A DNA stretch of 44,171 nucleotides from a virus. The notes below the pieces were generated by a model. That model was not told where the DNA came from. It did not search any database and saw only the letters and a list, made by a program, of their open reading frames with translations. The stretch is taken from the IMG/VR virus record IMGVR_UViG_3300033571_008549, positions 1 through 44,171 of that record, one strand, 5' to 3'. Below, one piece after another: positions 1 through 44,171 of this stretch (position 1 is the first letter of the stretch; every line of letters starts with the position of its first letter). The position numbers and the translations under genes are program-made.

Positions 1-66
1 GAAGAAGCAGAACTTGAATGTCTTATTAAATTAATTGAAATTGTAGAAAATGAAAAGATGCTTTAA
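1..66 (+). CDS. 3' end of an unidentified gene
   Basis: An open frame enters from the left edge of the window and stops at a TAA at 64-66. Only 21 codons are visible. They encode a Glu-rich, helix-prone C-terminus (ending EIVENEKML). The next gene begins inside it at 50 in another frame, a 17-base overlap that suggests translational coupling in the same operon. There is too little sequence to name the product. Confidence 0.5.
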   Translation, partial: EEAELECLIKLIEIVENEKML

Positions 67-274
67 ATGTAAAAGAAAGAAGTTTCTGTTTTTATTCAAA
101 AAAGACAGTAGTACTTATCAACTGAAGTCTAGTTTTGGTAAAGCGGTACTATGTAGATGGTGTAGTATTAAAAGAGCATTTAGGGAAAGTGGTTATTTAC
201 AAAAGAATAAAGAAAACAAGTTTGAGTTTGTTCATGCATCAAAAATAGAAATTATTAAACACTTTTTAAGATGA
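50..274 (+). CDS. Small Cys-pair protein, possible zinc ribbon
   Basis: This 74-residue, strongly basic protein is not one I recognise. It has two Cys pairs, CFKC at residues 4-7 and CRWC at about 35-38, spaced as in a treble-clef or zinc-ribbon knuckle. Around them are many Lys and Arg residues, which would suit nucleic-acid binding. The start overlaps the preceding gene and its stop overlaps the next start (ATGA at 271-274), so it sits within a coupled operon. The zinc-binding role is inferred from Cys spacing only. It could equally be a small structural or host-takeover protein. Confidence 0.55.
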   Translation: MKRCFKCKRKKFLFLFKKDSSTYQLKSSFGKAVLCRWCSIKRAFRESGYLQKNKENKFEFVHASKIEIIKHFLR

Positions 275-633
275 AAAAATTATTATTAATCATAGCATTT
301 ATTGCTATTACTGTAAGTGCATTCTGTCAAGATACAGAAAGAGCATATGCAGCACAAGTAGGTACATGGTCCAAAGTTAAAAGTGGTTGGGTCTGGGGTA
401 ATGTTCAAAAAGTAAACTTGACTATTACATTTGATAAGTCTGTAGTGTCTATTAACAATGAGATGGGTTCAGTATTTGAAACCTTAGAGATCTTTGATAA
501 AAAAGATGATCATATCACCTGGAAATCTTTAGATGAAGAGTATATTACCTGCTACCTCACCATGCAATATACAGATGACTATACTGTATTGATCATTACT
601 TATGACAATGCATGTTTTAGATATTACTATTAG
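271..633 (+). CDS. Exported protein with Sec signal peptide
   Basis: This 120-residue protein begins with a textbook signal sequence: two Lys at positions 2-3, then a hydrophobic core LLLIIAFIAITVSAF, then a likely cleavage site around SAFC-Q at residues 17-20. Signal peptides ending in a small residue followed by Gln are common in Bacteroidota. The Cys is not in a clear lipobox because Phe precedes it, so I favour a soluble periplasmic product over a lipoprotein. The mature part is rich in Thr, Tyr and alternating hydrophobic residues, suggesting an all-beta fold. Function is unknown; a periplasmic phage protein could act in superinfection exclusion or envelope modification, but that is a guess. 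Confidence 0.6.
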   Translation: MKKLLLIIAFIAITVSAFCQDTERAYAAQVGTWSKVKSGWVWGNVQKVNLTITFDKSVVSINNEMGSVFETLEIFDKKDDHITWKSLDEEYITCYLTMQYTDDYTVLIITYDNACFRYYY

Positions 634-635
634 TT

Positions 636-842
636 ATGGCTGATATAAGTAAATGTGGAAATAAGGATTGTAAACTAAAGTATCACTGCTATAGATACAC
701 TGCACCTGATAGTTATTGGCAAGCATATAATGACTACAAACCAAAGAATAGTAAACTGTGTGATAACCAAATAGAACAGAAATGTCCTCATTGTGGGATA
801 AGAAAAAGACACAGACCAAGTTGTATAACTAATAGGATTTGA
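636..842 (+). CDS. Small Cys-rich putative zinc-binding protein
   Basis: This 68-residue protein has an N-terminal cluster C-x4-C-x5-C (CGNKDC, then HCYR) and a C-terminal CPHCGIRKRHRPSC. The middle is rich in Tyr, Asn and Lys. The second cluster looks like a zinc knuckle with a basic loop. Short proteins with a CGN(x)nC...CYR N-terminus occur in many phages without a known function. It starts two bases after the upstream stop and ends one base before the next start. Zinc binding is inferred from the Cys pattern alone. Confidence 0.55.
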   Translation: MADISKCGNKDCKLKYHCYRYTAPDSYWQAYNDYKPKNSKLCDNQIEQKCPHCGIRKRHRPSCITNRI

Positions 843-843
843 T

Positions 844-1191
844 ATGACTGCTTTAGAGATTGACAAGATAAGAAGGAAAATAGTTAAACAAGGTTTTACA
901 TCAAAATATCCAGGAGGGTCTAATGAATATATGCAATATATTAGTAATCATTATGTTAGTCCGGGTACTAGGGTTATGGAGTTGACAAGTGTTCATATTA
1001 AATTTATAGCATCAAAAAGACTTTCTACAAGTGGAACTACTGTTATAAATCAATGGTATGTAGAAATTACTATTGAATATGGTCTTTCTAGTTATAGATT
1101 TAAAACCTATGATTATTATCCTGATATAGTAGATAGATTACTACTAAAAGTTAAACAGTATATGGCCTTTGAAGAATTTCTTAAAAAATAA
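844..1191 (+). CDS. Hypothetical protein, 115 aa
   Basis: I do not recognise this protein. It has a charged helical N-terminus (about residues 1-18), a central region of beta-type alternation with VYIKF- and YVEITIEYG-like strands (about 50-85), and a C-terminal amphipathic helix. No Cys pairs, signal peptide or membrane segment is visible. It lies one base after the preceding stop codon and five bases before the phosphoesterase start, in the same operon. Confidence 0.5.
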   Translation: MTALEIDKIRRKIVKQGFTSKYPGGSNEYMQYISNHYVSPGTRVMELTSVHIKFIASKRLSTSGTTVINQWYVEITIEYGLSSYRFKTYDYYPDIVDRLLLKVKQYMAFEEFLKK

Positions 1192-1195
1192 AATT

Positions 1196-1738
1196 ATGTC
1201 AAATGTTAGAATGATAGGTTGTTTGCATTTTGGGCACAACTCAGTAGCAAAATACCGTGGCTGGGATAATGCTGAAGAACAAGATGCATACTTAATAAAG
1301 CAATGGAATAGTGTAGTAAACAAAAAAGATACTACTTATATCCTTGGAGATATTACTATGGAGAAAACACTAGATTACTATAAACTAGATTTATTACATG
1401 GTAGAAAGATTGTTGTTGGTGGAAATCATGACTTGTATCAGCATTCAAAACAATTGATGCTGTATGTAGATGGTATTGCAGGAGCAGTAGATTACAAAGG
1501 ATTTATCCTTACACATGTACCTATTCATCCTAATGAAGTACATTTCTACAGAGGTAACATACATGCTCATATTCATCATTTAAATAAGCTTGAAGAGATT
1601 GAAACTTATAATAAGTATAATGATCCCGGAAGTGAATTAGATGTCACTAGACACAAGTATTTTAATGTTGATGCTCATTTACTAGATTACACACCTAGAA
1701 CTATTGATGAATTAATACTAAGACAAAATGGAAGCTAA
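1196..1738 (+). CDS. Calcineurin-like metallophosphoesterase
   Basis: This 180-residue protein belongs to the metallophosphoesterase superfamily, whose members hydrolyse phosphomono- or diesters with two metal ions. The ordered motifs are IGCLHFGH (residues 7-14), ILGDITME, GGNHDLY, LTHVPIHP and a C-terminal HAHIHH, matching the family's D-x-H, G-D, G-N-H-D, H and G-H-x-H metal-binding series. The first motif has Cys where the usual Asp stands; this variant seems to be normal in the phage subfamily. I chose the ATG at 1196 because an in-frame ATG at 1169 would overlap the upstream gene and add nine Lys/Asn-rich residues before the family start. The substrate is unknown (possibly nucleic-acid 2',3'-cyclic or end phosphates). 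Confidence 0.8.
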   Translation: MSNVRMIGCLHFGHNSVAKYRGWDNAEEQDAYLIKQWNSVVNKKDTTYILGDITMEKTLDYYKLDLLHGRKIVVGGNHDLYQHSKQLMLYVDGIAGAVDYKGFILTHVPIHPNEVHFYRGNIHAHIHHLNKLEEIETYNKYNDPGSELDVTRHKYFNVDAHLLDYTPRTIDELILRQNGS

Positions 1739-2093
1739 AGAAGGACTATTAAGAATAGGTATACCTACAGGATTTGGTACTAATGGTGTAAGAAAAGAAG
1801 CTGTTAAGATTGCTAAAGCTATGCTTACAGAAATGGGTTCTGGAAAAATTGAAGAACACTGGGGTAAGTATTATACACCTAGAGTTCCAGAAGAGGATTA
1901 TCCTGGTCATTTTTATCATAAATGGGGAGTAGTACTATCTGCTGAAGTATCTGATGTAAAATATGCTAAATCAATCATGTTAAGTTTTGATTATGATGAT
2001 ATAGATATGTTGGAGTCAGAAAGAAGAAAAGAAAATAAAGAATATTTTAGGAAAAATCCTCCTGAAATTTATTCTTATCTAATAAATGAGTAG
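1728..2093 (+). CDS. Hypothetical protein, 121 aa
   Basis: I cannot assign this protein to a family. Its start overlaps the end of the phosphoesterase gene by 11 bases. The N-terminus is Gly-rich (RIGIPTGFGTNGVRKEAVK), followed by an amphipathic helix, a Tyr/Pro/Trp-rich middle, a strand (WGVVLSAEV) and a charged C-terminal half with an acidic FDYDDIDML stretch. No signal peptide or transmembrane segment is seen. Confidence 0.5.
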   Translation: MEAKEGLLRIGIPTGFGTNGVRKEAVKIAKAMLTEMGSGKIEEHWGKYYTPRVPEEDYPGHFYHKWGVVLSAEVSDVKYAKSIMLSFDYDDIDMLESERRKENKEYFRKNPPEIYSYLINE

Positions 2094-2096
2094 GAG

Positions 2097-2501
2097 ATGA
2101 TTACACCAGAAATAAGAAAATTTATTGGTAAAATAGCAAATGAACATTATGTATTAAGCAATAGTGATGATAAAAGTATGAACTTTTTATGGTATCTGTA
2201 TTCTGAAGGTACTCATAAAGATCAGTATAAACCATTCATTTTTGCTGCAGAAATTAATCTTAATCTGGCTATGAATATGATAACATATGATGAATCTGAA
2301 AACTTATCTAACATGTTAACTTCACCAGATAAAGATAACTTCTACATGTTGTATACAATACTTAAGCATTATAGAAAGAAAAGACAAAAGAAATATGGGG
2401 TAGTTTATGATTCTGAAGCATATAAAAATGTAAAGAAAGATTACACTGTTTTAATGATATCTCCTCTAATGCTCAGTAACACATTTAATAAAACATCATG
2501 A
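2097..2501 (+). CDS. Hypothetical protein, 134 aa
   Basis: This unrecognised protein is mostly helical by composition, with many aromatic residues (FLWYLYSEG around 30-38). Its C-terminal half contains a strongly basic patch (HYRKKRQKKYG). The gene starts three bases after the previous stop and overlaps the next start by ATGA, so it is translated as part of the operon. There is no recognisable catalytic motif. Confidence 0.5.
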   Translation: MITPEIRKFIGKIANEHYVLSNSDDKSMNFLWYLYSEGTHKDQYKPFIFAAEINLNLAMNMITYDESENLSNMLTSPDKDNFYMLYTILKHYRKKRQKKYGVVYDSEAYKNVKKDYTVLMISPLMLSNTFNKTS

Positions 2502-2755
2502 CAGAAAAAACACTGAAAAAATTAGGTTTTATAAAAGTCAAAGCTAAAAATGCTGAGACTAATAATGGATATGATTACTATTACTATGTCTTAGACATAG
2601 CAACAGGATTAAGTTTAGCATCTACAGAGAGTGATGAAACTTTCAGTAGAAAAGGTTGGAAGGTCATATCATGGGACATTCCGGATCTAGAAATCACAAA
2701 GAAAAAGCAATTAAAAGCTTTTATCAAATTATGTAAAACAGTAATTAGAAATTAG
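2498..2755 (+). CDS. Hypothetical protein, 85 aa
   Basis: This small alpha/beta-looking protein has a basic N-terminus, a YDYYYYVLDI strand at about 25-34 and a Lys-rich C-terminal helix (EITKKKQLKAFIKLCKTV). I recognise no family. Its start overlaps the upstream stop (ATGA at 2498-2501) and its stop is one base before the next start. Confidence 0.5.
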   Translation: MTEKTLKKLGFIKVKAKNAETNNGYDYYYYVLDIATGLSLASTESDETFSRKGWKVISWDIPDLEITKKKQLKAFIKLCKTVIRN

Positions 2756-2756
2756 C

Positions 2757-3110
2757 ATGCAATCATTAAAACTTATAAAGAAAAATGGTAAGCTAACATA
2801 TCTAGAACCAAAAGATAAGTTAGCATATGAAATCTTTGAAGACAAAATCAAGGAAGGTCAAAAAGTAGAAATGTATTTAGATCTTGCAGATGCAGATCAT
2901 AGTAAAGCACAACTTGCAAAAGTACATGCTTGTATTAGAGAGTTAGCCAAAGAGTCTGGTTATACCTTTGATGAAATGAAAGAGATTGTTAAGGTTAGAT
3001 CAGGTGTAGATGATAAATCATTTGCTGATTGCAGTAAAGATGAATTAATGCTTGCTATTGAAACATGTATCCAAATTGGAATAGATAACTATAATCTTAG
3101 TCTTGGGTAG
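2757..3110 (+). CDS. NinB-like recombination protein (tentative)
   Basis: The 117-residue protein has a C-terminal half resembling NinB/Orf-type phage recombination mediators: a helix (AQLAKVHACIRELAKESG), then TFDEMKEIVKVRSG, then a SKDELMLAIETCIQIG helix preceding a short polar tail. NinB proteins bind ssDNA and help recombinase loading. The likeness rests on the pattern of the helical core and on length; no catalytic residues are expected in this family. It closes the first + strand block and overlaps the end of the opposing minus-strand gene by 14 bases, tail to tail, with no terminator between them. Confidence 0.4.
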   Translation: MQSLKLIKKNGKLTYLEPKDKLAYEIFEDKIKEGQKVEMYLDLADADHSKAQLAKVHACIRELAKESGYTFDEMKEIVKVRSGVDDKSFADCSKDELMLAIETCIQIGIDNYNLSLG

Positions 3111-3411
3111 GAGGAATATATCCTTCATCTCCAGGTTGTAAAATTTCTTTTTCAGTAAACTTAGATTCTTTTTTTGCTACTGACTCAATCTCTGTGATCA
3201 AAAGTGTAGTAGTAAAGAAAGCCCTTTCAAACATGTCTAATTCAGCATATTTTTTAGTAGTCATATTTTTTAGTGCTTCTTCAAGTTTTGCTGAATCTGA
3301 TTGAGATGTAAATAAATAAAATGCAAGTTCTTTAGCCATCAAGTAAAAGTTTTTATTTACATTAATGGTAAAGACAGCATCATCTTTCATTTCTTTTATT
3401 TTTACTGCCAT
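3097..3411 (-). CDS. Conserved-looking phage protein on the opposite strand
   Basis: This 104-residue protein is the only credible minus-strand gene in the left 20 kb. It reads as a genuine protein: MAVKIKEMKDDAVFTINVN start, a strand-then-helix region (FYLMAKELAFYLF), a second helix pair (AFFTTTLLITEIESVA) and an acidic C-terminal tail with EILQPGDEGYIPPTQ. The ATG at 3411 is preferred over one 14 codons upstream, which would run into the divergent glycosylase gene. Similar sequences with a C-terminal PGDEGY tail come to mind from crAss-like phages, but I cannot confirm this. Since the strand matches the giant virion-type genes, it may be a late or structural gene; this is inference. Confidence 0.6.
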   Translation of the reverse strand: MAVKIKEMKDDAVFTINVNKNFYLMAKELAFYLFTSQSDSAKLEEALKNMTTKKYAELDMFERAFFTTTLLITEIESVAKKESKFTEKEILQPGDEGYIPPTQD

Positions 3412-3426
3412 GACATTAGTTTTTAA

Positions 3427-3434
3427 CAAATTTA
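3427..3434 (-). promoter_or_regulatory. Candidate Bacteroidota-type -7 element
   Basis: Read on the minus strand this is TAAATTTG, matching the Bacteroidota -7 consensus TAnnTTTG, 16 bases before the start of the minus-strand gene at 3411. That gene has no upstream neighbour on its own strand, so it needs a promoter nearby. A TTTTTG about 16 bases further upstream could be the -33 element, but the spacing is shorter than usual, and such matches are frequent in AT-rich DNA. Confidence 0.25.
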
Positions 3435-3443
3435 ATACAAAAA

Positions 3444-4154
3444 ATGAATACAAAAATAGATTTAGAAGAAATAAGAAACAAACTGTTGTTAAAATTAGAA
3501 CCCTCTGGATGGGATAAAGTCCTTAAATCATTTATTGATAGTTCAGATTTTGAGAAACTTATTTTACAATTAGTAAGATTAACAAGAGATGGAAAAAGAT
3601 TTACTCCTCCTTTGAAGCAATTGTTTAGAGCATTTGAAGAATGTCCGTATAATGAGCTCAAGGTAGTTATGGTAGGTCAAGATCCATATCCCGGATTTAA
3701 CCATGCAGATGGTATTGCTTTTAGTTGTAGTCAAACAGAAGTTCAAGTAAGTTTGCAGTTTATATTAGATGAGATAAACCGTACTGTGTATAATGGTCAT
3801 CCTGGATCTACTAATGGTGATTTAACAAGATGGGCAAATCAGGGTATACTTATGCTTAACACTGCTCTCACAACAACAGTAGGTAAAACTGGTCAGCATT
3901 ATGCATTGTGGAAGCCTTTTATGGCTTATCTCTTTGATCATTTAACCTGGAACAAGCATGGATTAATCTATGCTTATCTTGGTAAAGAAGCTAAAGAATG
4001 GTCAGATTGTGTAAATGATAACAATGTAAAGTTTTTTGTTACACATCCGGCTAGTGCAGCATATCAAAAACAACAAGCATGGGATTCAAAAAATCTTTTC
4101 AATGAGATTTCCAAAGTAGTAAAAGAGAATTATAATGAAGATTTAATTTGGTAG
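3444..4154 (+). CDS. ung: Uracil-DNA glycosylase
   Basis: This 236-residue family 1 uracil-DNA glycosylase removes uracil from DNA, leaving an abasic site. It shows the water-activating motif GQDPYP at residues 78-83 (catalytic Asp80) followed by NHADGIAFS, the LMLNTALT uracil-pocket segment near 136-143, and the HPA leucine-loop motif at 201-203 with its catalytic His. Length fits the family. It is the first + strand gene after the divergent minus-strand gene and leads the replication block, which suits a role in clearing uracil from newly made phage DNA. Two features differ from the textbook enzyme: Pro instead of His in GQDPYH, and HPA instead of HPS. Both are seen in phage members. Confidence 0.92.
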   Translation: MNTKIDLEEIRNKLLLKLEPSGWDKVLKSFIDSSDFEKLILQLVRLTRDGKRFTPPLKQLFRAFEECPYNELKVVMVGQDPYPGFNHADGIAFSCSQTEVQVSLQFILDEINRTVYNGHPGSTNGDLTRWANQGILMLNTALTTTVGKTGQHYALWKPFMAYLFDHLTWNKHGLIYAYLGKEAKEWSDCVNDNNVKFFVTHPASAAYQKQQAWDSKNLFNEISKVVKENYNEDLIW

Positions 4155-4155
4155 T

Positions 4156-4746
4156 ATGGATGAAATATTTGAAAAGTTAGTAAAAGCTGGTTTAACACCA
4201 AACTCATTTTATATTCTTTATTGTTCAAAAGAAAAAAGAGTACCACATACATTTGTAAGTCATTCACTAGAAGTGGTTAGGCTACAAACTGCTAATTGGT
4301 TGGATGAAAATTTGAAATTAACAGAAAAAAGTGTTATCTTTATTCAAGAAATTGAGACATTCTTTAAGAAAAGTAAGAAGAAAACTTCTACTGTTCTTAT
4401 GGGAGATTCATTTCTAGATATGATCCAAGAATATGTTGAAATTTTTCCAAACAAAAGATTAGCCAGTGGCAAACCTGCTAGGGTAAATGTCAAAACATTA
4501 GAAAATGCATTCAGATGGTTTTTTGATACATATGGTTATAGTTGGGAAATTATTCTTCAAGCAACAAAAAAGTATGTATATGACTTTGAAATGAAGAACT
4601 ATGAATACATGAGAACTTCTCAGTACTTTGTTAGAAAACAGAATACTGATAAATCATGGGATTCTGATCTTGCTACTTATTGTGACATGATTATCAATGG
4701 AGAAGATGACTTTGAAGATAATCACTTTAAAGACAAGGTAGTATGA
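4156..4746 (+). CDS. Hypothetical protein upstream of the helicase
   Basis: I do not recognise this 196-residue protein. The N-terminal ~55 residues (DEIFEKLVKAGLTPNSFYIL onward) have a helical pattern reminiscent of a winged-helix module. The C-terminal half (about 110-180) is helical with many aromatic residues (FRWFFDTYGYSW, YEYMRTSQYFVRK). It starts one base after the glycosylase stop and overlaps the small membrane-protein gene. Its position two genes before the DnaB-type helicase, together with a putative DNA-binding N-terminus, would fit a helicase loader or replication-initiation protein, but no motif proves this. Confidence 0.5.
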   Translation: MDEIFEKLVKAGLTPNSFYILYCSKEKRVPHTFVSHSLEVVRLQTANWLDENLKLTEKSVIFIQEIETFFKKSKKKTSTVLMGDSFLDMIQEYVEIFPNKRLASGKPARVNVKTLENAFRWFFDTYGYSWEIILQATKKYVYDFEMKNYEYMRTSQYFVRKQNTDKSWDSDLATYCDMIINGEDDFEDNHFKDKVV

Positions 4747-4940
4747 GTAAAAAAAGAACAGAATACTTATTGATTGCCTGTATATTAACTGGTGTATTTA
4801 CTGGATATTTTATAATTTCCACATTTATAGTAGATATATCATTTGGAAAATACTTATTAATTGAACTAATAATAAGCTTGTTGCATGAGTTGTATAACTA
4901 TACTAAAAGACAAGCTGTAAAACATATACACCATGAGTGA
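4743..4940 (+). CDS. Small two-helix membrane protein
   Basis: This 65-residue protein has two hydrophobic segments, roughly residues 7-30 (ending FIISTFIVDI) and 34-48 (LLIELIISLLHEL), with a basic N-terminus and a His/Lys-rich C-terminus. It would sit in the inner membrane with both ends probably cytoplasmic. It overlaps the previous gene by ATGA and the helicase start by eight bases. Function is unknown; small membrane proteins in phage early regions can be holin-like or act in exclusion, but location among replication genes does not favour lysis. Confidence 0.5.
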   Translation: MSKKRTEYLLIACILTGVFTGYFIISTFIVDISFGKYLLIELIISLLHELYNYTKRQAVKHIHHE

Positions 4941-5934
4941 CTATTTAAGTATAAGACCAATAAAAGTAAAAAGTAAAATTGAAGCTTTTGATGAAGCTTT
5001 AGTTCACATAAAAGCAAGACAAGAGGGAAGAATAAGGAGTTTAGTAACAGGTTGGCCCAAGTTCAATGATGCTTTATTAGATGGGATCGAGTGGAATACC
5101 CTAACAGTTGTAGGAGCCAGACCAGGAACAGGTAAAACTTTTTTTGTTGACCAATTGTGTGCAGATGTTGTGGAATTAAATCCTAATGAGAATTTTAGGG
5201 TTTTACAATTTCAATTAGAAATGCCTGGAAGGACCAGTGCAATCAGAGAGTTGTCAACTCCTACACAAAAAGATTATAAAAGTCTTAATAGTGCAGGAAG
5301 TACAAAATTAACTGAACAAGACTATGATAAATGTGTATCTTATGTAGAAAAACTCAAAAAGAATGCAAGGACAGATGTGGTGTATGACCCTTGTACTGTT
5401 GAAGAGTTTATGTCTACTATCCATCACTATGTTGAGAAACATTCAACAGTGGTAAATGGAACAAAAAAGTTATGCAAAGTTCTAGTTACTGTAGATCACT
5501 CAACATTATTCAAAAAATCTGCAAAAGACAAAGACAAGTTTGATATGCTTTACAATCTTGGTGAAGCAATCACTTATATGAAAAAGAACTATCCAGTAGC
5601 TTTCATAATTCTAAGTCAATTAAACAGAAACATTGATAATCCAGATAGATCTGAAGATGGTAAGTACGGTAACTATGTTCTTGATTCAGATATTTTTGGT
5701 GCAGATGCTTTATTGCAGCATGCAGACACTTTGATTGGTATAAATAGACCGGCTCTTAAAAAGATTAGGTTTTATGGTCCTGATAGATTTATCATTCCTG
5801 ATGACACCACTATTGTATTTCACTTTTTGAAATCAAGAAATGGTGATACAAGAATTAGTTTTTTCAAACTGGATAAAGAGAAAATGAAAATTGTAGAAAT
5901 TGATACACCCCCGCAACAACAAAAAAATAAATAA
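4933..5934 (+). CDS. dnaB: DnaB-type replicative helicase
   Basis: This 333-residue RecA-fold ATPase unwinds DNA at the fork. It has Walker A GARPGTGKT at 61-69, a LEMPGR motif near 95-100 (DnaB motif H1a region), Walker B CKVLVTVDH with Asp188, an LSQLNR motif at 228-233 and a C-terminal FLKSRNGDT arginine-finger region. The preceding TGWPKFNDALLDGIEWN matches the start of the DnaB C-terminal domain. It lacks the DnaB N-terminal hairpin domain, as do many phage versions such as those of crAss-like phages. It is followed after six bases by the next gene of the replication operon. Confidence 0.88.
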   Translation: MSDYLSIRPIKVKSKIEAFDEALVHIKARQEGRIRSLVTGWPKFNDALLDGIEWNTLTVVGARPGTGKTFFVDQLCADVVELNPNENFRVLQFQLEMPGRTSAIRELSTPTQKDYKSLNSAGSTKLTEQDYDKCVSYVEKLKKNARTDVVYDPCTVEEFMSTIHHYVEKHSTVVNGTKKLCKVLVTVDHSTLFKKSAKDKDKFDMLYNLGEAITYMKKNYPVAFIILSQLNRNIDNPDRSEDGKYGNYVLDSDIFGADALLQHADTLIGINRPALKKIRFYGPDRFIIPDDTTIVFHFLKSRNGDTRISFFKLDKEKMKIVEIDTPPQQQKNK

Positions 5935-5940
5935 TCAAGT

Positions 5941-6483
5941 ATGAGTAGAAAAGAAAAAACAGAAGATTTAATGCAAAAACATCTGCCTATCTTTAGAAAG
6001 AAAGGAGTAACAGATCCATTTTTTACATTAAAGTGTGCGTATTTTATTAGTGGAAAGAAAGGTAAGTATATTCAATTATTTGAAAGTGAGCTTGCCAAAG
6101 AAAAAGATATCTATACAGAGTTTGTAAAGAAAGATCTTACACCTGATTTAGATGACAGACCGTTGTTTAAATTGACATACAATCCTTTTTACAAAGAGGA
6201 GTTTGAAATAGAGAATAAAGTTACTGATGAGGGAAAAGAATATTCTGTCTATATCATTCCTATTGTAGATATGAGAGTAATTTTACCAAATGGAAATGAG
6301 ATCAGTTATTCTGATTATGAGAATGGGAACATTCCAACTTCTCCATTTCCAAACTTTGAAGAAGAATTTGGTTCTAAAAAGAGAACTATGACTACTTCTG
6401 AAGAAGAACCAGTTTCTGATATTCTAATGAGAATGTCTAGGGACTTTGAAAAGTTAGCAGAAGCATTATCTAAATTTAATTAG
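5941..6483 (+). CDS. Hypothetical replication-region protein, 180 aa
   Basis: No family recognised. The protein is highly charged, with a basic N-terminal helix, a beta-rich middle (PLFKLTYNPFYKEEF, YSVYIIPIVDMRVILPNG) and a Ser/Glu/Pro linker (about 135-160) leading to a C-terminal amphipathic helix (LMRMSRDFEKLAEALSKF) suited to oligomerisation. It sits between helicase and Sak4-like ATPase and is one base from the next start, so it probably belongs to the same replication or recombination complex. Confidence 0.5.
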   Translation: MSRKEKTEDLMQKHLPIFRKKGVTDPFFTLKCAYFISGKKGKYIQLFESELAKEKDIYTEFVKKDLTPDLDDRPLFKLTYNPFYKEEFEIENKVTDEGKEYSVYIIPIVDMRVILPNGNEISYSDYENGNIPTSPFPNFEEEFGSKKRTMTTSEEEPVSDILMRMSRDFEKLAEALSKFN

Positions 6484-6484
6484 T

Positions 6485-7210
6485 ATGAGTATAGTACTTC
6501 CAACTAAAAAACTAAAGGCTTCTCAGGTAAATCCAAAAAGAATTGTGATTTATTCTAAGCCTAAGACAGGTAAAACTACTGCATTTGCAGGTCTGGAGAA
6601 CAATTTAATATTGGATTTGGAAAATGGTACCAACTATGTTGATGCATTAAAGGTTCCTATTACTTGTTTACAAGATTTGCTTGATGCTGGAAAAGCAATT
6701 AAGGCTGCCGGTAAACCATACACGTATATTACCGTAGATACTGTAACTGCTTTAGAGGACATGATTATGCCATTGGCAGTTAGTCTTTATCAAAAAACAT
6801 CAATGGGTAAAAATTTTAGTGGGGACACTGTTTTATCTTTACCAAATGGTGCAGGTTATTTATATTTAAGACAAGCTTTCTTTCAAGTTTTAGATTTTAT
6901 TGATACTTTAGCACCCCATATTATTTTATCTGGACACATCAAAGACAAAGTAGTTGATGATAAAGGTGAGATGGTTATGGCTGCAAACATTGATTTAACA
7001 GGTAAAATCAAGTCTTTGATTTGTGCTAATGCAGATGCTATTGGTTATCTATTTAGAAAAGGTAATCAAGCAGTTCTTTCATTCAAATCAAATGATGAAG
7101 TAACTTGTGGTGCAAGACCTGAACATTTAAGAAATGAAGAGATAGTAATTTCTGAAGTAAACAGCAAAGGTGAAGTAGAGTGTCACTGGGACAAAATTTT
7201 TAAAAAATAA
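6485..7210 (+). CDS. Sak4-like RecA-fold recombination ATPase
   Basis: This 241-residue protein fits the phage nucleotide-binding/AAA_24 family, to which the Sak4 single-strand annealing proteins belong. Walker A is SKPKTGKTT at 24-32, followed by the family's LILDLENG (41-48, the sensor-like D-x-E), a Walker B region YITVDTVTAL with Asp85, and LSGHIKDKV further on. Sak4 proteins are short RecA-like cores that anneal or exchange ssDNA strands and work with an SSB. The next gene is just such an SSB-like protein, separated by an A-rich 17-base leader. The assignment to the family is strong; the annealing activity is by analogy. Confidence 0.8.
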   Translation: MSIVLPTKKLKASQVNPKRIVIYSKPKTGKTTAFAGLENNLILDLENGTNYVDALKVPITCLQDLLDAGKAIKAAGKPYTYITVDTVTALEDMIMPLAVSLYQKTSMGKNFSGDTVLSLPNGAGYLYLRQAFFQVLDFIDTLAPHIILSGHIKDKVVDDKGEMVMAANIDLTGKIKSLICANADAIGYLFRKGNQAVLSFKSNDEVTCGARPEHLRNEEIVISEVNSKGEVECHWDKIFKK

Positions 7211-7227
7211 CAAATAAATAAATAAAG
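7211..7227 (+). promoter_or_regulatory. A-rich leader of the SSB-like gene
   Basis: The bases between the Sak4-like stop and the SSB-like start are repeats of AAATA followed by AAAG immediately before ATG, with no Shine-Dalgarno sequence. A-rich leaders of this kind enhance initiation in Flavobacteriia and Bacteroidia, where ribosomes use little anti-SD pairing. It is longer than the junctions elsewhere in this operon and may give this abundant protein its own strong initiation. Confidence 0.4.
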
Positions 7228-7923
7228 ATGAATGTAGATTTAACAGATTTGCTAGAAAGCAAAAGCGGAGGAAAAGGTGGAAAGAAAATCAATCCAGGAA
7301 ATCATGTACTAAAGATTAACAGTATTGTTACAAAAGAAGATGAAAGATATCCTGAGAAGAAATATATCTATCTGAATGTAGAAACTGAACCAATTGAAGA
7401 TTTTGAAGGTTTCTATATTGACAATGATCAATCTAAAGGTAGACATGCTGGTAAGATTGGTAAAATCAATGTTAATCCTTTTGGCTATAAGGATGGAACA
7501 ATGCCAAGTGGAGAACCAGTTTCCCAACAAAGATCAATGTTTATGTTCATTATTAATTTGTGCAAAACATTAGGTATTACTGATTGGGCAAAAGCACAAA
7601 ATAAAAAACATGAAAGTGCAGAATCTTTGATTGATGCATTCAATGCTACTGCACCATTTAAAGATATCTATCTTGAATATTGTGTTGGTGGTCAAGAATG
7701 GGTTAATTCAGAAGGATATACTAATTACAATCTTCAGTTGCCAAAAGCTTCTAATGGAAAGTATGCAGTATCTGGATTGAAAGAAGGAAAGTGTTTAGTG
7801 TTTGATCCTGCGGTTCACATTTACATTCCTAAAAACAAAGTTCAAGAAGTTAAAAACTTTGGAGATGATGATGATGATGATTTCACCATTCCTCAGTCAT
7901 CAACTACATTTAGCTTAGACTAA
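7228..7923 (+). CDS. Single-stranded DNA-binding protein (SSB-like)
   Basis: This 231-residue protein is best read as the phage SSB. It starts with a short helix and a flexible Ser/Gly/Lys segment (SKSGGKGGKK), continues as a beta-rich body with NPGNHVLKI, YIYLNVETEP and YLEYCVGGQEW strands like an OB-fold, and ends in a low-complexity acidic tail of six consecutive Asp residues (DDDDDDF) followed by Ser/Thr. Acidic tails recruit partner proteins in bacterial and phage SSBs. Its place directly after the Sak4-like ATPase, and before a strong hairpin terminator, supports this. Sequence identity to known SSBs is not obvious, so the call rests on architecture and neighbours. Confidence 0.65.
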   Translation: MNVDLTDLLESKSGGKGGKKINPGNHVLKINSIVTKEDERYPEKKYIYLNVETEPIEDFEGFYIDNDQSKGRHAGKIGKINVNPFGYKDGTMPSGEPVSQQRSMFMFIINLCKTLGITDWAKAQNKKHESAESLIDAFNATAPFKDIYLEYCVGGQEWVNSEGYTNYNLQLPKASNGKYAVSGLKEGKCLVFDPAVHIYIPKNKVQEVKNFGDDDDDDFTIPQSSTTFSLD

Positions 7924-7943
7924 ATAATTTTTTTTTCTAATTT

Positions 7944-7976
7944 AGGGGAGTGTAACAGCTCCCCTTTATTTTTTAT
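7944..7976 (+). terminator. Intrinsic terminator after SSB-like gene
   Basis: A perfect 7-bp stem, AGGGGAG (7944-7950) with CTCCCCT (7959-7965), and an 8-base loop are followed by a T-rich run. It ends the helicase-to-SSB transcription unit and lies five bases before the primase start, so readthrough or a new promoter must serve the next genes. Confidence 0.85.
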
Positions 7977-7980
7977 TGCC

Positions 7981-8961
7981 ATGATGTTATCAACAATTAA
8001 TTTTATTAGTTCAATAGTAGATGTTCCAAGAGAATGGATTTTTGAATATTACTTAAATTTATCTTACAGACTTAACGGACAAACTATAAAAATCAAATCT
8101 GTTTTTAATCCTGGTGAGAAAACAGAATCAATGTATGTGTATTTTGATGAAAATAAAGGATACTATAGATTCAAAGATTTTTCAACTGGTATAGGTGGAG
8201 ATTCCAGTAATTTAATAATGGAGTTACATAACTTAACAAGAAAGCAAGCTAACTTAAAGATTGTTCTTGATTATGCTAGGTATATTGAAGACAATGATTA
8301 TGATGCTGTAACAGAATACAAAGTTTGTGCTACATACAGAGTTACTGATTATGCTGTCCGTCACTGGAATGTAATTGATAAAGATTATTGGTCTGAATAT
8401 CATATTGGCACCAGGCAACTTAAAAAATATGAAGTCATGCCTCTAGAGTATTACACTCTTACTAAAACAGAAGAAGATATAGAAACTTCATTCACTATAA
8501 AAGGTGAGCATATTTATGGTTATTTTAAAGAAGATGGGACTCTTTATAAAATCTATCAACCAAAAAACAAAGAGAAGAAGTTTATTAAAGTTTTAAATTA
8601 CATACAAGGAACTGAACAATTAACCTTTGAAAAAAAGTATTTAATAATTATTTCTTCTTTAAAAGACTTGATGGCATTCAATAGTTTAGGAATACAAAAT
8701 ATTGAGGGTATAATTCCAGATAGTGAAAACAATTTACTACCTGATAGTTTGATTGCTTATTACAAAAAAAAGTATTCAAAAATTATTACTATGTTAGATA
8801 ATGATTATGCAGGAATTGAAGCAATGAAGAAGTATCAATTAAAACACGGGATGAATTATGTTATTCCACCTGCTGAAAAGGATATTGCAGATTGTGTAAA
8901 AGCACATGGTATAGAAAAAACTAGAGAAATGTTATTCCCATTATTAAAACAAGCATTATGA
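7981..8961 (+). CDS. DNA primase with TOPRIM domain
   Basis: This 326-residue DnaG-related protein should make RNA primers for the DNA polymerase. The C-terminal TOPRIM domain shows a first segment LIIISSLKDLMAFNSLG (221-237), the D-x-D motif in MLDNDYAG (Asp273, Asp275) and the closing KDIADCVKAHG (300-310). The N-terminal part (YYRFKDFSTGIGGDSSNLIM, 61-80) matches the region after the zinc finger in phage primases (F-x-D-F-s-t-G-x-G-G-D), but no Cys/His zinc-binding cluster is visible. The usual catalytic Glu of the first TOPRIM segment is Ser here (ISSLKD), a substitution also seen in other phage primases. ATGs at 7981 and 7984 are both possible starts. Confidence 0.8.
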   Translation: MMLSTINFISSIVDVPREWIFEYYLNLSYRLNGQTIKIKSVFNPGEKTESMYVYFDENKGYYRFKDFSTGIGGDSSNLIMELHNLTRKQANLKIVLDYARYIEDNDYDAVTEYKVCATYRVTDYAVRHWNVIDKDYWSEYHIGTRQLKKYEVMPLEYYTLTKTEEDIETSFTIKGEHIYGYFKEDGTLYKIYQPKNKEKKFIKVLNYIQGTEQLTFEKKYLIIISSLKDLMAFNSLGIQNIEGIIPDSENNLLPDSLIAYYKKKYSKIITMLDNDYAGIEAMKKYQLKHGMNYVIPPAEKDIADCVKAHGIEKTREMLFPLLKQAL

Positions 8962-9383
8962 GTTGGAATTATAAAGGTAAACAGTTTTCAGATTCTATGA
9001 TTCCAGAAGGTGGTGTAGGTTTTATTTACATCATGACTGCTGTTATAGATGGTAAATCTGTTGCATATATTGGTAAGAAGAACTTCTTTGCCAATATCAA
9101 AAGACCATTAGGTAAAAAAGCTTTGGCTATGAGTACAGATAAAAGACTCAAGAAATACAGCCGGGTTATTAAACCTGATTACATGAATTACTACAGTAGT
9201 AATAAAACTCTTAAAGATGCTCACAAAGCAGGAGTTATTATCAAAAGAGAGATATTAATGATATGCTATTCTCAAATGGAGTTAACATATCAGGAAGTAA
9301 AGCATCAGTTTAAATATGAAGTGCTTGAGAAAGATGAATACTTGAATGCCAATATTCTTGGTAGGTTTTACAAAACAAAATAA
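8958..9383 (+). CDS. SegE-like GIY-YIG endonuclease
   Basis: This 141-residue protein resembles T4 SegE-type putative endonucleases. The GIY-YIG core is visible as FIYIMT (22-27) and AYIGKKNFF (37-45), followed by the family's YYSSNKTLKDAHK and KREILMICYSQMELTYQEVKHQF sequence and a terminal NILGRFYK. The first strand has F-I-Y instead of G-I-Y. It overlaps the primase stop by ATGA. Such genes are often compact free-standing homing endonucleases, but this one is fully embedded in the replication operon, so a resident function in DNA metabolism or host-DNA cleavage is equally likely. Confidence 0.75.
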   Translation: MSWNYKGKQFSDSMIPEGGVGFIYIMTAVIDGKSVAYIGKKNFFANIKRPLGKKALAMSTDKRLKKYSRVIKPDYMNYYSSNKTLKDAHKAGVIIKREILMICYSQMELTYQEVKHQFKYEVLEKDEYLNANILGRFYKTK

Positions 9384-9385
9384 TT

Positions 9386-9790
9386 ATGACAGAAACAGAA
9401 ATGACAGGCCTTCTATTACAGTTGGCTGACCTTGGTGTGACTGGTATTAGAGTACACTATGAAGGTGAGGGAGACAGTGGAGCAATTGAAAGTATCAATT
9501 ATACTACTGAAGAAATAAATGAACCATCTGATGTTTTAGATGAAGTAGATGCATTTTCTTTAGAAGATAGACTTGAAGATTTAAATAGTAATCTTACTGA
9601 TTCTGTAGATGAATGGGTTAATGATAAACTGCTACAAGATATTGAAGATTGGTGGAATAATGAAGGTGGTAATGGAGATGTTTGCATCTGTGTACCGTCC
9701 GGTAAATATTGTATTTATAATAACATTAGAGTTACAGAGTATGAAGAATATACTCATGATGGTAATGTGATTGATAAAACTTTAGAGTAA
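9386..9790 (+). CDS. DUF6878-like protein
   Basis: The 134-residue acidic protein has an N-terminal LLLQLADLGVTGIRVHYEG followed by GEGDSGAIE, and a C-terminal DIEDWWNNEGGNGDVCICV, resembling the DUF6878 family, whose members share an L-x-x-L-x-x-x-G-I...Y-x-G-x-G-D-S-G start and a late W-x-N-x-G-G-x-G segment. The family is frequent on plasmids and phages and has no known function. A long acidic stretch lies between the two blocks. The gene is fused to the next by TAATG at 9788-9792, so the two are translationally coupled. Confidence 0.6.
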   Translation: MTETEMTGLLLQLADLGVTGIRVHYEGEGDSGAIESINYTTEEINEPSDVLDEVDAFSLEDRLEDLNSNLTDSVDEWVNDKLLQDIEDWWNNEGGNGDVCICVPSGKYCIYNNIRVTEYEEYTHDGNVIDKTLE

Positions 9791-10137
9791 TGGCTCATCC
9801 TGAACAACATTGTAAATCTTCAATAAAAAAATGGGGAGGTAGACAAGCTGATTATCAAGCTATTCATGAATGGTTTGATGAAACTAAAGCTTGGGTTGGT
9901 CACAGTAAACATAGAATGTTCCGGCATCATTCAGAAGGTATCTTTGAATGTGAAAAAGTATTTGGAGCTAGCTTTGTTAATGGTGATGGTAAGACTGTAT
10001 ACACAAGGTATGTTGCTGAACAACATGTAAAAGAAGATTGTAATGGGTATATCCCTAGTGCAAAAGAATGGGTAGATATGATTGCATCTGGTAAGCCTGA
10101 GTTATGGGCAATTAAAACTTTAAAAATTGAAGACTGA
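9790..10137 (+). CDS. DUF6915-like protein
   Basis: This 115-residue protein closely follows the DUF6915 pattern: MAHPEQHCKSSIKKWGG at the start, YQAIHEWFDETKA, then HRMFRHHSEGIFECEKVFG, RYVAEQHVKEDCNGYIPS and EWVDMI. The many conserved His residues (HRMFRHH and EQHV) look like a metal site, but I know of no proven activity. DUF6915 genes are found on phages and mobile elements. It is coupled to both neighbours by one-base start/stop overlaps. Confidence 0.7.
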   Translation: MAHPEQHCKSSIKKWGGRQADYQAIHEWFDETKAWVGHSKHRMFRHHSEGIFECEKVFGASFVNGDGKTVYTRYVAEQHVKEDCNGYIPSAKEWVDMIASGKPELWAIKTLKIED

Positions 10138-10343
10138 TGACAGAAGAAAGAAAAGAAGAATGGTATTCTAAAATTAGAGAAGCTTCTGCTATCTGGTTTG
10201 AACAACATCCTGATTATAATCCTGCATTTAATTATTATGATTCAGGTGAAGTAACAATTCCAAATGATCCTGAATACTACAGAGTACCTATGGCAATGTG
10301 GGAAGAATATGTTGAAGAGTTATTTAACACTAAAATAGACTAA
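10137..10343 (+). CDS. Small hypothetical protein, 68 aa
   Basis: I do not recognise this protein. It is acidic and aromatic-rich, with an N-terminal helix (EEWYSKIREASAIWFEQH) and a Pro/Tyr-rich middle (PNDPEYYRVPMAMWEEY). It is joined to the DUF6915-like gene by TGATG and precedes the next gene by one base. Confidence 0.45.
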   Translation: MTEERKEEWYSKIREASAIWFEQHPDYNPAFNYYDSGEVTIPNDPEYYRVPMAMWEEYVEELFNTKID

Positions 10344-10344
10344 G

Positions 10345-10572
10345 ATGGAAAACGGAAAACAAAGTGCATTCCCTTTAGATGGAGAAGTAAGTAATCAATG
10401 TGGAAATGGGACAAATCCTACAGGTTTAACAAAACGTGAGTATTTTGCTGGTTTGGCAATGCAAGGATTATTAGCTAATGCTAATGAGCATATAACGTAT
10501 TTACCAGATGATGAAATAATAAAATCATCAATTCAATATGCTGACGAACTTTTAAAACAATTGGAAGAATAA
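10345..10572 (+). CDS. Small phage protein with GLTKREYFA motif
   Basis: This 75-residue protein contains the block TGLTKREYFAGLAMQGLLAN (26-45) followed by a C-terminal helix with IQYADELLKQLEE. Short proteins with G-L-T-K-R-E-Y-F-A are widespread in phages and prophages of many hosts and remain without a function. The N-terminal 25 residues are Gly/Asn-rich and probably flexible. It is coupled to the next gene by TAATG. Confidence 0.6.
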   Translation: MENGKQSAFPLDGEVSNQCGNGTNPTGLTKREYFAGLAMQGLLANANEHITYLPDDEIIKSSIQYADELLKQLEE

Positions 10573-10970
10573 TGGCAAAAGTTAAATTAAACAAAGAAGA
10601 AACAAAGAATCTTTTGAATATGATTTCTTCAACTGATGTAGAAAATGCAACAGTTGCTTTTCAAGTACTAGAAAACTCTGATTTAAAAGACTATTTTGGA
10701 GAATTGATTGTATTATACAAGTATGGTAAGAAAGATCATACAATATGGGAGAAAGAAGCTCCTAAGTCTTGGAAAAAGATATCAGAACATTTTGTAGATA
10801 AAACTGCAATGTCCAGTGGTAAATGTTTGTCTATTATGACAGAAAAAAAAGCTAGTAAAGAATCATTAGAATTGTATTTTGAAAACTTTGTAGGGGATAT
10901 GATTGGTTTTCTTGACCAGTTAGGATATCCGGCAGAAAAATTTGATATAAGTATTAAATTAAAAGAATGA
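10572..10970 (+). CDS. Hypothetical protein, 132 aa
   Basis: Unrecognised, helical and Lys/Glu-rich, with two halves: 1-50 (NKEETKNLLNMISSTDVENA, then a VAFQVLENSDL helix) and 85-132 (KASKESLELYFENFVGDMIGFLDQLGYP). It sits immediately upstream of the VWA/peptidase-like gene with an ATGA overlap, so it may be a cofactor or adaptor of the VWA-MoxR pair; nothing in the sequence proves that. Confidence 0.45.
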   Translation: MAKVKLNKEETKNLLNMISSTDVENATVAFQVLENSDLKDYFGELIVLYKYGKKDHTIWEKEAPKSWKKISEHFVDKTAMSSGKCLSIMTEKKASKESLELYFENFVGDMIGFLDQLGYPAEKFDISIKLKE

Positions 10971-12271
10971 GTAAACAAGACACACTCAGTAAAACCAGTA
11001 AAGATTTAATGCTAAAGGAACCATTTTATGGTATATTCCTTATGAAATTAAATAAACACTGGAGTACAAGAGTACCTACAGCAGGTGTAAGTAAATTGAA
11101 TATCAACTATCAATTAGAAATAAATGAGAAGTTCTGGAATTCATTATCTGATTCACACAAAATAGGTATTCTCAAACATGAATTATTACACATTGCATTT
11201 GGTCATCTATCTACTATATTTAAATTTAGTGATAGAAAACTTGCAAATGTGGCTATGGATATGGAAATCAACCAGTATATTCAAAAGGGTTGGTTGCCAG
11301 GAGATGATTTGACTAAAGATCAATATGATGCAATAGTTGAATCTGTTAAAGAGAAAATTACACAAGGTAAAGAAGATGGTACATTAACTGAAGAACAAAT
11401 GATAGAGTTAATGGATTCTATTCCTCCTAGAGGTGTTTTGATTGAAGATTATGCTGATTCTAAATTTGATCTCAAAGCTGGTAGTAGATATTACTATGAT
11501 AAACTAAGAGAAGCTAAAGAGAAAAAAGATAATAATGGTACATCTGGAGATAAAAATTTAGATCAACTATTAGATCAAATAGCTAAAGGTGATGAACCTG
11601 ATCATAGTACATGGGATGATTTTGAAGACATGTCTGAAGCTGAAGAAAAGTTATTGAATAAACAAGTTCAAAAACTATTGTCTGATGCTAAAGAAGAAAC
11701 TTTAAAGAAGAGAGGTCATGTACCTGGTGAAATGGAAGGTGTCATTGAAGTAGATGAAATAGTCCCACCTAAGTTTGATTGGAGAGGTTACATCCGTAGA
11801 TTTACTGGAGTAAGTACAAGAGTTTTTTCTAAGAAAATCAGAAGAAAAGAAAACAGAAAGTTTCCTGATAGTCCTGGATTAAAACTTAAGATGAAACAAC
11901 ACATGTTGTTGGCTATTGATACTTCAGGTTCTGTGAGTGATAATGAACTTGCAGAGTTTATGAATGAAATGCATCATATTTATAAAGCTGGTGTAGATAT
12001 CACAGTCATTCAATGTGATACTAGAATTCATTCTATTGAACCTTACAAAGGTGAACTTGATTTAAAAGTACATGGTAGAGGAGGAACTGAGTTTGATCCT
12101 GTTATTGAATACTTTAATCAAAACAATAAAAAATATACTAGTCTTGTATATTTTACAGATGGTGAATGTAGTACTAGTATTTTACCAAAAGGTCCTACTT
12201 TATGGGTGTTATCTGAACAGTCACATATGAATGAAAATCTTCCTGGAAGAACAATTAAGTTAGAATTATAA
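10967..12271 (+). CDS. VWA-domain metallopeptidase-like protein (DUF2201 type)
   Basis: This 434-residue protein combines a zincin-like N-terminal domain with a C-terminal von Willebrand factor A domain, as in the DUF2201 family. The HExxH motif is HELLHIAFGH at 71-80. A charged linker (about 170-250) follows. The VWA domain has the metal-ion-dependent adhesion site D-x-S-x-S (AIDTSGS, Asp318 to Ser322), the conserved Thr in RGGTEFDP near 374 and a third Asp in YFTDGE (398). Such proteins act with MoxR-type AAA+ ATPases, and the next gene, 11 bases away, is exactly that. Whether the pair remodels metal centres, assembles a complex or degrades a target in the infected cell is unknown. Confidence 0.82.
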   Translation: MSKQDTLSKTSKDLMLKEPFYGIFLMKLNKHWSTRVPTAGVSKLNINYQLEINEKFWNSLSDSHKIGILKHELLHIAFGHLSTIFKFSDRKLANVAMDMEINQYIQKGWLPGDDLTKDQYDAIVESVKEKITQGKEDGTLTEEQMIELMDSIPPRGVLIEDYADSKFDLKAGSRYYYDKLREAKEKKDNNGTSGDKNLDQLLDQIAKGDEPDHSTWDDFEDMSEAEEKLLNKQVQKLLSDAKEETLKKRGHVPGEMEGVIEVDEIVPPKFDWRGYIRRFTGVSTRVFSKKIRRKENRKFPDSPGLKLKMKQHMLLAIDTSGSVSDNELAEFMNEMHHIYKAGVDITVIQCDTRIHSIEPYKGELDLKVHGRGGTEFDPVIEYFNQNNKKYTSLVYFTDGECSTSILPKGPTLWVLSEQSHMNENLPGRTIKLEL

Positions 12272-12282
12272 AAAGAAAAAAG

Positions 12283-13473
12283 ATGTCAAAAAAGAAAATT
12301 GAAAATAGTCAAGTATTGTTGAATGTTGAAGAGATGAAAGACTTTATCTCACACATGGTTGAAAATAATCAGTATATCCAAGCTCAAGGAAAAATTCCTG
12401 TAGCAATAAACATTGAAGGTGATGCAGGTCTTGGTAAAACTTCTGCTATTATGCAGTTGGGTAAAGAGATGAACATGCAAGTTGTAAAACTTAATCTATC
12501 TCAGTTAGAAGAATTAGGTGATTTAGTTGGTTTCCCGGTTAAAGAATTTGAGATTATGAATCAAGAAGGAAAAACCATGTGGATTAATGAAGCTCAGATT
12601 GATGCAGCTGTTAAGAAAGGATACAAAGTTGGAGCAAAAAGAATGTCTCATGCTGCACCAGAATGGATACAAGGTAAAGGAGAAGGTGGTTTCTTAATCC
12701 TTGATGATTATACCAGAGCTGACCATAGATTCATGCAAGCTACTATGGAGATTTTGGATAGACAAGAATATGTTTCTTGGAAACTTCCTAAAAATTGGCA
12801 TGTTATTTTGACTACTAACCCAGACAATGGTGATTACAACGTTACTAGTTTGGATGTAGCTCAAAAGACAAGATTTATTTCTGTTGGATTGAAGTATGAC
12901 AAAAGTGTATGGGCTAAGTGGGCAGAGACTGCAGGTATTGATGGTAGATGTATTAACTTTATGTTGATGCATCCTGAATTAGTAACTCAAAGTGTAAACC
13001 CTAGAGCAGTTACTACATTTTTCAATGCTATCAGTTCATTTAAGAACTTTAACCAAAGACTACCAATGATTCAAATGATTGGTGAAGGTTCTGTAGGTGT
13101 TGATTTCTCATCAATGTTTACTATGTTTATCAATAACCAACTTGATAGAATCATTTCTCCTGAAGACATCTTGACTAAAGATGAGCAGTATGTTATGAAT
13201 GCTTTGACTTCTGCAGTAGGAAAAGATGATGAGTTTAGAGCTGACATCTCAAGTGTTATTGCTACAAGATTAGTTAACTATTCATTATTGCATGCAGAAA
13301 CTAATCCGGTATCAGATCAAATGGCAAACAGGTTAATTAAACTTATTACAGATTGTAATGCATTTACAGATGACTTAAGATATTACATGGTCAAAGAGAT
13401 TGTAAATGGTAACAAAGTAAAGTTTGCAAAACTCATGATGAACAATGAGGTTGTTAAAATGGCAGTAAAATAA
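12283..13473 (+). CDS. MoxR-type AAA+ ATPase
   Basis: This 396-residue AAA+ ATPase has Walker A GDAGLGKTS at 46-54, a MoxR-like EELGDLVGFPV segment (76-86) where the helix 2 insertion lies, Walker B FLILDDYTRAD with Asp141/Asp142, sensor 1 ILTTNPDNGDYNV (Asn179) and a following QKTRFISVGL arginine-finger segment. MoxR ATPases form hexameric rings and act as chaperones with VWA partners; the partner gene is directly upstream. It is preceded by an A-rich leader (AAAAAGA repeats at 12272-12282) and followed by a strong hairpin. Confidence 0.85.
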   Translation: MSKKKIENSQVLLNVEEMKDFISHMVENNQYIQAQGKIPVAINIEGDAGLGKTSAIMQLGKEMNMQVVKLNLSQLEELGDLVGFPVKEFEIMNQEGKTMWINEAQIDAAVKKGYKVGAKRMSHAAPEWIQGKGEGGFLILDDYTRADHRFMQATMEILDRQEYVSWKLPKNWHVILTTNPDNGDYNVTSLDVAQKTRFISVGLKYDKSVWAKWAETAGIDGRCINFMLMHPELVTQSVNPRAVTTFFNAISSFKNFNQRLPMIQMIGEGSVGVDFSSMFTMFINNQLDRIISPEDILTKDEQYVMNALTSAVGKDDEFRADISSVIATRLVNYSLLHAETNPVSDQMANRLIKLITDCNAFTDDLRYYMVKEIVNGNKVKFAKLMMNNEVVKMAVK

Positions 13474-13479
13474 TTAATC

Positions 13480-13504
13480 AAGGGGAGGTAAAACTCCCCT
13501 TATT
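13480..13504 (+). terminator. Intrinsic terminator after MoxR gene
   Basis: An 8-bp stem AAGGGGAG (13480-13487) pairs with CTCCCCTT (13494-13501) around a six-base loop, followed by TATTT. The tail is poor in consecutive T, so termination may be partial. It separates the VWA-MoxR unit from the next block. Confidence 0.7.
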
Positions 13505-13517
13505 TAAAATTAAAAAA
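13505..13517 (+). promoter_or_regulatory. A-rich translation-initiation leader
   Basis: The sequence AAAATTAAAAAAATGA runs into the start codon at 13518 and is identical, over 16 bases, to the leader of the gene at 16401. Both genes follow spacers rather than overlapping an upstream gene. No Shine-Dalgarno site is present. The A-rich context is the Bacteroidota type of initiation signal; whether the exact repeat also serves as an operator is unknown. Confidence 0.45.
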
Positions 13518-14825
13518 ATGACAGAACAAATATTACACATCACTACTAACTTAGGTTTTTGGGGTGAGATTAATAAACATAGCAATGTTGTAGTACATGT
13601 GCAAAGTAAAATAGGATCTTTTAAATATAGAGACATTATTGCTTTAGATAATAGTGAATATATTCCTCAAAAAGGTGATAAGGTATATTTTCTACCTGGT
13701 GTAAATGTACCAAGAGTTAAGTTTAAAGAAATAGCTCTTACATATGGTATTAAAACTGTAAGAAATCCAAATGAAGCTACTGTGTTTTTTGGAAATAAAT
13801 CTACTTCAGATAAAATAACAGATTATAACTGGAGTTATAAGATTGAAACTAAGTATTTAATTGATGCATTAGAAAATCAAACTCTTACTGTAGATGAGAT
13901 TTATATTGAAAAGTTAAAAACAGCATTAGAATTTTATACAAATGAGTTTATTGCTGTTGATCATCCTTTTGCTATGGCAATTGCAACTAATGGTGTACCG
14001 GTTTCTCAAGATAAAATACTTTCAATTTCAGAAGATTTTATTAAATTATCTGAAGCATTTGAAGGTAAAACTATTTATGAAGAATCCACCATTATAGATA
14101 AACTTAATGGTCAAGATGCAAGTGTTATTGATGCTCCAATGTTTGAGCAACTAAGTACAATGTTTCAAAGTACAGATGAGGATAATCATGTTTTAGCTAT
14201 GGAGATCCTTGCTAACTGTAAGTATTCTGCAAGTTTACCTTACATGCTATTACTGTTTAAAGACTTTAGTGGGCAGATGTATAATTCTCATACAAGAACT
14301 CATGTGAACTTTAAATCTTTAGTAGGTTGGTTAAACGGAAACATTCTTCACCGTAATACTCTTGATGACTTATGTGACATCTTAAAAGATAAAGGTCAGT
14401 TTGTTCCTGAAAATTTGGATATACTTCTTAATCATTCTCATAAAGATATCTTAGATAGAGGTGATTCTAAGTATTTTAAAATTAAAGTGATCACTTTAGA
14501 AGAAGAAGAGTTAGCTAATTTAAATACTAACTATGAGTACAAAACTGTTAATACTGATTATGTTCCTGTAGAAGTTGAAGAAGAAGTGTCTGATGAAGAT
14601 ATAGCAGCTGCATTTACTATGATGGAAAGAAATGAACTTAAGTCAGAGTTAATAGAGTTAGAAGCAAATTTAGCTAAGGGAGATTTAAAGGAAAATAAGG
14701 GACATGAAATTTCTGAAGAAGTTATTGTTGAAGAAGCTATAGAAGCTCCATTAGAAATAGAACCTGTATCAAATAACAATCAAATAACACAAACTAATGA
14801 GCATAATGACATTGACTGGTTCTGA
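13518..14825 (+). CDS. Conserved replication-region protein with SSB-like acidic tail
   Basis: This 435-residue protein is not one I can name. The N-terminal third is beta-rich (HSNVVVHVQSKIGSFKYRD, GDKVYFLPGVNVP) and carries a lone GIKTVRNPNEATVFFGN segment. The middle is helical with repeated HEAT-like patterns (VLAMEILANCKYSASLPYML, NFKSLVGWLNGN). The last ~90 residues are a disordered Glu/Val-rich linker (EVEEEVSDEDIAAAF and EVIVEEAIEAPLEIEP) ending in NDIDWF. This terminus resembles the acidic-hydrophobic tip of bacterial SSB (D-D-I-P-F type). It overlaps the next gene (the Cas4/RecB-like nuclease) by 29 bases. Confidence 0.6.
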   Translation: MTEQILHITTNLGFWGEINKHSNVVVHVQSKIGSFKYRDIIALDNSEYIPQKGDKVYFLPGVNVPRVKFKEIALTYGIKTVRNPNEATVFFGNKSTSDKITDYNWSYKIETKYLIDALENQTLTVDEIYIEKLKTALEFYTNEFIAVDHPFAMAIATNGVPVSQDKILSISEDFIKLSEAFEGKTIYEESTIIDKLNGQDASVIDAPMFEQLSTMFQSTDEDNHVLAMEILANCKYSASLPYMLLLFKDFSGQMYNSHTRTHVNFKSLVGWLNGNILHRNTLDDLCDILKDKGQFVPENLDILLNHSHKDILDRGDSKYFKIKVITLEEEELANLNTNYEYKTVNTDYVPVEVEEEVSDEDIAAAFTMMERNELKSELIELEANLAKGDLKENKGHEISEEVIVEEAIEAPLEIEPVSNNNQITQTNEHNDIDWF

Positions 14826-15804
14826 TGAATTAGAAGCATTTTACAAAAACAAGTTTTATTTTAGCTACAGCAGTATAAACAAACTGTTGTTCTCCCCAAG
14901 AATGTTTTACTCACACTATATACTTAATCAAAGAAAAGATAGTACTGATGCACATTTAGTAGAGGGTAGAGTTTTACACTGTTTATTATTGGAACCTGAC
15001 AGTTTTGATGAGCAGTTTCTTGTAACAAATACAAGAGTACCAACAGGTAATAATAAAACAATACTTGATGTAATTTTTAAACATCATTTGTCACTTGGAA
15101 ATAATACACTATCTTTAGAAGATTATGAAGATGAAATTATTGTTCAATTGCAAGTGATTAATTTACATCAGTCACTTAAAACAGATCAACAAAGACTAGA
15201 CAAGATTGTAACTGAAGAGAATAAATCCTATTTTGAATTTTTAAAAGAAAGTTTAGATAAAACTGTTATAGATCAAGACACTTTAAATGGCTGTAAAGAA
15301 AGACTTGAAATACTAAAACAGAACACAGCAGTTAGATCACTGCTACAATTAGACAAAACAGATGAGGATACTCATATCACTGTATGTAATGAGTTGCAAC
15401 TTGCAGTAGATATTGATGGTCTTCCATTTGGTTTTAAAGGGTTTATTGACAATTTAGTCATTGATCATGATACCAAAACTGTATTTGTAAATGATCTAAA
15501 GACTCTTGGTAAGTCAATTCAAGACTTTCCTGATTCTGTAGAATATTATAGATATTGGATCCAAGCAATTATCTATATGTATATGGTTAAAGAAAAGTTT
15601 AGTAAATTAACAGACTATACTTTTAAGATTACATTTATTGTGATTGACAAGTATAATCAAGTTTATCCTTACCAAGTTTCAGATGAAACTCAGGCAAGAT
15701 GGGAGGAACAGTTTAAAGAATTAATCCAGAAAGTAAAATGGCATTATGAAAATAAACAGTTTGACCTTCCATATGACCTGGCATTAGGTAATGTAAAACT
15801 GTAA
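14797..15804 (+). CDS. PD-(D/E)XK exonuclease (Cas4/RecB-like)
   Basis: This 335-residue nuclease belongs to the RecB/Cas4-type PD-(D/E)XK superfamily found in phage recombination systems. It opens with the typical FSYSSINKLLFSPRMFYSHY (22-41), then EGRVLHCLLLEP with His61, and the active-site strand series GFIDNLVID (Asp218) and FVNDLKTLG (Asp233, Lys235), followed by YYRYWIQAIIYMYM with the motif Gln256-x3-Tyr260. Cys residues for a Cas4-type iron-sulfur cluster are not evident. It probably resects DNA ends for the Sak4/SSB pathway encoded upstream. ATGs at 14797 and 14806 are both plausible starts. Confidence 0.82.
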   Translation: MSIMTLTGSDELEAFYKNKFYFSYSSINKLLFSPRMFYSHYILNQRKDSTDAHLVEGRVLHCLLLEPDSFDEQFLVTNTRVPTGNNKTILDVIFKHHLSLGNNTLSLEDYEDEIIVQLQVINLHQSLKTDQQRLDKIVTEENKSYFEFLKESLDKTVIDQDTLNGCKERLEILKQNTAVRSLLQLDKTDEDTHITVCNELQLAVDIDGLPFGFKGFIDNLVIDHDTKTVFVNDLKTLGKSIQDFPDSVEYYRYWIQAIIYMYMVKEKFSKLTDYTFKITFIVIDKYNQVYPYQVSDETQARWEEQFKELIQKVKWHYENKQFDLPYDLALGNVKL

Positions 15805-15806
15805 TT

Positions 15807-16370
15807 ATGAAAATGTACACGCTTTATAGTAAGTATTTTCAAAAATCCAAGGTGTTCTTATATCCGCTACTTGGAATTAAAAGAGGAAGTAATGTTGTTC
15901 CAGAAGAAACTTTTGTTAGTTGGAATGAAAATTTAACTTCCGAGGATATGAAATTAATATGCTTATATAAGAGAGGAAAAGATCAAGAGTTTGAATACTT
16001 TGAAAAATTGTTACTTAAACACCCAAGATTGTGTGATTATGTTAACATAAATGAAGAAGAGGTTCTTTTTACTTTTGATTTTTCAGATTTAGGTGATGAC
16101 TGGGATTGTTTCATAAACGGTAAATATAGCATGATGAGTATGAGTGTAAAGCGTAAAATAATTGATTTTTTTGATAAAACAAGTGGTAACTATATCTATA
16201 TTGAAAGTTTTCTATATCCACACAAGTGGTTTGACAAATATTCAGAACTGTTAGATACAGATGTAGAGATACTTAAAAGAGTAGGTGAACTTTGTGACAA
16301 ACCAAATTTAGAAAAAGAAAAATTAACAATAAAGGTCGTAGATTTGGAAAAATTAAATATTCTAAATTAA
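15807..16370 (+). CDS. Hypothetical protein, 187 aa
   Basis: Unrecognised. The start MKMYTLYSKYFQKSKVFLYP is followed by LLGIKRGSNVVPEETFVSW, an acidic middle (FDFSDLGDDWDCFINGKYS) and SFLYPHKWFDKYSELL. The mix of Tyr/Phe-rich strands and charged helices suggests a globular cytoplasmic protein. I have a weak sense of having seen the FQKSKVFLYPLLGIK block in Bacteroidota phages but cannot attach a function. It lies two bases after the nuclease stop codon. Confidence 0.55.
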   Translation: MKMYTLYSKYFQKSKVFLYPLLGIKRGSNVVPEETFVSWNENLTSEDMKLICLYKRGKDQEFEYFEKLLLKHPRLCDYVNINEEEVLFTFDFSDLGDDWDCFINGKYSMMSMSVKRKIIDFFDKTSGNYIYIESFLYPHKWFDKYSELLDTDVEILKRVGELCDKPNLEKEKLTIKVVDLEKLNILN

Positions 16371-16383
16371 TTTGTATTAACTT

Positions 16384-16400
16384 TATAAAAAATTAAAAAA
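16384..16400 (+). promoter_or_regulatory. A-rich translation-initiation leader
   Basis: The leader carries the same AAAATTAAAAAAATGA string as that of the gene at 13518, ending in the start codon. It is part of a 30-base spacer that also holds a TTAATTTG about 25 bases before the ATG, only a partial match to the Bacteroidota -7 promoter element. No Shine-Dalgarno sequence. Confidence 0.4.
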
Positions 16401-16802
16401 ATGAGTGAACCAACAATGATGCTTGTTCAAGCAACTTGGAATGACAAGCAAACTTTCAGAATGATTCCTATCTCTGAGAATTGTCCATATGTAGAATGTA
16501 TTATGGACCCGGATACAAAGGTATTTGTAATCATTTCTAAAATAACAAAAACAACCTTGCACATGCTGCCAAAGTTAGATGACAATGGAGATGCTTTATC
16601 TGTTAAGAGTGTAAGGAAGAATGGAAGAACTGTTAGAGAAGAAAGACAGAAGATTGAAACTTTTCAAGAATTCTATATTGAAGATCTAATAGCTATTAAT
16701 GAGTTGATTTCAATGTTTGCAGTTAATGCATCAACATTTGATCATAAAGCATTCTTAGGTGAGGTAAATGGAGATACTAAACTTAAGAAGGTAGCTAAGT
16801 AA
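16401..16802 (+). CDS. Hypothetical protein, 133 aa
   Basis: Unrecognised. The N-terminal part (MLVQATWNDKQTFRMIP, CPYVECIMDPDTKVFVII) looks beta-rich, then a basic loop (SVRKNGRTVREERQKIE), an acidic-hydrophobic helix (FQEFYIEDLIAINELISMFA) and a Lys-rich terminus. It has its own leader and terminator, so it may be expressed as a single-gene unit, which usually goes with high or separately timed expression. Confidence 0.55.
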   Translation: MSEPTMMLVQATWNDKQTFRMIPISENCPYVECIMDPDTKVFVIISKITKTTLHMLPKLDDNGDALSVKSVRKNGRTVREERQKIETFQEFYIEDLIAINELISMFAVNASTFDHKAFLGEVNGDTKLKKVAK

Positions 16803-16823
16803 TTAGCATTCATTTTGAACAAA

Positions 16824-16858
16824 GGAGGTAGGTATGACGCAGTATCTACCTCTTTTTT
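16824..16858 (+). terminator. Intrinsic terminator before DNA polymerase
   Basis: GAGGTAG (16825-16831) pairs perfectly with CTACCTC (16846-16852); with G-U pairs the stem extends inward by up to four more. It is followed by T6. This is a strong terminator separating the gene at 16401 from the polymerase. Confidence 0.85.
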
Positions 16859-16882
16859 ATTAATCAAGGGGGAACAGCTTAA
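16859..16882 (+). other. Possible decayed second terminator half
   Basis: ATTAATCAAGGGG at 16859-16871 repeats 13 bases found in front of the MoxR terminator (13473-13485), and the following AACAGCT repeats the loop region of the SSB terminator (7954-7960), but no CCCC arm follows. It may be the remains of a tandem terminator. No other feature is seen in the 96-base gap 16803-16898, apart from the terminator above. Confidence 0.3.
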
Positions 16883-16898
16883 CTGAACAAAGTTTATT

Positions 16899-18797
16899 AT
16901 GAAAACACATTGGGTAATGGATTATGAAACACTTTCCGATTGTTTTATTGGGGTGTTTGAAAGTGTAAAATCAGAAGATAGACACATATTTGTGTGTCAT
17001 AAATCTAAGAATGATATACTTGAATTAGTAACTTTTTTAGAAAGAAATATTGCTTATAGTGAATGGCATGTTAGTTTCAATGGACTAGCATTTGATAGTC
17101 AAATAACTGAACACATTCTAAGAAATAAGGAACAACTGTTAGAGCAAGATGGAGAAACTATAGCTCAGTTTGTTTATGGTAAAGCTCAAAGTGTAATTCA
17201 AAAACAAAATGAAGGAGAGTTTGCTGAGTTTAGTCCTAGGGATCTTCAGATTAAACAGGTTGATGTTTTTAAACTTAACCACTGGGACAATGCTGCTAAG
17301 AGAAGTTCATTAAAATGGATTCAATTTAGTATGGATTGGCATAACATTATTGACATGCCTATTCACCACAGCAGCAGCATCAAAGCAGAACAAATAGAAA
17401 GTATAATTACTTACTGTATTAATGATGTTAAGTCTACTAAACAGATTATGAACTTGAGCAAGAGTCAAATTGATTTGAGAGGTAGTTTAACTCAAGAGTA
17501 TGGTATAGATTTATTTTCTGCATCTGAGCCAAGAATATCAAAAGAGTTGTTTTTACATTTCTTAAGTAAACATACTGGTATTAAAAAGTGGGATCTAAGA
17601 CAGTTAAGAACTAAAAGGGATAAGATTGTTGTAAATGATATTATACTTCCTTACATCCAGTTTAAGACAGCAGGATTTGAAAAATTACTAGAGAAATTTC
17701 AAGAGGTAGTTATCTTTCCAGGAGAAACTAAAGGAGGTTTTAAGTACTCTGTACAGTATAAAGGAATGAAGACTGATTTTGGTCTTGGTGGTATTCATGG
17801 TGCTAGGAGATCTGGTGTCTATACCTCTACAGCAGATACAGTAATTATGACTTCTGATGTTACCAGTTTTTACCCGAACTTGGCTATTAGAAATGGATGG
17901 GCTCCTGCTCATTTACCAAAAGAAGAATTTTGTGATTTGTATGAGTGGTTCTTTGATGAAAGAAGAAAGATTAGTAAAAAAGATATTAAGAATTATGTGT
18001 ACAAGATTATCTTAAATTCAACTTATGGTTTGAGTAATGATGAAAACAGTTTCTTATATGATCCTGAGTTTACAATGAGGATTACTATTAATGGTCAGCT
18101 TAGTCTTAGTATGTTGTATGAAATGATTTGTGAAGAGATTCCGGGTGCTATTCCATTAATGCAGAATACAGATGGTCTTGAGACAATTATTCCAAAAGAC
18201 AAAATTGACAAGTACATGGAGATTTGTGCTAGATGGGAAAAACTAACAAGATTAGAATTAGAACATGATAGATACAGTAAGATTATTCTAGGAGATGTTA
18301 ACAACTATATAGCAATTACAGAAGATGGTAAGTCAAAATGTAAAGGCCGATTTGAGTATGATAATTTAGCTCTTCATAAAAACAAGAGTTTCTTAATTAT
18401 TCCTAAAGCTTTACATACTTATTTTGTTGATGGTATTAAACCAGAAGATTTCTTAGCTAAAAATCAGAATATCTTTGACTATTGTGGTGGTGTAAAAATT
18501 AAAGGAGATTGGAAATTTGTTGAACATTTTGTTCAAGAACAAGAATATAATATTGCACCATTACAACATACAATTAGATACTTTATATCTAATTCCGGAT
18601 CTAAGATTGTTAAAACTAATCTACTTGATGGCCGGGAAATTCAAGTTGAATCTGGCAAATGGTTACAAACAGTATTTATAGATTATGTTGAGAAACCTTT
18701 TGAAGATTATAATATTAACTATGACTTTTACTTAGACAAAATTTATAGTGAAATAGAAAACTTAGAACCAAAAAGAAACCAATTAAAATTATTTTAG
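16899..18797 (+). CDS. Family B DNA polymerase with 3'-5' exonuclease
   Basis: This 632-residue replicative polymerase has proofreading motifs MDYETL (ExoI, Asp8/Glu10), SFNGLAFD (ExoII, Asn61/Asp66) and YCIND (ExoIII, Tyr172/Asp176). Polymerase motif A is SDVTSFYPN with Asp320, preceded by a GLGGIHG segment; motif B is KIILNSTYG (369-377); motif C is QNTDG (422-426), where Asn423 replaces the first Asp of D-T-D while Asp425 is kept. The fingers segment between motifs A and B is short. The protein ends in NQLKLF; QLKLF fits the bacterial sliding-clamp binding consensus (Q-L-x-L-F), implying use of the host beta clamp. It follows a terminator and has its own leader, with the next gene one base downstream. 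Confidence 0.9.
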   Translation: MKTHWVMDYETLSDCFIGVFESVKSEDRHIFVCHKSKNDILELVTFLERNIAYSEWHVSFNGLAFDSQITEHILRNKEQLLEQDGETIAQFVYGKAQSVIQKQNEGEFAEFSPRDLQIKQVDVFKLNHWDNAAKRSSLKWIQFSMDWHNIIDMPIHHSSSIKAEQIESIITYCINDVKSTKQIMNLSKSQIDLRGSLTQEYGIDLFSASEPRISKELFLHFLSKHTGIKKWDLRQLRTKRDKIVVNDIILPYIQFKTAGFEKLLEKFQEVVIFPGETKGGFKYSVQYKGMKTDFGLGGIHGARRSGVYTSTADTVIMTSDVTSFYPNLAIRNGWAPAHLPKEEFCDLYEWFFDERRKISKKDIKNYVYKIILNSTYGLSNDENSFLYDPEFTMRITINGQLSLSMLYEMICEEIPGAIPLMQNTDGLETIIPKDKIDKYMEICARWEKLTRLELEHDRYSKIILGDVNNYIAITEDGKSKCKGRFEYDNLALHKNKSFLIIPKALHTYFVDGIKPEDFLAKNQNIFDYCGGVKIKGDWKFVEHFVQEQEYNIAPLQHTIRYFISNSGSKIVKTNLLDGREIQVESGKWLQTVFIDYVEKPFEDYNINYDFYLDKIYSEIENLEPKRNQLKLF

Positions 18798-18798
18798 A

Positions 18799-19947
18799 AT
18801 GCCAAAGAAAATACAACATTGTGCAATGGGAGACTTAATTAGTGTTCCATTGCCAAATCATGCTGCTAGTTATACAACTATCAGTCACCAATTTGTTATT
18901 GATTATTCAAAACAACAGTTATTAGCTGCTGGTTTTGTTATTGTAGATGAGGAGTACAGAAGTACTGCAGATGGTCAAATTGCTCAAGGAATTTATAAGT
19001 TAAATTATAACAGTGATCCTGAGTTGTCAATGATGTTTGCTTGGACAAACAGTTACAACAAACAAGTAAAGTTTAAATGTTTAGTTGGTGCATATATTAA
19101 TAAGACTGATACTGTCATGGTATCTGGTGATATTAGTACATGGACTAGAAAACATACAGGAACTGCAGATGTTGAGACTCAACAGACTATAGATTCTCAA
19201 ATTGCAAATGCTCATATGTACTATAATCAATTAGTGTCTGATAAAGCCACTATGGAGAATGTTATAATGAACAAAAGAAGACATGCTCAAATGTTAGGTA
19301 TTCTTTTTGCTGAGTATAGTATCCTTACTACAGAACAAGCAAGTATTGTCCGTGGTGAAATGAGCCGTCCTTCAAGTGTATATAAAAACACAGATAGTCT
19401 TTGGGCTTTTTATTGTTATATTACAATTGCATTACAGTCATCTCATCCTAAAACATGGATGGAGGATCAAAGAATCTTACATTATTTTATTAGTACTGTA
19501 GGTAACTTTACTCCTGCAGCTGTTGTAGTTCCTGAAATAGAAGAAGAAGTTATAGTGGATCCATTAGAAAACAATTATGGTCAACCAGAAAACCAAACTA
19601 ATCTGTTAGTTCAGATAGCTGAAATGGAAGTAGCTGATACTCAAGTGGTACAAAAGGGTAGTGATTTTGATATAGATTTGCACCAGTCTGAAGAAATCAT
19701 TCTAGATACTATTGAAGCTGAGGAAGATCATGTAATTGTAGAAAATGAAATTTGGACAACTGAGGAAGAACCTCTAAAAATTGCTACAATTGTAGATGAA
19801 GAAATAGTTTATACTGATGCTGTAGGTAATACTTTTCAGGTACCTGTTCCTCCTTGTGTAGGTCATGATTTTGAATTAGAAGAAACATTTGATTTAATAG
19901 ACAAGTATGAGGAAGAAGAGGATGAAAATATTCCTGACTTTTTTTAA
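18799..19947 (+). CDS. Conserved phage protein, DUF932-like, with acidic SSB-like tail
   Basis: The 382-residue protein has a well-folded-looking first ~235 residues: MFAWTNSYNKQVKFKCLVGA (75-94), then a helical stretch with NKRRHAQMLGILFAEYSILT and a Trp/His-rich segment. The WTNS...K-x-K region and the later helices recall DUF932-type phage/plasmid proteins, a family of unknown function; this is tentative. From about residue 245 it becomes a long acidic, probably disordered tail, ending in EEDENIPDFF, which looks like the peptide tip by which SSB recruits partners (D-x-I-P-F). It sits directly after the polymerase. Confidence 0.5.
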   Translation: MPKKIQHCAMGDLISVPLPNHAASYTTISHQFVIDYSKQQLLAAGFVIVDEEYRSTADGQIAQGIYKLNYNSDPELSMMFAWTNSYNKQVKFKCLVGAYINKTDTVMVSGDISTWTRKHTGTADVETQQTIDSQIANAHMYYNQLVSDKATMENVIMNKRRHAQMLGILFAEYSILTTEQASIVRGEMSRPSSVYKNTDSLWAFYCYITIALQSSHPKTWMEDQRILHYFISTVGNFTPAAVVVPEIEEEVIVDPLENNYGQPENQTNLLVQIAEMEVADTQVVQKGSDFDIDLHQSEEIILDTIEAEEDHVIVENEIWTTEEEPLKIATIVDEEIVYTDAVGNTFQVPVPPCVGHDFELEETFDLIDKYEEEEDENIPDFF

Positions 19948-19956
19948 ATTTGTAGT

Positions 19957-20340
19957 ATGAAGAAACAATTAGAAAGTGTGGAAAAATTCCACAATGCATT
20001 TGGGCAAGAGAATGGAGAGTCTCCAAGATTATTAACTCATGCTGAGTTTGATTTAAGACATAGTCTTATGAAAGAAGAGAATGATGAATACTTAGATGCA
20101 TGTCATGCAAAAGACCTGGTTGAGGTTGCAGATGCTTTAGGTGATCAGCTTTATATTCTTTGTGGTACTATTCTTAAACACGGTATGCAACATATTATAG
20201 AAGATGTATTTGATGAAATACAAGCTAGTAACATGAGTAAACTAGGTGAAGACGGGAAACCTGTCCTTAGAGCAGATGGTAAAATCATGAAAGGTATAAA
20301 TTTCTTTAGACCTGATTTAACAAAATTTATTAAACAATAA
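19957..20340 (+). CDS. MazG-like NTP pyrophosphohydrolase
   Basis: This 127-residue all-alpha NTP pyrophosphohydrolase (PRA-PH/MazG-like) should cleave a nucleoside triphosphate to the monophosphate and PPi. The metal-binding ExxE...ExxD series is visible as KEENDE (Glu41, Glu44) and EVADALGD (Glu56, Asp59), followed by the helix DQLYILCGTILKHGM. The C-terminus, SNMSKLGEDGKPVLRADGK followed by GINFFRPDL, is typical of the single-domain bacterial/phage members. The biological target could be a damaged or deoxyuridine nucleotide, or (p)ppGpp as suggested for MazG; the sequence does not decide. Confidence 0.85.
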   Translation: MKKQLESVEKFHNAFGQENGESPRLLTHAEFDLRHSLMKEENDEYLDACHAKDLVEVADALGDQLYILCGTILKHGMQHIIEDVFDEIQASNMSKLGEDGKPVLRADGKIMKGINFFRPDLTKFIKQ

Positions 20341-20343
20341 AGT

Positions 20344-20526
20344 ATGCACCCAATAGCAATTAGAAAAGCAATTATCAAAGCATATATTGCAGGAGCAGCA
20401 GTTACAAATGGTGGAGGTATTATGCCTACTAAAAGAGAAGCTGTTGATTATTATGATGATGAGTTTGGAATACTAGACTTAGCAGAAAACAAATGTGATT
20501 GTTGTGAAGAAGATGATGAAGAATGA
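20344..20526 (+). CDS. Small hypothetical protein, 60 aa
   Basis: Unrecognised. It has a helical Ala/Ile-rich N-terminus (AIRKAIIKAYIAGAAV), a Gly-rich turn, then a DYYDDEFGILDLAENK segment and a Cys-Asp-Cys-Cys acidic terminus (CDCCEEDDEE). It lies three bases after the MazG-like stop and overlaps the next start by ATGA. Confidence 0.45.
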   Translation: MHPIAIRKAIIKAYIAGAAVTNGGGIMPTKREAVDYYDDEFGILDLAENKCDCCEEDDEE

Positions 20527-20876
20527 AATGGTTTGTAGTTAAAGGATTTGAGTTTAAATCAGTAAAACTAAATCAAAAATTACCAAATGGATGGGGGAAT
20601 GGTTATGTAGCTGTTCCCCCTTCTCATCCTTTATGGGGAGTAAATTATGATGATGTTGATGATATAGATGTTCATGGTGGATTAACCTATTCAGAAATGA
20701 ATGATGTTCCTGGCCTATTTGTAGATCATCCAGATATACTACGTAATTATTGGGTATTTGGTTTTGATACAAAACACTGGAATGATACAGAAGAAAAGTG
20801 GCCAAAAGAAGCTGTAGAAGCTGAAACAAAAAGATTATTTTGTCAATTAATGGATATAGAAATAGGGGGACTCTAA
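20523..20876 (+). CDS. Phage protein with HGGLTYS motif
   Basis: This 117-residue protein follows a pattern seen in many phages and prophages: NGYVAVPPSHPLWGVNYDDVDDIDVHGGLTYS split over 26-57, then WVFGFDTKHWNDTEEKWP and a terminal helix EAVEAETKRLFCQL. The H-G-G-L-T and F-G-F-D-x-x-H elements look like conserved catalytic or metal-binding residues, but no activity is established. It is the last + strand gene, and its stop codon lies within the terminator hairpin that ends the operon. Confidence 0.6.
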   Translation: MKWFVVKGFEFKSVKLNQKLPNGWGNGYVAVPPSHPLWGVNYDDVDDIDVHGGLTYSEMNDVPGLFVDHPDILRNYWVFGFDTKHWNDTEEKWPKEAVEAETKRLFCQLMDIEIGGL

Positions 20877-20895
20877 CGGGTCCCCCTTTTTTTTT
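20864..20895 (+). terminator. Terminator at the convergence point
   Basis: AGGGGGAC (20864-20871) pairs with GTCCCCCT (20880-20887) in an 8-bp stem, followed by a run of T. The 5' arm encodes the last residues of the preceding gene and the stop codon is in the loop. On the minus strand the same hairpin is followed by ATTTC only, so it should stop + strand transcription strongly and minus-strand transcription weakly. It marks the boundary of the two oppositely transcribed halves. Confidence 0.88.
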
Positions 20896-20896
20896 C

Positions 20897-21037
20897 TTAC
20901 CTACCCTGAGCTCTATAAGCTTTCTTGTAGTTTTTAGAACCTTTAAGTTTAGATGCTTTTGATTTAGCATGTATCCCCGGACGGGATTTTTTAACCTTAC
21001 TATAAGTTCTAATTGTTGCTGTTGTTGCCTTTGCCAT
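20897..21037 (-). CDS. 46-residue Lys/Arg-rich protein
   Basis: A short frame starts at ATG (21037) five bases after the stop of the 2,028-residue gene and ends at TAA (20897), just before the convergence terminator. The product contains 13 Lys and 5 Arg: MAKATTATIRTYSKVKKSRP at the start, then GIHAKSKASKLKGSKNYKK, and ends AYRAQGR. Small basic proteins with RPGIHAK...SKNYKK...GQGR are found repeatedly in phages of Bacteroidota in my recollection, which supports it being a real gene. A nucleic-acid-binding or virion-DNA-associated role is likely from composition. It belongs to the same transcript as the giants. Confidence 0.7.
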   Translation of the reverse strand: MAKATTATIRTYSKVKKSRPGIHAKSKASKLKGSKNYKKAYRAQGR

Positions 21038-21042
21038 TGTTA

Positions 21043-24000
21043 TTAATTTAAATTCTCAAATGATTCATTCTTTCTAATTGCCCATATAGGAGCATAGTTT
21101 TTACCTTTAATACCAAATAATCCAGAAAGATCATTCCAAAGTTTATAATCATAAGTACCATCCTCATCTTTTTGTTGCCAATCATATGGTCCTACATCTG
21201 ATTTGTATATACCTTTTTCATCTCCTGTAATCATATACCAAAGATCCATCATAATTTTAGAATAAAGATCTAAAGTTGGGCCGGTAACAATAGTAGTACT
21301 ATTTGTAAATTCTAACCACTCATCTAATCCAATACCTGGAACAGGAATAAAAGATTCATTTTCTTTCTTAACCATGATTAACTGGTATAGTGCATGATTT
21401 GCTAACCAACCAAATGCTCCATATTGATCTTCTCTTTTTTGCATTTTTTCAAATCTGTCTTCATCACCTCTATCATACCCAAAGATCATTGTTACTGCAA
21501 TAGCAAGTAGTGCTAAGTAAACTCCTTCTGCAAGTACTTTTTTAAGTGAAGATTTTTCTTCTTTAGACATGATTTGCCAATACTTGGTACCTTGTTTTAG
21601 TGTTTGATACATTGCTTGAAATGCAGAGATATAATAACCTTTACTAGTAGTACCCATATCCCAATCATATATTTCACCACCAAAGTTTTCTTTTGATGTA
21701 TCAAACTGGAATCTATTTAAGAACATTGGTATTGCATATTTTCTATAGAAAGAAAATAATCTAAACATAAGAAACTTATCTGCTTGAGGAGAATCTTCTT
21801 GACCAATAAGACCATTTAACTTTTTACCTACACCTTGTATTTTTAATTTGAAATCATTAAATAATTTTGAGTCAGCAATTTTTAAAGTTCTTCCTTCTTC
21901 AAGAGTATCATTAGGTAATTTATTCTTTTCTTTAAGTTCTTCTGGAGACATGTTAAATTGTTTAGCAATAGACTCAAGTGTATCTCCTGCTACAACTTCA
22001 TAGTTAATAGGCATTGTTCCCCATTCAGGATTGATTCCTGGTTTTAGAACCATTTGATTATCTGAGTTTAGTTCAAATGCATCAACATACTTGATTTGTT
22101 TAACAGAACCGTCCGGCTGAATTTGATCAATTTTTTTATGATCCATCATTCCAAAGAATAACTGTAAACCTGATTCTACTTCCATTAGTCTTCTTGAGTC
22201 ATACATCCAAGTACCATCTATAAAATCTTTAACAAATGTTCTAGAACTTGATTTACCAAATTCTTGTTTTGTTTTACCTGTGATAGGATCAAATTGTTCC
22301 ATCATCTGTAAGTTTAAAGTTTTTGGTCCTTTAGTATAAATACCTTTTGATGATAACTCTATTGTTGCATTGAATGCTTTTATTCTACCTTGTGCTGCAG
22401 ATACAGCATTTAGATATTGGCCACCTGCTGTTTCTACCATTTTCTGGAATGTCATACCAAGTTTATTCTTTAATGCTGATGTTATATCCATAGCAATAAA
22501 AGATCTACTGGCTGATCCCATTAAGTTATTAGCAAGTTTAGTTACCCAAACATTTTCACTTTGAAATTCAGAATTACCTTGACCATAAAATAATCTATCA
22601 ATATAGAAACTATATGCATCTGCTCTTTGATTATCTCTTCTGAATTTGTTTTTTCCTTTTGGTATAAACACTTGTTTACCTCTAGCTTTTGATGCTTGCT
22701 TACTTACCTTATCTACTTGTTTAATAGCATTGGCCGGGTCATTAAGAATATTTTTAAGTGCTTTAGCTACCGGTTCTTCTTCAATCAAAGTTTGTTGTTC
22801 ATTTAATGAGTGAAGATATGTTGCTGTTGCAGTTAATACATCTTGAGAAACTTGATTTGTTTTAATTCTGTATAACCCTCTTACTGGAATCTCAGTTATT
22901 GGTTCTCCTTGTAAGTCAGTATCTACTAAAAGACTATCAGCATCAAAGTTAAATCTATGTTCAGCATCTGCTGCATCTTTCTTAAACACAGAAATAATAC
23001 CACCTTTTATACCTTCAAGTTTACTACCAAAGTTAGCTTTTGTTTCTCCTGATTGTAAATATTCTAGATTTCCTTTTTTTCTAAACCTTGGCATATCTAA
23101 GTATAATTTAGATTCTCTTGGTTTATCTTCTTGAATTTTTAGATATTGTTTTTTATAAGCTTCAAGTAATTTAAATCTTACACCATTTTCAGCTTTTAAT
23201 TGATAGTACTCTTCATTTGCATATTTGTTATCATATGCACTATTTGGATCTCCAGCAGCATATTCTCTTGGTAAGTATCTTCCTTTATTATCTATAATGG
23301 TACCAATGTAGTCAGACTTATCTGCATTTCTAGGGATAGTTCTATACTGATCTTTTACTCTTGTATAAGTATATTTTGAAATAGGAATTCCTGGTACTTC
23401 AATTTCTACACCTGTTGCAGGATTAATAATTTTAGTGTTTACATAAAAATCTCTATTGCCTGGTCTTGTAACTGACCATGCTTTAACTCTGTAAAATTTA
23501 GTAACTTGTTTTCCTTTCTTATCAAAGTATGATTTACTATAGTGGTTTCTATCAAACCATTCTGCAAATGCTGGGTTGGCAGCTTTTATTTGATTAATTT
23601 GTGTTGAGTTAATAAATTCATCAGCTGTCTCTGTAGTAATAGATGCTACAGCACCTAACCCAATAGTATTATCAGGAAGTAATTGTTGAATTTCAGTATC
23701 ACCTACAACATCATTAAATGTTTTAAGATAACTATCTGTAGGAGTAGTATTAGTAAGTTCACTCAGTTCACGGAATAACATTTTAAGATTAGTGAGTTCC
23801 AGACTTGATATACCAAGGTCATTCTTTACATCAAGTAACCGTTCATAATCCTCATTCTCCACTGAAGTCAAATCTTGACCTTCTTTAATCTTAGTTTCAT
23901 ACTGATTCATTCTCAGTTTCTGATCAACAGTAAGCCCAGTCTTTTTATCAAAAGACTCATTTAATTCTACAATCTTATCCTCAATAGACTTTAACAGTCT

Positions 24001-27000
24001 CATTTGGTCAATACTTAGTTCTGCACCATTCGGTTCCCCATCTTTATCCGTTACTAAAGCAACAAGAGCAGATCTTTGACGGTAATACTCACTTAATTCT
24101 CTAACTGTATCAGCTTTACTATTTTTAGAACCTATCTCTCTTAACTGTTTGTATATCTCCTGAATTCTTTGTTGATACTCTGGAGTAGTAGCAATCTTTA
24201 AGTTCTTATCAAAAAACTTTTGAAGTTCATTATTGAATTCTTTCATTTTTTCAGGATCAGACTCATCATAGGTAATACCTTGTGAAGCCAACTCAACATT
24301 TACATAGTTGTCTAAATCTCTTTGGAATTTATTAGTATCTGTAATAAACTCATTAAACCCGGCAGATTTCTTTCTGTGGTTTAATCTTACTAATACTTTT
24401 TGCAGATCATCTCCTGTTTTAAAGTTACCAAAACTATCATACACATTATAAAGTTCATCATAGTCTCTCTTTGCAATTTGAGATTCTGTTACCTCATGAA
24501 TATCATCCATTTCAGTAAAAGGTCTTTTATTGTAGATACTCATTTGATCAAGTGCCTTTTGTCTTTCTAAGAAAGCTTGTGTAGCAATATCAGCAGGAAC
24601 TACAATTTCTGATTTAGTTGATGGATCATAAACTCTGTTATCCTGGAACCAGATTCTTTGTATATCATACACTTCTTTTTTATACTTTCTATGCATGTAT
24701 TTATCATTGAACTCCCAGATATCTTTTTGAGCTTTTCTAATAGCACTAACTTCTCCAACTTCTCTAGCTTTTTCTAAAGCATCATTCAGTCTACCAACTT
24801 CACTTCTCCAGTCTTTGAATTTATCAATTAAAGAAAGTACTTCAAACTCTTCATATTCACCTTTGTCATTCCTACTAGGAATTTTATCTGTAAACATCAT
24901 AAGTTTTGCAAGTTGACCTGTATCATTAGGATTGTATCCTGCAGCTTTAAGTTCTGGCAAAATAGTACTCATGAAATCATTCCATTCTCTGTAACTTTTA
25001 TTCTCTGCATTAGACAACTTTGATTTCATATATCTTACAAATGATCCCAATGGATCATCAATATTAGAGTAAGGAGTAATCATAGCAGACATAATACCTA
25101 AGTCTCCAGCTTTACCTTCTAGCAAGTCTGTTATTTTTTCCTTAGTGATTACTTTTGCAAAGTAGTCCTGTACAGCATCTAGTAGAGCTTTAGCAAATCT
25201 GGTTTCTCTTGGTAGTTTTAAATCTTTAATGTCAAATCTTCTAATATCTTTTGTATTCTCAATTTGTTCTGCAACCTGATTAATTTCATCTTCAGTAAAA
25301 TTATCAGCTTTAAGAATATTGTTTAGTTTCTCTTTAAGTGAGTTATTAATTGACTCATTCATGAATTCAGAATTCTCAACAATAAAGTCTTTCATGAATT
25401 CTTTCTCAAGTTTTCTTCCTTCAGTTATTGTGTTTCTTACTCTTTCACCAATTGATAATAGTTTCTTATTCAAACTGTTATCCGGTTCCATCTTAAGTGT
25501 ATCTTTAACTTCATCTAAGAAAGTATTTTGTCTTTCAAGAAACTGTTGGTAATATGCAAGTTTGGCCATACCTTCATTAGTAAGATGTTCATTGGTACTT
25601 TTCATCTCATTAATAATAGTCTGGATTCTTTTAGTAAATACTTCAATTTCACTAACACTATTTATAAAGGCATTAGCTCTAATTTTAAAATCAGTTTGCT
25701 GCTCTTCAATTTGTCTTAATACTTCTTCTGGATCTAATTGAGATAAGTTTGGATCTACAGTCTGTGAAGTCTGCAAGTTATCAATTAGATTTCTAAGAAT
25801 CCTCATCCCATCTTTTCCTTGAAGTTTTTCTTTAAGTTTATATGGACTATTCTTTAGTACACCTACCTGGAACAAAGCTTCTGTATAAAATCTATTAATA
25901 GCTTCTAAGAAGTCTTTAGCATCTGTATTACTCAAGTCATTTATAAACTCATCTACATCATTTTTAAACTCAGCATAATCACTTAATTCAAACTCTAGGT
26001 TTTCAATTACAAAGTCCTCTCCAAGAAGCATGTCTGTAAGTTCTTCTAGATCAGTTGTAGATTTAAGTTTTTTTAATTCAACTCTTCTGCCCATGATTCT
26101 ATTAATGATTTGTTTAATAGCATACATTAACAAATCCATAAAAGAGTTAAACTGAGCATCATCAGAAATAATATTATCTAGTTTATTCATAGCATCTTTT
26201 TCAAGAGCTTGTACTAAACATTCTTCTTTAAATCTGTCTGACTCAGGATCTAATTCGTCATACAAGTTCATTACTACTTGTTGAATTTCTTTACCCTCTG
26301 CAGTTGATATTAGTTTAAAGTATAAATTTTCAAATAAAGTTTTATTTTCTTTTGCAATACCCTTAATTAAAGGATGTCCAAACTCATGAATCAAGTTATC
26401 TAATGAAAACTTTCCTTCAATAAAGTAAACTTTGTTATTAAGATAAAAAGAAGCAGTGTTAGGTTTAAGAGGAGTTTTTGTATTAATTAGTAAATCTTCA
26501 GCAGCTTCTCTACTAATTACTTGATATTCCATTCCAAATGCATTCTTAAACTTTTCACCTAACTTTTGAGCAATCTCAAGAGCTCTGGCTTGTTTTATTC
26601 CAGCTTCATTTTTTGGAGACATCATGTACATTTGTTCCTCAACTGTTCTTGGTTCTGGTTGAAATGTACCTAGTTGTTTTTTCTCTTCAATTGCTCTATC
26701 AATATCACTGAGTACCTTACCATTTTCAATTGCTCTTTGAAGTTTAGCTGGTGCATCCAGCATTCCCTTTCTTCTTGTAACAATCCATGTATATTGATTA
26801 GAATTACCAACTGGAAAGTATGCAGCAAGATAATTAATTGCTATCCCTTTTCTAAAGTTGTTAGTGTTTTTCTTATCAATTGCTTGATTAAGTTTTATTT
26901 GAGTCTCTGTAAAGATTTCTCTTCTTACATTTACTCCCAACTCAGATTTAATCTCTGCAACATTCATCATACCCAATTCTTTTTTAACTGAGTTTGATTT

Positions 27001-27129
27001 CATGAATACAGAATATCCAGGAAACTCTTCATTGAAATAAGTATCAACAAGGTTTTTAATTTTTATTTCACCAAACACATTGGTAAGTCTTTTAATTTCT
27101 GGATCTGAAAGATTTAAACATGATGCCAT
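21043..27129 (-). CDS. Giant virion-type protein with zincin, LysM and membrane helix
   Basis: This 2,028-residue protein probably is packaged in the virion and injected. Near the N-terminus the HExxH motif HEFGH (248-252) sits in NLIHEFGHPL, and a downstream Glu-rich segment (KEECLVQALE, about 60 residues later) could hold the third zinc ligand, giving a zincin peptidase. Residues about 400-1150 are charged and largely helical, likely coiled coil. A LysM domain follows at about 1710-1755 (YEVVAGDTLESIAKQFNMSP ... PNDTLEEGRTLKI), implying peptidoglycan binding. Near the C-terminus, GVYLALLAIAVTMIFGY (1869-1885) is a membrane helix. The gene starts one base inside the stop of the 4,449-residue gene (TAATG). 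Family assignment beyond these elements is not possible; the resemblance is to crAss-like phage internal proteins and 'polyvalent' proteins. Confidence 0.8.
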   Translation of the reverse strand: MASCLNLSDPEIKRLTNVFGEIKIKNLVDTYFNEEFPGYSVFMKSNSVKKELGMMNVAEIKSELGVNVRREIFTETQIKLNQAIDKKNTNNFRKGIAINYLAAYFPVGNSNQYTWIVTRRKGMLDAPAKLQRAIENGKVLSDIDRAIEEKKQLGTFQPEPRTVEEQMYMMSPKNEAGIKQARALEIAQKLGEKFKNAFGMEYQVISREAAEDLLINTKTPLKPNTASFYLNNKVYFIEGKFSLDNLIHEFGHPLIKGIAKENKTLFENLYFKLISTAEGKEIQQVVMNLYDELDPESDRFKEECLVQALEKDAMNKLDNIISDDAQFNSFMDLLMYAIKQIINRIMGRRVELKKLKSTTDLEELTDMLLGEDFVIENLEFELSDYAEFKNDVDEFINDLSNTDAKDFLEAINRFYTEALFQVGVLKNSPYKLKEKLQGKDGMRILRNLIDNLQTSQTVDPNLSQLDPEEVLRQIEEQQTDFKIRANAFINSVSEIEVFTKRIQTIINEMKSTNEHLTNEGMAKLAYYQQFLERQNTFLDEVKDTLKMEPDNSLNKKLLSIGERVRNTITEGRKLEKEFMKDFIVENSEFMNESINNSLKEKLNNILKADNFTEDEINQVAEQIENTKDIRRFDIKDLKLPRETRFAKALLDAVQDYFAKVITKEKITDLLEGKAGDLGIMSAMITPYSNIDDPLGSFVRYMKSKLSNAENKSYREWNDFMSTILPELKAAGYNPNDTGQLAKLMMFTDKIPSRNDKGEYEEFEVLSLIDKFKDWRSEVGRLNDALEKAREVGEVSAIRKAQKDIWEFNDKYMHRKYKKEVYDIQRIWFQDNRVYDPSTKSEIVVPADIATQAFLERQKALDQMSIYNKRPFTEMDDIHEVTESQIAKRDYDELYNVYDSFGNFKTGDDLQKVLVRLNHRKKSAGFNEFITDTNKFQRDLDNYVNVELASQGITYDESDPEKMKEFNNELQKFFDKNLKIATTPEYQQRIQEIYKQLREIGSKNSKADTVRELSEYYRQRSALVALVTDKDGEPNGAELSIDQMRLLKSIEDKIVELNESFDKKTGLTVDQKLRMNQYETKIKEGQDLTSVENEDYERLLDVKNDLGISSLELTNLKMLFRELSELTNTTPTDSYLKTFNDVVGDTEIQQLLPDNTIGLGAVASITTETADEFINSTQINQIKAANPAFAEWFDRNHYSKSYFDKKGKQVTKFYRVKAWSVTRPGNRDFYVNTKIINPATGVEIEVPGIPISKYTYTRVKDQYRTIPRNADKSDYIGTIIDNKGRYLPREYAAGDPNSAYDNKYANEEYYQLKAENGVRFKLLEAYKKQYLKIQEDKPRESKLYLDMPRFRKKGNLEYLQSGETKANFGSKLEGIKGGIISVFKKDAADAEHRFNFDADSLLVDTDLQGEPITEIPVRGLYRIKTNQVSQDVLTATATYLHSLNEQQTLIEEEPVAKALKNILNDPANAIKQVDKVSKQASKARGKQVFIPKGKNKFRRDNQRADAYSFYIDRLFYGQGNSEFQSENVWVTKLANNLMGSASRSFIAMDITSALKNKLGMTFQKMVETAGGQYLNAVSAAQGRIKAFNATIELSSKGIYTKGPKTLNLQMMEQFDPITGKTKQEFGKSSSRTFVKDFIDGTWMYDSRRLMEVESGLQLFFGMMDHKKIDQIQPDGSVKQIKYVDAFELNSDNQMVLKPGINPEWGTMPINYEVVAGDTLESIAKQFNMSPEELKEKNKLPNDTLEEGRTLKIADSKLFNDFKLKIQGVGKKLNGLIGQEDSPQADKFLMFRLFSFYRKYAIPMFLNRFQFDTSKENFGGEIYDWDMGTTSKGYYISAFQAMYQTLKQGTKYWQIMSKEEKSSLKKVLAEGVYLALLAIAVTMIFGYDRGDEDRFEKMQKREDQYGAFGWLANHALYQLIMVKKENESFIPVPGIGLDEWLEFTNSTTIVTGPTLDLYSKIMMDLWYMITGDEKGIYKSDVGPYDWQQKDEDGTYDYKLWNDLSGLFGIKGKNYAPIWAIRKNESFENLN

Positions 27130-30100
27130 TACTGTCCTAGTTTACATTTTTTATAATACTCTAATATTTCTTCAATCTTTAATTCAGGGTTCTTTAAAAT
27201 TTCACTGTTGAAGAAATTACTAAATTCTACAGTTTTTAAAATATCTGAATCAGATTGTTCAAATGTTTTTGTTTCTTCTGCTTCTACTGTTTCAGGAAAC
27301 AATTCATCTACAGTGATAATTTTGTCTTTACCTTTTGCTGTCAATGCATAAACTGTAAAGTTATCATATTTTTTTGAAAGAAGGTATTCCAAAAATGGTC
27401 TATCTGTTGAACTGTTTCCAAAAATAAATTTAGCATTCTTTGACATGTACACATCTAGTGCTTGTTTAACTGGAGCATCAAGAGGTCTATCTTTTAACGA
27501 GTAGTTTCTAGATAACATAATAACTGGACTTTGAATATTATCCAATGGAGCAACTAATCTAGCTCTACCTTTAGTTTGAGTTATTACTCCTGATTTTAAA
27601 TCCTCTGGTAGTAAGTCTTTAATTTTTTTCTGTACTACCCTAAGAGTTGTTTGGGCTGGACTAAAAGATTCTATTGATTCTACTAGAGCTCCATCAGCAA
27701 GGCCTCTCATCTTTCTATCTGCTGTAGTACCATCTTCTCCAAATACTTTTTGATACTCACCCATATCTACAAACTTATCAGATATATCTGCTTCTGTTGA
27801 TTCAACATATTCATTTGGAATATATCTGTTATAATCCCAAATATCTTTAATTCTTCCATAAGAAAGTTTAGCAGCAAATGTATTTCTCCAATCTGAAATT
27901 CTTAAAGTTATTCCAGATTTAAGTTGCATTTCTTTATATTTTGTGTTCTCTGGAGTTACTTCATCATAACTAAAAATATCAATTGCTTTAGCACCAATCT
28001 TTCCTGTGTGTGAATCAGTATTAGCAATATACTTACTAACTACTTTACCTTTAGAATCAACAATATCATAGTCAATAACTTTTCTACGAGACCCTTGAAA
28101 CTTAACATTTTCAATAGTGTATCCTTCTGGAGCTATCAACCATGTATCTGTTGCTAATCCGCCTTCTTCATCAAGTATTTCTCTTACATAAATACTATTA
28201 GGATACATACTTTCAAACACCTTTTTACCTTTAGCTCTTGTTAAGAAAGAAACCCAGTCAAGATCATGTACTTGATTTTCATTAGGTCTGTATATTGTAC
28301 CTTGTTCTGAAGCCGTTGTTGAACCAGCTAACATAAAATTTTCAGCCATCTTATCTACTATAGCAGTTGCAAAGGGGTCTGAATCTAGTGCGTCTTGAAG
28401 ATTTACAGGTACTACGGCTTTTCCTTCTGCACCTGGTTTATATTTACCGGCAGTAATTAAAGCTTTGTTTCTAGTCAATACTCCATCAACAATAACACCT
28501 ATGTTCTTATTGATTTTTTGAACTCTAACTTTGTTTATTACATTGAACAAGTAATCAATAATCAATTTGATTTTATCAATTAATGATTTTGGCATCTCTG
28601 TATTAGTTTTCTTATGCAGTTGTTCTGAGATTAGTTCTCCAATTACATTAAGAATTTCATCTTTAGATGCTGTTCTATATCTACTTTGTTTTCTTAAAGC
28701 TTCATATGTTTCAGTTACCAATGGATTATGCTGAAGCATGAAGGCAATAAACTTACCAGCAATGTTAGGAAGATCTTCACTATTGTCTTGTTGAACATAT
28801 GCTATCTTGTTAAGTATATCTGCAACAGCTAGAGTATCCATTCCTAGTTTCTCTTTGATGTCTGTGTATTCAAACTTAATACCAAAGGATGCTAAGTAGT
28901 TAACCAAAAGTTTATTTAATTCATTTTCAGTCTCAGGAACTATTCTGTTCAAAGCATTAGTACCAATTGGATCAATATCTACTTTACTAAAGTCATAAAG
29001 CTTAGCAAGATTTTTTCTTAGATATTTTTTAATCAGTTTTCTTTTAGGAGGGTTTCTTTTATTATAAACTTCTCCTCTAGCTTCCATTGCTTTTATTGCT
29101 TCATTTAATGATTCTCTAGATTGATTTAACCATGAATCTAAGTTTCTAATTACATTATAAATAATGTGAGGAGGTACTTTCAAATCATTAAGATTATCTC
29201 TTAACATATCAATATCTGCATTCTCTTCAAATTTGGTAAGTTGTGTCCAAATTACCTTGTATGCAGAAATTGCTAAACCTCTTTCACTTATTTTTTTAAT
29301 TTCATCACTGGTAACTTCTTCAATAGGTTTACCAAATAATCTCATTGAGATACCTGGATTTGATGCATACATATACTTATCCATATTTTCTCCTTTGAAA
29401 TTATAGTTAAATGTTGCATTACTCACTTGATAACCACTTCTCTTATATTTATCTGTAACATCTTTTGGTGCAAAACCAATTACATCAAATTGTTTAGAGA
29501 TATAAGGAATTGTTTCTGCAAGAAGTTCTTTACTTGATGGAGATGAACTCATATTAGAAACAAACACATTCATACGTGGTTCAAATGTTCCAAATATATA
29601 AGTGTCTTTATATTTAATTACATTACTGTTTTTAACATACCCAACAAAATTTTTGTAAGGTGTTGCAGAAGTAGCTCTTTCTTTGTTTCTTCCCATTAAG
29701 TTTACATAGTTCTGATATAGTTTCATAAGAAATGCTTCACTAGGTTCTTCACCTAATACATCAGATAATCTATTTCTAACCATTCCGGAAGGCTCAACTT
29801 CATCTATTGTAGTATCAAATTCAATAACAGTACCTACAGGAGTTTCTTTTGGTTTCTCTTGTAAATCTATTTCAAGAATTGGAACACTTAACACTTCTTC
29901 TTTAGCAAGTTTGTTTGTGTTACTTGTACTATTAAACTCTAATGGATTTTGTACATAGTTTTTAAAGTACTCTTTACCTTTAAATAAACTTTCAAATATT
30001 GTATCAAAAGTATTCAAGTTAAGATTTCTGTTTATAAAGTTTATGGATGCATTCTCAATTACAAGAAGAAACTGATCATAAGGAAGAACTTTATTTATAC

Positions 30101-33100
30101 CGTATTTACTATATCCAACACCATTCTGATAGATAGACATAATAGGAAGTATTTTAAATACCTCACTGATATAATTATTAGTTTCTACATCATCTTTATC
30201 TATAGCTTTTTGAACATTTGGATTGGCAAGATCTTCTAAATTAAGATTGTATGATTCAGCCAAATCTCCTTTTGCTAATGCTTTATTACTCAGTGTTAAA
30301 ATCTTTTCAGTTCCTCTTAAGTTAGCTTCTGACAATTGAAGTAAAACAGGATACTTATCTTTTAAATGAGGGTATTCTTGTATTACACTTTGTACAAGTT
30401 TTGTAAATGAATATCCTTCAGTTCCTACAATTGCTTTTTGATTAAAGCTATTAATTAAAGCTCTTTGATTTAAGAAAGTTCCATAATCTCTAGACTTTAA
30501 CCATCCAGTTTTTGGAGTCATTGAAACTTGAGGGAATTTATTTTTTATAAACTCTCTTTCCATTACAAATCTAAGGTAACTAGAGAAAGTATCAAACGGA
30601 TCATCCTGATCTCTAAATGGTGTAAGTCCTACATTCTTATATGACTCAGTACTTGCAGAACTATCTAAATATGTTTTATCAGTAAATTGTTTTCTAATAG
30701 CTGCTTCATTAATATAGAATGTATTGTTTTGAAATAGAATTCCATTTGTAAGTTCAGCTTTAGTATTAACCACTTCACTACCTCTATAAATTTCAGGTAT
30801 ATTTACTACTTGTCCTTGAGCATTGACCATGTTAGTCATATAGTTCTGGAAAATGTAATTAACAACTGAGTTTTTATATTCATTTATAAATTGTCTTACA
30901 CCATCCTGTCCTTTACCATACTTTTTAGTAATGCTTGAAGCATATGCAGAAATAGCATAAGTTACATAGTCATTAATCTTTTTGTTATTTCTCAGTTTGA
31001 ATAACGGCTCAAGTAAGTCAAGTACAATTTGATTATCAAAGAATGAATTTAAAATAGATTCATTTCTTAATTTATCAACTAGTGCAGGATCAATTTTTGA
31101 TAAGTCTGATAGATCTTCTAAAGCAACAGTTCTCTCAACAATTTCTTGAATTGTTTTAGATGTTTTAGTATCTGGATTAGCTTCTCTTTTTAATGCTTGA
31201 ATACCTTTAATTTGTTTTTCAATTTCAATAAAATGCAAGAACATATCTAATGATTTTAAATCAATAGGATATCCTCCAGCAAGTCTATTTCTCATGTCTT
31301 GTGAATCAAAGGTTCCTGTATTTGCAAGTGAAGCTGCAGTATAATAATTATTATTTGTTGTTAATGATGAAGCTGGTGTGTATAGATTAATATACTTTTG
31401 AAGATCTCCATCATACTGTCTTATAGCTTTAATATGATTTATACCTTTATTTCCTTTAGATAATGCATTATCAATACCCTCTTTAATTGCAGTACCTGTC
31501 ATTACTTTGCTTAACTCAACAAGCTCACCATCTTTTTTAATCAAATATTTTAATTGATATTTTTGAGTGTCAATTAAATCATCTGCAGTGTTTTTGATAT
31601 TAACTACATTAACTGCATTATAGATTGGTTGAGAAATTTCACTATTTACCAGTTTACTTATTGCAAGATTAGATGCTTCATATTTAATGTATGATTCAGC
31701 TTGAGGTGCTTGACCACTTAATTTACCATATACACTTCCTAAGATTTTTTGTTGTTTAACATATTCTCTTACCAAAGGTTGTGATACAAAATTGATTGCT
31801 TCATTTTTTGGAACACCAGCCTTAATCAAATAAGTCAATACAGGAATAACTTGTGTGTTTCCTTGAATAAAGAATACCCATGCATCTTTCTCAACATCCA
31901 CAAGACCATTCATCATTTGAGAGTATAGATCACTAACAGCATCCCCTTCAGCATTTAGAACATTTGATAATGATATGTTACCTTGTGGAGTTGTGTTATG
32001 ATTAAGTCTTAATCTCATATCCATGTTCTTCCCGTACTTATCCTCTACATATCTTTGTCTTCCTTCATCAAAGTAAACAGGTTTATATGTTAGAGGCATC
32101 TTAGCACCTAATGCATTAAATACCGGGCTTAATGAGTTCTCAATTGCTACAATACCTAAACCAGCTTTACCAACCATGTTTACATCATGTTTGTGCAAGT
32201 TGTACCCTACTTCAAGAACTCTTGTTGGACTAATTACTTTTTTAGCTTTACCTTTTTTATCAGTAATAAATCTATCACCTTCCTCATGTTCATTCTCAAA
32301 CTTATTATAGTCTACTACATCTGACTCAAGATCATCAGCAATGTCTTTTAATAAATAAGTTCCATTTGGTCTAACCAGGTTAGCATAGTTTTCAGGAAGT
32401 TCAAGAATACTTCTAATTGAAGTAATAAGATTGTTCTCTAATACCTTTTTTCGTTCTTCAATCAATCTTAATATCTGTTCTCTCTTCTTTGGATCATCAG
32501 ATTTTTTAATATTGTCAATTAAAGTTTTAAGACTTTTGTTTGTAAACTTAGTGTCATTTATTCTAAACTCACCATTCTCATTAATGCTTGGCATAAATGT
32601 GGTTAATTTATCAACGTCAAAGTCAGCTCCAGATTTTGCAACAATCTCAGATGGTGGTATAATAATATTACCTGCTGCAGGATTTAAGAAATGGTGTACT
32701 TCCATAAACTCCATTGAGTTTAATCCTTGTACTGGTATTCTAACTGCAGTTAATGTTACAGATTTTCTATTATTTCCTGTATTCAACCAATCCTCATCTT
32801 TAATAGCTTCATTAAGTCTATCTAAACTTGCATCAAAGTTCAATGAACCATCTTCATTTAAAACCTCAATAAGATTATTATCTGGATGTTTTACTTTAAA
32901 TAAGTTTTGGAAATCACCTTGAAGAGCAATAGCAACTTTCATTGCGGATGTATTACCTTCTTCATTATTGTAGAAAGGTAAGTTATTAGAACCTAAGTAT
33001 TTTCTTACTTCTTCATCTGTGGCACCTGTAAACTTAGAACCTTGATTCCAAAGTTTATTAGACATACCACTAGATACTTGTACTAATGCTTCACCTTTTA

Positions 33101-36100
33101 CTTTTTGTTTAACAAGTCTTTTCTCAATAAGAGATACTAAAATCTTTTCAATTTCATCAGCCTCTAAATGTAAAGACAAATCAGTTTTAACTGTGTTATC
33201 TTCATTTACATTTACAAACTTAATATGGTGTTCTGGTAAAGCTCTTCTTCCTAGTTCATTTCTTACAACTTGTAAGAAGTCACCAAGATTACCAATATAC
33301 TTACCATTCTTATATTCATATCCTATCTCCTCAAGTAACTGAGTTTTTAAGATATCCGTATAATCATCTACTGCATTTTCATATGCTTGAGCTGCTCCAG
33401 CTACATTAGGATTATTGATAATACCTTGTTCATATAATCCTTCAAGAATAAGTTTTCTTAACTGAGTAGAGAATACTGTTTTACCTTTATACTTATTTGG
33501 TACTGCAGTTACATTCTTAAGGTATTCAAGATACACAACATTTGGAGTGAATTCAATATCTGATTTAAGATTTTTTTGTTCCTCTTCATCTTCATAAATC
33601 TGATCAGGTTTACCGTCTTTTGTAATACTTGCAACTTTAGAACCTGTTTGGAATGTTGCATATTGAATACCAGACTTCAACATTTGGTGATGTAAAGATT
33701 CAAGATCAGAACCTTTTATAACTGAAGGAATCAATGGCATCAATGCAAATTTATGCATAGAATTTACAGGTAATCCTGTATTTGCTAAGTGTCCAAAGTT
33801 TTGTAATTTGTACACAGGAAAAAACTCAGTGATATCTGACATATCAACATCTTTACCTTGTATAATTTTTTGGAATAAAGCTTCTTGTTTATCAGACCAA
33901 TCATTCTCAAGATATCTTAAAGATCTGTAGGCATCAAAAGTTAAGTAACCTTGACCATCAGCTTCTTCCATTTTCTCATAGGTATCCATTTCAATGTCTA
34001 CTCTACGTTTTACTTCATTAGTTAAAGCTTCTCCTTTATAACCATTACTTAATCTTCTAGTGTAATCAGCTGTAAGACCTTTTCTAATTTGATCTCTGTA
34101 TACTGATTTTCTATTTATATCTCTTAGAATAGCTGTATTAAATGTACCATCATAATTCCAGTTTAATACACTATTTCCAAACTGAGGTAATTTTGATAAT
34201 GTATTAGCATAAGAAGTATTTTTTACAAAACCATTAATAAACTTTCTTGCATATACATCAGTTAAGAAACCACGGCCCCCAGATGTAGAACCTGTATTTC
34301 TTTTATGCATTTCTTCTTTTGCATGGTTATATTGTACAATGTCACCATACATTAAACTTGCAGTTTCAAAATTGTGTATCCAAGAGTTATAAGTAAATGC
34401 TTTTACTAGTGCTGTTTTAGCATCAACCTTACTCATACCAATTGCAGTAAGTATATTTAATAATTTAGGATCAACATAGTTTACTTCATTAAGATAGTTT
34501 TCATTTTTTACTGTCTGTCCATCAAAATAATTTTTGACCTCATTTGACAATATTTCTTTGAAATCTGGATTAGTTTCAATGTAATCTTTGATGGTACCTG
34601 TTTTGATATTATTGTAGATAAATTCTTTGGTATCATCAGTCAACACATTATCAAATGCTGTAAACACTTGACCTGCATATACTTTTGGATCACCATTAGA
34701 ATCATATTCTAAAACTCTATTATAACCAACATAGTTTTTATAGGTATCAATATTGTTATTGAATTTTTGGATTCTTTCAAGTTCAGCATCCATGTAGTCA
34801 ATAAAAAATTCATCTATTGAGTATTGTTCTGCATTTCCGTTTGGAGCAAACATATCAATATCAATATACAAATGTCCATCTTCTCCTTTACCCATTCCTC
34901 CAATAATGTCACCTTCAACTCTAACACCAAAGGATGATGATTTAGAAGCATGTCTCATAAATTCTTGTAGACCACCTTTTAACATCATGTGCATCTCTTG
35001 TAAGAATTTACTATAAACATCTAATGAAGTTGTGTTAGCACCTTCTGAACCTTCAGCAATCTGAGTTCCGGATACATAGTTTAACTGTAAACTCTTTCCA
35101 TCCCTCTTCTCAAAACTGTTAGTATCAATAGCAAAAATACTATTAAGAATCTTAGATCTTAGAGTAAAGGAATTCACTTCAGGATTAAGATAACTCATAT
35201 ACTGCAGCTCGTCTGTTCCCCACAAATCTTGTAATTTCTTAGCTTTATTAATACCATGCACTATCATACTCACAGTATTGTCCTCAATATGTTCAGAAAC
35301 TAAATTTCTTTCTGCATTAAGTACACTAAAGTTTGAAGAGTCAGCACCATATTTACCTTGTAACTCTGCAAATCTTTCAATGATATTTTTTTGTTTAAAC
35401 TCTTTATCAGAAATAACACCAGCAGGAATACCATTCTTGAGTACACCAACAGGATCAAGTTTAAAATCACCAATAGCTCTTAACTGTTTACTTGTTACTT
35501 TATTCTTTGGAATATTAGATTCTTTCTCAAGTTCAGCTAATTCTTTAATTGCTTTAAAAGTATACTCTAAACTATAGTATTTTTTGTTTGCCGTTAATTC
35601 ATTTTTAATAACTGATAATTCATCCATGTATAGACCAATAGCTCTTGCAAAATCAAATGCTTTTGTACTATCAAATTCTCCATTATCTTTTCTTGCAAAC
35701 TTTTCAGCAACTTTTTGAAGATCTAAAGTATTGATATTGTTAACTCTATTAACATAAGAATTATCTGTATCAGCTTTAAATTTATTCTGGAATTTTCTAA
35801 GGACACTAGAAATTTCAATAGAAGCTTCAGTAACTTCTAACTCATAACCTTTACCTTCTTTAAATGCCGTAAGTTGAATGTATGTAATCCTAGGTTTTTT
35901 AAAGTCTTGCCAAAAAGCAGAACTAATTTTAAACTCAGAACTATCCAATAACTTTGTAGGATCCGGAAGTTTATAATCAAGTAACTGTTGTAATTCAGGA
36001 AAGGTAAGAGCAGCTGTCTTAAGTTCATTATACATTTCAACTCTGTCCTTAATACCACCAATAGCTCTGGTTACATTATTCCATGTTGTTGTAAAATCAG

Positions 36101-39100
36101 CAAGTTCTTTAAACCCAAGTTTATTATAAACATAGTTTTTACCACTTTTCTTAAATAAACTTTTTAAAATGTACAGTGTTTCTTTACTTGCAAGTTCTTG
36201 AAGTGACTTATCATTAACAACTTTATCACCATACCTTTCACTTGTTTGTGCTTCTTCTGCTACTGTTTTATTTTCTTCATCATCTGCATAGTCAATCTCA
36301 ATAAACTTCTGGCGTACAATATCAAATGTACTATTTTCAATATGATATTTAACTAAACCTTTTGTTTCATCACCAAAGTTTTCTAAACCAAGTTTTAGAA
36401 TTCTTGCAACATCTTCTAACTGGTCTACTTTTACAGCATCATTTTCAGTTTTTGCAGTCTCAAGTTCAGTTAAAACAGCATTGTATCTTTTTTGTAGTTC
36501 TTCTTGAACCATTTCATAAGCTACCTTTTTGTTTCTTGCATCAGTAAGAATTTTTACTGCACCAGCTTTACTTACAATTTTATCATCATTTTGTTGTGCA
36601 GCAAGGGCAACACTATCAGCATAGACTTTATCAATTGTATCTGAAATAATAGAGTCAATACTATTTACTAATTCAGTAGAGTCTTGAAAGTTTAATACTT
36701 CAGCTTTTTTATCTTCTACTGAACTAACACCTCTGTCAAGCATACTAAACATAGCATTGTCAACATTTGGCTTATACTTGTTTAATATACTTGGATCCCC
36801 ACTGGCCATGTATAAGTTATCATATAGTTCTTTGACAGCAGGTACAAGTGTTACTTCTCCGGCTACTTCCTCTCTCTTGAAGTTCTTATTAAAAAGTCCT
36901 TTAATAAAGTTTAATATTCTTCTAAATAAGCTATTTCTAGTTGGAGCACCTTTTGTTGCTTTTGGATTTAAAATATAACTTCTAAAATCTTCAGCTAACA
37001 TTTCTTCTAGTTCAAAGAAAGACTTATCTATATTAGGTTGATTACCTTTTGCATCTTTAAAGTTTTTAACTTCATTATACAATTTAGTTTTCTCTTCTTT
37101 AGTTAAAAATAATTGAGAGAATCCATGCCATGCTTCATGGTAAACATCAACCATAGTACCACCAATCTCTGTATTGATATTAATACTGGTATCAGCTAAG
37201 GTAGCTCCATTAATAATGAAACTTGCAAATGAATCTGAGTTAACAATGTTTCCTATTTGAGTAAGAGAAATAATTTTAGATAACGGGCTCTTAGACCACC
37301 ATTCTTGAGCAGCTTGTACTTGTTCTTTAGTTACACCATTTGGCAACTTAGCACTTCTATCCCATTGAAATCTATTGAATATTTTACCTACTTCAGTATT
37401 TTCAGTCTCTGGCCCTTTTGTATCTGTTGGTTGAATACCTTCTTCTACATTTGGAACAGTCGGAAAGTTAACACTTGACTCACCAATATTACTTTTGGGT
37501 ACTTCTGTTTCAACACTAGTAGTTGGTTGAGTAGATTTACTCCAAGTACCAATCAACTGACCATCAACTGTAATTTCAGAGTAACTGTAACCTTTAGCTT
37601 CCATATTAGCATAAAGTCTTTTCTCTCCTGTGTTATAATTACTAGCATTAGTATAGGCTTTGTTATCTGTAAGAATTGTTGCACCAGCTTCTACAGCTTT
37701 AATAGCTTCTTTAATAGTTTTATTTTGTTGGGTTTTTTGTTGTTCTTCAGTACCTCTTTTACCTCCAATTGATACAAATATTACATCATTATCAGAATAG
37801 TTACCTGTATTAGCAAATGATCCTGCTTGTTGTCTATATGTTTCTGTTGAACTTCCAGTAATACCTTCTCCAAATCCTATAAACTGAGTAGCAATACTTG
37901 CTTTAGAAATTGCTTTTTTATCAGCAGCTTGTATAGGTGTAACTGTAAAAATATTTTTTTTATCAAAGTTTTTACTACTAATAGATAATTGAGTAATATT
38001 AAATCTAGCTTTAAAAGCTTGTTCATTTTTAACATTACCTTCATTAGTTCTAAACTCCCAATCTTTTGGTGCAAGAACTGTAGTTGGAATACCTAATTTT
38101 ATACCTGCTTTAGCACCAGCTTCATCAAATCCAGTTTGACCACCACTTCTTATTAATGTAATTTTGTTTTTAAGGTTTGGTGAATTAACTATACCATATA
38201 ATAAATCATAAGTAAACTTATCAACTTCTTCTTGAGTACGACCTTTCATGTCATATATACCGTTCCCTGCAATATTTAAAGTTTTTGCATTTACTGTATT
38301 TAAGGCTTTTACAATATTTTCAATTGCCTTTGACATGCTGTCTTTACTAATAGCATTCAAAGGTATACCATTTGTTTCTATTGTTCTATAAACCTTACCT
38401 TGTTCTTTTACAGATTTTTTAGTAAGTTTTTCCCCAGGAGTTTCAAAGTTATCTCCTAAATGTATTGTTGCATCAGCAGAAGCATTGATTCTAGTTCTAG
38501 CTGGATAACCACCAGTTTGATTTTCTTCAAAATTAATTGTATTATTTTGAGTAGGTAAACCATTATCAACTTTTTCCTTAGCCTTATTCAGAGATTCTGT
38601 AAATGCTGTATTAGGTCTAAACATAATATAAGAGTTGAATACTCCTAAACTATTCTCAGGAGTAAACACTACATCAGCAGGGAACTGTTTAATAAAATCA
38701 GTATAATTTGCTCTTACAAACTTACCAGTAGCCGCATTATAATCTAAAAATGTTTTACCATTAAGCTTAGGTTCAAACTTCATTTTAGAAGATTGAATTT
38801 TTTCTTTATCATAATAAGCATTGGTAAGTACTTCTTTTATTTTATCCTTTGCATCAGCTGCAGATAAGTCTAACTTAATAGGGGCAAATGCTTTATTTAA
38901 CTCATCTAAGTTTACTTTTTGATTATTTTCTTGAGCTTTTTTTTGTGCTTTTGCTTTTAACAGTATTGTTTTATCATATGTGTAAGGTGTATAAAAGAAA
39001 GATATCACCTGTGATGATTGGTTAAAATTAATTTTATGTCTTTGAACTTCAGGATCTAAATTAACAGTAAACTGATTAACATATATAAATTTATTAGCAT

Positions 39101-40478
39101 CAGATATATTAGGGTTGCTCAAAACAGTAGCTATCTTATCAATGATAGTTTCATCCATGTTAGGTCTGTTTACAGCAAACTCTCTATCATTAATAGTAAC
39201 TACAGCCTGTGATTTACCAAAACCATCTCGAGGTGACTTAATAATATCTAAAGTTTTATATACATCATTTGATACACCTGGGATATTAATCAATTCATTA
39301 AAAGGAATAGTCTTTCTTACATAACCAAAGTTTAATCCATTACTAATTCCTGTTATACTATATTGCCCAAGTTTACCACTAAGGATATCTTGTTTCATTC
39401 CATAAAGAATCTTAAACTGTTCTTGTTGTTCAGCATCAAGTTCTTTAAGTAACTCATCAGTTGTCCTACCTTGTTTAGCCAACATTTCTTCAAACTCTTC
39501 TGTAGATAATTCTGAATCAGCAATTTGATTGTCAAGTAATTGTCTTGGTGTAATAATCTGGTCAGATAATCCATAGATATCAGTTACTCTAAATCTTCCA
39601 TTTTCAAATCGAGTATCTCTTAAGTACTGATATACAGGTTTACCAGTTTTATCAATATGCCCATCTTCATCAAACATTACAAATTGATTAGTAGCTTTAT
39701 CAGTAAGAACCATAACAATCATTTCATTTGCTTCAGTAACTCCTGCTTTACCAGTACGGTATTTTTTGAATGTAGCACTTTTAATAATTCTATCAACAGA
39801 ATACTTATCCAACCAAGTTTGTCTCATACCAGTCAACTTTGCAGGTGTCAAAACTAAAGTTACACCTTCATAGACTGCTTCTGACATTCCGTTAAAATCA
39901 TCTGGTAATGCTTTCTTGATATTAAAAAGAGTATTGTAAATTCTATCTTTTGATTTATCAATTTTTTCAATTTCAAACTCTCCTTTTTCAGAAGGTTTCT
40001 TAGCTTCAAACATTTGCATAGTTAAGCCAAAAGGACTGTAGGCACCTAGTCTTACATCTGCTCTTTGAACTGGTTTCTTTTCATTTTGGTCATTTAATTC
40101 AATTCCTTTTTGAATAGCAATAAGAGTCTTTAATGTTTCAGGATCTGTTTGAGGTTTAAAAATTTCAAAGACATTATCAATACCAGTATCAGGATCAAGA
40201 AACTTATCTCTTAAATCCAAAAGATCAACAGTCTTATCAATCTTTACACCTCGCATAAAAGGTTTAGAAATAATAATACCTATAATACTTGGAAGTTGTT
40301 GTACAAATAATGCACCTGTTACTGGATCATTATCTTCATCATACACATCAAATATGGTTTGCATAAATGAATTAGGATTAAATACTTCACCATTTTTCAT
40401 AGCTTCATTTATTCCTGAGACTGTAGTAACATACAGGTTCTTAATATCGTTTTCTGTTAAAACACAACTTGTTTTCAT
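27129..40478 (-). CDS. 4,449-residue RNA polymerase-polyvalent fusion protein
   Basis: Domains seen in order. About 725-820: a YpsA/SLOG-like Rossmann domain (NIAGNGIYD, then LIRSGGQTGFDEAG with S778-G783, then GIPTTVLAPKDW). About 870-985: a module SFANTGNYSDNDVIFVS with AVEAGATILTDN, often joined to the former in giant phage proteins. HEAWH at 1114-1118 with EEMLAEDF 40 residues later: a zincin peptidase. About 2130-2700: RNA polymerase core, with DGQGYLTFDAYRSL, HKFALMPLIPS (~2241), a conserved Lys in TGSKV (2280), RIPVQG (2580) and the metal-binding ADFDVDKL (Asp2619, 2621, 2623). About 4040-4170: a nucleotidyltransferase-like fold (LAGST at 4050, then HDLDW at 4071-4075). About 4320-4385: a second SLOG-like segment (SRNYS, FGNSSTDRPFLEYL). 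Other parts are unassigned. Start ATGA overlaps the upstream gene. RNA polymerase is secure by motif; its role as virion polymerase is by analogy to phi14:2 gp66. Confidence 0.85.
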   Translation of the reverse strand: MKTSCVLTENDIKNLYVTTVSGINEAMKNGEVFNPNSFMQTIFDVYDEDNDPVTGALFVQQLPSIIGIIISKPFMRGVKIDKTVDLLDLRDKFLDPDTGIDNVFEIFKPQTDPETLKTLIAIQKGIELNDQNEKKPVQRADVRLGAYSPFGLTMQMFEAKKPSEKGEFEIEKIDKSKDRIYNTLFNIKKALPDDFNGMSEAVYEGVTLVLTPAKLTGMRQTWLDKYSVDRIIKSATFKKYRTGKAGVTEANEMIVMVLTDKATNQFVMFDEDGHIDKTGKPVYQYLRDTRFENGRFRVTDIYGLSDQIITPRQLLDNQIADSELSTEEFEEMLAKQGRTTDELLKELDAEQQEQFKILYGMKQDILSGKLGQYSITGISNGLNFGYVRKTIPFNELINIPGVSNDVYKTLDIIKSPRDGFGKSQAVVTINDREFAVNRPNMDETIIDKIATVLSNPNISDANKFIYVNQFTVNLDPEVQRHKINFNQSSQVISFFYTPYTYDKTILLKAKAQKKAQENNQKVNLDELNKAFAPIKLDLSAADAKDKIKEVLTNAYYDKEKIQSSKMKFEPKLNGKTFLDYNAATGKFVRANYTDFIKQFPADVVFTPENSLGVFNSYIMFRPNTAFTESLNKAKEKVDNGLPTQNNTINFEENQTGGYPARTRINASADATIHLGDNFETPGEKLTKKSVKEQGKVYRTIETNGIPLNAISKDSMSKAIENIVKALNTVNAKTLNIAGNGIYDMKGRTQEEVDKFTYDLLYGIVNSPNLKNKITLIRSGGQTGFDEAGAKAGIKLGIPTTVLAPKDWEFRTNEGNVKNEQAFKARFNITQLSISSKNFDKKNIFTVTPIQAADKKAISKASIATQFIGFGEGITGSSTETYRQQAGSFANTGNYSDNDVIFVSIGGKRGTEEQQKTQQNKTIKEAIKAVEAGATILTDNKAYTNASNYNTGEKRLYANMEAKGYSYSEITVDGQLIGTWSKSTQPTTSVETEVPKSNIGESSVNFPTVPNVEEGIQPTDTKGPETENTEVGKIFNRFQWDRSAKLPNGVTKEQVQAAQEWWSKSPLSKIISLTQIGNIVNSDSFASFIINGATLADTSININTEIGGTMVDVYHEAWHGFSQLFLTKEEKTKLYNEVKNFKDAKGNQPNIDKSFFELEEMLAEDFRSYILNPKATKGAPTRNSLFRRILNFIKGLFNKNFKREEVAGEVTLVPAVKELYDNLYMASGDPSILNKYKPNVDNAMFSMLDRGVSSVEDKKAEVLNFQDSTELVNSIDSIISDTIDKVYADSVALAAQQNDDKIVSKAGAVKILTDARNKKVAYEMVQEELQKRYNAVLTELETAKTENDAVKVDQLEDVARILKLGLENFGDETKGLVKYHIENSTFDIVRQKFIEIDYADDEENKTVAEEAQTSERYGDKVVNDKSLQELASKETLYILKSLFKKSGKNYVYNKLGFKELADFTTTWNNVTRAIGGIKDRVEMYNELKTAALTFPELQQLLDYKLPDPTKLLDSSEFKISSAFWQDFKKPRITYIQLTAFKEGKGYELEVTEASIEISSVLRKFQNKFKADTDNSYVNRVNNINTLDLQKVAEKFARKDNGEFDSTKAFDFARAIGLYMDELSVIKNELTANKKYYSLEYTFKAIKELAELEKESNIPKNKVTSKQLRAIGDFKLDPVGVLKNGIPAGVISDKEFKQKNIIERFAELQGKYGADSSNFSVLNAERNLVSEHIEDNTVSMIVHGINKAKKLQDLWGTDELQYMSYLNPEVNSFTLRSKILNSIFAIDTNSFEKRDGKSLQLNYVSGTQIAEGSEGANTTSLDVYSKFLQEMHMMLKGGLQEFMRHASKSSSFGVRVEGDIIGGMGKGEDGHLYIDIDMFAPNGNAEQYSIDEFFIDYMDAELERIQKFNNNIDTYKNYVGYNRVLEYDSNGDPKVYAGQVFTAFDNVLTDDTKEFIYNNIKTGTIKDYIETNPDFKEILSNEVKNYFDGQTVKNENYLNEVNYVDPKLLNILTAIGMSKVDAKTALVKAFTYNSWIHNFETASLMYGDIVQYNHAKEEMHKRNTGSTSGGRGFLTDVYARKFINGFVKNTSYANTLSKLPQFGNSVLNWNYDGTFNTAILRDINRKSVYRDQIRKGLTADYTRRLSNGYKGEALTNEVKRRVDIEMDTYEKMEEADGQGYLTFDAYRSLRYLENDWSDKQEALFQKIIQGKDVDMSDITEFFPVYKLQNFGHLANTGLPVNSMHKFALMPLIPSVIKGSDLESLHHQMLKSGIQYATFQTGSKVASITKDGKPDQIYEDEEEQKNLKSDIEFTPNVVYLEYLKNVTAVPNKYKGKTVFSTQLRKLILEGLYEQGIINNPNVAGAAQAYENAVDDYTDILKTQLLEEIGYEYKNGKYIGNLGDFLQVVRNELGRRALPEHHIKFVNVNEDNTVKTDLSLHLEADEIEKILVSLIEKRLVKQKVKGEALVQVSSGMSNKLWNQGSKFTGATDEEVRKYLGSNNLPFYNNEEGNTSAMKVAIALQGDFQNLFKVKHPDNNLIEVLNEDGSLNFDASLDRLNEAIKDEDWLNTGNNRKSVTLTAVRIPVQGLNSMEFMEVHHFLNPAAGNIIIPPSEIVAKSGADFDVDKLTTFMPSINENGEFRINDTKFTNKSLKTLIDNIKKSDDPKKREQILRLIEERKKVLENNLITSIRSILELPENYANLVRPNGTYLLKDIADDLESDVVDYNKFENEHEEGDRFITDKKGKAKKVISPTRVLEVGYNLHKHDVNMVGKAGLGIVAIENSLSPVFNALGAKMPLTYKPVYFDEGRQRYVEDKYGKNMDMRLRLNHNTTPQGNISLSNVLNAEGDAVSDLYSQMMNGLVDVEKDAWVFFIQGNTQVIPVLTYLIKAGVPKNEAINFVSQPLVREYVKQQKILGSVYGKLSGQAPQAESYIKYEASNLAISKLVNSEISQPIYNAVNVVNIKNTADDLIDTQKYQLKYLIKKDGELVELSKVMTGTAIKEGIDNALSKGNKGINHIKAIRQYDGDLQKYINLYTPASSLTTNNNYYTAASLANTGTFDSQDMRNRLAGGYPIDLKSLDMFLHFIEIEKQIKGIQALKREANPDTKTSKTIQEIVERTVALEDLSDLSKIDPALVDKLRNESILNSFFDNQIVLDLLEPLFKLRNNKKINDYVTYAISAYASSITKKYGKGQDGVRQFINEYKNSVVNYIFQNYMTNMVNAQGQVVNIPEIYRGSEVVNTKAELTNGILFQNNTFYINEAAIRKQFTDKTYLDSSASTESYKNVGLTPFRDQDDPFDTFSSYLRFVMEREFIKNKFPQVSMTPKTGWLKSRDYGTFLNQRALINSFNQKAIVGTEGYSFTKLVQSVIQEYPHLKDKYPVLLQLSEANLRGTEKILTLSNKALAKGDLAESYNLNLEDLANPNVQKAIDKDDVETNNYISEVFKILPIMSIYQNGVGYSKYGINKVLPYDQFLLVIENASINFINRNLNLNTFDTIFESLFKGKEYFKNYVQNPLEFNSTSNTNKLAKEEVLSVPILEIDLQEKPKETPVGTVIEFDTTIDEVEPSGMVRNRLSDVLGEEPSEAFLMKLYQNYVNLMGRNKERATSATPYKNFVGYVKNSNVIKYKDTYIFGTFEPRMNVFVSNMSSSPSSKELLAETIPYISKQFDVIGFAPKDVTDKYKRSGYQVSNATFNYNFKGENMDKYMYASNPGISMRLFGKPIEEVTSDEIKKISERGLAISAYKVIWTQLTKFEENADIDMLRDNLNDLKVPPHIIYNVIRNLDSWLNQSRESLNEAIKAMEARGEVYNKRNPPKRKLIKKYLRKNLAKLYDFSKVDIDPIGTNALNRIVPETENELNKLLVNYLASFGIKFEYTDIKEKLGMDTLAVADILNKIAYVQQDNSEDLPNIAGKFIAFMLQHNPLVTETYEALRKQSRYRTASKDEILNVIGELISEQLHKKTNTEMPKSLIDKIKLIIDYLFNVINKVRVQKINKNIGVIVDGVLTRNKALITAGKYKPGAEGKAVVPVNLQDALDSDPFATAIVDKMAENFMLAGSTTASEQGTIYRPNENQVHDLDWVSFLTRAKGKKVFESMYPNSIYVREILDEEGGLATDTWLIAPEGYTIENVKFQGSRRKVIDYDIVDSKGKVVSKYIANTDSHTGKIGAKAIDIFSYDEVTPENTKYKEMQLKSGITLRISDWRNTFAAKLSYGRIKDIWDYNRYIPNEYVESTEADISDKFVDMGEYQKVFGEDGTTADRKMRGLADGALVESIESFSPAQTTLRVVQKKIKDLLPEDLKSGVITQTKGRARLVAPLDNIQSPVIMLSRNYSLKDRPLDAPVKQALDVYMSKNAKFIFGNSSTDRPFLEYLLSKKYDNFTVYALTAKGKDKIITVDELFPETVEAEETKTFEQSDSDILKTVEFSNFFNSEILKNPELKIEEILEYYKKCKLGQ

Positions 40479-43400
40479 GTATTTGATTTGTTATTGACAC
40501 AACTTTCTTCTCTTTCCTTCTTTTGTTTAGCTAAAGCATCTTTAAAACTTAGTGCTTTACCTTCTTGATCCAATTGAGTAGTGTCAGTATTATTTAAAAA
40601 GTTATCTGTAACTGATACACTTTCATCTGCCTTCTGTTTTGTTTCACTGTCTGCTACAGTGTTGATTTTAGACTTAATGTTTTCAACTTCCATATTAGTA
40701 AAATAATCATTTATTTCCGATAAACCAATTGTTTTAGAAGAACCTTTATGGCTAAACTTAACTTTTCCATCTTTTACTTCTTTAACAACTAATTCTGTAT
40801 TCATTTCTGCAAATATTTGATCTGCATTTCTGGTCTTAAAGATAGTGTTTTTTACAATAAGCTTGTCTCCAACTTTGATATTAGACTCAGTTAACTTGAC
40901 ATTTTCAGGTTTTGACAATTCAGCTTTCTTATCAGTCATTAATCTTTGCATTACTTCTAAGTCAACAGGATTAATTAATTGAGCAACTGCTTTCTTGTTT
41001 AACTCTCTTCTAAAGTTATTAAATGCAGCTAAATCATTTATTCCTTTTAGCTCTTCCACTACATCAGCTACAGATGTTGTTTTTAATTCTGTTGTAGGTG
41101 TTGTAGGACTACCAAACGTAAGGCTGTTTACAAATTTTTCTTTTCCAGTTAAAACAGTAGGTGGTTCACTTTCTGCACCAGGTAAAGGTGCTCCATCTCC
41201 AGGAGGTATACCTTCAACATCATTTAAAGGTCCTGGAGATTGTGTAAGTAAATCATATTTAATAACTAAATCTTTAACATCTTTTGCTTCTGTTGCTGTT
41301 TTTGCAGTTTCAATATCTTCAGTTGACATAACTTTAATCATGTCATTATTAAACCCAAGATTATTTAACTTAGCTCTTGTAGCTGCAGATAATTCTGAAC
41401 CAACAGGTATTGTTCCTGCAACAGGAATAAGTTGATCTATGTCATCTTTAACAGAATTTTTATCAAGACTTACAATGAATCTTCCTGGGGCCAATAATCT
41501 TTTCTCTCCTGGTTTTAATTTTGTTTTATCAGAAGGTTTAGAAACAGATGTAATTAAAGCTGTCTCATCATTATATGTAATCTGAATTGGTAAGATAGCA
41601 GTCTTAACATCAATACCTGGGAACATGTTTTCTAGTAATCTAGCATATGCTGCTTGTTGATATGTGTTTTCAATTCTTGCATTATGATAAGGACTAGTAG
41701 TATCATTGTATCCTTCCCATTTTTCTTTTTTACCTGTTTTAACATCAATGATAACAAACTTACCAGTTTGATCAACTAAAAGTAAATCAATCTCACCGGC
41801 AATACCAGCATTCTCATCATATACTCTTAAGTCTTCAGAAACCATATAGTACTGACCAGTGTCAACCATTTCTTTAATCTTAGCAAGATAACCTGCTTCT
41901 CCAAACAATTGATTGTAAGCTTCTTCAGTTATTGAAGCAGGTTCAAATTTAGGAACCTTTCCGGCAAATAAATCTTTAATTGATTGATCAATATAGTTAC
42001 CTGCTTTTTCTGCTTCCTCATATGTTCTTTCTGCAATAATAGGTTTTAATTCTTCTTTCAATGCATTAAATTTATCAAGTGGTTCTTCAGTTGATAAAGT
42101 TGTAAAAACATAATTTGTTTTTTTATTTTGGTTAAGATCATTATATGTTTTTTCTAAACTCTTAACCTCATTTTCTTGAGAAACAACACCATCAATACTT
42201 ATGATATGTTTACCACTTACAATAGCTCCATTACTTATTTCAAAAACATATCTATTGTCAAACTTACCTTCTATTGTAGGAGCAACTGCAGTAACAATAC
42301 CATTTTGAATTGGTGTTGAACTATTACTTCTAGAGATATAACCTCTATTCATAAAGTTCATCAAGTCAGATTTTACTTCTTTAAGAGTAGAAGTACTGAT
42401 GCCATCACCTTTTACTTGTTTAAGTTTTAATTTTTCAATAAAATCATCTACTAAAGCTTCAGTGGGTTCTGTTGCATTTTTATTCTTATCCATGAATTCA
42501 GTTACGGCATCATCAAATGCTGTATTTACTTTCTTCATATACTTATAAGAATACTCATTACCTAAGAATCTTTGAATAGCTCTAGTAACTCTTTCCATTG
42601 GTTTATCATTTACAACATATGTATTGTCATAACTGATATTAAATTGCATTTTTCTAAGTTCTTCAATTTGTTCAATTGCTCTTTTCATTTCTGGAGAGTA
42701 TCCAGCTTGAGCTCTTGTTTTAATTAACATCTCAATTTTATTCTTGATAGCTTTTAACTCAGAAACTTTATTGATGTTTTCAAAACTTGGTTTTAGAACT
42801 TTATTCAAATTCTCAATTATTGCATCAAGTGCATAAGTCAGTGTTCTTAGTTTAGGAATTGTTTCATAATTCTCAGTGTTTACACGTTTACCATTCAACA
42901 TAAAACTAAAGTCTGATACTTCTGCTATTTGTTGATTAGCCTCATTAATTTTTGAAGTTTTGTTATACTCATCAATCAAATCTTTTACTGTAATACTTGT
43001 TCTCATGTATTCAGTAAACATGTTTTGTTTTTGTTCTTCTGTTGCATTTTCAGTAACAATACTTGGTAAACCTTCATAGTATTTATCAAAAGCATCTAGA
43101 ATAGCTGCATGAAGTTCTGGAGCTCTTTCTTTGAGTTCATCAATGTCAGTAGAAGTTGATAGTGGTTCTACTACAACCTCTGTTTTTTCAGTTGTAGGTT
43201 TAATTCTATACTCATCAATGATCTCAGTTCTTAATGCATTGTATTTGTCAATTATAGTTTGAAGTTCAGTAGGATCTGGTTTCATTACATTAGTAAATCT
43301 TACAGCACTTGTAAAATCAATATCATCATTTTCCTCAACAACTTCACCATTAACATCATCATACTTTAGTATACCATTATCATTATAGTAGATTATTGGG

Positions 43401-44171
43401 TTCTCTTCAGTATCATATACTGCTTCAATATACTCTCCTGATAAAGATTCTGCAACAATCATTGACATGCTAAAATACTTTTTCTTACCTGTAGGTAAAA
43501 TAGTACCAACATCTTCTCTGGTTAAAGATTTTACAAGATTATTGATGTCAATTGCTTTTTGCTTATCAAGTTCATTTAGTCTTTCTTGTAATACATCATC
43601 TGCAGTTTCTTCAGTAAATCCTGAATCTTTATTTTGAATTGCGGCCAATCTAATGAAGACCTCAATATAGTTTTGATACTTAGGATTATTTACAGTAATA
43701 ACAGTATTGTTACTATCATCATAAAACTCTTCAGGGAATGTTCCATTCTCTAACCAATCCTGTAATGCATCAACACTTATGTAAATATTTTGATTTGCTA
43801 AATGGTTAATCAAGTCATTACTTTCTTTAGCTTCAATAGCTTTCATAACCATATCTTTATAATATCCTTTACGGTTATTATATAGATCTTTCATCCATTT
43901 AGCATTTCTATTAACATGTTCTATATATCCATTAGGATCATGTAGTAGGTTAATGTAGTCTACTAAAGATTTTGATTCTTTATCTAATTCATGAAAATCT
44001 ATAAACTGTTTAAAAGCTTTTTCAATATCTGAATTAAACAGTCTGGTACCGGATTTACCTAAAGCATTTAGATATGTTCCAAATTCTTCTTTTAATTCAT
44101 TGGTAAGTTTATCAACTTCTTCATCTGTTTTTTCACCATACTTTTCTTCAACTAATTTTTTTAATTCCTCA
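40475..44171 (-). CDS. Giant protein with PD-(D/E)XK nuclease domain, 5' end outside window
   Basis: At least 1,231 residues are visible. The first ATG inside the window is at 43894, but the frame stays open for 92 further codons to the edge (EELKKLVEEKYGEKTDEEVD, later IEHVNRNAKWMKDLY), so I treat the true start as outside. Numbered from 43894, residues about 655-770 form a PD-(D/E)XK nuclease: YYMVSEDLRVYD, IAGEIDLLLVDQTGK (Asp703), FVIIDVKTGKK (Asp717, Lys719) and ENTYQQAAYARLL with a Q-x2-A-Y helix. Most of the rest is helical and charged; a Pro-rich linker (PPGDGAPLPGAESEPP) lies near 895-915. The stop overlaps the 4,449-residue start by four bases. It is probably co-packaged and injected with the next two proteins; a nuclease carried by the virion might degrade host DNA or act in DNA processing. 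Confidence 0.75.
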   Translation of the reverse strand, partial: EELKKLVEEKYGEKTDEEVDKLTNELKEEFGTYLNALGKSGTRLFNSDIEKAFKQFIDFHELDKESKSLVDYINLLHDPNGYIEHVNRNAKWMKDLYNNRKGYYKDMVMKAIEAKESNDLINHLANQNIYISVDALQDWLENGTFPEEFYDDSNNTVITVNNPKYQNYIEVFIRLAAIQNKDSGFTEETADDVLQERLNELDKQKAIDINNLVKSLTREDVGTILPTGKKKYFSMSMIVAESLSGEYIEAVYDTEENPIIYYNDNGILKYDDVNGEVVEENDDIDFTSAVRFTNVMKPDPTELQTIIDKYNALRTEIIDEYRIKPTTEKTEVVVEPLSTSTDIDELKERAPELHAAILDAFDKYYEGLPSIVTENATEEQKQNMFTEYMRTSITVKDLIDEYNKTSKINEANQQIAEVSDFSFMLNGKRVNTENYETIPKLRTLTYALDAIIENLNKVLKPSFENINKVSELKAIKNKIEMLIKTRAQAGYSPEMKRAIEQIEELRKMQFNISYDNTYVVNDKPMERVTRAIQRFLGNEYSYKYMKKVNTAFDDAVTEFMDKNKNATEPTEALVDDFIEKLKLKQVKGDGISTSTLKEVKSDLMNFMNRGYISRSNSSTPIQNGIVTAVAPTIEGKFDNRYVFEISNGAIVSGKHIISIDGVVSQENEVKSLEKTYNDLNQNKKTNYVFTTLSTEEPLDKFNALKEELKPIIAERTYEEAEKAGNYIDQSIKDLFAGKVPKFEPASITEEAYNQLFGEAGYLAKIKEMVDTGQYYMVSEDLRVYDENAGIAGEIDLLLVDQTGKFVIIDVKTGKKEKWEGYNDTTSPYHNARIENTYQQAAYARLLENMFPGIDVKTAILPIQITYNDETALITSVSKPSDKTKLKPGEKRLLAPGRFIVSLDKNSVKDDIDQLIPVAGTIPVGSELSAATRAKLNNLGFNNDMIKVMSTEDIETAKTATEAKDVKDLVIKYDLLTQSPGPLNDVEGIPPGDGAPLPGAESEPPTVLTGKEKFVNSLTFGSPTTPTTELKTTSVADVVEELKGINDLAAFNNFRRELNKKAVAQLINPVDLEVMQRLMTDKKAELSKPENVKLTESNIKVGDKLIVKNTIFKTRNADQIFAEMNTELVVKEVKDGKVKFSHKGSSKTIGLSEINDYFTNMEVENIKSKINTVADSETKQKADESVSVTDNFLNNTDTTQLDQEGKALSFKDALAKQKKEREESCVNNKSNT

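Follow-up and report, generated by a model that had tools for sequence, protein, structure and literature searches.

The family B DNA polymerase analysed here ends in the pentapeptide Q-L-K-L-F, which is highly likely to be a genuine bacterial sliding-clamp-binding motif and would tether the enzyme to the DnaN of the host. As this conserved peptide has the form that fastens proteins to the bacterial clamp, the phage very probably borrows the clamp of its host and makes none of its own. The sequence-only reading had proposed such borrowing for the phage replisome, and the conservation of the motif, together with the failure to find a clamp in 57 relatives, supports that proposal. CrAss-like phages belong to the most abundant viruses of the gut and have genomes of roughly 100 kb. 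Their processive copying is not described in the literature searched, and for a good part of the group the tail would supply a specific answer. Docking peptides of this kind are known; no earlier report of one carried by a crAss-like polymerase was found in the literature searched.

The polymerase and its genomic setting

The window, i.e. the whole stretch of DNA that was analysed, is a 44,171-base fragment. Its phage is assigned by sequence comparison to a deep crAss-like (Crassvirales) lineage, represented here solely by contigs from metagenomes. The crAss portal and capsid were searched for in relatives, the window being without that half of the genome. A crAss001-like portal was found in all nine relatives tested from the clade of the window (E 9e-19 to 3e-26), and the crAss001-like major capsid protein was weakly matched in relatives of that clade (E about 1e-6); no crAss001-type portal or capsid was found in three non-crAss phages. 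The replication genes follow the order of crAss001 in outline (DnaB, Sak4, SSB-like, primase, ... exonuclease, polymerase). When bacterial genomes were searched for a possible host, a single match was returned, a 4.1-kb contig (CAKZOX010000073.1, L081) in a Campylobacteraceae MAG. This contig carries a polymerase of the second clade described below and is possibly misbinned phage DNA; it is the sole host hint, and the match was too weak for Campylobacteraceae to be assigned as host.

The polymerase product (Table 1) matched phrog_1252 in a profile search (E 3e-138) and Pfam DNA_pol_B (E 3.8e-4). The exonuclease and palm motifs and the PolB fold are present, with D8, E10, D320 and D425 among the invariant residues. 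Its AlphaFold2 model (mean pLDDT 91.4, pTM 0.86) matched archaeal PolBs, Pol alpha and E. coli Pol II in a Foldseek search of the PDB. The final residues are ...NLEPKRNQLKLF, and the C-terminus reads NQLKLF followed by a stop. The sequence-only reading had claimed that the polymerase ends in QLKLF like the beta-clamp consensus, and this was borne out by the codons CAA TTA AAA TTA TTT and the TAG that follows them. QLKLF carries glutamine at position 1, a hydrophobic residue at position 2, leucine at position 4 and phenylalanine at position 5, as the clamp motif demands.

Table 1 Features of the polymerase gene and its 3' end
Feature	Position	Strand	Basis or remark
Family B DNA polymerase, 632 aa, crAss-like PolB group	16899..18797	+	phrog_1252, Pfam, AlphaFold2 and Foldseek
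Last long helix of the polymerase fold, residues 608-622, NYDFYLDKIYSEIEN	18720..18764	+	DSSP on the model; alignments
Variable flexible linker, residues 623-627	18765..18779	+	Free variation before Q; pLDDT 66 (block 621-630)
Putative clamp-binding motif Q628-L-K-L-F632, C-terminal	18780..18794	+	Q628, L631 and F632 invariant, L629 in at least 90% (40 PolBs); pLDDT 49 for the last two residues
TAG stop directly 3' of the motif	18795..18797	+	C-terminus left free, as it is in Pol II and PolC

The TAG is taken to be a genuine stop because 7 of the 38 genes of the window terminate in TAG and the polymerase genes of all 80 close relatives have TAA at this place; read-through was thus found unsupported in the clade of the window. 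The ATG of the next gene lies at 18799, one base past the polymerase stop. Among more distant relatives of the Suoliviridae type, many polB genes (L110-L183) end in LF-TAG with the next codon again a stop. In those relatives whose portal gene contains 5-17 in-frame TAG codons, read-through of TAG would lengthen the motif by one residue.

Model confidence drops past the last long helix in the two steps given in Table 1, from which we infer that the motif sits on a flexible tail. The model would thus place it in a flexible, exposed terminal segment, as expected of clamp-binding peptides. Since most phage PolBs outside the tail-bearing group stop at or shortly past this helix and lack the motif, the tail appears to be an add-on to the common PolB fold. 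The length of the linker is not the same from clade to clade.

The QLKLF of the polymerase is the sole instance of QLxLF, and of Q[L/M/I]x[L/M/I]F, among the 14,468 residues of the 38 main ORFs of the window, and the tight pattern revealed no second clamp motif elsewhere in its proteins. The number expected by chance at 38 C-termini is 0.0005 for QLxLF, given the composition of the window itself, and 0.008 for the relaxed pattern. In 160 related loci, 2,253 ORFs reach a length of 80 aa or more; 160 of these have a clamp-type C-terminus, one per locus and all of them polymerases (159 of polymerase length, the remaining one cut at a contig end), and no non-polymerase protein among them has one.

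Several other products of the window have conserved or unusual features. The 382-residue protein encoded directly downstream of the polymerase (18799-19947, + strand), which gave no family match, combines a conserved core with an extended disordered tail that finishes in an acidic stretch and FF/F; its C-terminal F is conserved in 74 of 74 relatives, and the tip is reminiscent of the SSB C-terminal tip. A 435-residue protein (13518-14825, + strand) ends in [D/G]-[I/F/L]-[D/E]-W-F, with WF in 75 of 75 relatives, and this end looks like another docking tip. The product of 7228-7923 (+ strand), encoded between Sak4 and the primase, has an acidic stretch and the end SSDF[S/N]LD in 48 of 50 relatives; from its context it is likely to be an SSB. 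On the opposite strand, 27129-40478 encodes a 4,449-residue protein flanked by giants of 2,028 and 1,139 residues, the former without a tblastn match among GenBank phages. The 4,449-residue protein contains SGADFDVDKL, which we take to resemble the catalytic motif of the crAss-like virion RNA polymerase.

Conservation and distribution of the motif

Each of the 80 nearest polymerases in IMG/VR, at 72-82% identity, terminates in Q[L/Y][S/K/T]LF. Positions 1, 4 and 5 are Q, L and F in every one of them; position 2 is L in 78 and Y in two, and position 3 is S in 57, K in 18 and T in five, while the three residues upstream of the glutamine are highly variable. A second clade (L081-like, 54-59% identical to the polymerase of the window) kept the motif in 80 of 80 cases, and a third (Suoliviridae type, including Bohxovirus and cr53_1; 25-33% identical) in 74 of 77. 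The three exceptions of the third clade, QLSLW (L184), QQELF (L173) and QPMLF (L186), are not, as we read these sequences, losses of the motif. The polymerase gene of L184 is TGA-recoded, with seven in-frame TGA codons, and the “stop” after QLSL is itself a TGA, giving QLSLW. The conservation of the terminal pentapeptide, which the sequence-only reading had singled out for checking, therefore holds in all three clades, distant relatives included.

In an alignment of 40 diverse PolBs (25-82% identity), Q628, L631 and F632 are among just 44 invariant columns, many of which are known active-site positions. The three residues coincide with positions 1, 4 and 5 of the clamp motif, reported to be the most important for binding, and the freedom at position 3, which accepts S, K, T, E, D, R, Q, A and N across clades, corresponds to a known tolerance of the clamp motif (PMC12309361, PMC3919608). 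These comparisons show that the motif is strongly constrained in each of the three crAss-like PolB clades.

Outside these clades the terminal motif was absent from all eight PolBs of phi14:2-like Steigviridae, from the Intestiviridae PolBs (p-crAssphage, crAss002, Rudgehvirus), from the one Crevaviridae PolB examined and from the PolBs of the sampled non-crAss phages; no Intestiviridae relatives were found in IMG/VR. No terminal motif was found either in PolA-type Steigviridae, the PolA enzymes of crAss001-type phages. Other peptides are seen in some of these enzymes. The phi14:2 PolB (L082, 3182-3940) has an internal QLNIF 59 residues before its end, possibly a relocated motif. In the Intestiviridae PolBs of crAss002, Rudgehvirus and p-crAssphage (L274, L275 and L084, respectively) the tail is basic and contains GM.N.[L/I]F close to the C-terminus, which may be a degenerate clamp motif lacking the glutamine, and the Crevaviridae PolB (L277, cr127_1, NC_055886.1, 2190-3314) ends in DEDDSDDLPFN, resembling the acidic tip of SSB. 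The tail peptides thus differ by Crassvirales family, being QLxLF, SSB-tip-like in the one Crevaviridae PolB, or GM.N.[LI]F in Intestiviridae.

On a PolB tree built without the tail columns, tail presence requires two changes, as tail-less groups lie between the two tail-bearing ones, but grouping all tail-bearing enzymes in one clade was not rejected (AU p 0.36). Independent origins of the tail were therefore not retained, and the tree does not distinguish among gain, loss and transfer.

Host clamp or phage clamp

The sequence-only reading had stated that no clamp gene is seen here. Because the record of the window is a 44-kb fragment, in which a clamp search covers under half a genome, the search was extended to longer relatives. 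The model used for processivity factors, phrog_947, recognises the DnaN of ten bacteria, the PCNA of three archaea and two phage clamps. Across 57 motif-bearing records (84-177 kb, possibly with near-copies among them) it returned no clamp of DnaN/PCNA type, and TIGR00663 returned none in 35 of these records. A PF02916 search, whose positive control did not work, was excluded from these counts. The statement thus gains from the longer relatives what the window could not give it, and a phage-encoded clamp elsewhere in the genome, which would count against host borrowing, did not appear in any of the 57. The same searches detected clamps in phage CAjan and Vibrio phage 1.089, neither of which has the tail motif. 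A strict rule of “tail or own clamp” was not observed: of the 19 PolB phages sampled that lack the motif, 17 have no detectable clamp either. Absence of a clamp alone therefore does not demand a tail, and the tail is one solution for clampless PolB phages, not an obligatory one.

We consider it improbable that the tail binds a highly divergent clamp or processivity factor encoded by the phage, as the C-terminal peptide of T4 gp43 does on gp45. Many proteins in these genomes are unannotated, and phage clamps can diverge far: that of Vibrio phage 1.089 scores only E 1.7e-12 with phrog_947, and a highly divergent one could slip past HMM searches. The model is nonetheless broad enough to detect archaeal PCNA and matched nothing in the 57 records, and the motif has the bacterial DnaN form and not that of a PIP box. 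An AAA+ protein (12283-13473) gave weak clamp-loader matches (phrog_168, E 7.8e-6; RFC large subunit, 1e-4), which would favour a phage clamp, but its best family is phrog_1297 “ATPase” (1.9e-32), and with the adjoining metallopeptidase/VWA-like protein it looks like a MoxR-type pair; it was rejected as a clamp loader. The 382-residue neighbour of the polymerase was likewise rejected as a hidden clamp, its model comprising a mixed alpha/beta domain and disorder, not clamp-like and without a PDB match at E<=0.001.

The conserved motif would also fit a tail that docks on DnaN chiefly to commandeer or obstruct the host replisome and not for phage processivity, and an abundant phage protein carrying a strong consensus motif would be expected to compete with host Pol III for the clamp. 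This is very unlikely in our judgement, as the motif is fused to a replicative polymerase, at the position that serves processivity in Pol II and PolC, and a separate small inhibitor would suffice for blocking. That the pentapeptide is kept for polymerase folding or for another partner, its likeness to a clamp motif being coincidental, we regard as scarcely credible. Although conservation by itself names no partner, the tail is detached (pLDDT 49-66) and its linker variable, many related PolBs stop at the preceding helix without the pentapeptide, and the invariant positions coincide with the clamp-contact positions of known motifs.

In clamp-bound pentapeptides the L-F enters the hydrophobic pocket of DnaN and the glutamine contacts subsite 2 (PMC3716654). 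Given this known binding, as in Pol II and PolC, we conclude that the phage polymerase would be tethered to a host clamp loaded by the host. The host clamp loader would load DnaN (beta), Q628 would enter subsite 2 and L631/F632 the hydrophobic pocket, and the polymerase would be held behind the primer end, gaining processivity as do E. coli Pol II and B. subtilis PolC. The host would give the clamp and its loader, and the phage the polymerase, DnaB-type helicase, primase and SSB-like protein.

Polymerase exchange and known systems

Exchange between PolA and PolB in Crassvirales has been called enigmatic (PMC7886860), and the word “clamp” does not occur in two papers on polymerase switching (PMC7886860, PMC11348598). 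One record (G020, L167) combines a capsid and portal of crAss001 type (65% and 52% identity) with a tail-bearing Suoliviridae-type PolB and no PolA, and a second (G060, L168; capsid 46%) is similar, again lacking PolA and carrying a tail-bearing PolB; the polymerase of crAss001 itself is a PolA that has no terminal motif. By their gene content, both records represent a polymerase swap between crAss families. A polymerase plugged into a host factor would need no co-transferred phage clamp, and a QLxLF PolB could replace PolA in another backbone in one step because the host supplies the processivity factor. The tail bears on why crAss-like polymerases are exchanged so often. We suggest, tentatively, that a host-clamp docking tail may make PolB a self-contained, swappable module and so help to explain PolA/PolB switching in Crassvirales.

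Several known systems resemble this arrangement in part. T7 DNA polymerase borrows host thioredoxin as processivity factor, as the present enzyme would borrow a clamp, but is a PolA and uses thioredoxin in place of a ring clamp. The T4 gp43 peptide is PIP-like, and T4 differs from this phage in encoding its own clamp and loader. The two have in common a phage PolB tethered, or here putatively tethered, to a clamp by a C-terminal peptide (reference 52 of PMC7544198; PMC2988020). The DNA polymerase of WSSV is also a viral PolB proposed to sit on a host clamp, shrimp PCNA, via a short peptide, although in a eukaryotic virus, with PCNA/PIP-box chemistry and from a docking model only (PMC3984155). 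IS transposases bind the host beta clamp and so set a mobile-element protein on host DnaN, as would this phage, but are not replicases (PMC4549789). B. subtilis PolC shares a C-terminal motif (QLSLF) with a free carboxylate on a replicative polymerase, and this motif is essential and binds DnaN with a Kd of about 3.8 uM (PMC12309361); unlike the phage PolB, PolC is a cellular enzyme of family C. The likeness to E. coli Pol II pointed out in the sequence-only reading proved correct: this enzyme too is of family B and carries Q-L-x-L-F at its extreme C-terminus (QLGLF), crystallised as a peptide with the clamp (PDB 3D1E; PMC3716654). It differs in being chromosomal, in using the clamp of its own cell and in belonging to a different PolB clade, the crAss-like PolBs falling in a PolEpsilonN-like clade (PMC7544198).

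Follow-up and report, generated by a model that had tools for sequence, protein, structure and literature searches.

The window analysed here (44,171 nucleotides, the whole of IMG/VR record IMGVR_UViG_3300033571_008549) raises the question of what a single reading frame of 4,449 codons encodes, and whether it is one gene at all. The frame occupies positions 27129-40478 of the minus strand, as do all window features described below at their own coordinates, and contains no internal stop codon, as originally predicted. ORFs were called mechanically with translation table 11, and the IMG/VR loci used for comparison are fragments. The original prediction had named a misassembly of several genes as a finding that would overturn it, and the window does derive from a metagenomic contig, the end of which cuts the upstream protein. 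However, an independent contig (3300034061_002572, 122,643 bp; locus L002), the sole close relative found, carries a collinear ORF of 4,115 aa in an identical gene order, with 74% identity to the window protein over residues 967-4448 and 62% over residues 1-644, and ~119 complete homologous ORFs, the longest of 5,107 aa, are present in IMG/VR loci. As the collinear ORF lies in a separate contig, the 4,449-aa frame was accepted as genuine, and the vanishingly improbable alternative of an assembly artefact fusing several genes was excluded on the strength of these relatives.

The size of the protein is ordinary for crAss-like polymerases. The view that known members are about half as long proved wrong, as the polymerases of cr1_1, cr10_1, ctbg_1 and ctcc615 have 4,551, 4,460, 4,407 and 4,253 aa, respectively, and a review gives lengths of up to ~6000 aa (PMC10136315). 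With named phages equalling or surpassing 4,449 aa, size was dropped as a point of novelty. Protein length is set by where the block of giant proteins is cut into genes, and the phi14:2 polymerase (2,180 aa) stands at the short end of the range because the phi14:2 genes are split. The fused polymerases of cr1_1, cr10_1, ctbg_1, ctcc615 and crAss002 resemble the window protein in length (4,200-4,550 aa) and in the DFDxD motif, that of cr10_1 also in having a SLOG domain, but they are fused at other places.

The identity of the central part of the protein was assessed by sequence profiles and structure prediction. A tblastn search with residues 1901-3300 matched 78 records of crAss-like phages, in many of which the annotation is RNA polymerase. 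The core can be aligned among Steigviridae, Suoliviridae and Intestiviridae, and the motifs K..G..Q, RIPTQG..S and G[SA]DFDxDK are conserved in the alignment. The predicted DFDVD motif (residues 2619-2623; 32610-32624) does lie mid-protein, preceded by ~2,600 residues and followed by 1,826, and D2619, D2621 and D2623 are invariant in an alignment of 58 sequences. A profile (A5) built from 58 sequences had a single match in the PDB, 6vr4_A, which is the phi14:2 polymerase (gp66 in the structure paper, gp077 in KC821624), with an E value of 1e-91 over 898 of 920 positions. This structure was reached only by the family profile; a phmmer search of the PDB with the whole protein gave no match, and whole-protein searches of Pfam, PHROGs, NCBIfam and PADLOC returned nothing besides cpYpsA/phrog_10774. 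The AlphaFold2 (AF2) model of residues 1990-2960 (31599-34511) had a pLDDT of 89.3 and a pTM of 0.87, and Foldseek matched it to 6vr4 first (E 6e-29, probability 1.00) and then to the RNAi polymerase QDE-1. The expected likeness of residues 2100-2750 to the phi14:2 polymerase was thus recovered by both profile and predicted fold, and the double-psi beta-barrel (DPBB) polymerase architecture is supported by the match of the model as a whole fold.

The window protein shares with phi14:2 the same ~900-residue catalytic core and DFDxD motif, but core identity is ~18-22%, and the phi14:2 protein is far shorter and has no SLOG domain. The core matches a DPBB polymerase and not the T7-like polymerase domain of the N4-like phages (Schitoviridae). 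Judged by its homology to phi14:2 with DFDxD, its predicted DPBB fold and its place in a block of giant proteins, the segment at residues 1990-2960 is a Crassvirales virion RNA polymerase (vRNAP). A separate observation concerns cr108_1 (MT774385, L004:19824-20115), in which the polymerase gene is split exactly at the active-site motif (GSD|xDxD) by ~290 bases in an intron-like arrangement.

The Crassvirales transcription block consists of several large multidomain proteins (PMC7886860), and the neighbours of the polymerase fit such a block, in which the 4,449-aa polypeptide is the middle of three proteins. The upstream giant (40475-44170; 1,231 aa in the window, 5' end open) includes a PD-(D/E)XK nuclease domain (41534-42058; Pfam PF12705 and a local HMM). 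The downstream, gp49-like giant (21043-27129; 2,028 aa) includes a LysM domain (21877-22002; Pfam PF01476, E 6e-12) and, at residues 1753-1984, the gp49-like domain conserved in Crassvirales (21178-21873; local HMM). The latter belongs to a protein of its own in the window and to a fused polymerase polypeptide in ctbg_1 and ctcc615. In phi14:2, as in the window, a giant protein lies on either side of the polymerase, and the gp47-gp50-gp49 set of crAss001 likewise comprises three giants. Mass spectrometry detected gp47, gp49 and gp50 in crAss001 virions (PMC10172136), and all three block proteins of phi14:2 are virion-located according to their annotation. By analogy with these relatives, the 4,449-aa protein is probably packaged in the virion and injected with the DNA. 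In the close relative (locus L189), a 1,133-aa Cys-free protein (minus strand, 2522-5920 of the reverse complement) precedes the first giant and is possibly also ejected cargo.

Flanking parts of the polymerase protein had been predicted to include peptidase and nucleotidyltransferase-like elements. The former prediction stands in part, as a zincin-like region (36870-37343) with HEAWH at residue 1114 is homologous to a region of zincin-bearing crAss-like giants, but has no Pfam match. The zincin-like region is found within the polymerase protein in the window, cr1_1, cr10_1 and cr108_1, whereas in the crAss001 group it is in the upstream protein. Giant injected polymerases with a zincin HExxH domain are known from the N4 virion RNA polymerase and the polyvalent proteins (PMC5512222, PMC12633501), and the combination of SLOG, zincin motif and polymerase in the window protein fits, in its architecture, the polyvalent type (Iyer et al. 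2017). The N4 protein differs in its T7-like catalytic domain and in being a single unsplit chain. The C-terminal 970 aa of the window polymerase protein (27132-30041) are common only to L002 among the loci compared and gave no phage match, no Pfam match and no recognised domain. The nucleotidyltransferase-like element was not upheld there, having no Pfam match, and a second SLOG-like element considered in this segment was set aside as unconfirmed for the same reason.

The amino acid composition of the block is unusual in one respect. Only two of the 4,449 residues of the polymerase protein are cysteine, and they lie at its two ends, Cys5 (40464-40466) and Cys4445 (27144-27146). In the upstream giant the only Cys is residue 1224 (40499-40501), which stands seven residues from the end, and in the complete 2,091-aa version of this protein in the close relative the sole Cys is residue 2089. 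The downstream giant begins MASC, with Cys4 (27118-27120) facing the junction; it has one further Cys, Cys304, and a Cys-free C-terminus. The same arrangement was found at every junction in phi14:2, in which the sole Cys of gp078 (1,797 aa) is its last residue, 1797, the gp077 polymerase has Cys only at 3 and 2179, and gp076 (1,421 aa) has Cys only at 3. The crAss001 proteins follow it as well, with Cys at 2339 only in gp47, at 5, 1334 and 2404 in gp50, and at 5 only in gp49. Overlapping start and stop codons were rejected as the source of the terminal Cys, since gp47 of crAss001 obeys the rule although it is encoded on the strand opposite to gp50 and gp49, unlike in the window; moreover, the Cys positions differ from case to case by a few codons, and ordinary genes are without such Cys. 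Closure of one protein from N- to C-terminus was also rejected, as the first and last proteins have just one terminal Cys each. The annotation of crAss002 gp33 (MN917146, L187:6343) probably places its start 32 codons too early, and an internal MSC start would agree with the cysteine rule.

The generality of the pattern was examined in 130 dereplicated vRNAPs and 191 junctions between consecutive separate giants. The bodies of the 130 polymerases include 44 Cys in 442,542 residues (0.01%), as compared with 0.95% in the other proteins of the window and 0.93% in 82 annotated ordinary proteins used as controls. Cys is present on both sides of 176 junctions, on neither side of 10 and on one side only of five; among the controls, an N-terminal Cys occurs in 3/82 and a C-terminal one in 9/82. 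The free C-termini of the last proteins have none (0/68). Distance from the end varies (3-6 residues at the N-terminus, 1-8 at the C-terminus), and no motif surrounds the Cys. Among the five discordant junctions, the start is misassigned in L033, the frame begins ~200 bases late in L035, the upstream ORF in L020 is a small cysteine-rich gene and no giant, and the upstream Cys lies 18 residues from the end in L133 and 31 in L179. Among junctions with Cys on neither side, L019, L089 and L149 look like fragments or frame breaks, and some others involve small proteins free of Cys that precede fused forms. L147 is apparently a true double absence, its upstream zincin giant (2,044 aa) being Cys-free and its polymerase lacking an N-terminal Cys.

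As junctions share descent, their count overstates their independence, and changes of block architecture were therefore given more weight. Fusion of the polymerase with the gp49-like protein (ctbg_1, ctcc615, crAss002) is accompanied by loss of the C-terminal Cys, and fusion on the N-terminal side by loss of the N-terminal Cys (cr1_1, cr10_1 and 14/17 IMG/VR cases without an upstream giant). Where an extra protein of 169-655 aa is located between the polymerase and the last giant, it bears Cys at its two ends in 12/12 loci (L031, L035, L037, L039, L041, L045, L046, L130, L132, L135, L143 and L173), a set tested after the rule had been formulated. The N4 vRNAP, which is one unsplit chain, shares the avoidance of Cys, with none in 3,500 aa. 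The word cysteine does not occur in the crassvirus virion papers PMC10172136 and PMC10136315, and the terminal-cysteine rule at block junctions looks new; an earlier remark may exist in the phi14:2 structure literature.

The distribution of Cys suggests that the junctions are sites of disulfide bonding, which would serve packaging or ejection. By extension from crAss001 and phi14:2, the polymerase protein would be a late product that is packaged into the capsid, leaves it through the tail together with the DNA and then transcribes the early genes. Passage through the tail would demand at least partial unfolding of the giants, from which Cys has been purged; such avoidance fits threading through the crAss001 tail, in which there are constrictions under 50 Å (PMC10172136). 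Paired Cys confined to the junctions fit end-to-end coupling, in which Cys5 would face the C-terminal Cys of the upstream PD-(D/E)XK protein and Cys4445 would face Cys4 of the downstream gp49-like protein. The separate polypeptides may thus be joined head to tail in the virion, like railway carriages, to form one chain, with fixed order and 1:1:1 stoichiometry, which would be threaded out and have its bonds reduced in the host cytoplasm. Families with fused genes would reach the same end by peptide bonds, and have lost the cysteines. Interchain disulfides have been reported elsewhere in the crAss001 virion (PMC10172136).

Several findings bear on this proposal. The cytoplasm of Bacteroidota is reducing, and the bond would therefore have to form late, in the virion. 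Catalysis does not depend on coupling, since the phi14:2 polymerase shows activity in vitro on its own (review PMC10136315). The L147 junction, the distant upstream Cys in L179 and the one or a few internal Cys in some members (ctcc615 17, ctbg_1 8) count against coupling. The complete account of the block, namely a catalytic vRNAP member, terminal disulfide coupling, ejection and exchangeable modules (see below), nevertheless appears to us somewhat likelier to be right than wrong.

The terminal Cys could also be read without reference to threading, as residues that join or stabilise a folded polymerase complex through a disulfide or a metal site at a subunit interface. An identical pattern would be expected if the split ends adjoin in the complex, as after fission of one ancestral chain, and fused and split versions do alternate within the order. 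However, a fixed interface accounts poorly for the variable distance of the Cys from the ends and the absence of a surrounding motif, while those of the small extra proteins that have 169-289 aa and Cys at both ends are better suited to a link in a chain. The exclusion of Cys from the rest of the chains, total in the N4 vRNAP, points instead to a constraint of transport, and we consider the folded-interface explanation unlikely. A further alternative, that the Cys at facing ends have nothing to do with each other and serve, for example, as a signal for packaging, through binding to the portal or to the cargo protein gp45, or as a processing tag, seems to us quite improbable. Cargo proteins do need to be recruited to the portal region (PMC10172136), and gp45 has Cys at 390 and 398, but if the Cys were a general tag, the first protein should have one at its free N-terminus as well, and the last protein at its free C-terminus, and the latter terminus is without Cys throughout. 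The presence of Cys follows the junctions and not the proteins.

The third flanking element of the original prediction, a SLOG-like domain, is real. Residues 646-833 (37980-38543) match Pfam PF12694 (cpYpsA) with 31.6 bits against a gathering cutoff of 26.2 and keep the nucleotide-binding motif as GGQTGFDEAG (pattern GGQTGxDEAG), and their AF2 model (pLDDT 88) matches the structure 3imk with a Z score of 8.7. The fold and GGQTG motif are those of cpYpsA/SLOG proteins such as the ‘putative molybdenum carrier’ of ICP1. In the non-crAss phages met in our searches these are small separate genes, whereas the module in the window is embedded in a virion polymerase.

Comparison with relatives indicates that this module is mobile. 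Residues 645-966 are missing from L002, where a short unrelated linker takes their place. At the DNA level the module has sharp-edged matches in L014 (94% identity), L015 and L016 (92%), L017 (86%) and L018 (79%). In L015-L018 the SLOG lies C-terminal to the core, and the remaining gene is only ~64-77% identical to that of the window where alignable. The window SLOG nests among C-terminal copies in a tree, and its identity to the SLOGs that occupy the equivalent N-terminal site in other phages is only 27-34%. PhiCrAssBcn1, 2, 3, 20 and 25 have a SLOG, but PhiCrAssBcn24, in which the polymerase is otherwise 99.7% identical, does not; in cr10_1 it is at the C-terminus. Hence, the SLOG module has been exchanged among phages and has shifted its place within the polymerase protein, an observation that looks new. 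The insertion in PhiCrAssBcn1 relative to PhiCrAssBcn24 (L010:5993-6640 versus L009) is flanked by a short imperfect repeat, LSPAFEAP / LSNAFDTPRIS, possibly a trace of entry or exit.

A second mobile module at residues 855-956 (37611-37916), defined by a local HMM, is present in 10 other vRNAPs, C-terminal to the core in nine of them, and is absent from L002; searches with it gave only a weak match, to a Vibrio phage. The C-terminal tails of relatives contain Pfam NADAR, 2OG-Fe(II) oxygenase (AlkB-like), DUF7831, ART and SF1 helicase domains, of which the NADAR, AlkB-like and DUF7831 modules show variation like that of the SLOG. The SF1 helicase (AAA_30/PIF1/UvrD_C_2) was seen in 11/84 scanned polymerase tails, for example L045:6376-12297, and RNase H and DprA-like domains in single cases. 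The exchangeable modules are Cys-free. Viral domains of the SLOG and NADAR types are described as typically standalone, and the processing of ADP-ribose signals of immunity has been proposed as their role (PMC9503650). No description of their fusion to a virion polymerase was found in the literature examined.

The linkers that flank the core house exchangeable modules, SLOG and the second domain here and NADAR, AlkB-like, DUF7831 and SF1 helicase domains in relatives. Such modules would be delivered in finished form as infection begins, and their probable task is to deal with immune signals of the NAD/ADP-ribose type or with damaged nucleic acid. An anti-defence role, made likelier by the swappable SLOG, NADAR and AlkB-like modules, is plausible, and the SLOG may instead bind something unrelated to defence. 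The giant frame might also be an ordinary Crassvirales virion polymerase in which the SLOG insertion is an inert passenger. Homologues of like size are common, and the module is lacking in the closest relative and in most PhiCrAssBcn isolates. However, an inert passenger would hardly be expected to retain the nucleotide-binding motif, to recur at different places in at least three lineages alongside NADAR and AlkB-like modules, or to be free of Cys like the chain that carries it, and this reading is a doubtful, if real, possibility. The wider proposal, that the Crassvirales giants form a covalent head-to-tail train which is ejected in order, uncoupled by reduction and bears hopping, exchangeable anti-immunity modules, has in our estimate an even chance of being correct.

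For both the N4 vRNAP (PMC12633501) and crAss001 (PMC10172136), the sorting of giant proteins, the upkeep of their stoichiometry and their passage through a narrow tail have been stated to be open questions. The cysteine rule predicts which residues should be bonded, and is therefore directly testable in cultured phages for which purified virions and mass spectra already exist. If it is correct, abundant gut viruses would assemble and take apart a cargo chain of several proteins by a means not recognised before. The SLOG, NADAR and AlkB-like modules would, in turn, make the virion polymerase a delivery platform for counter-defences that precede the expression of any phage gene.
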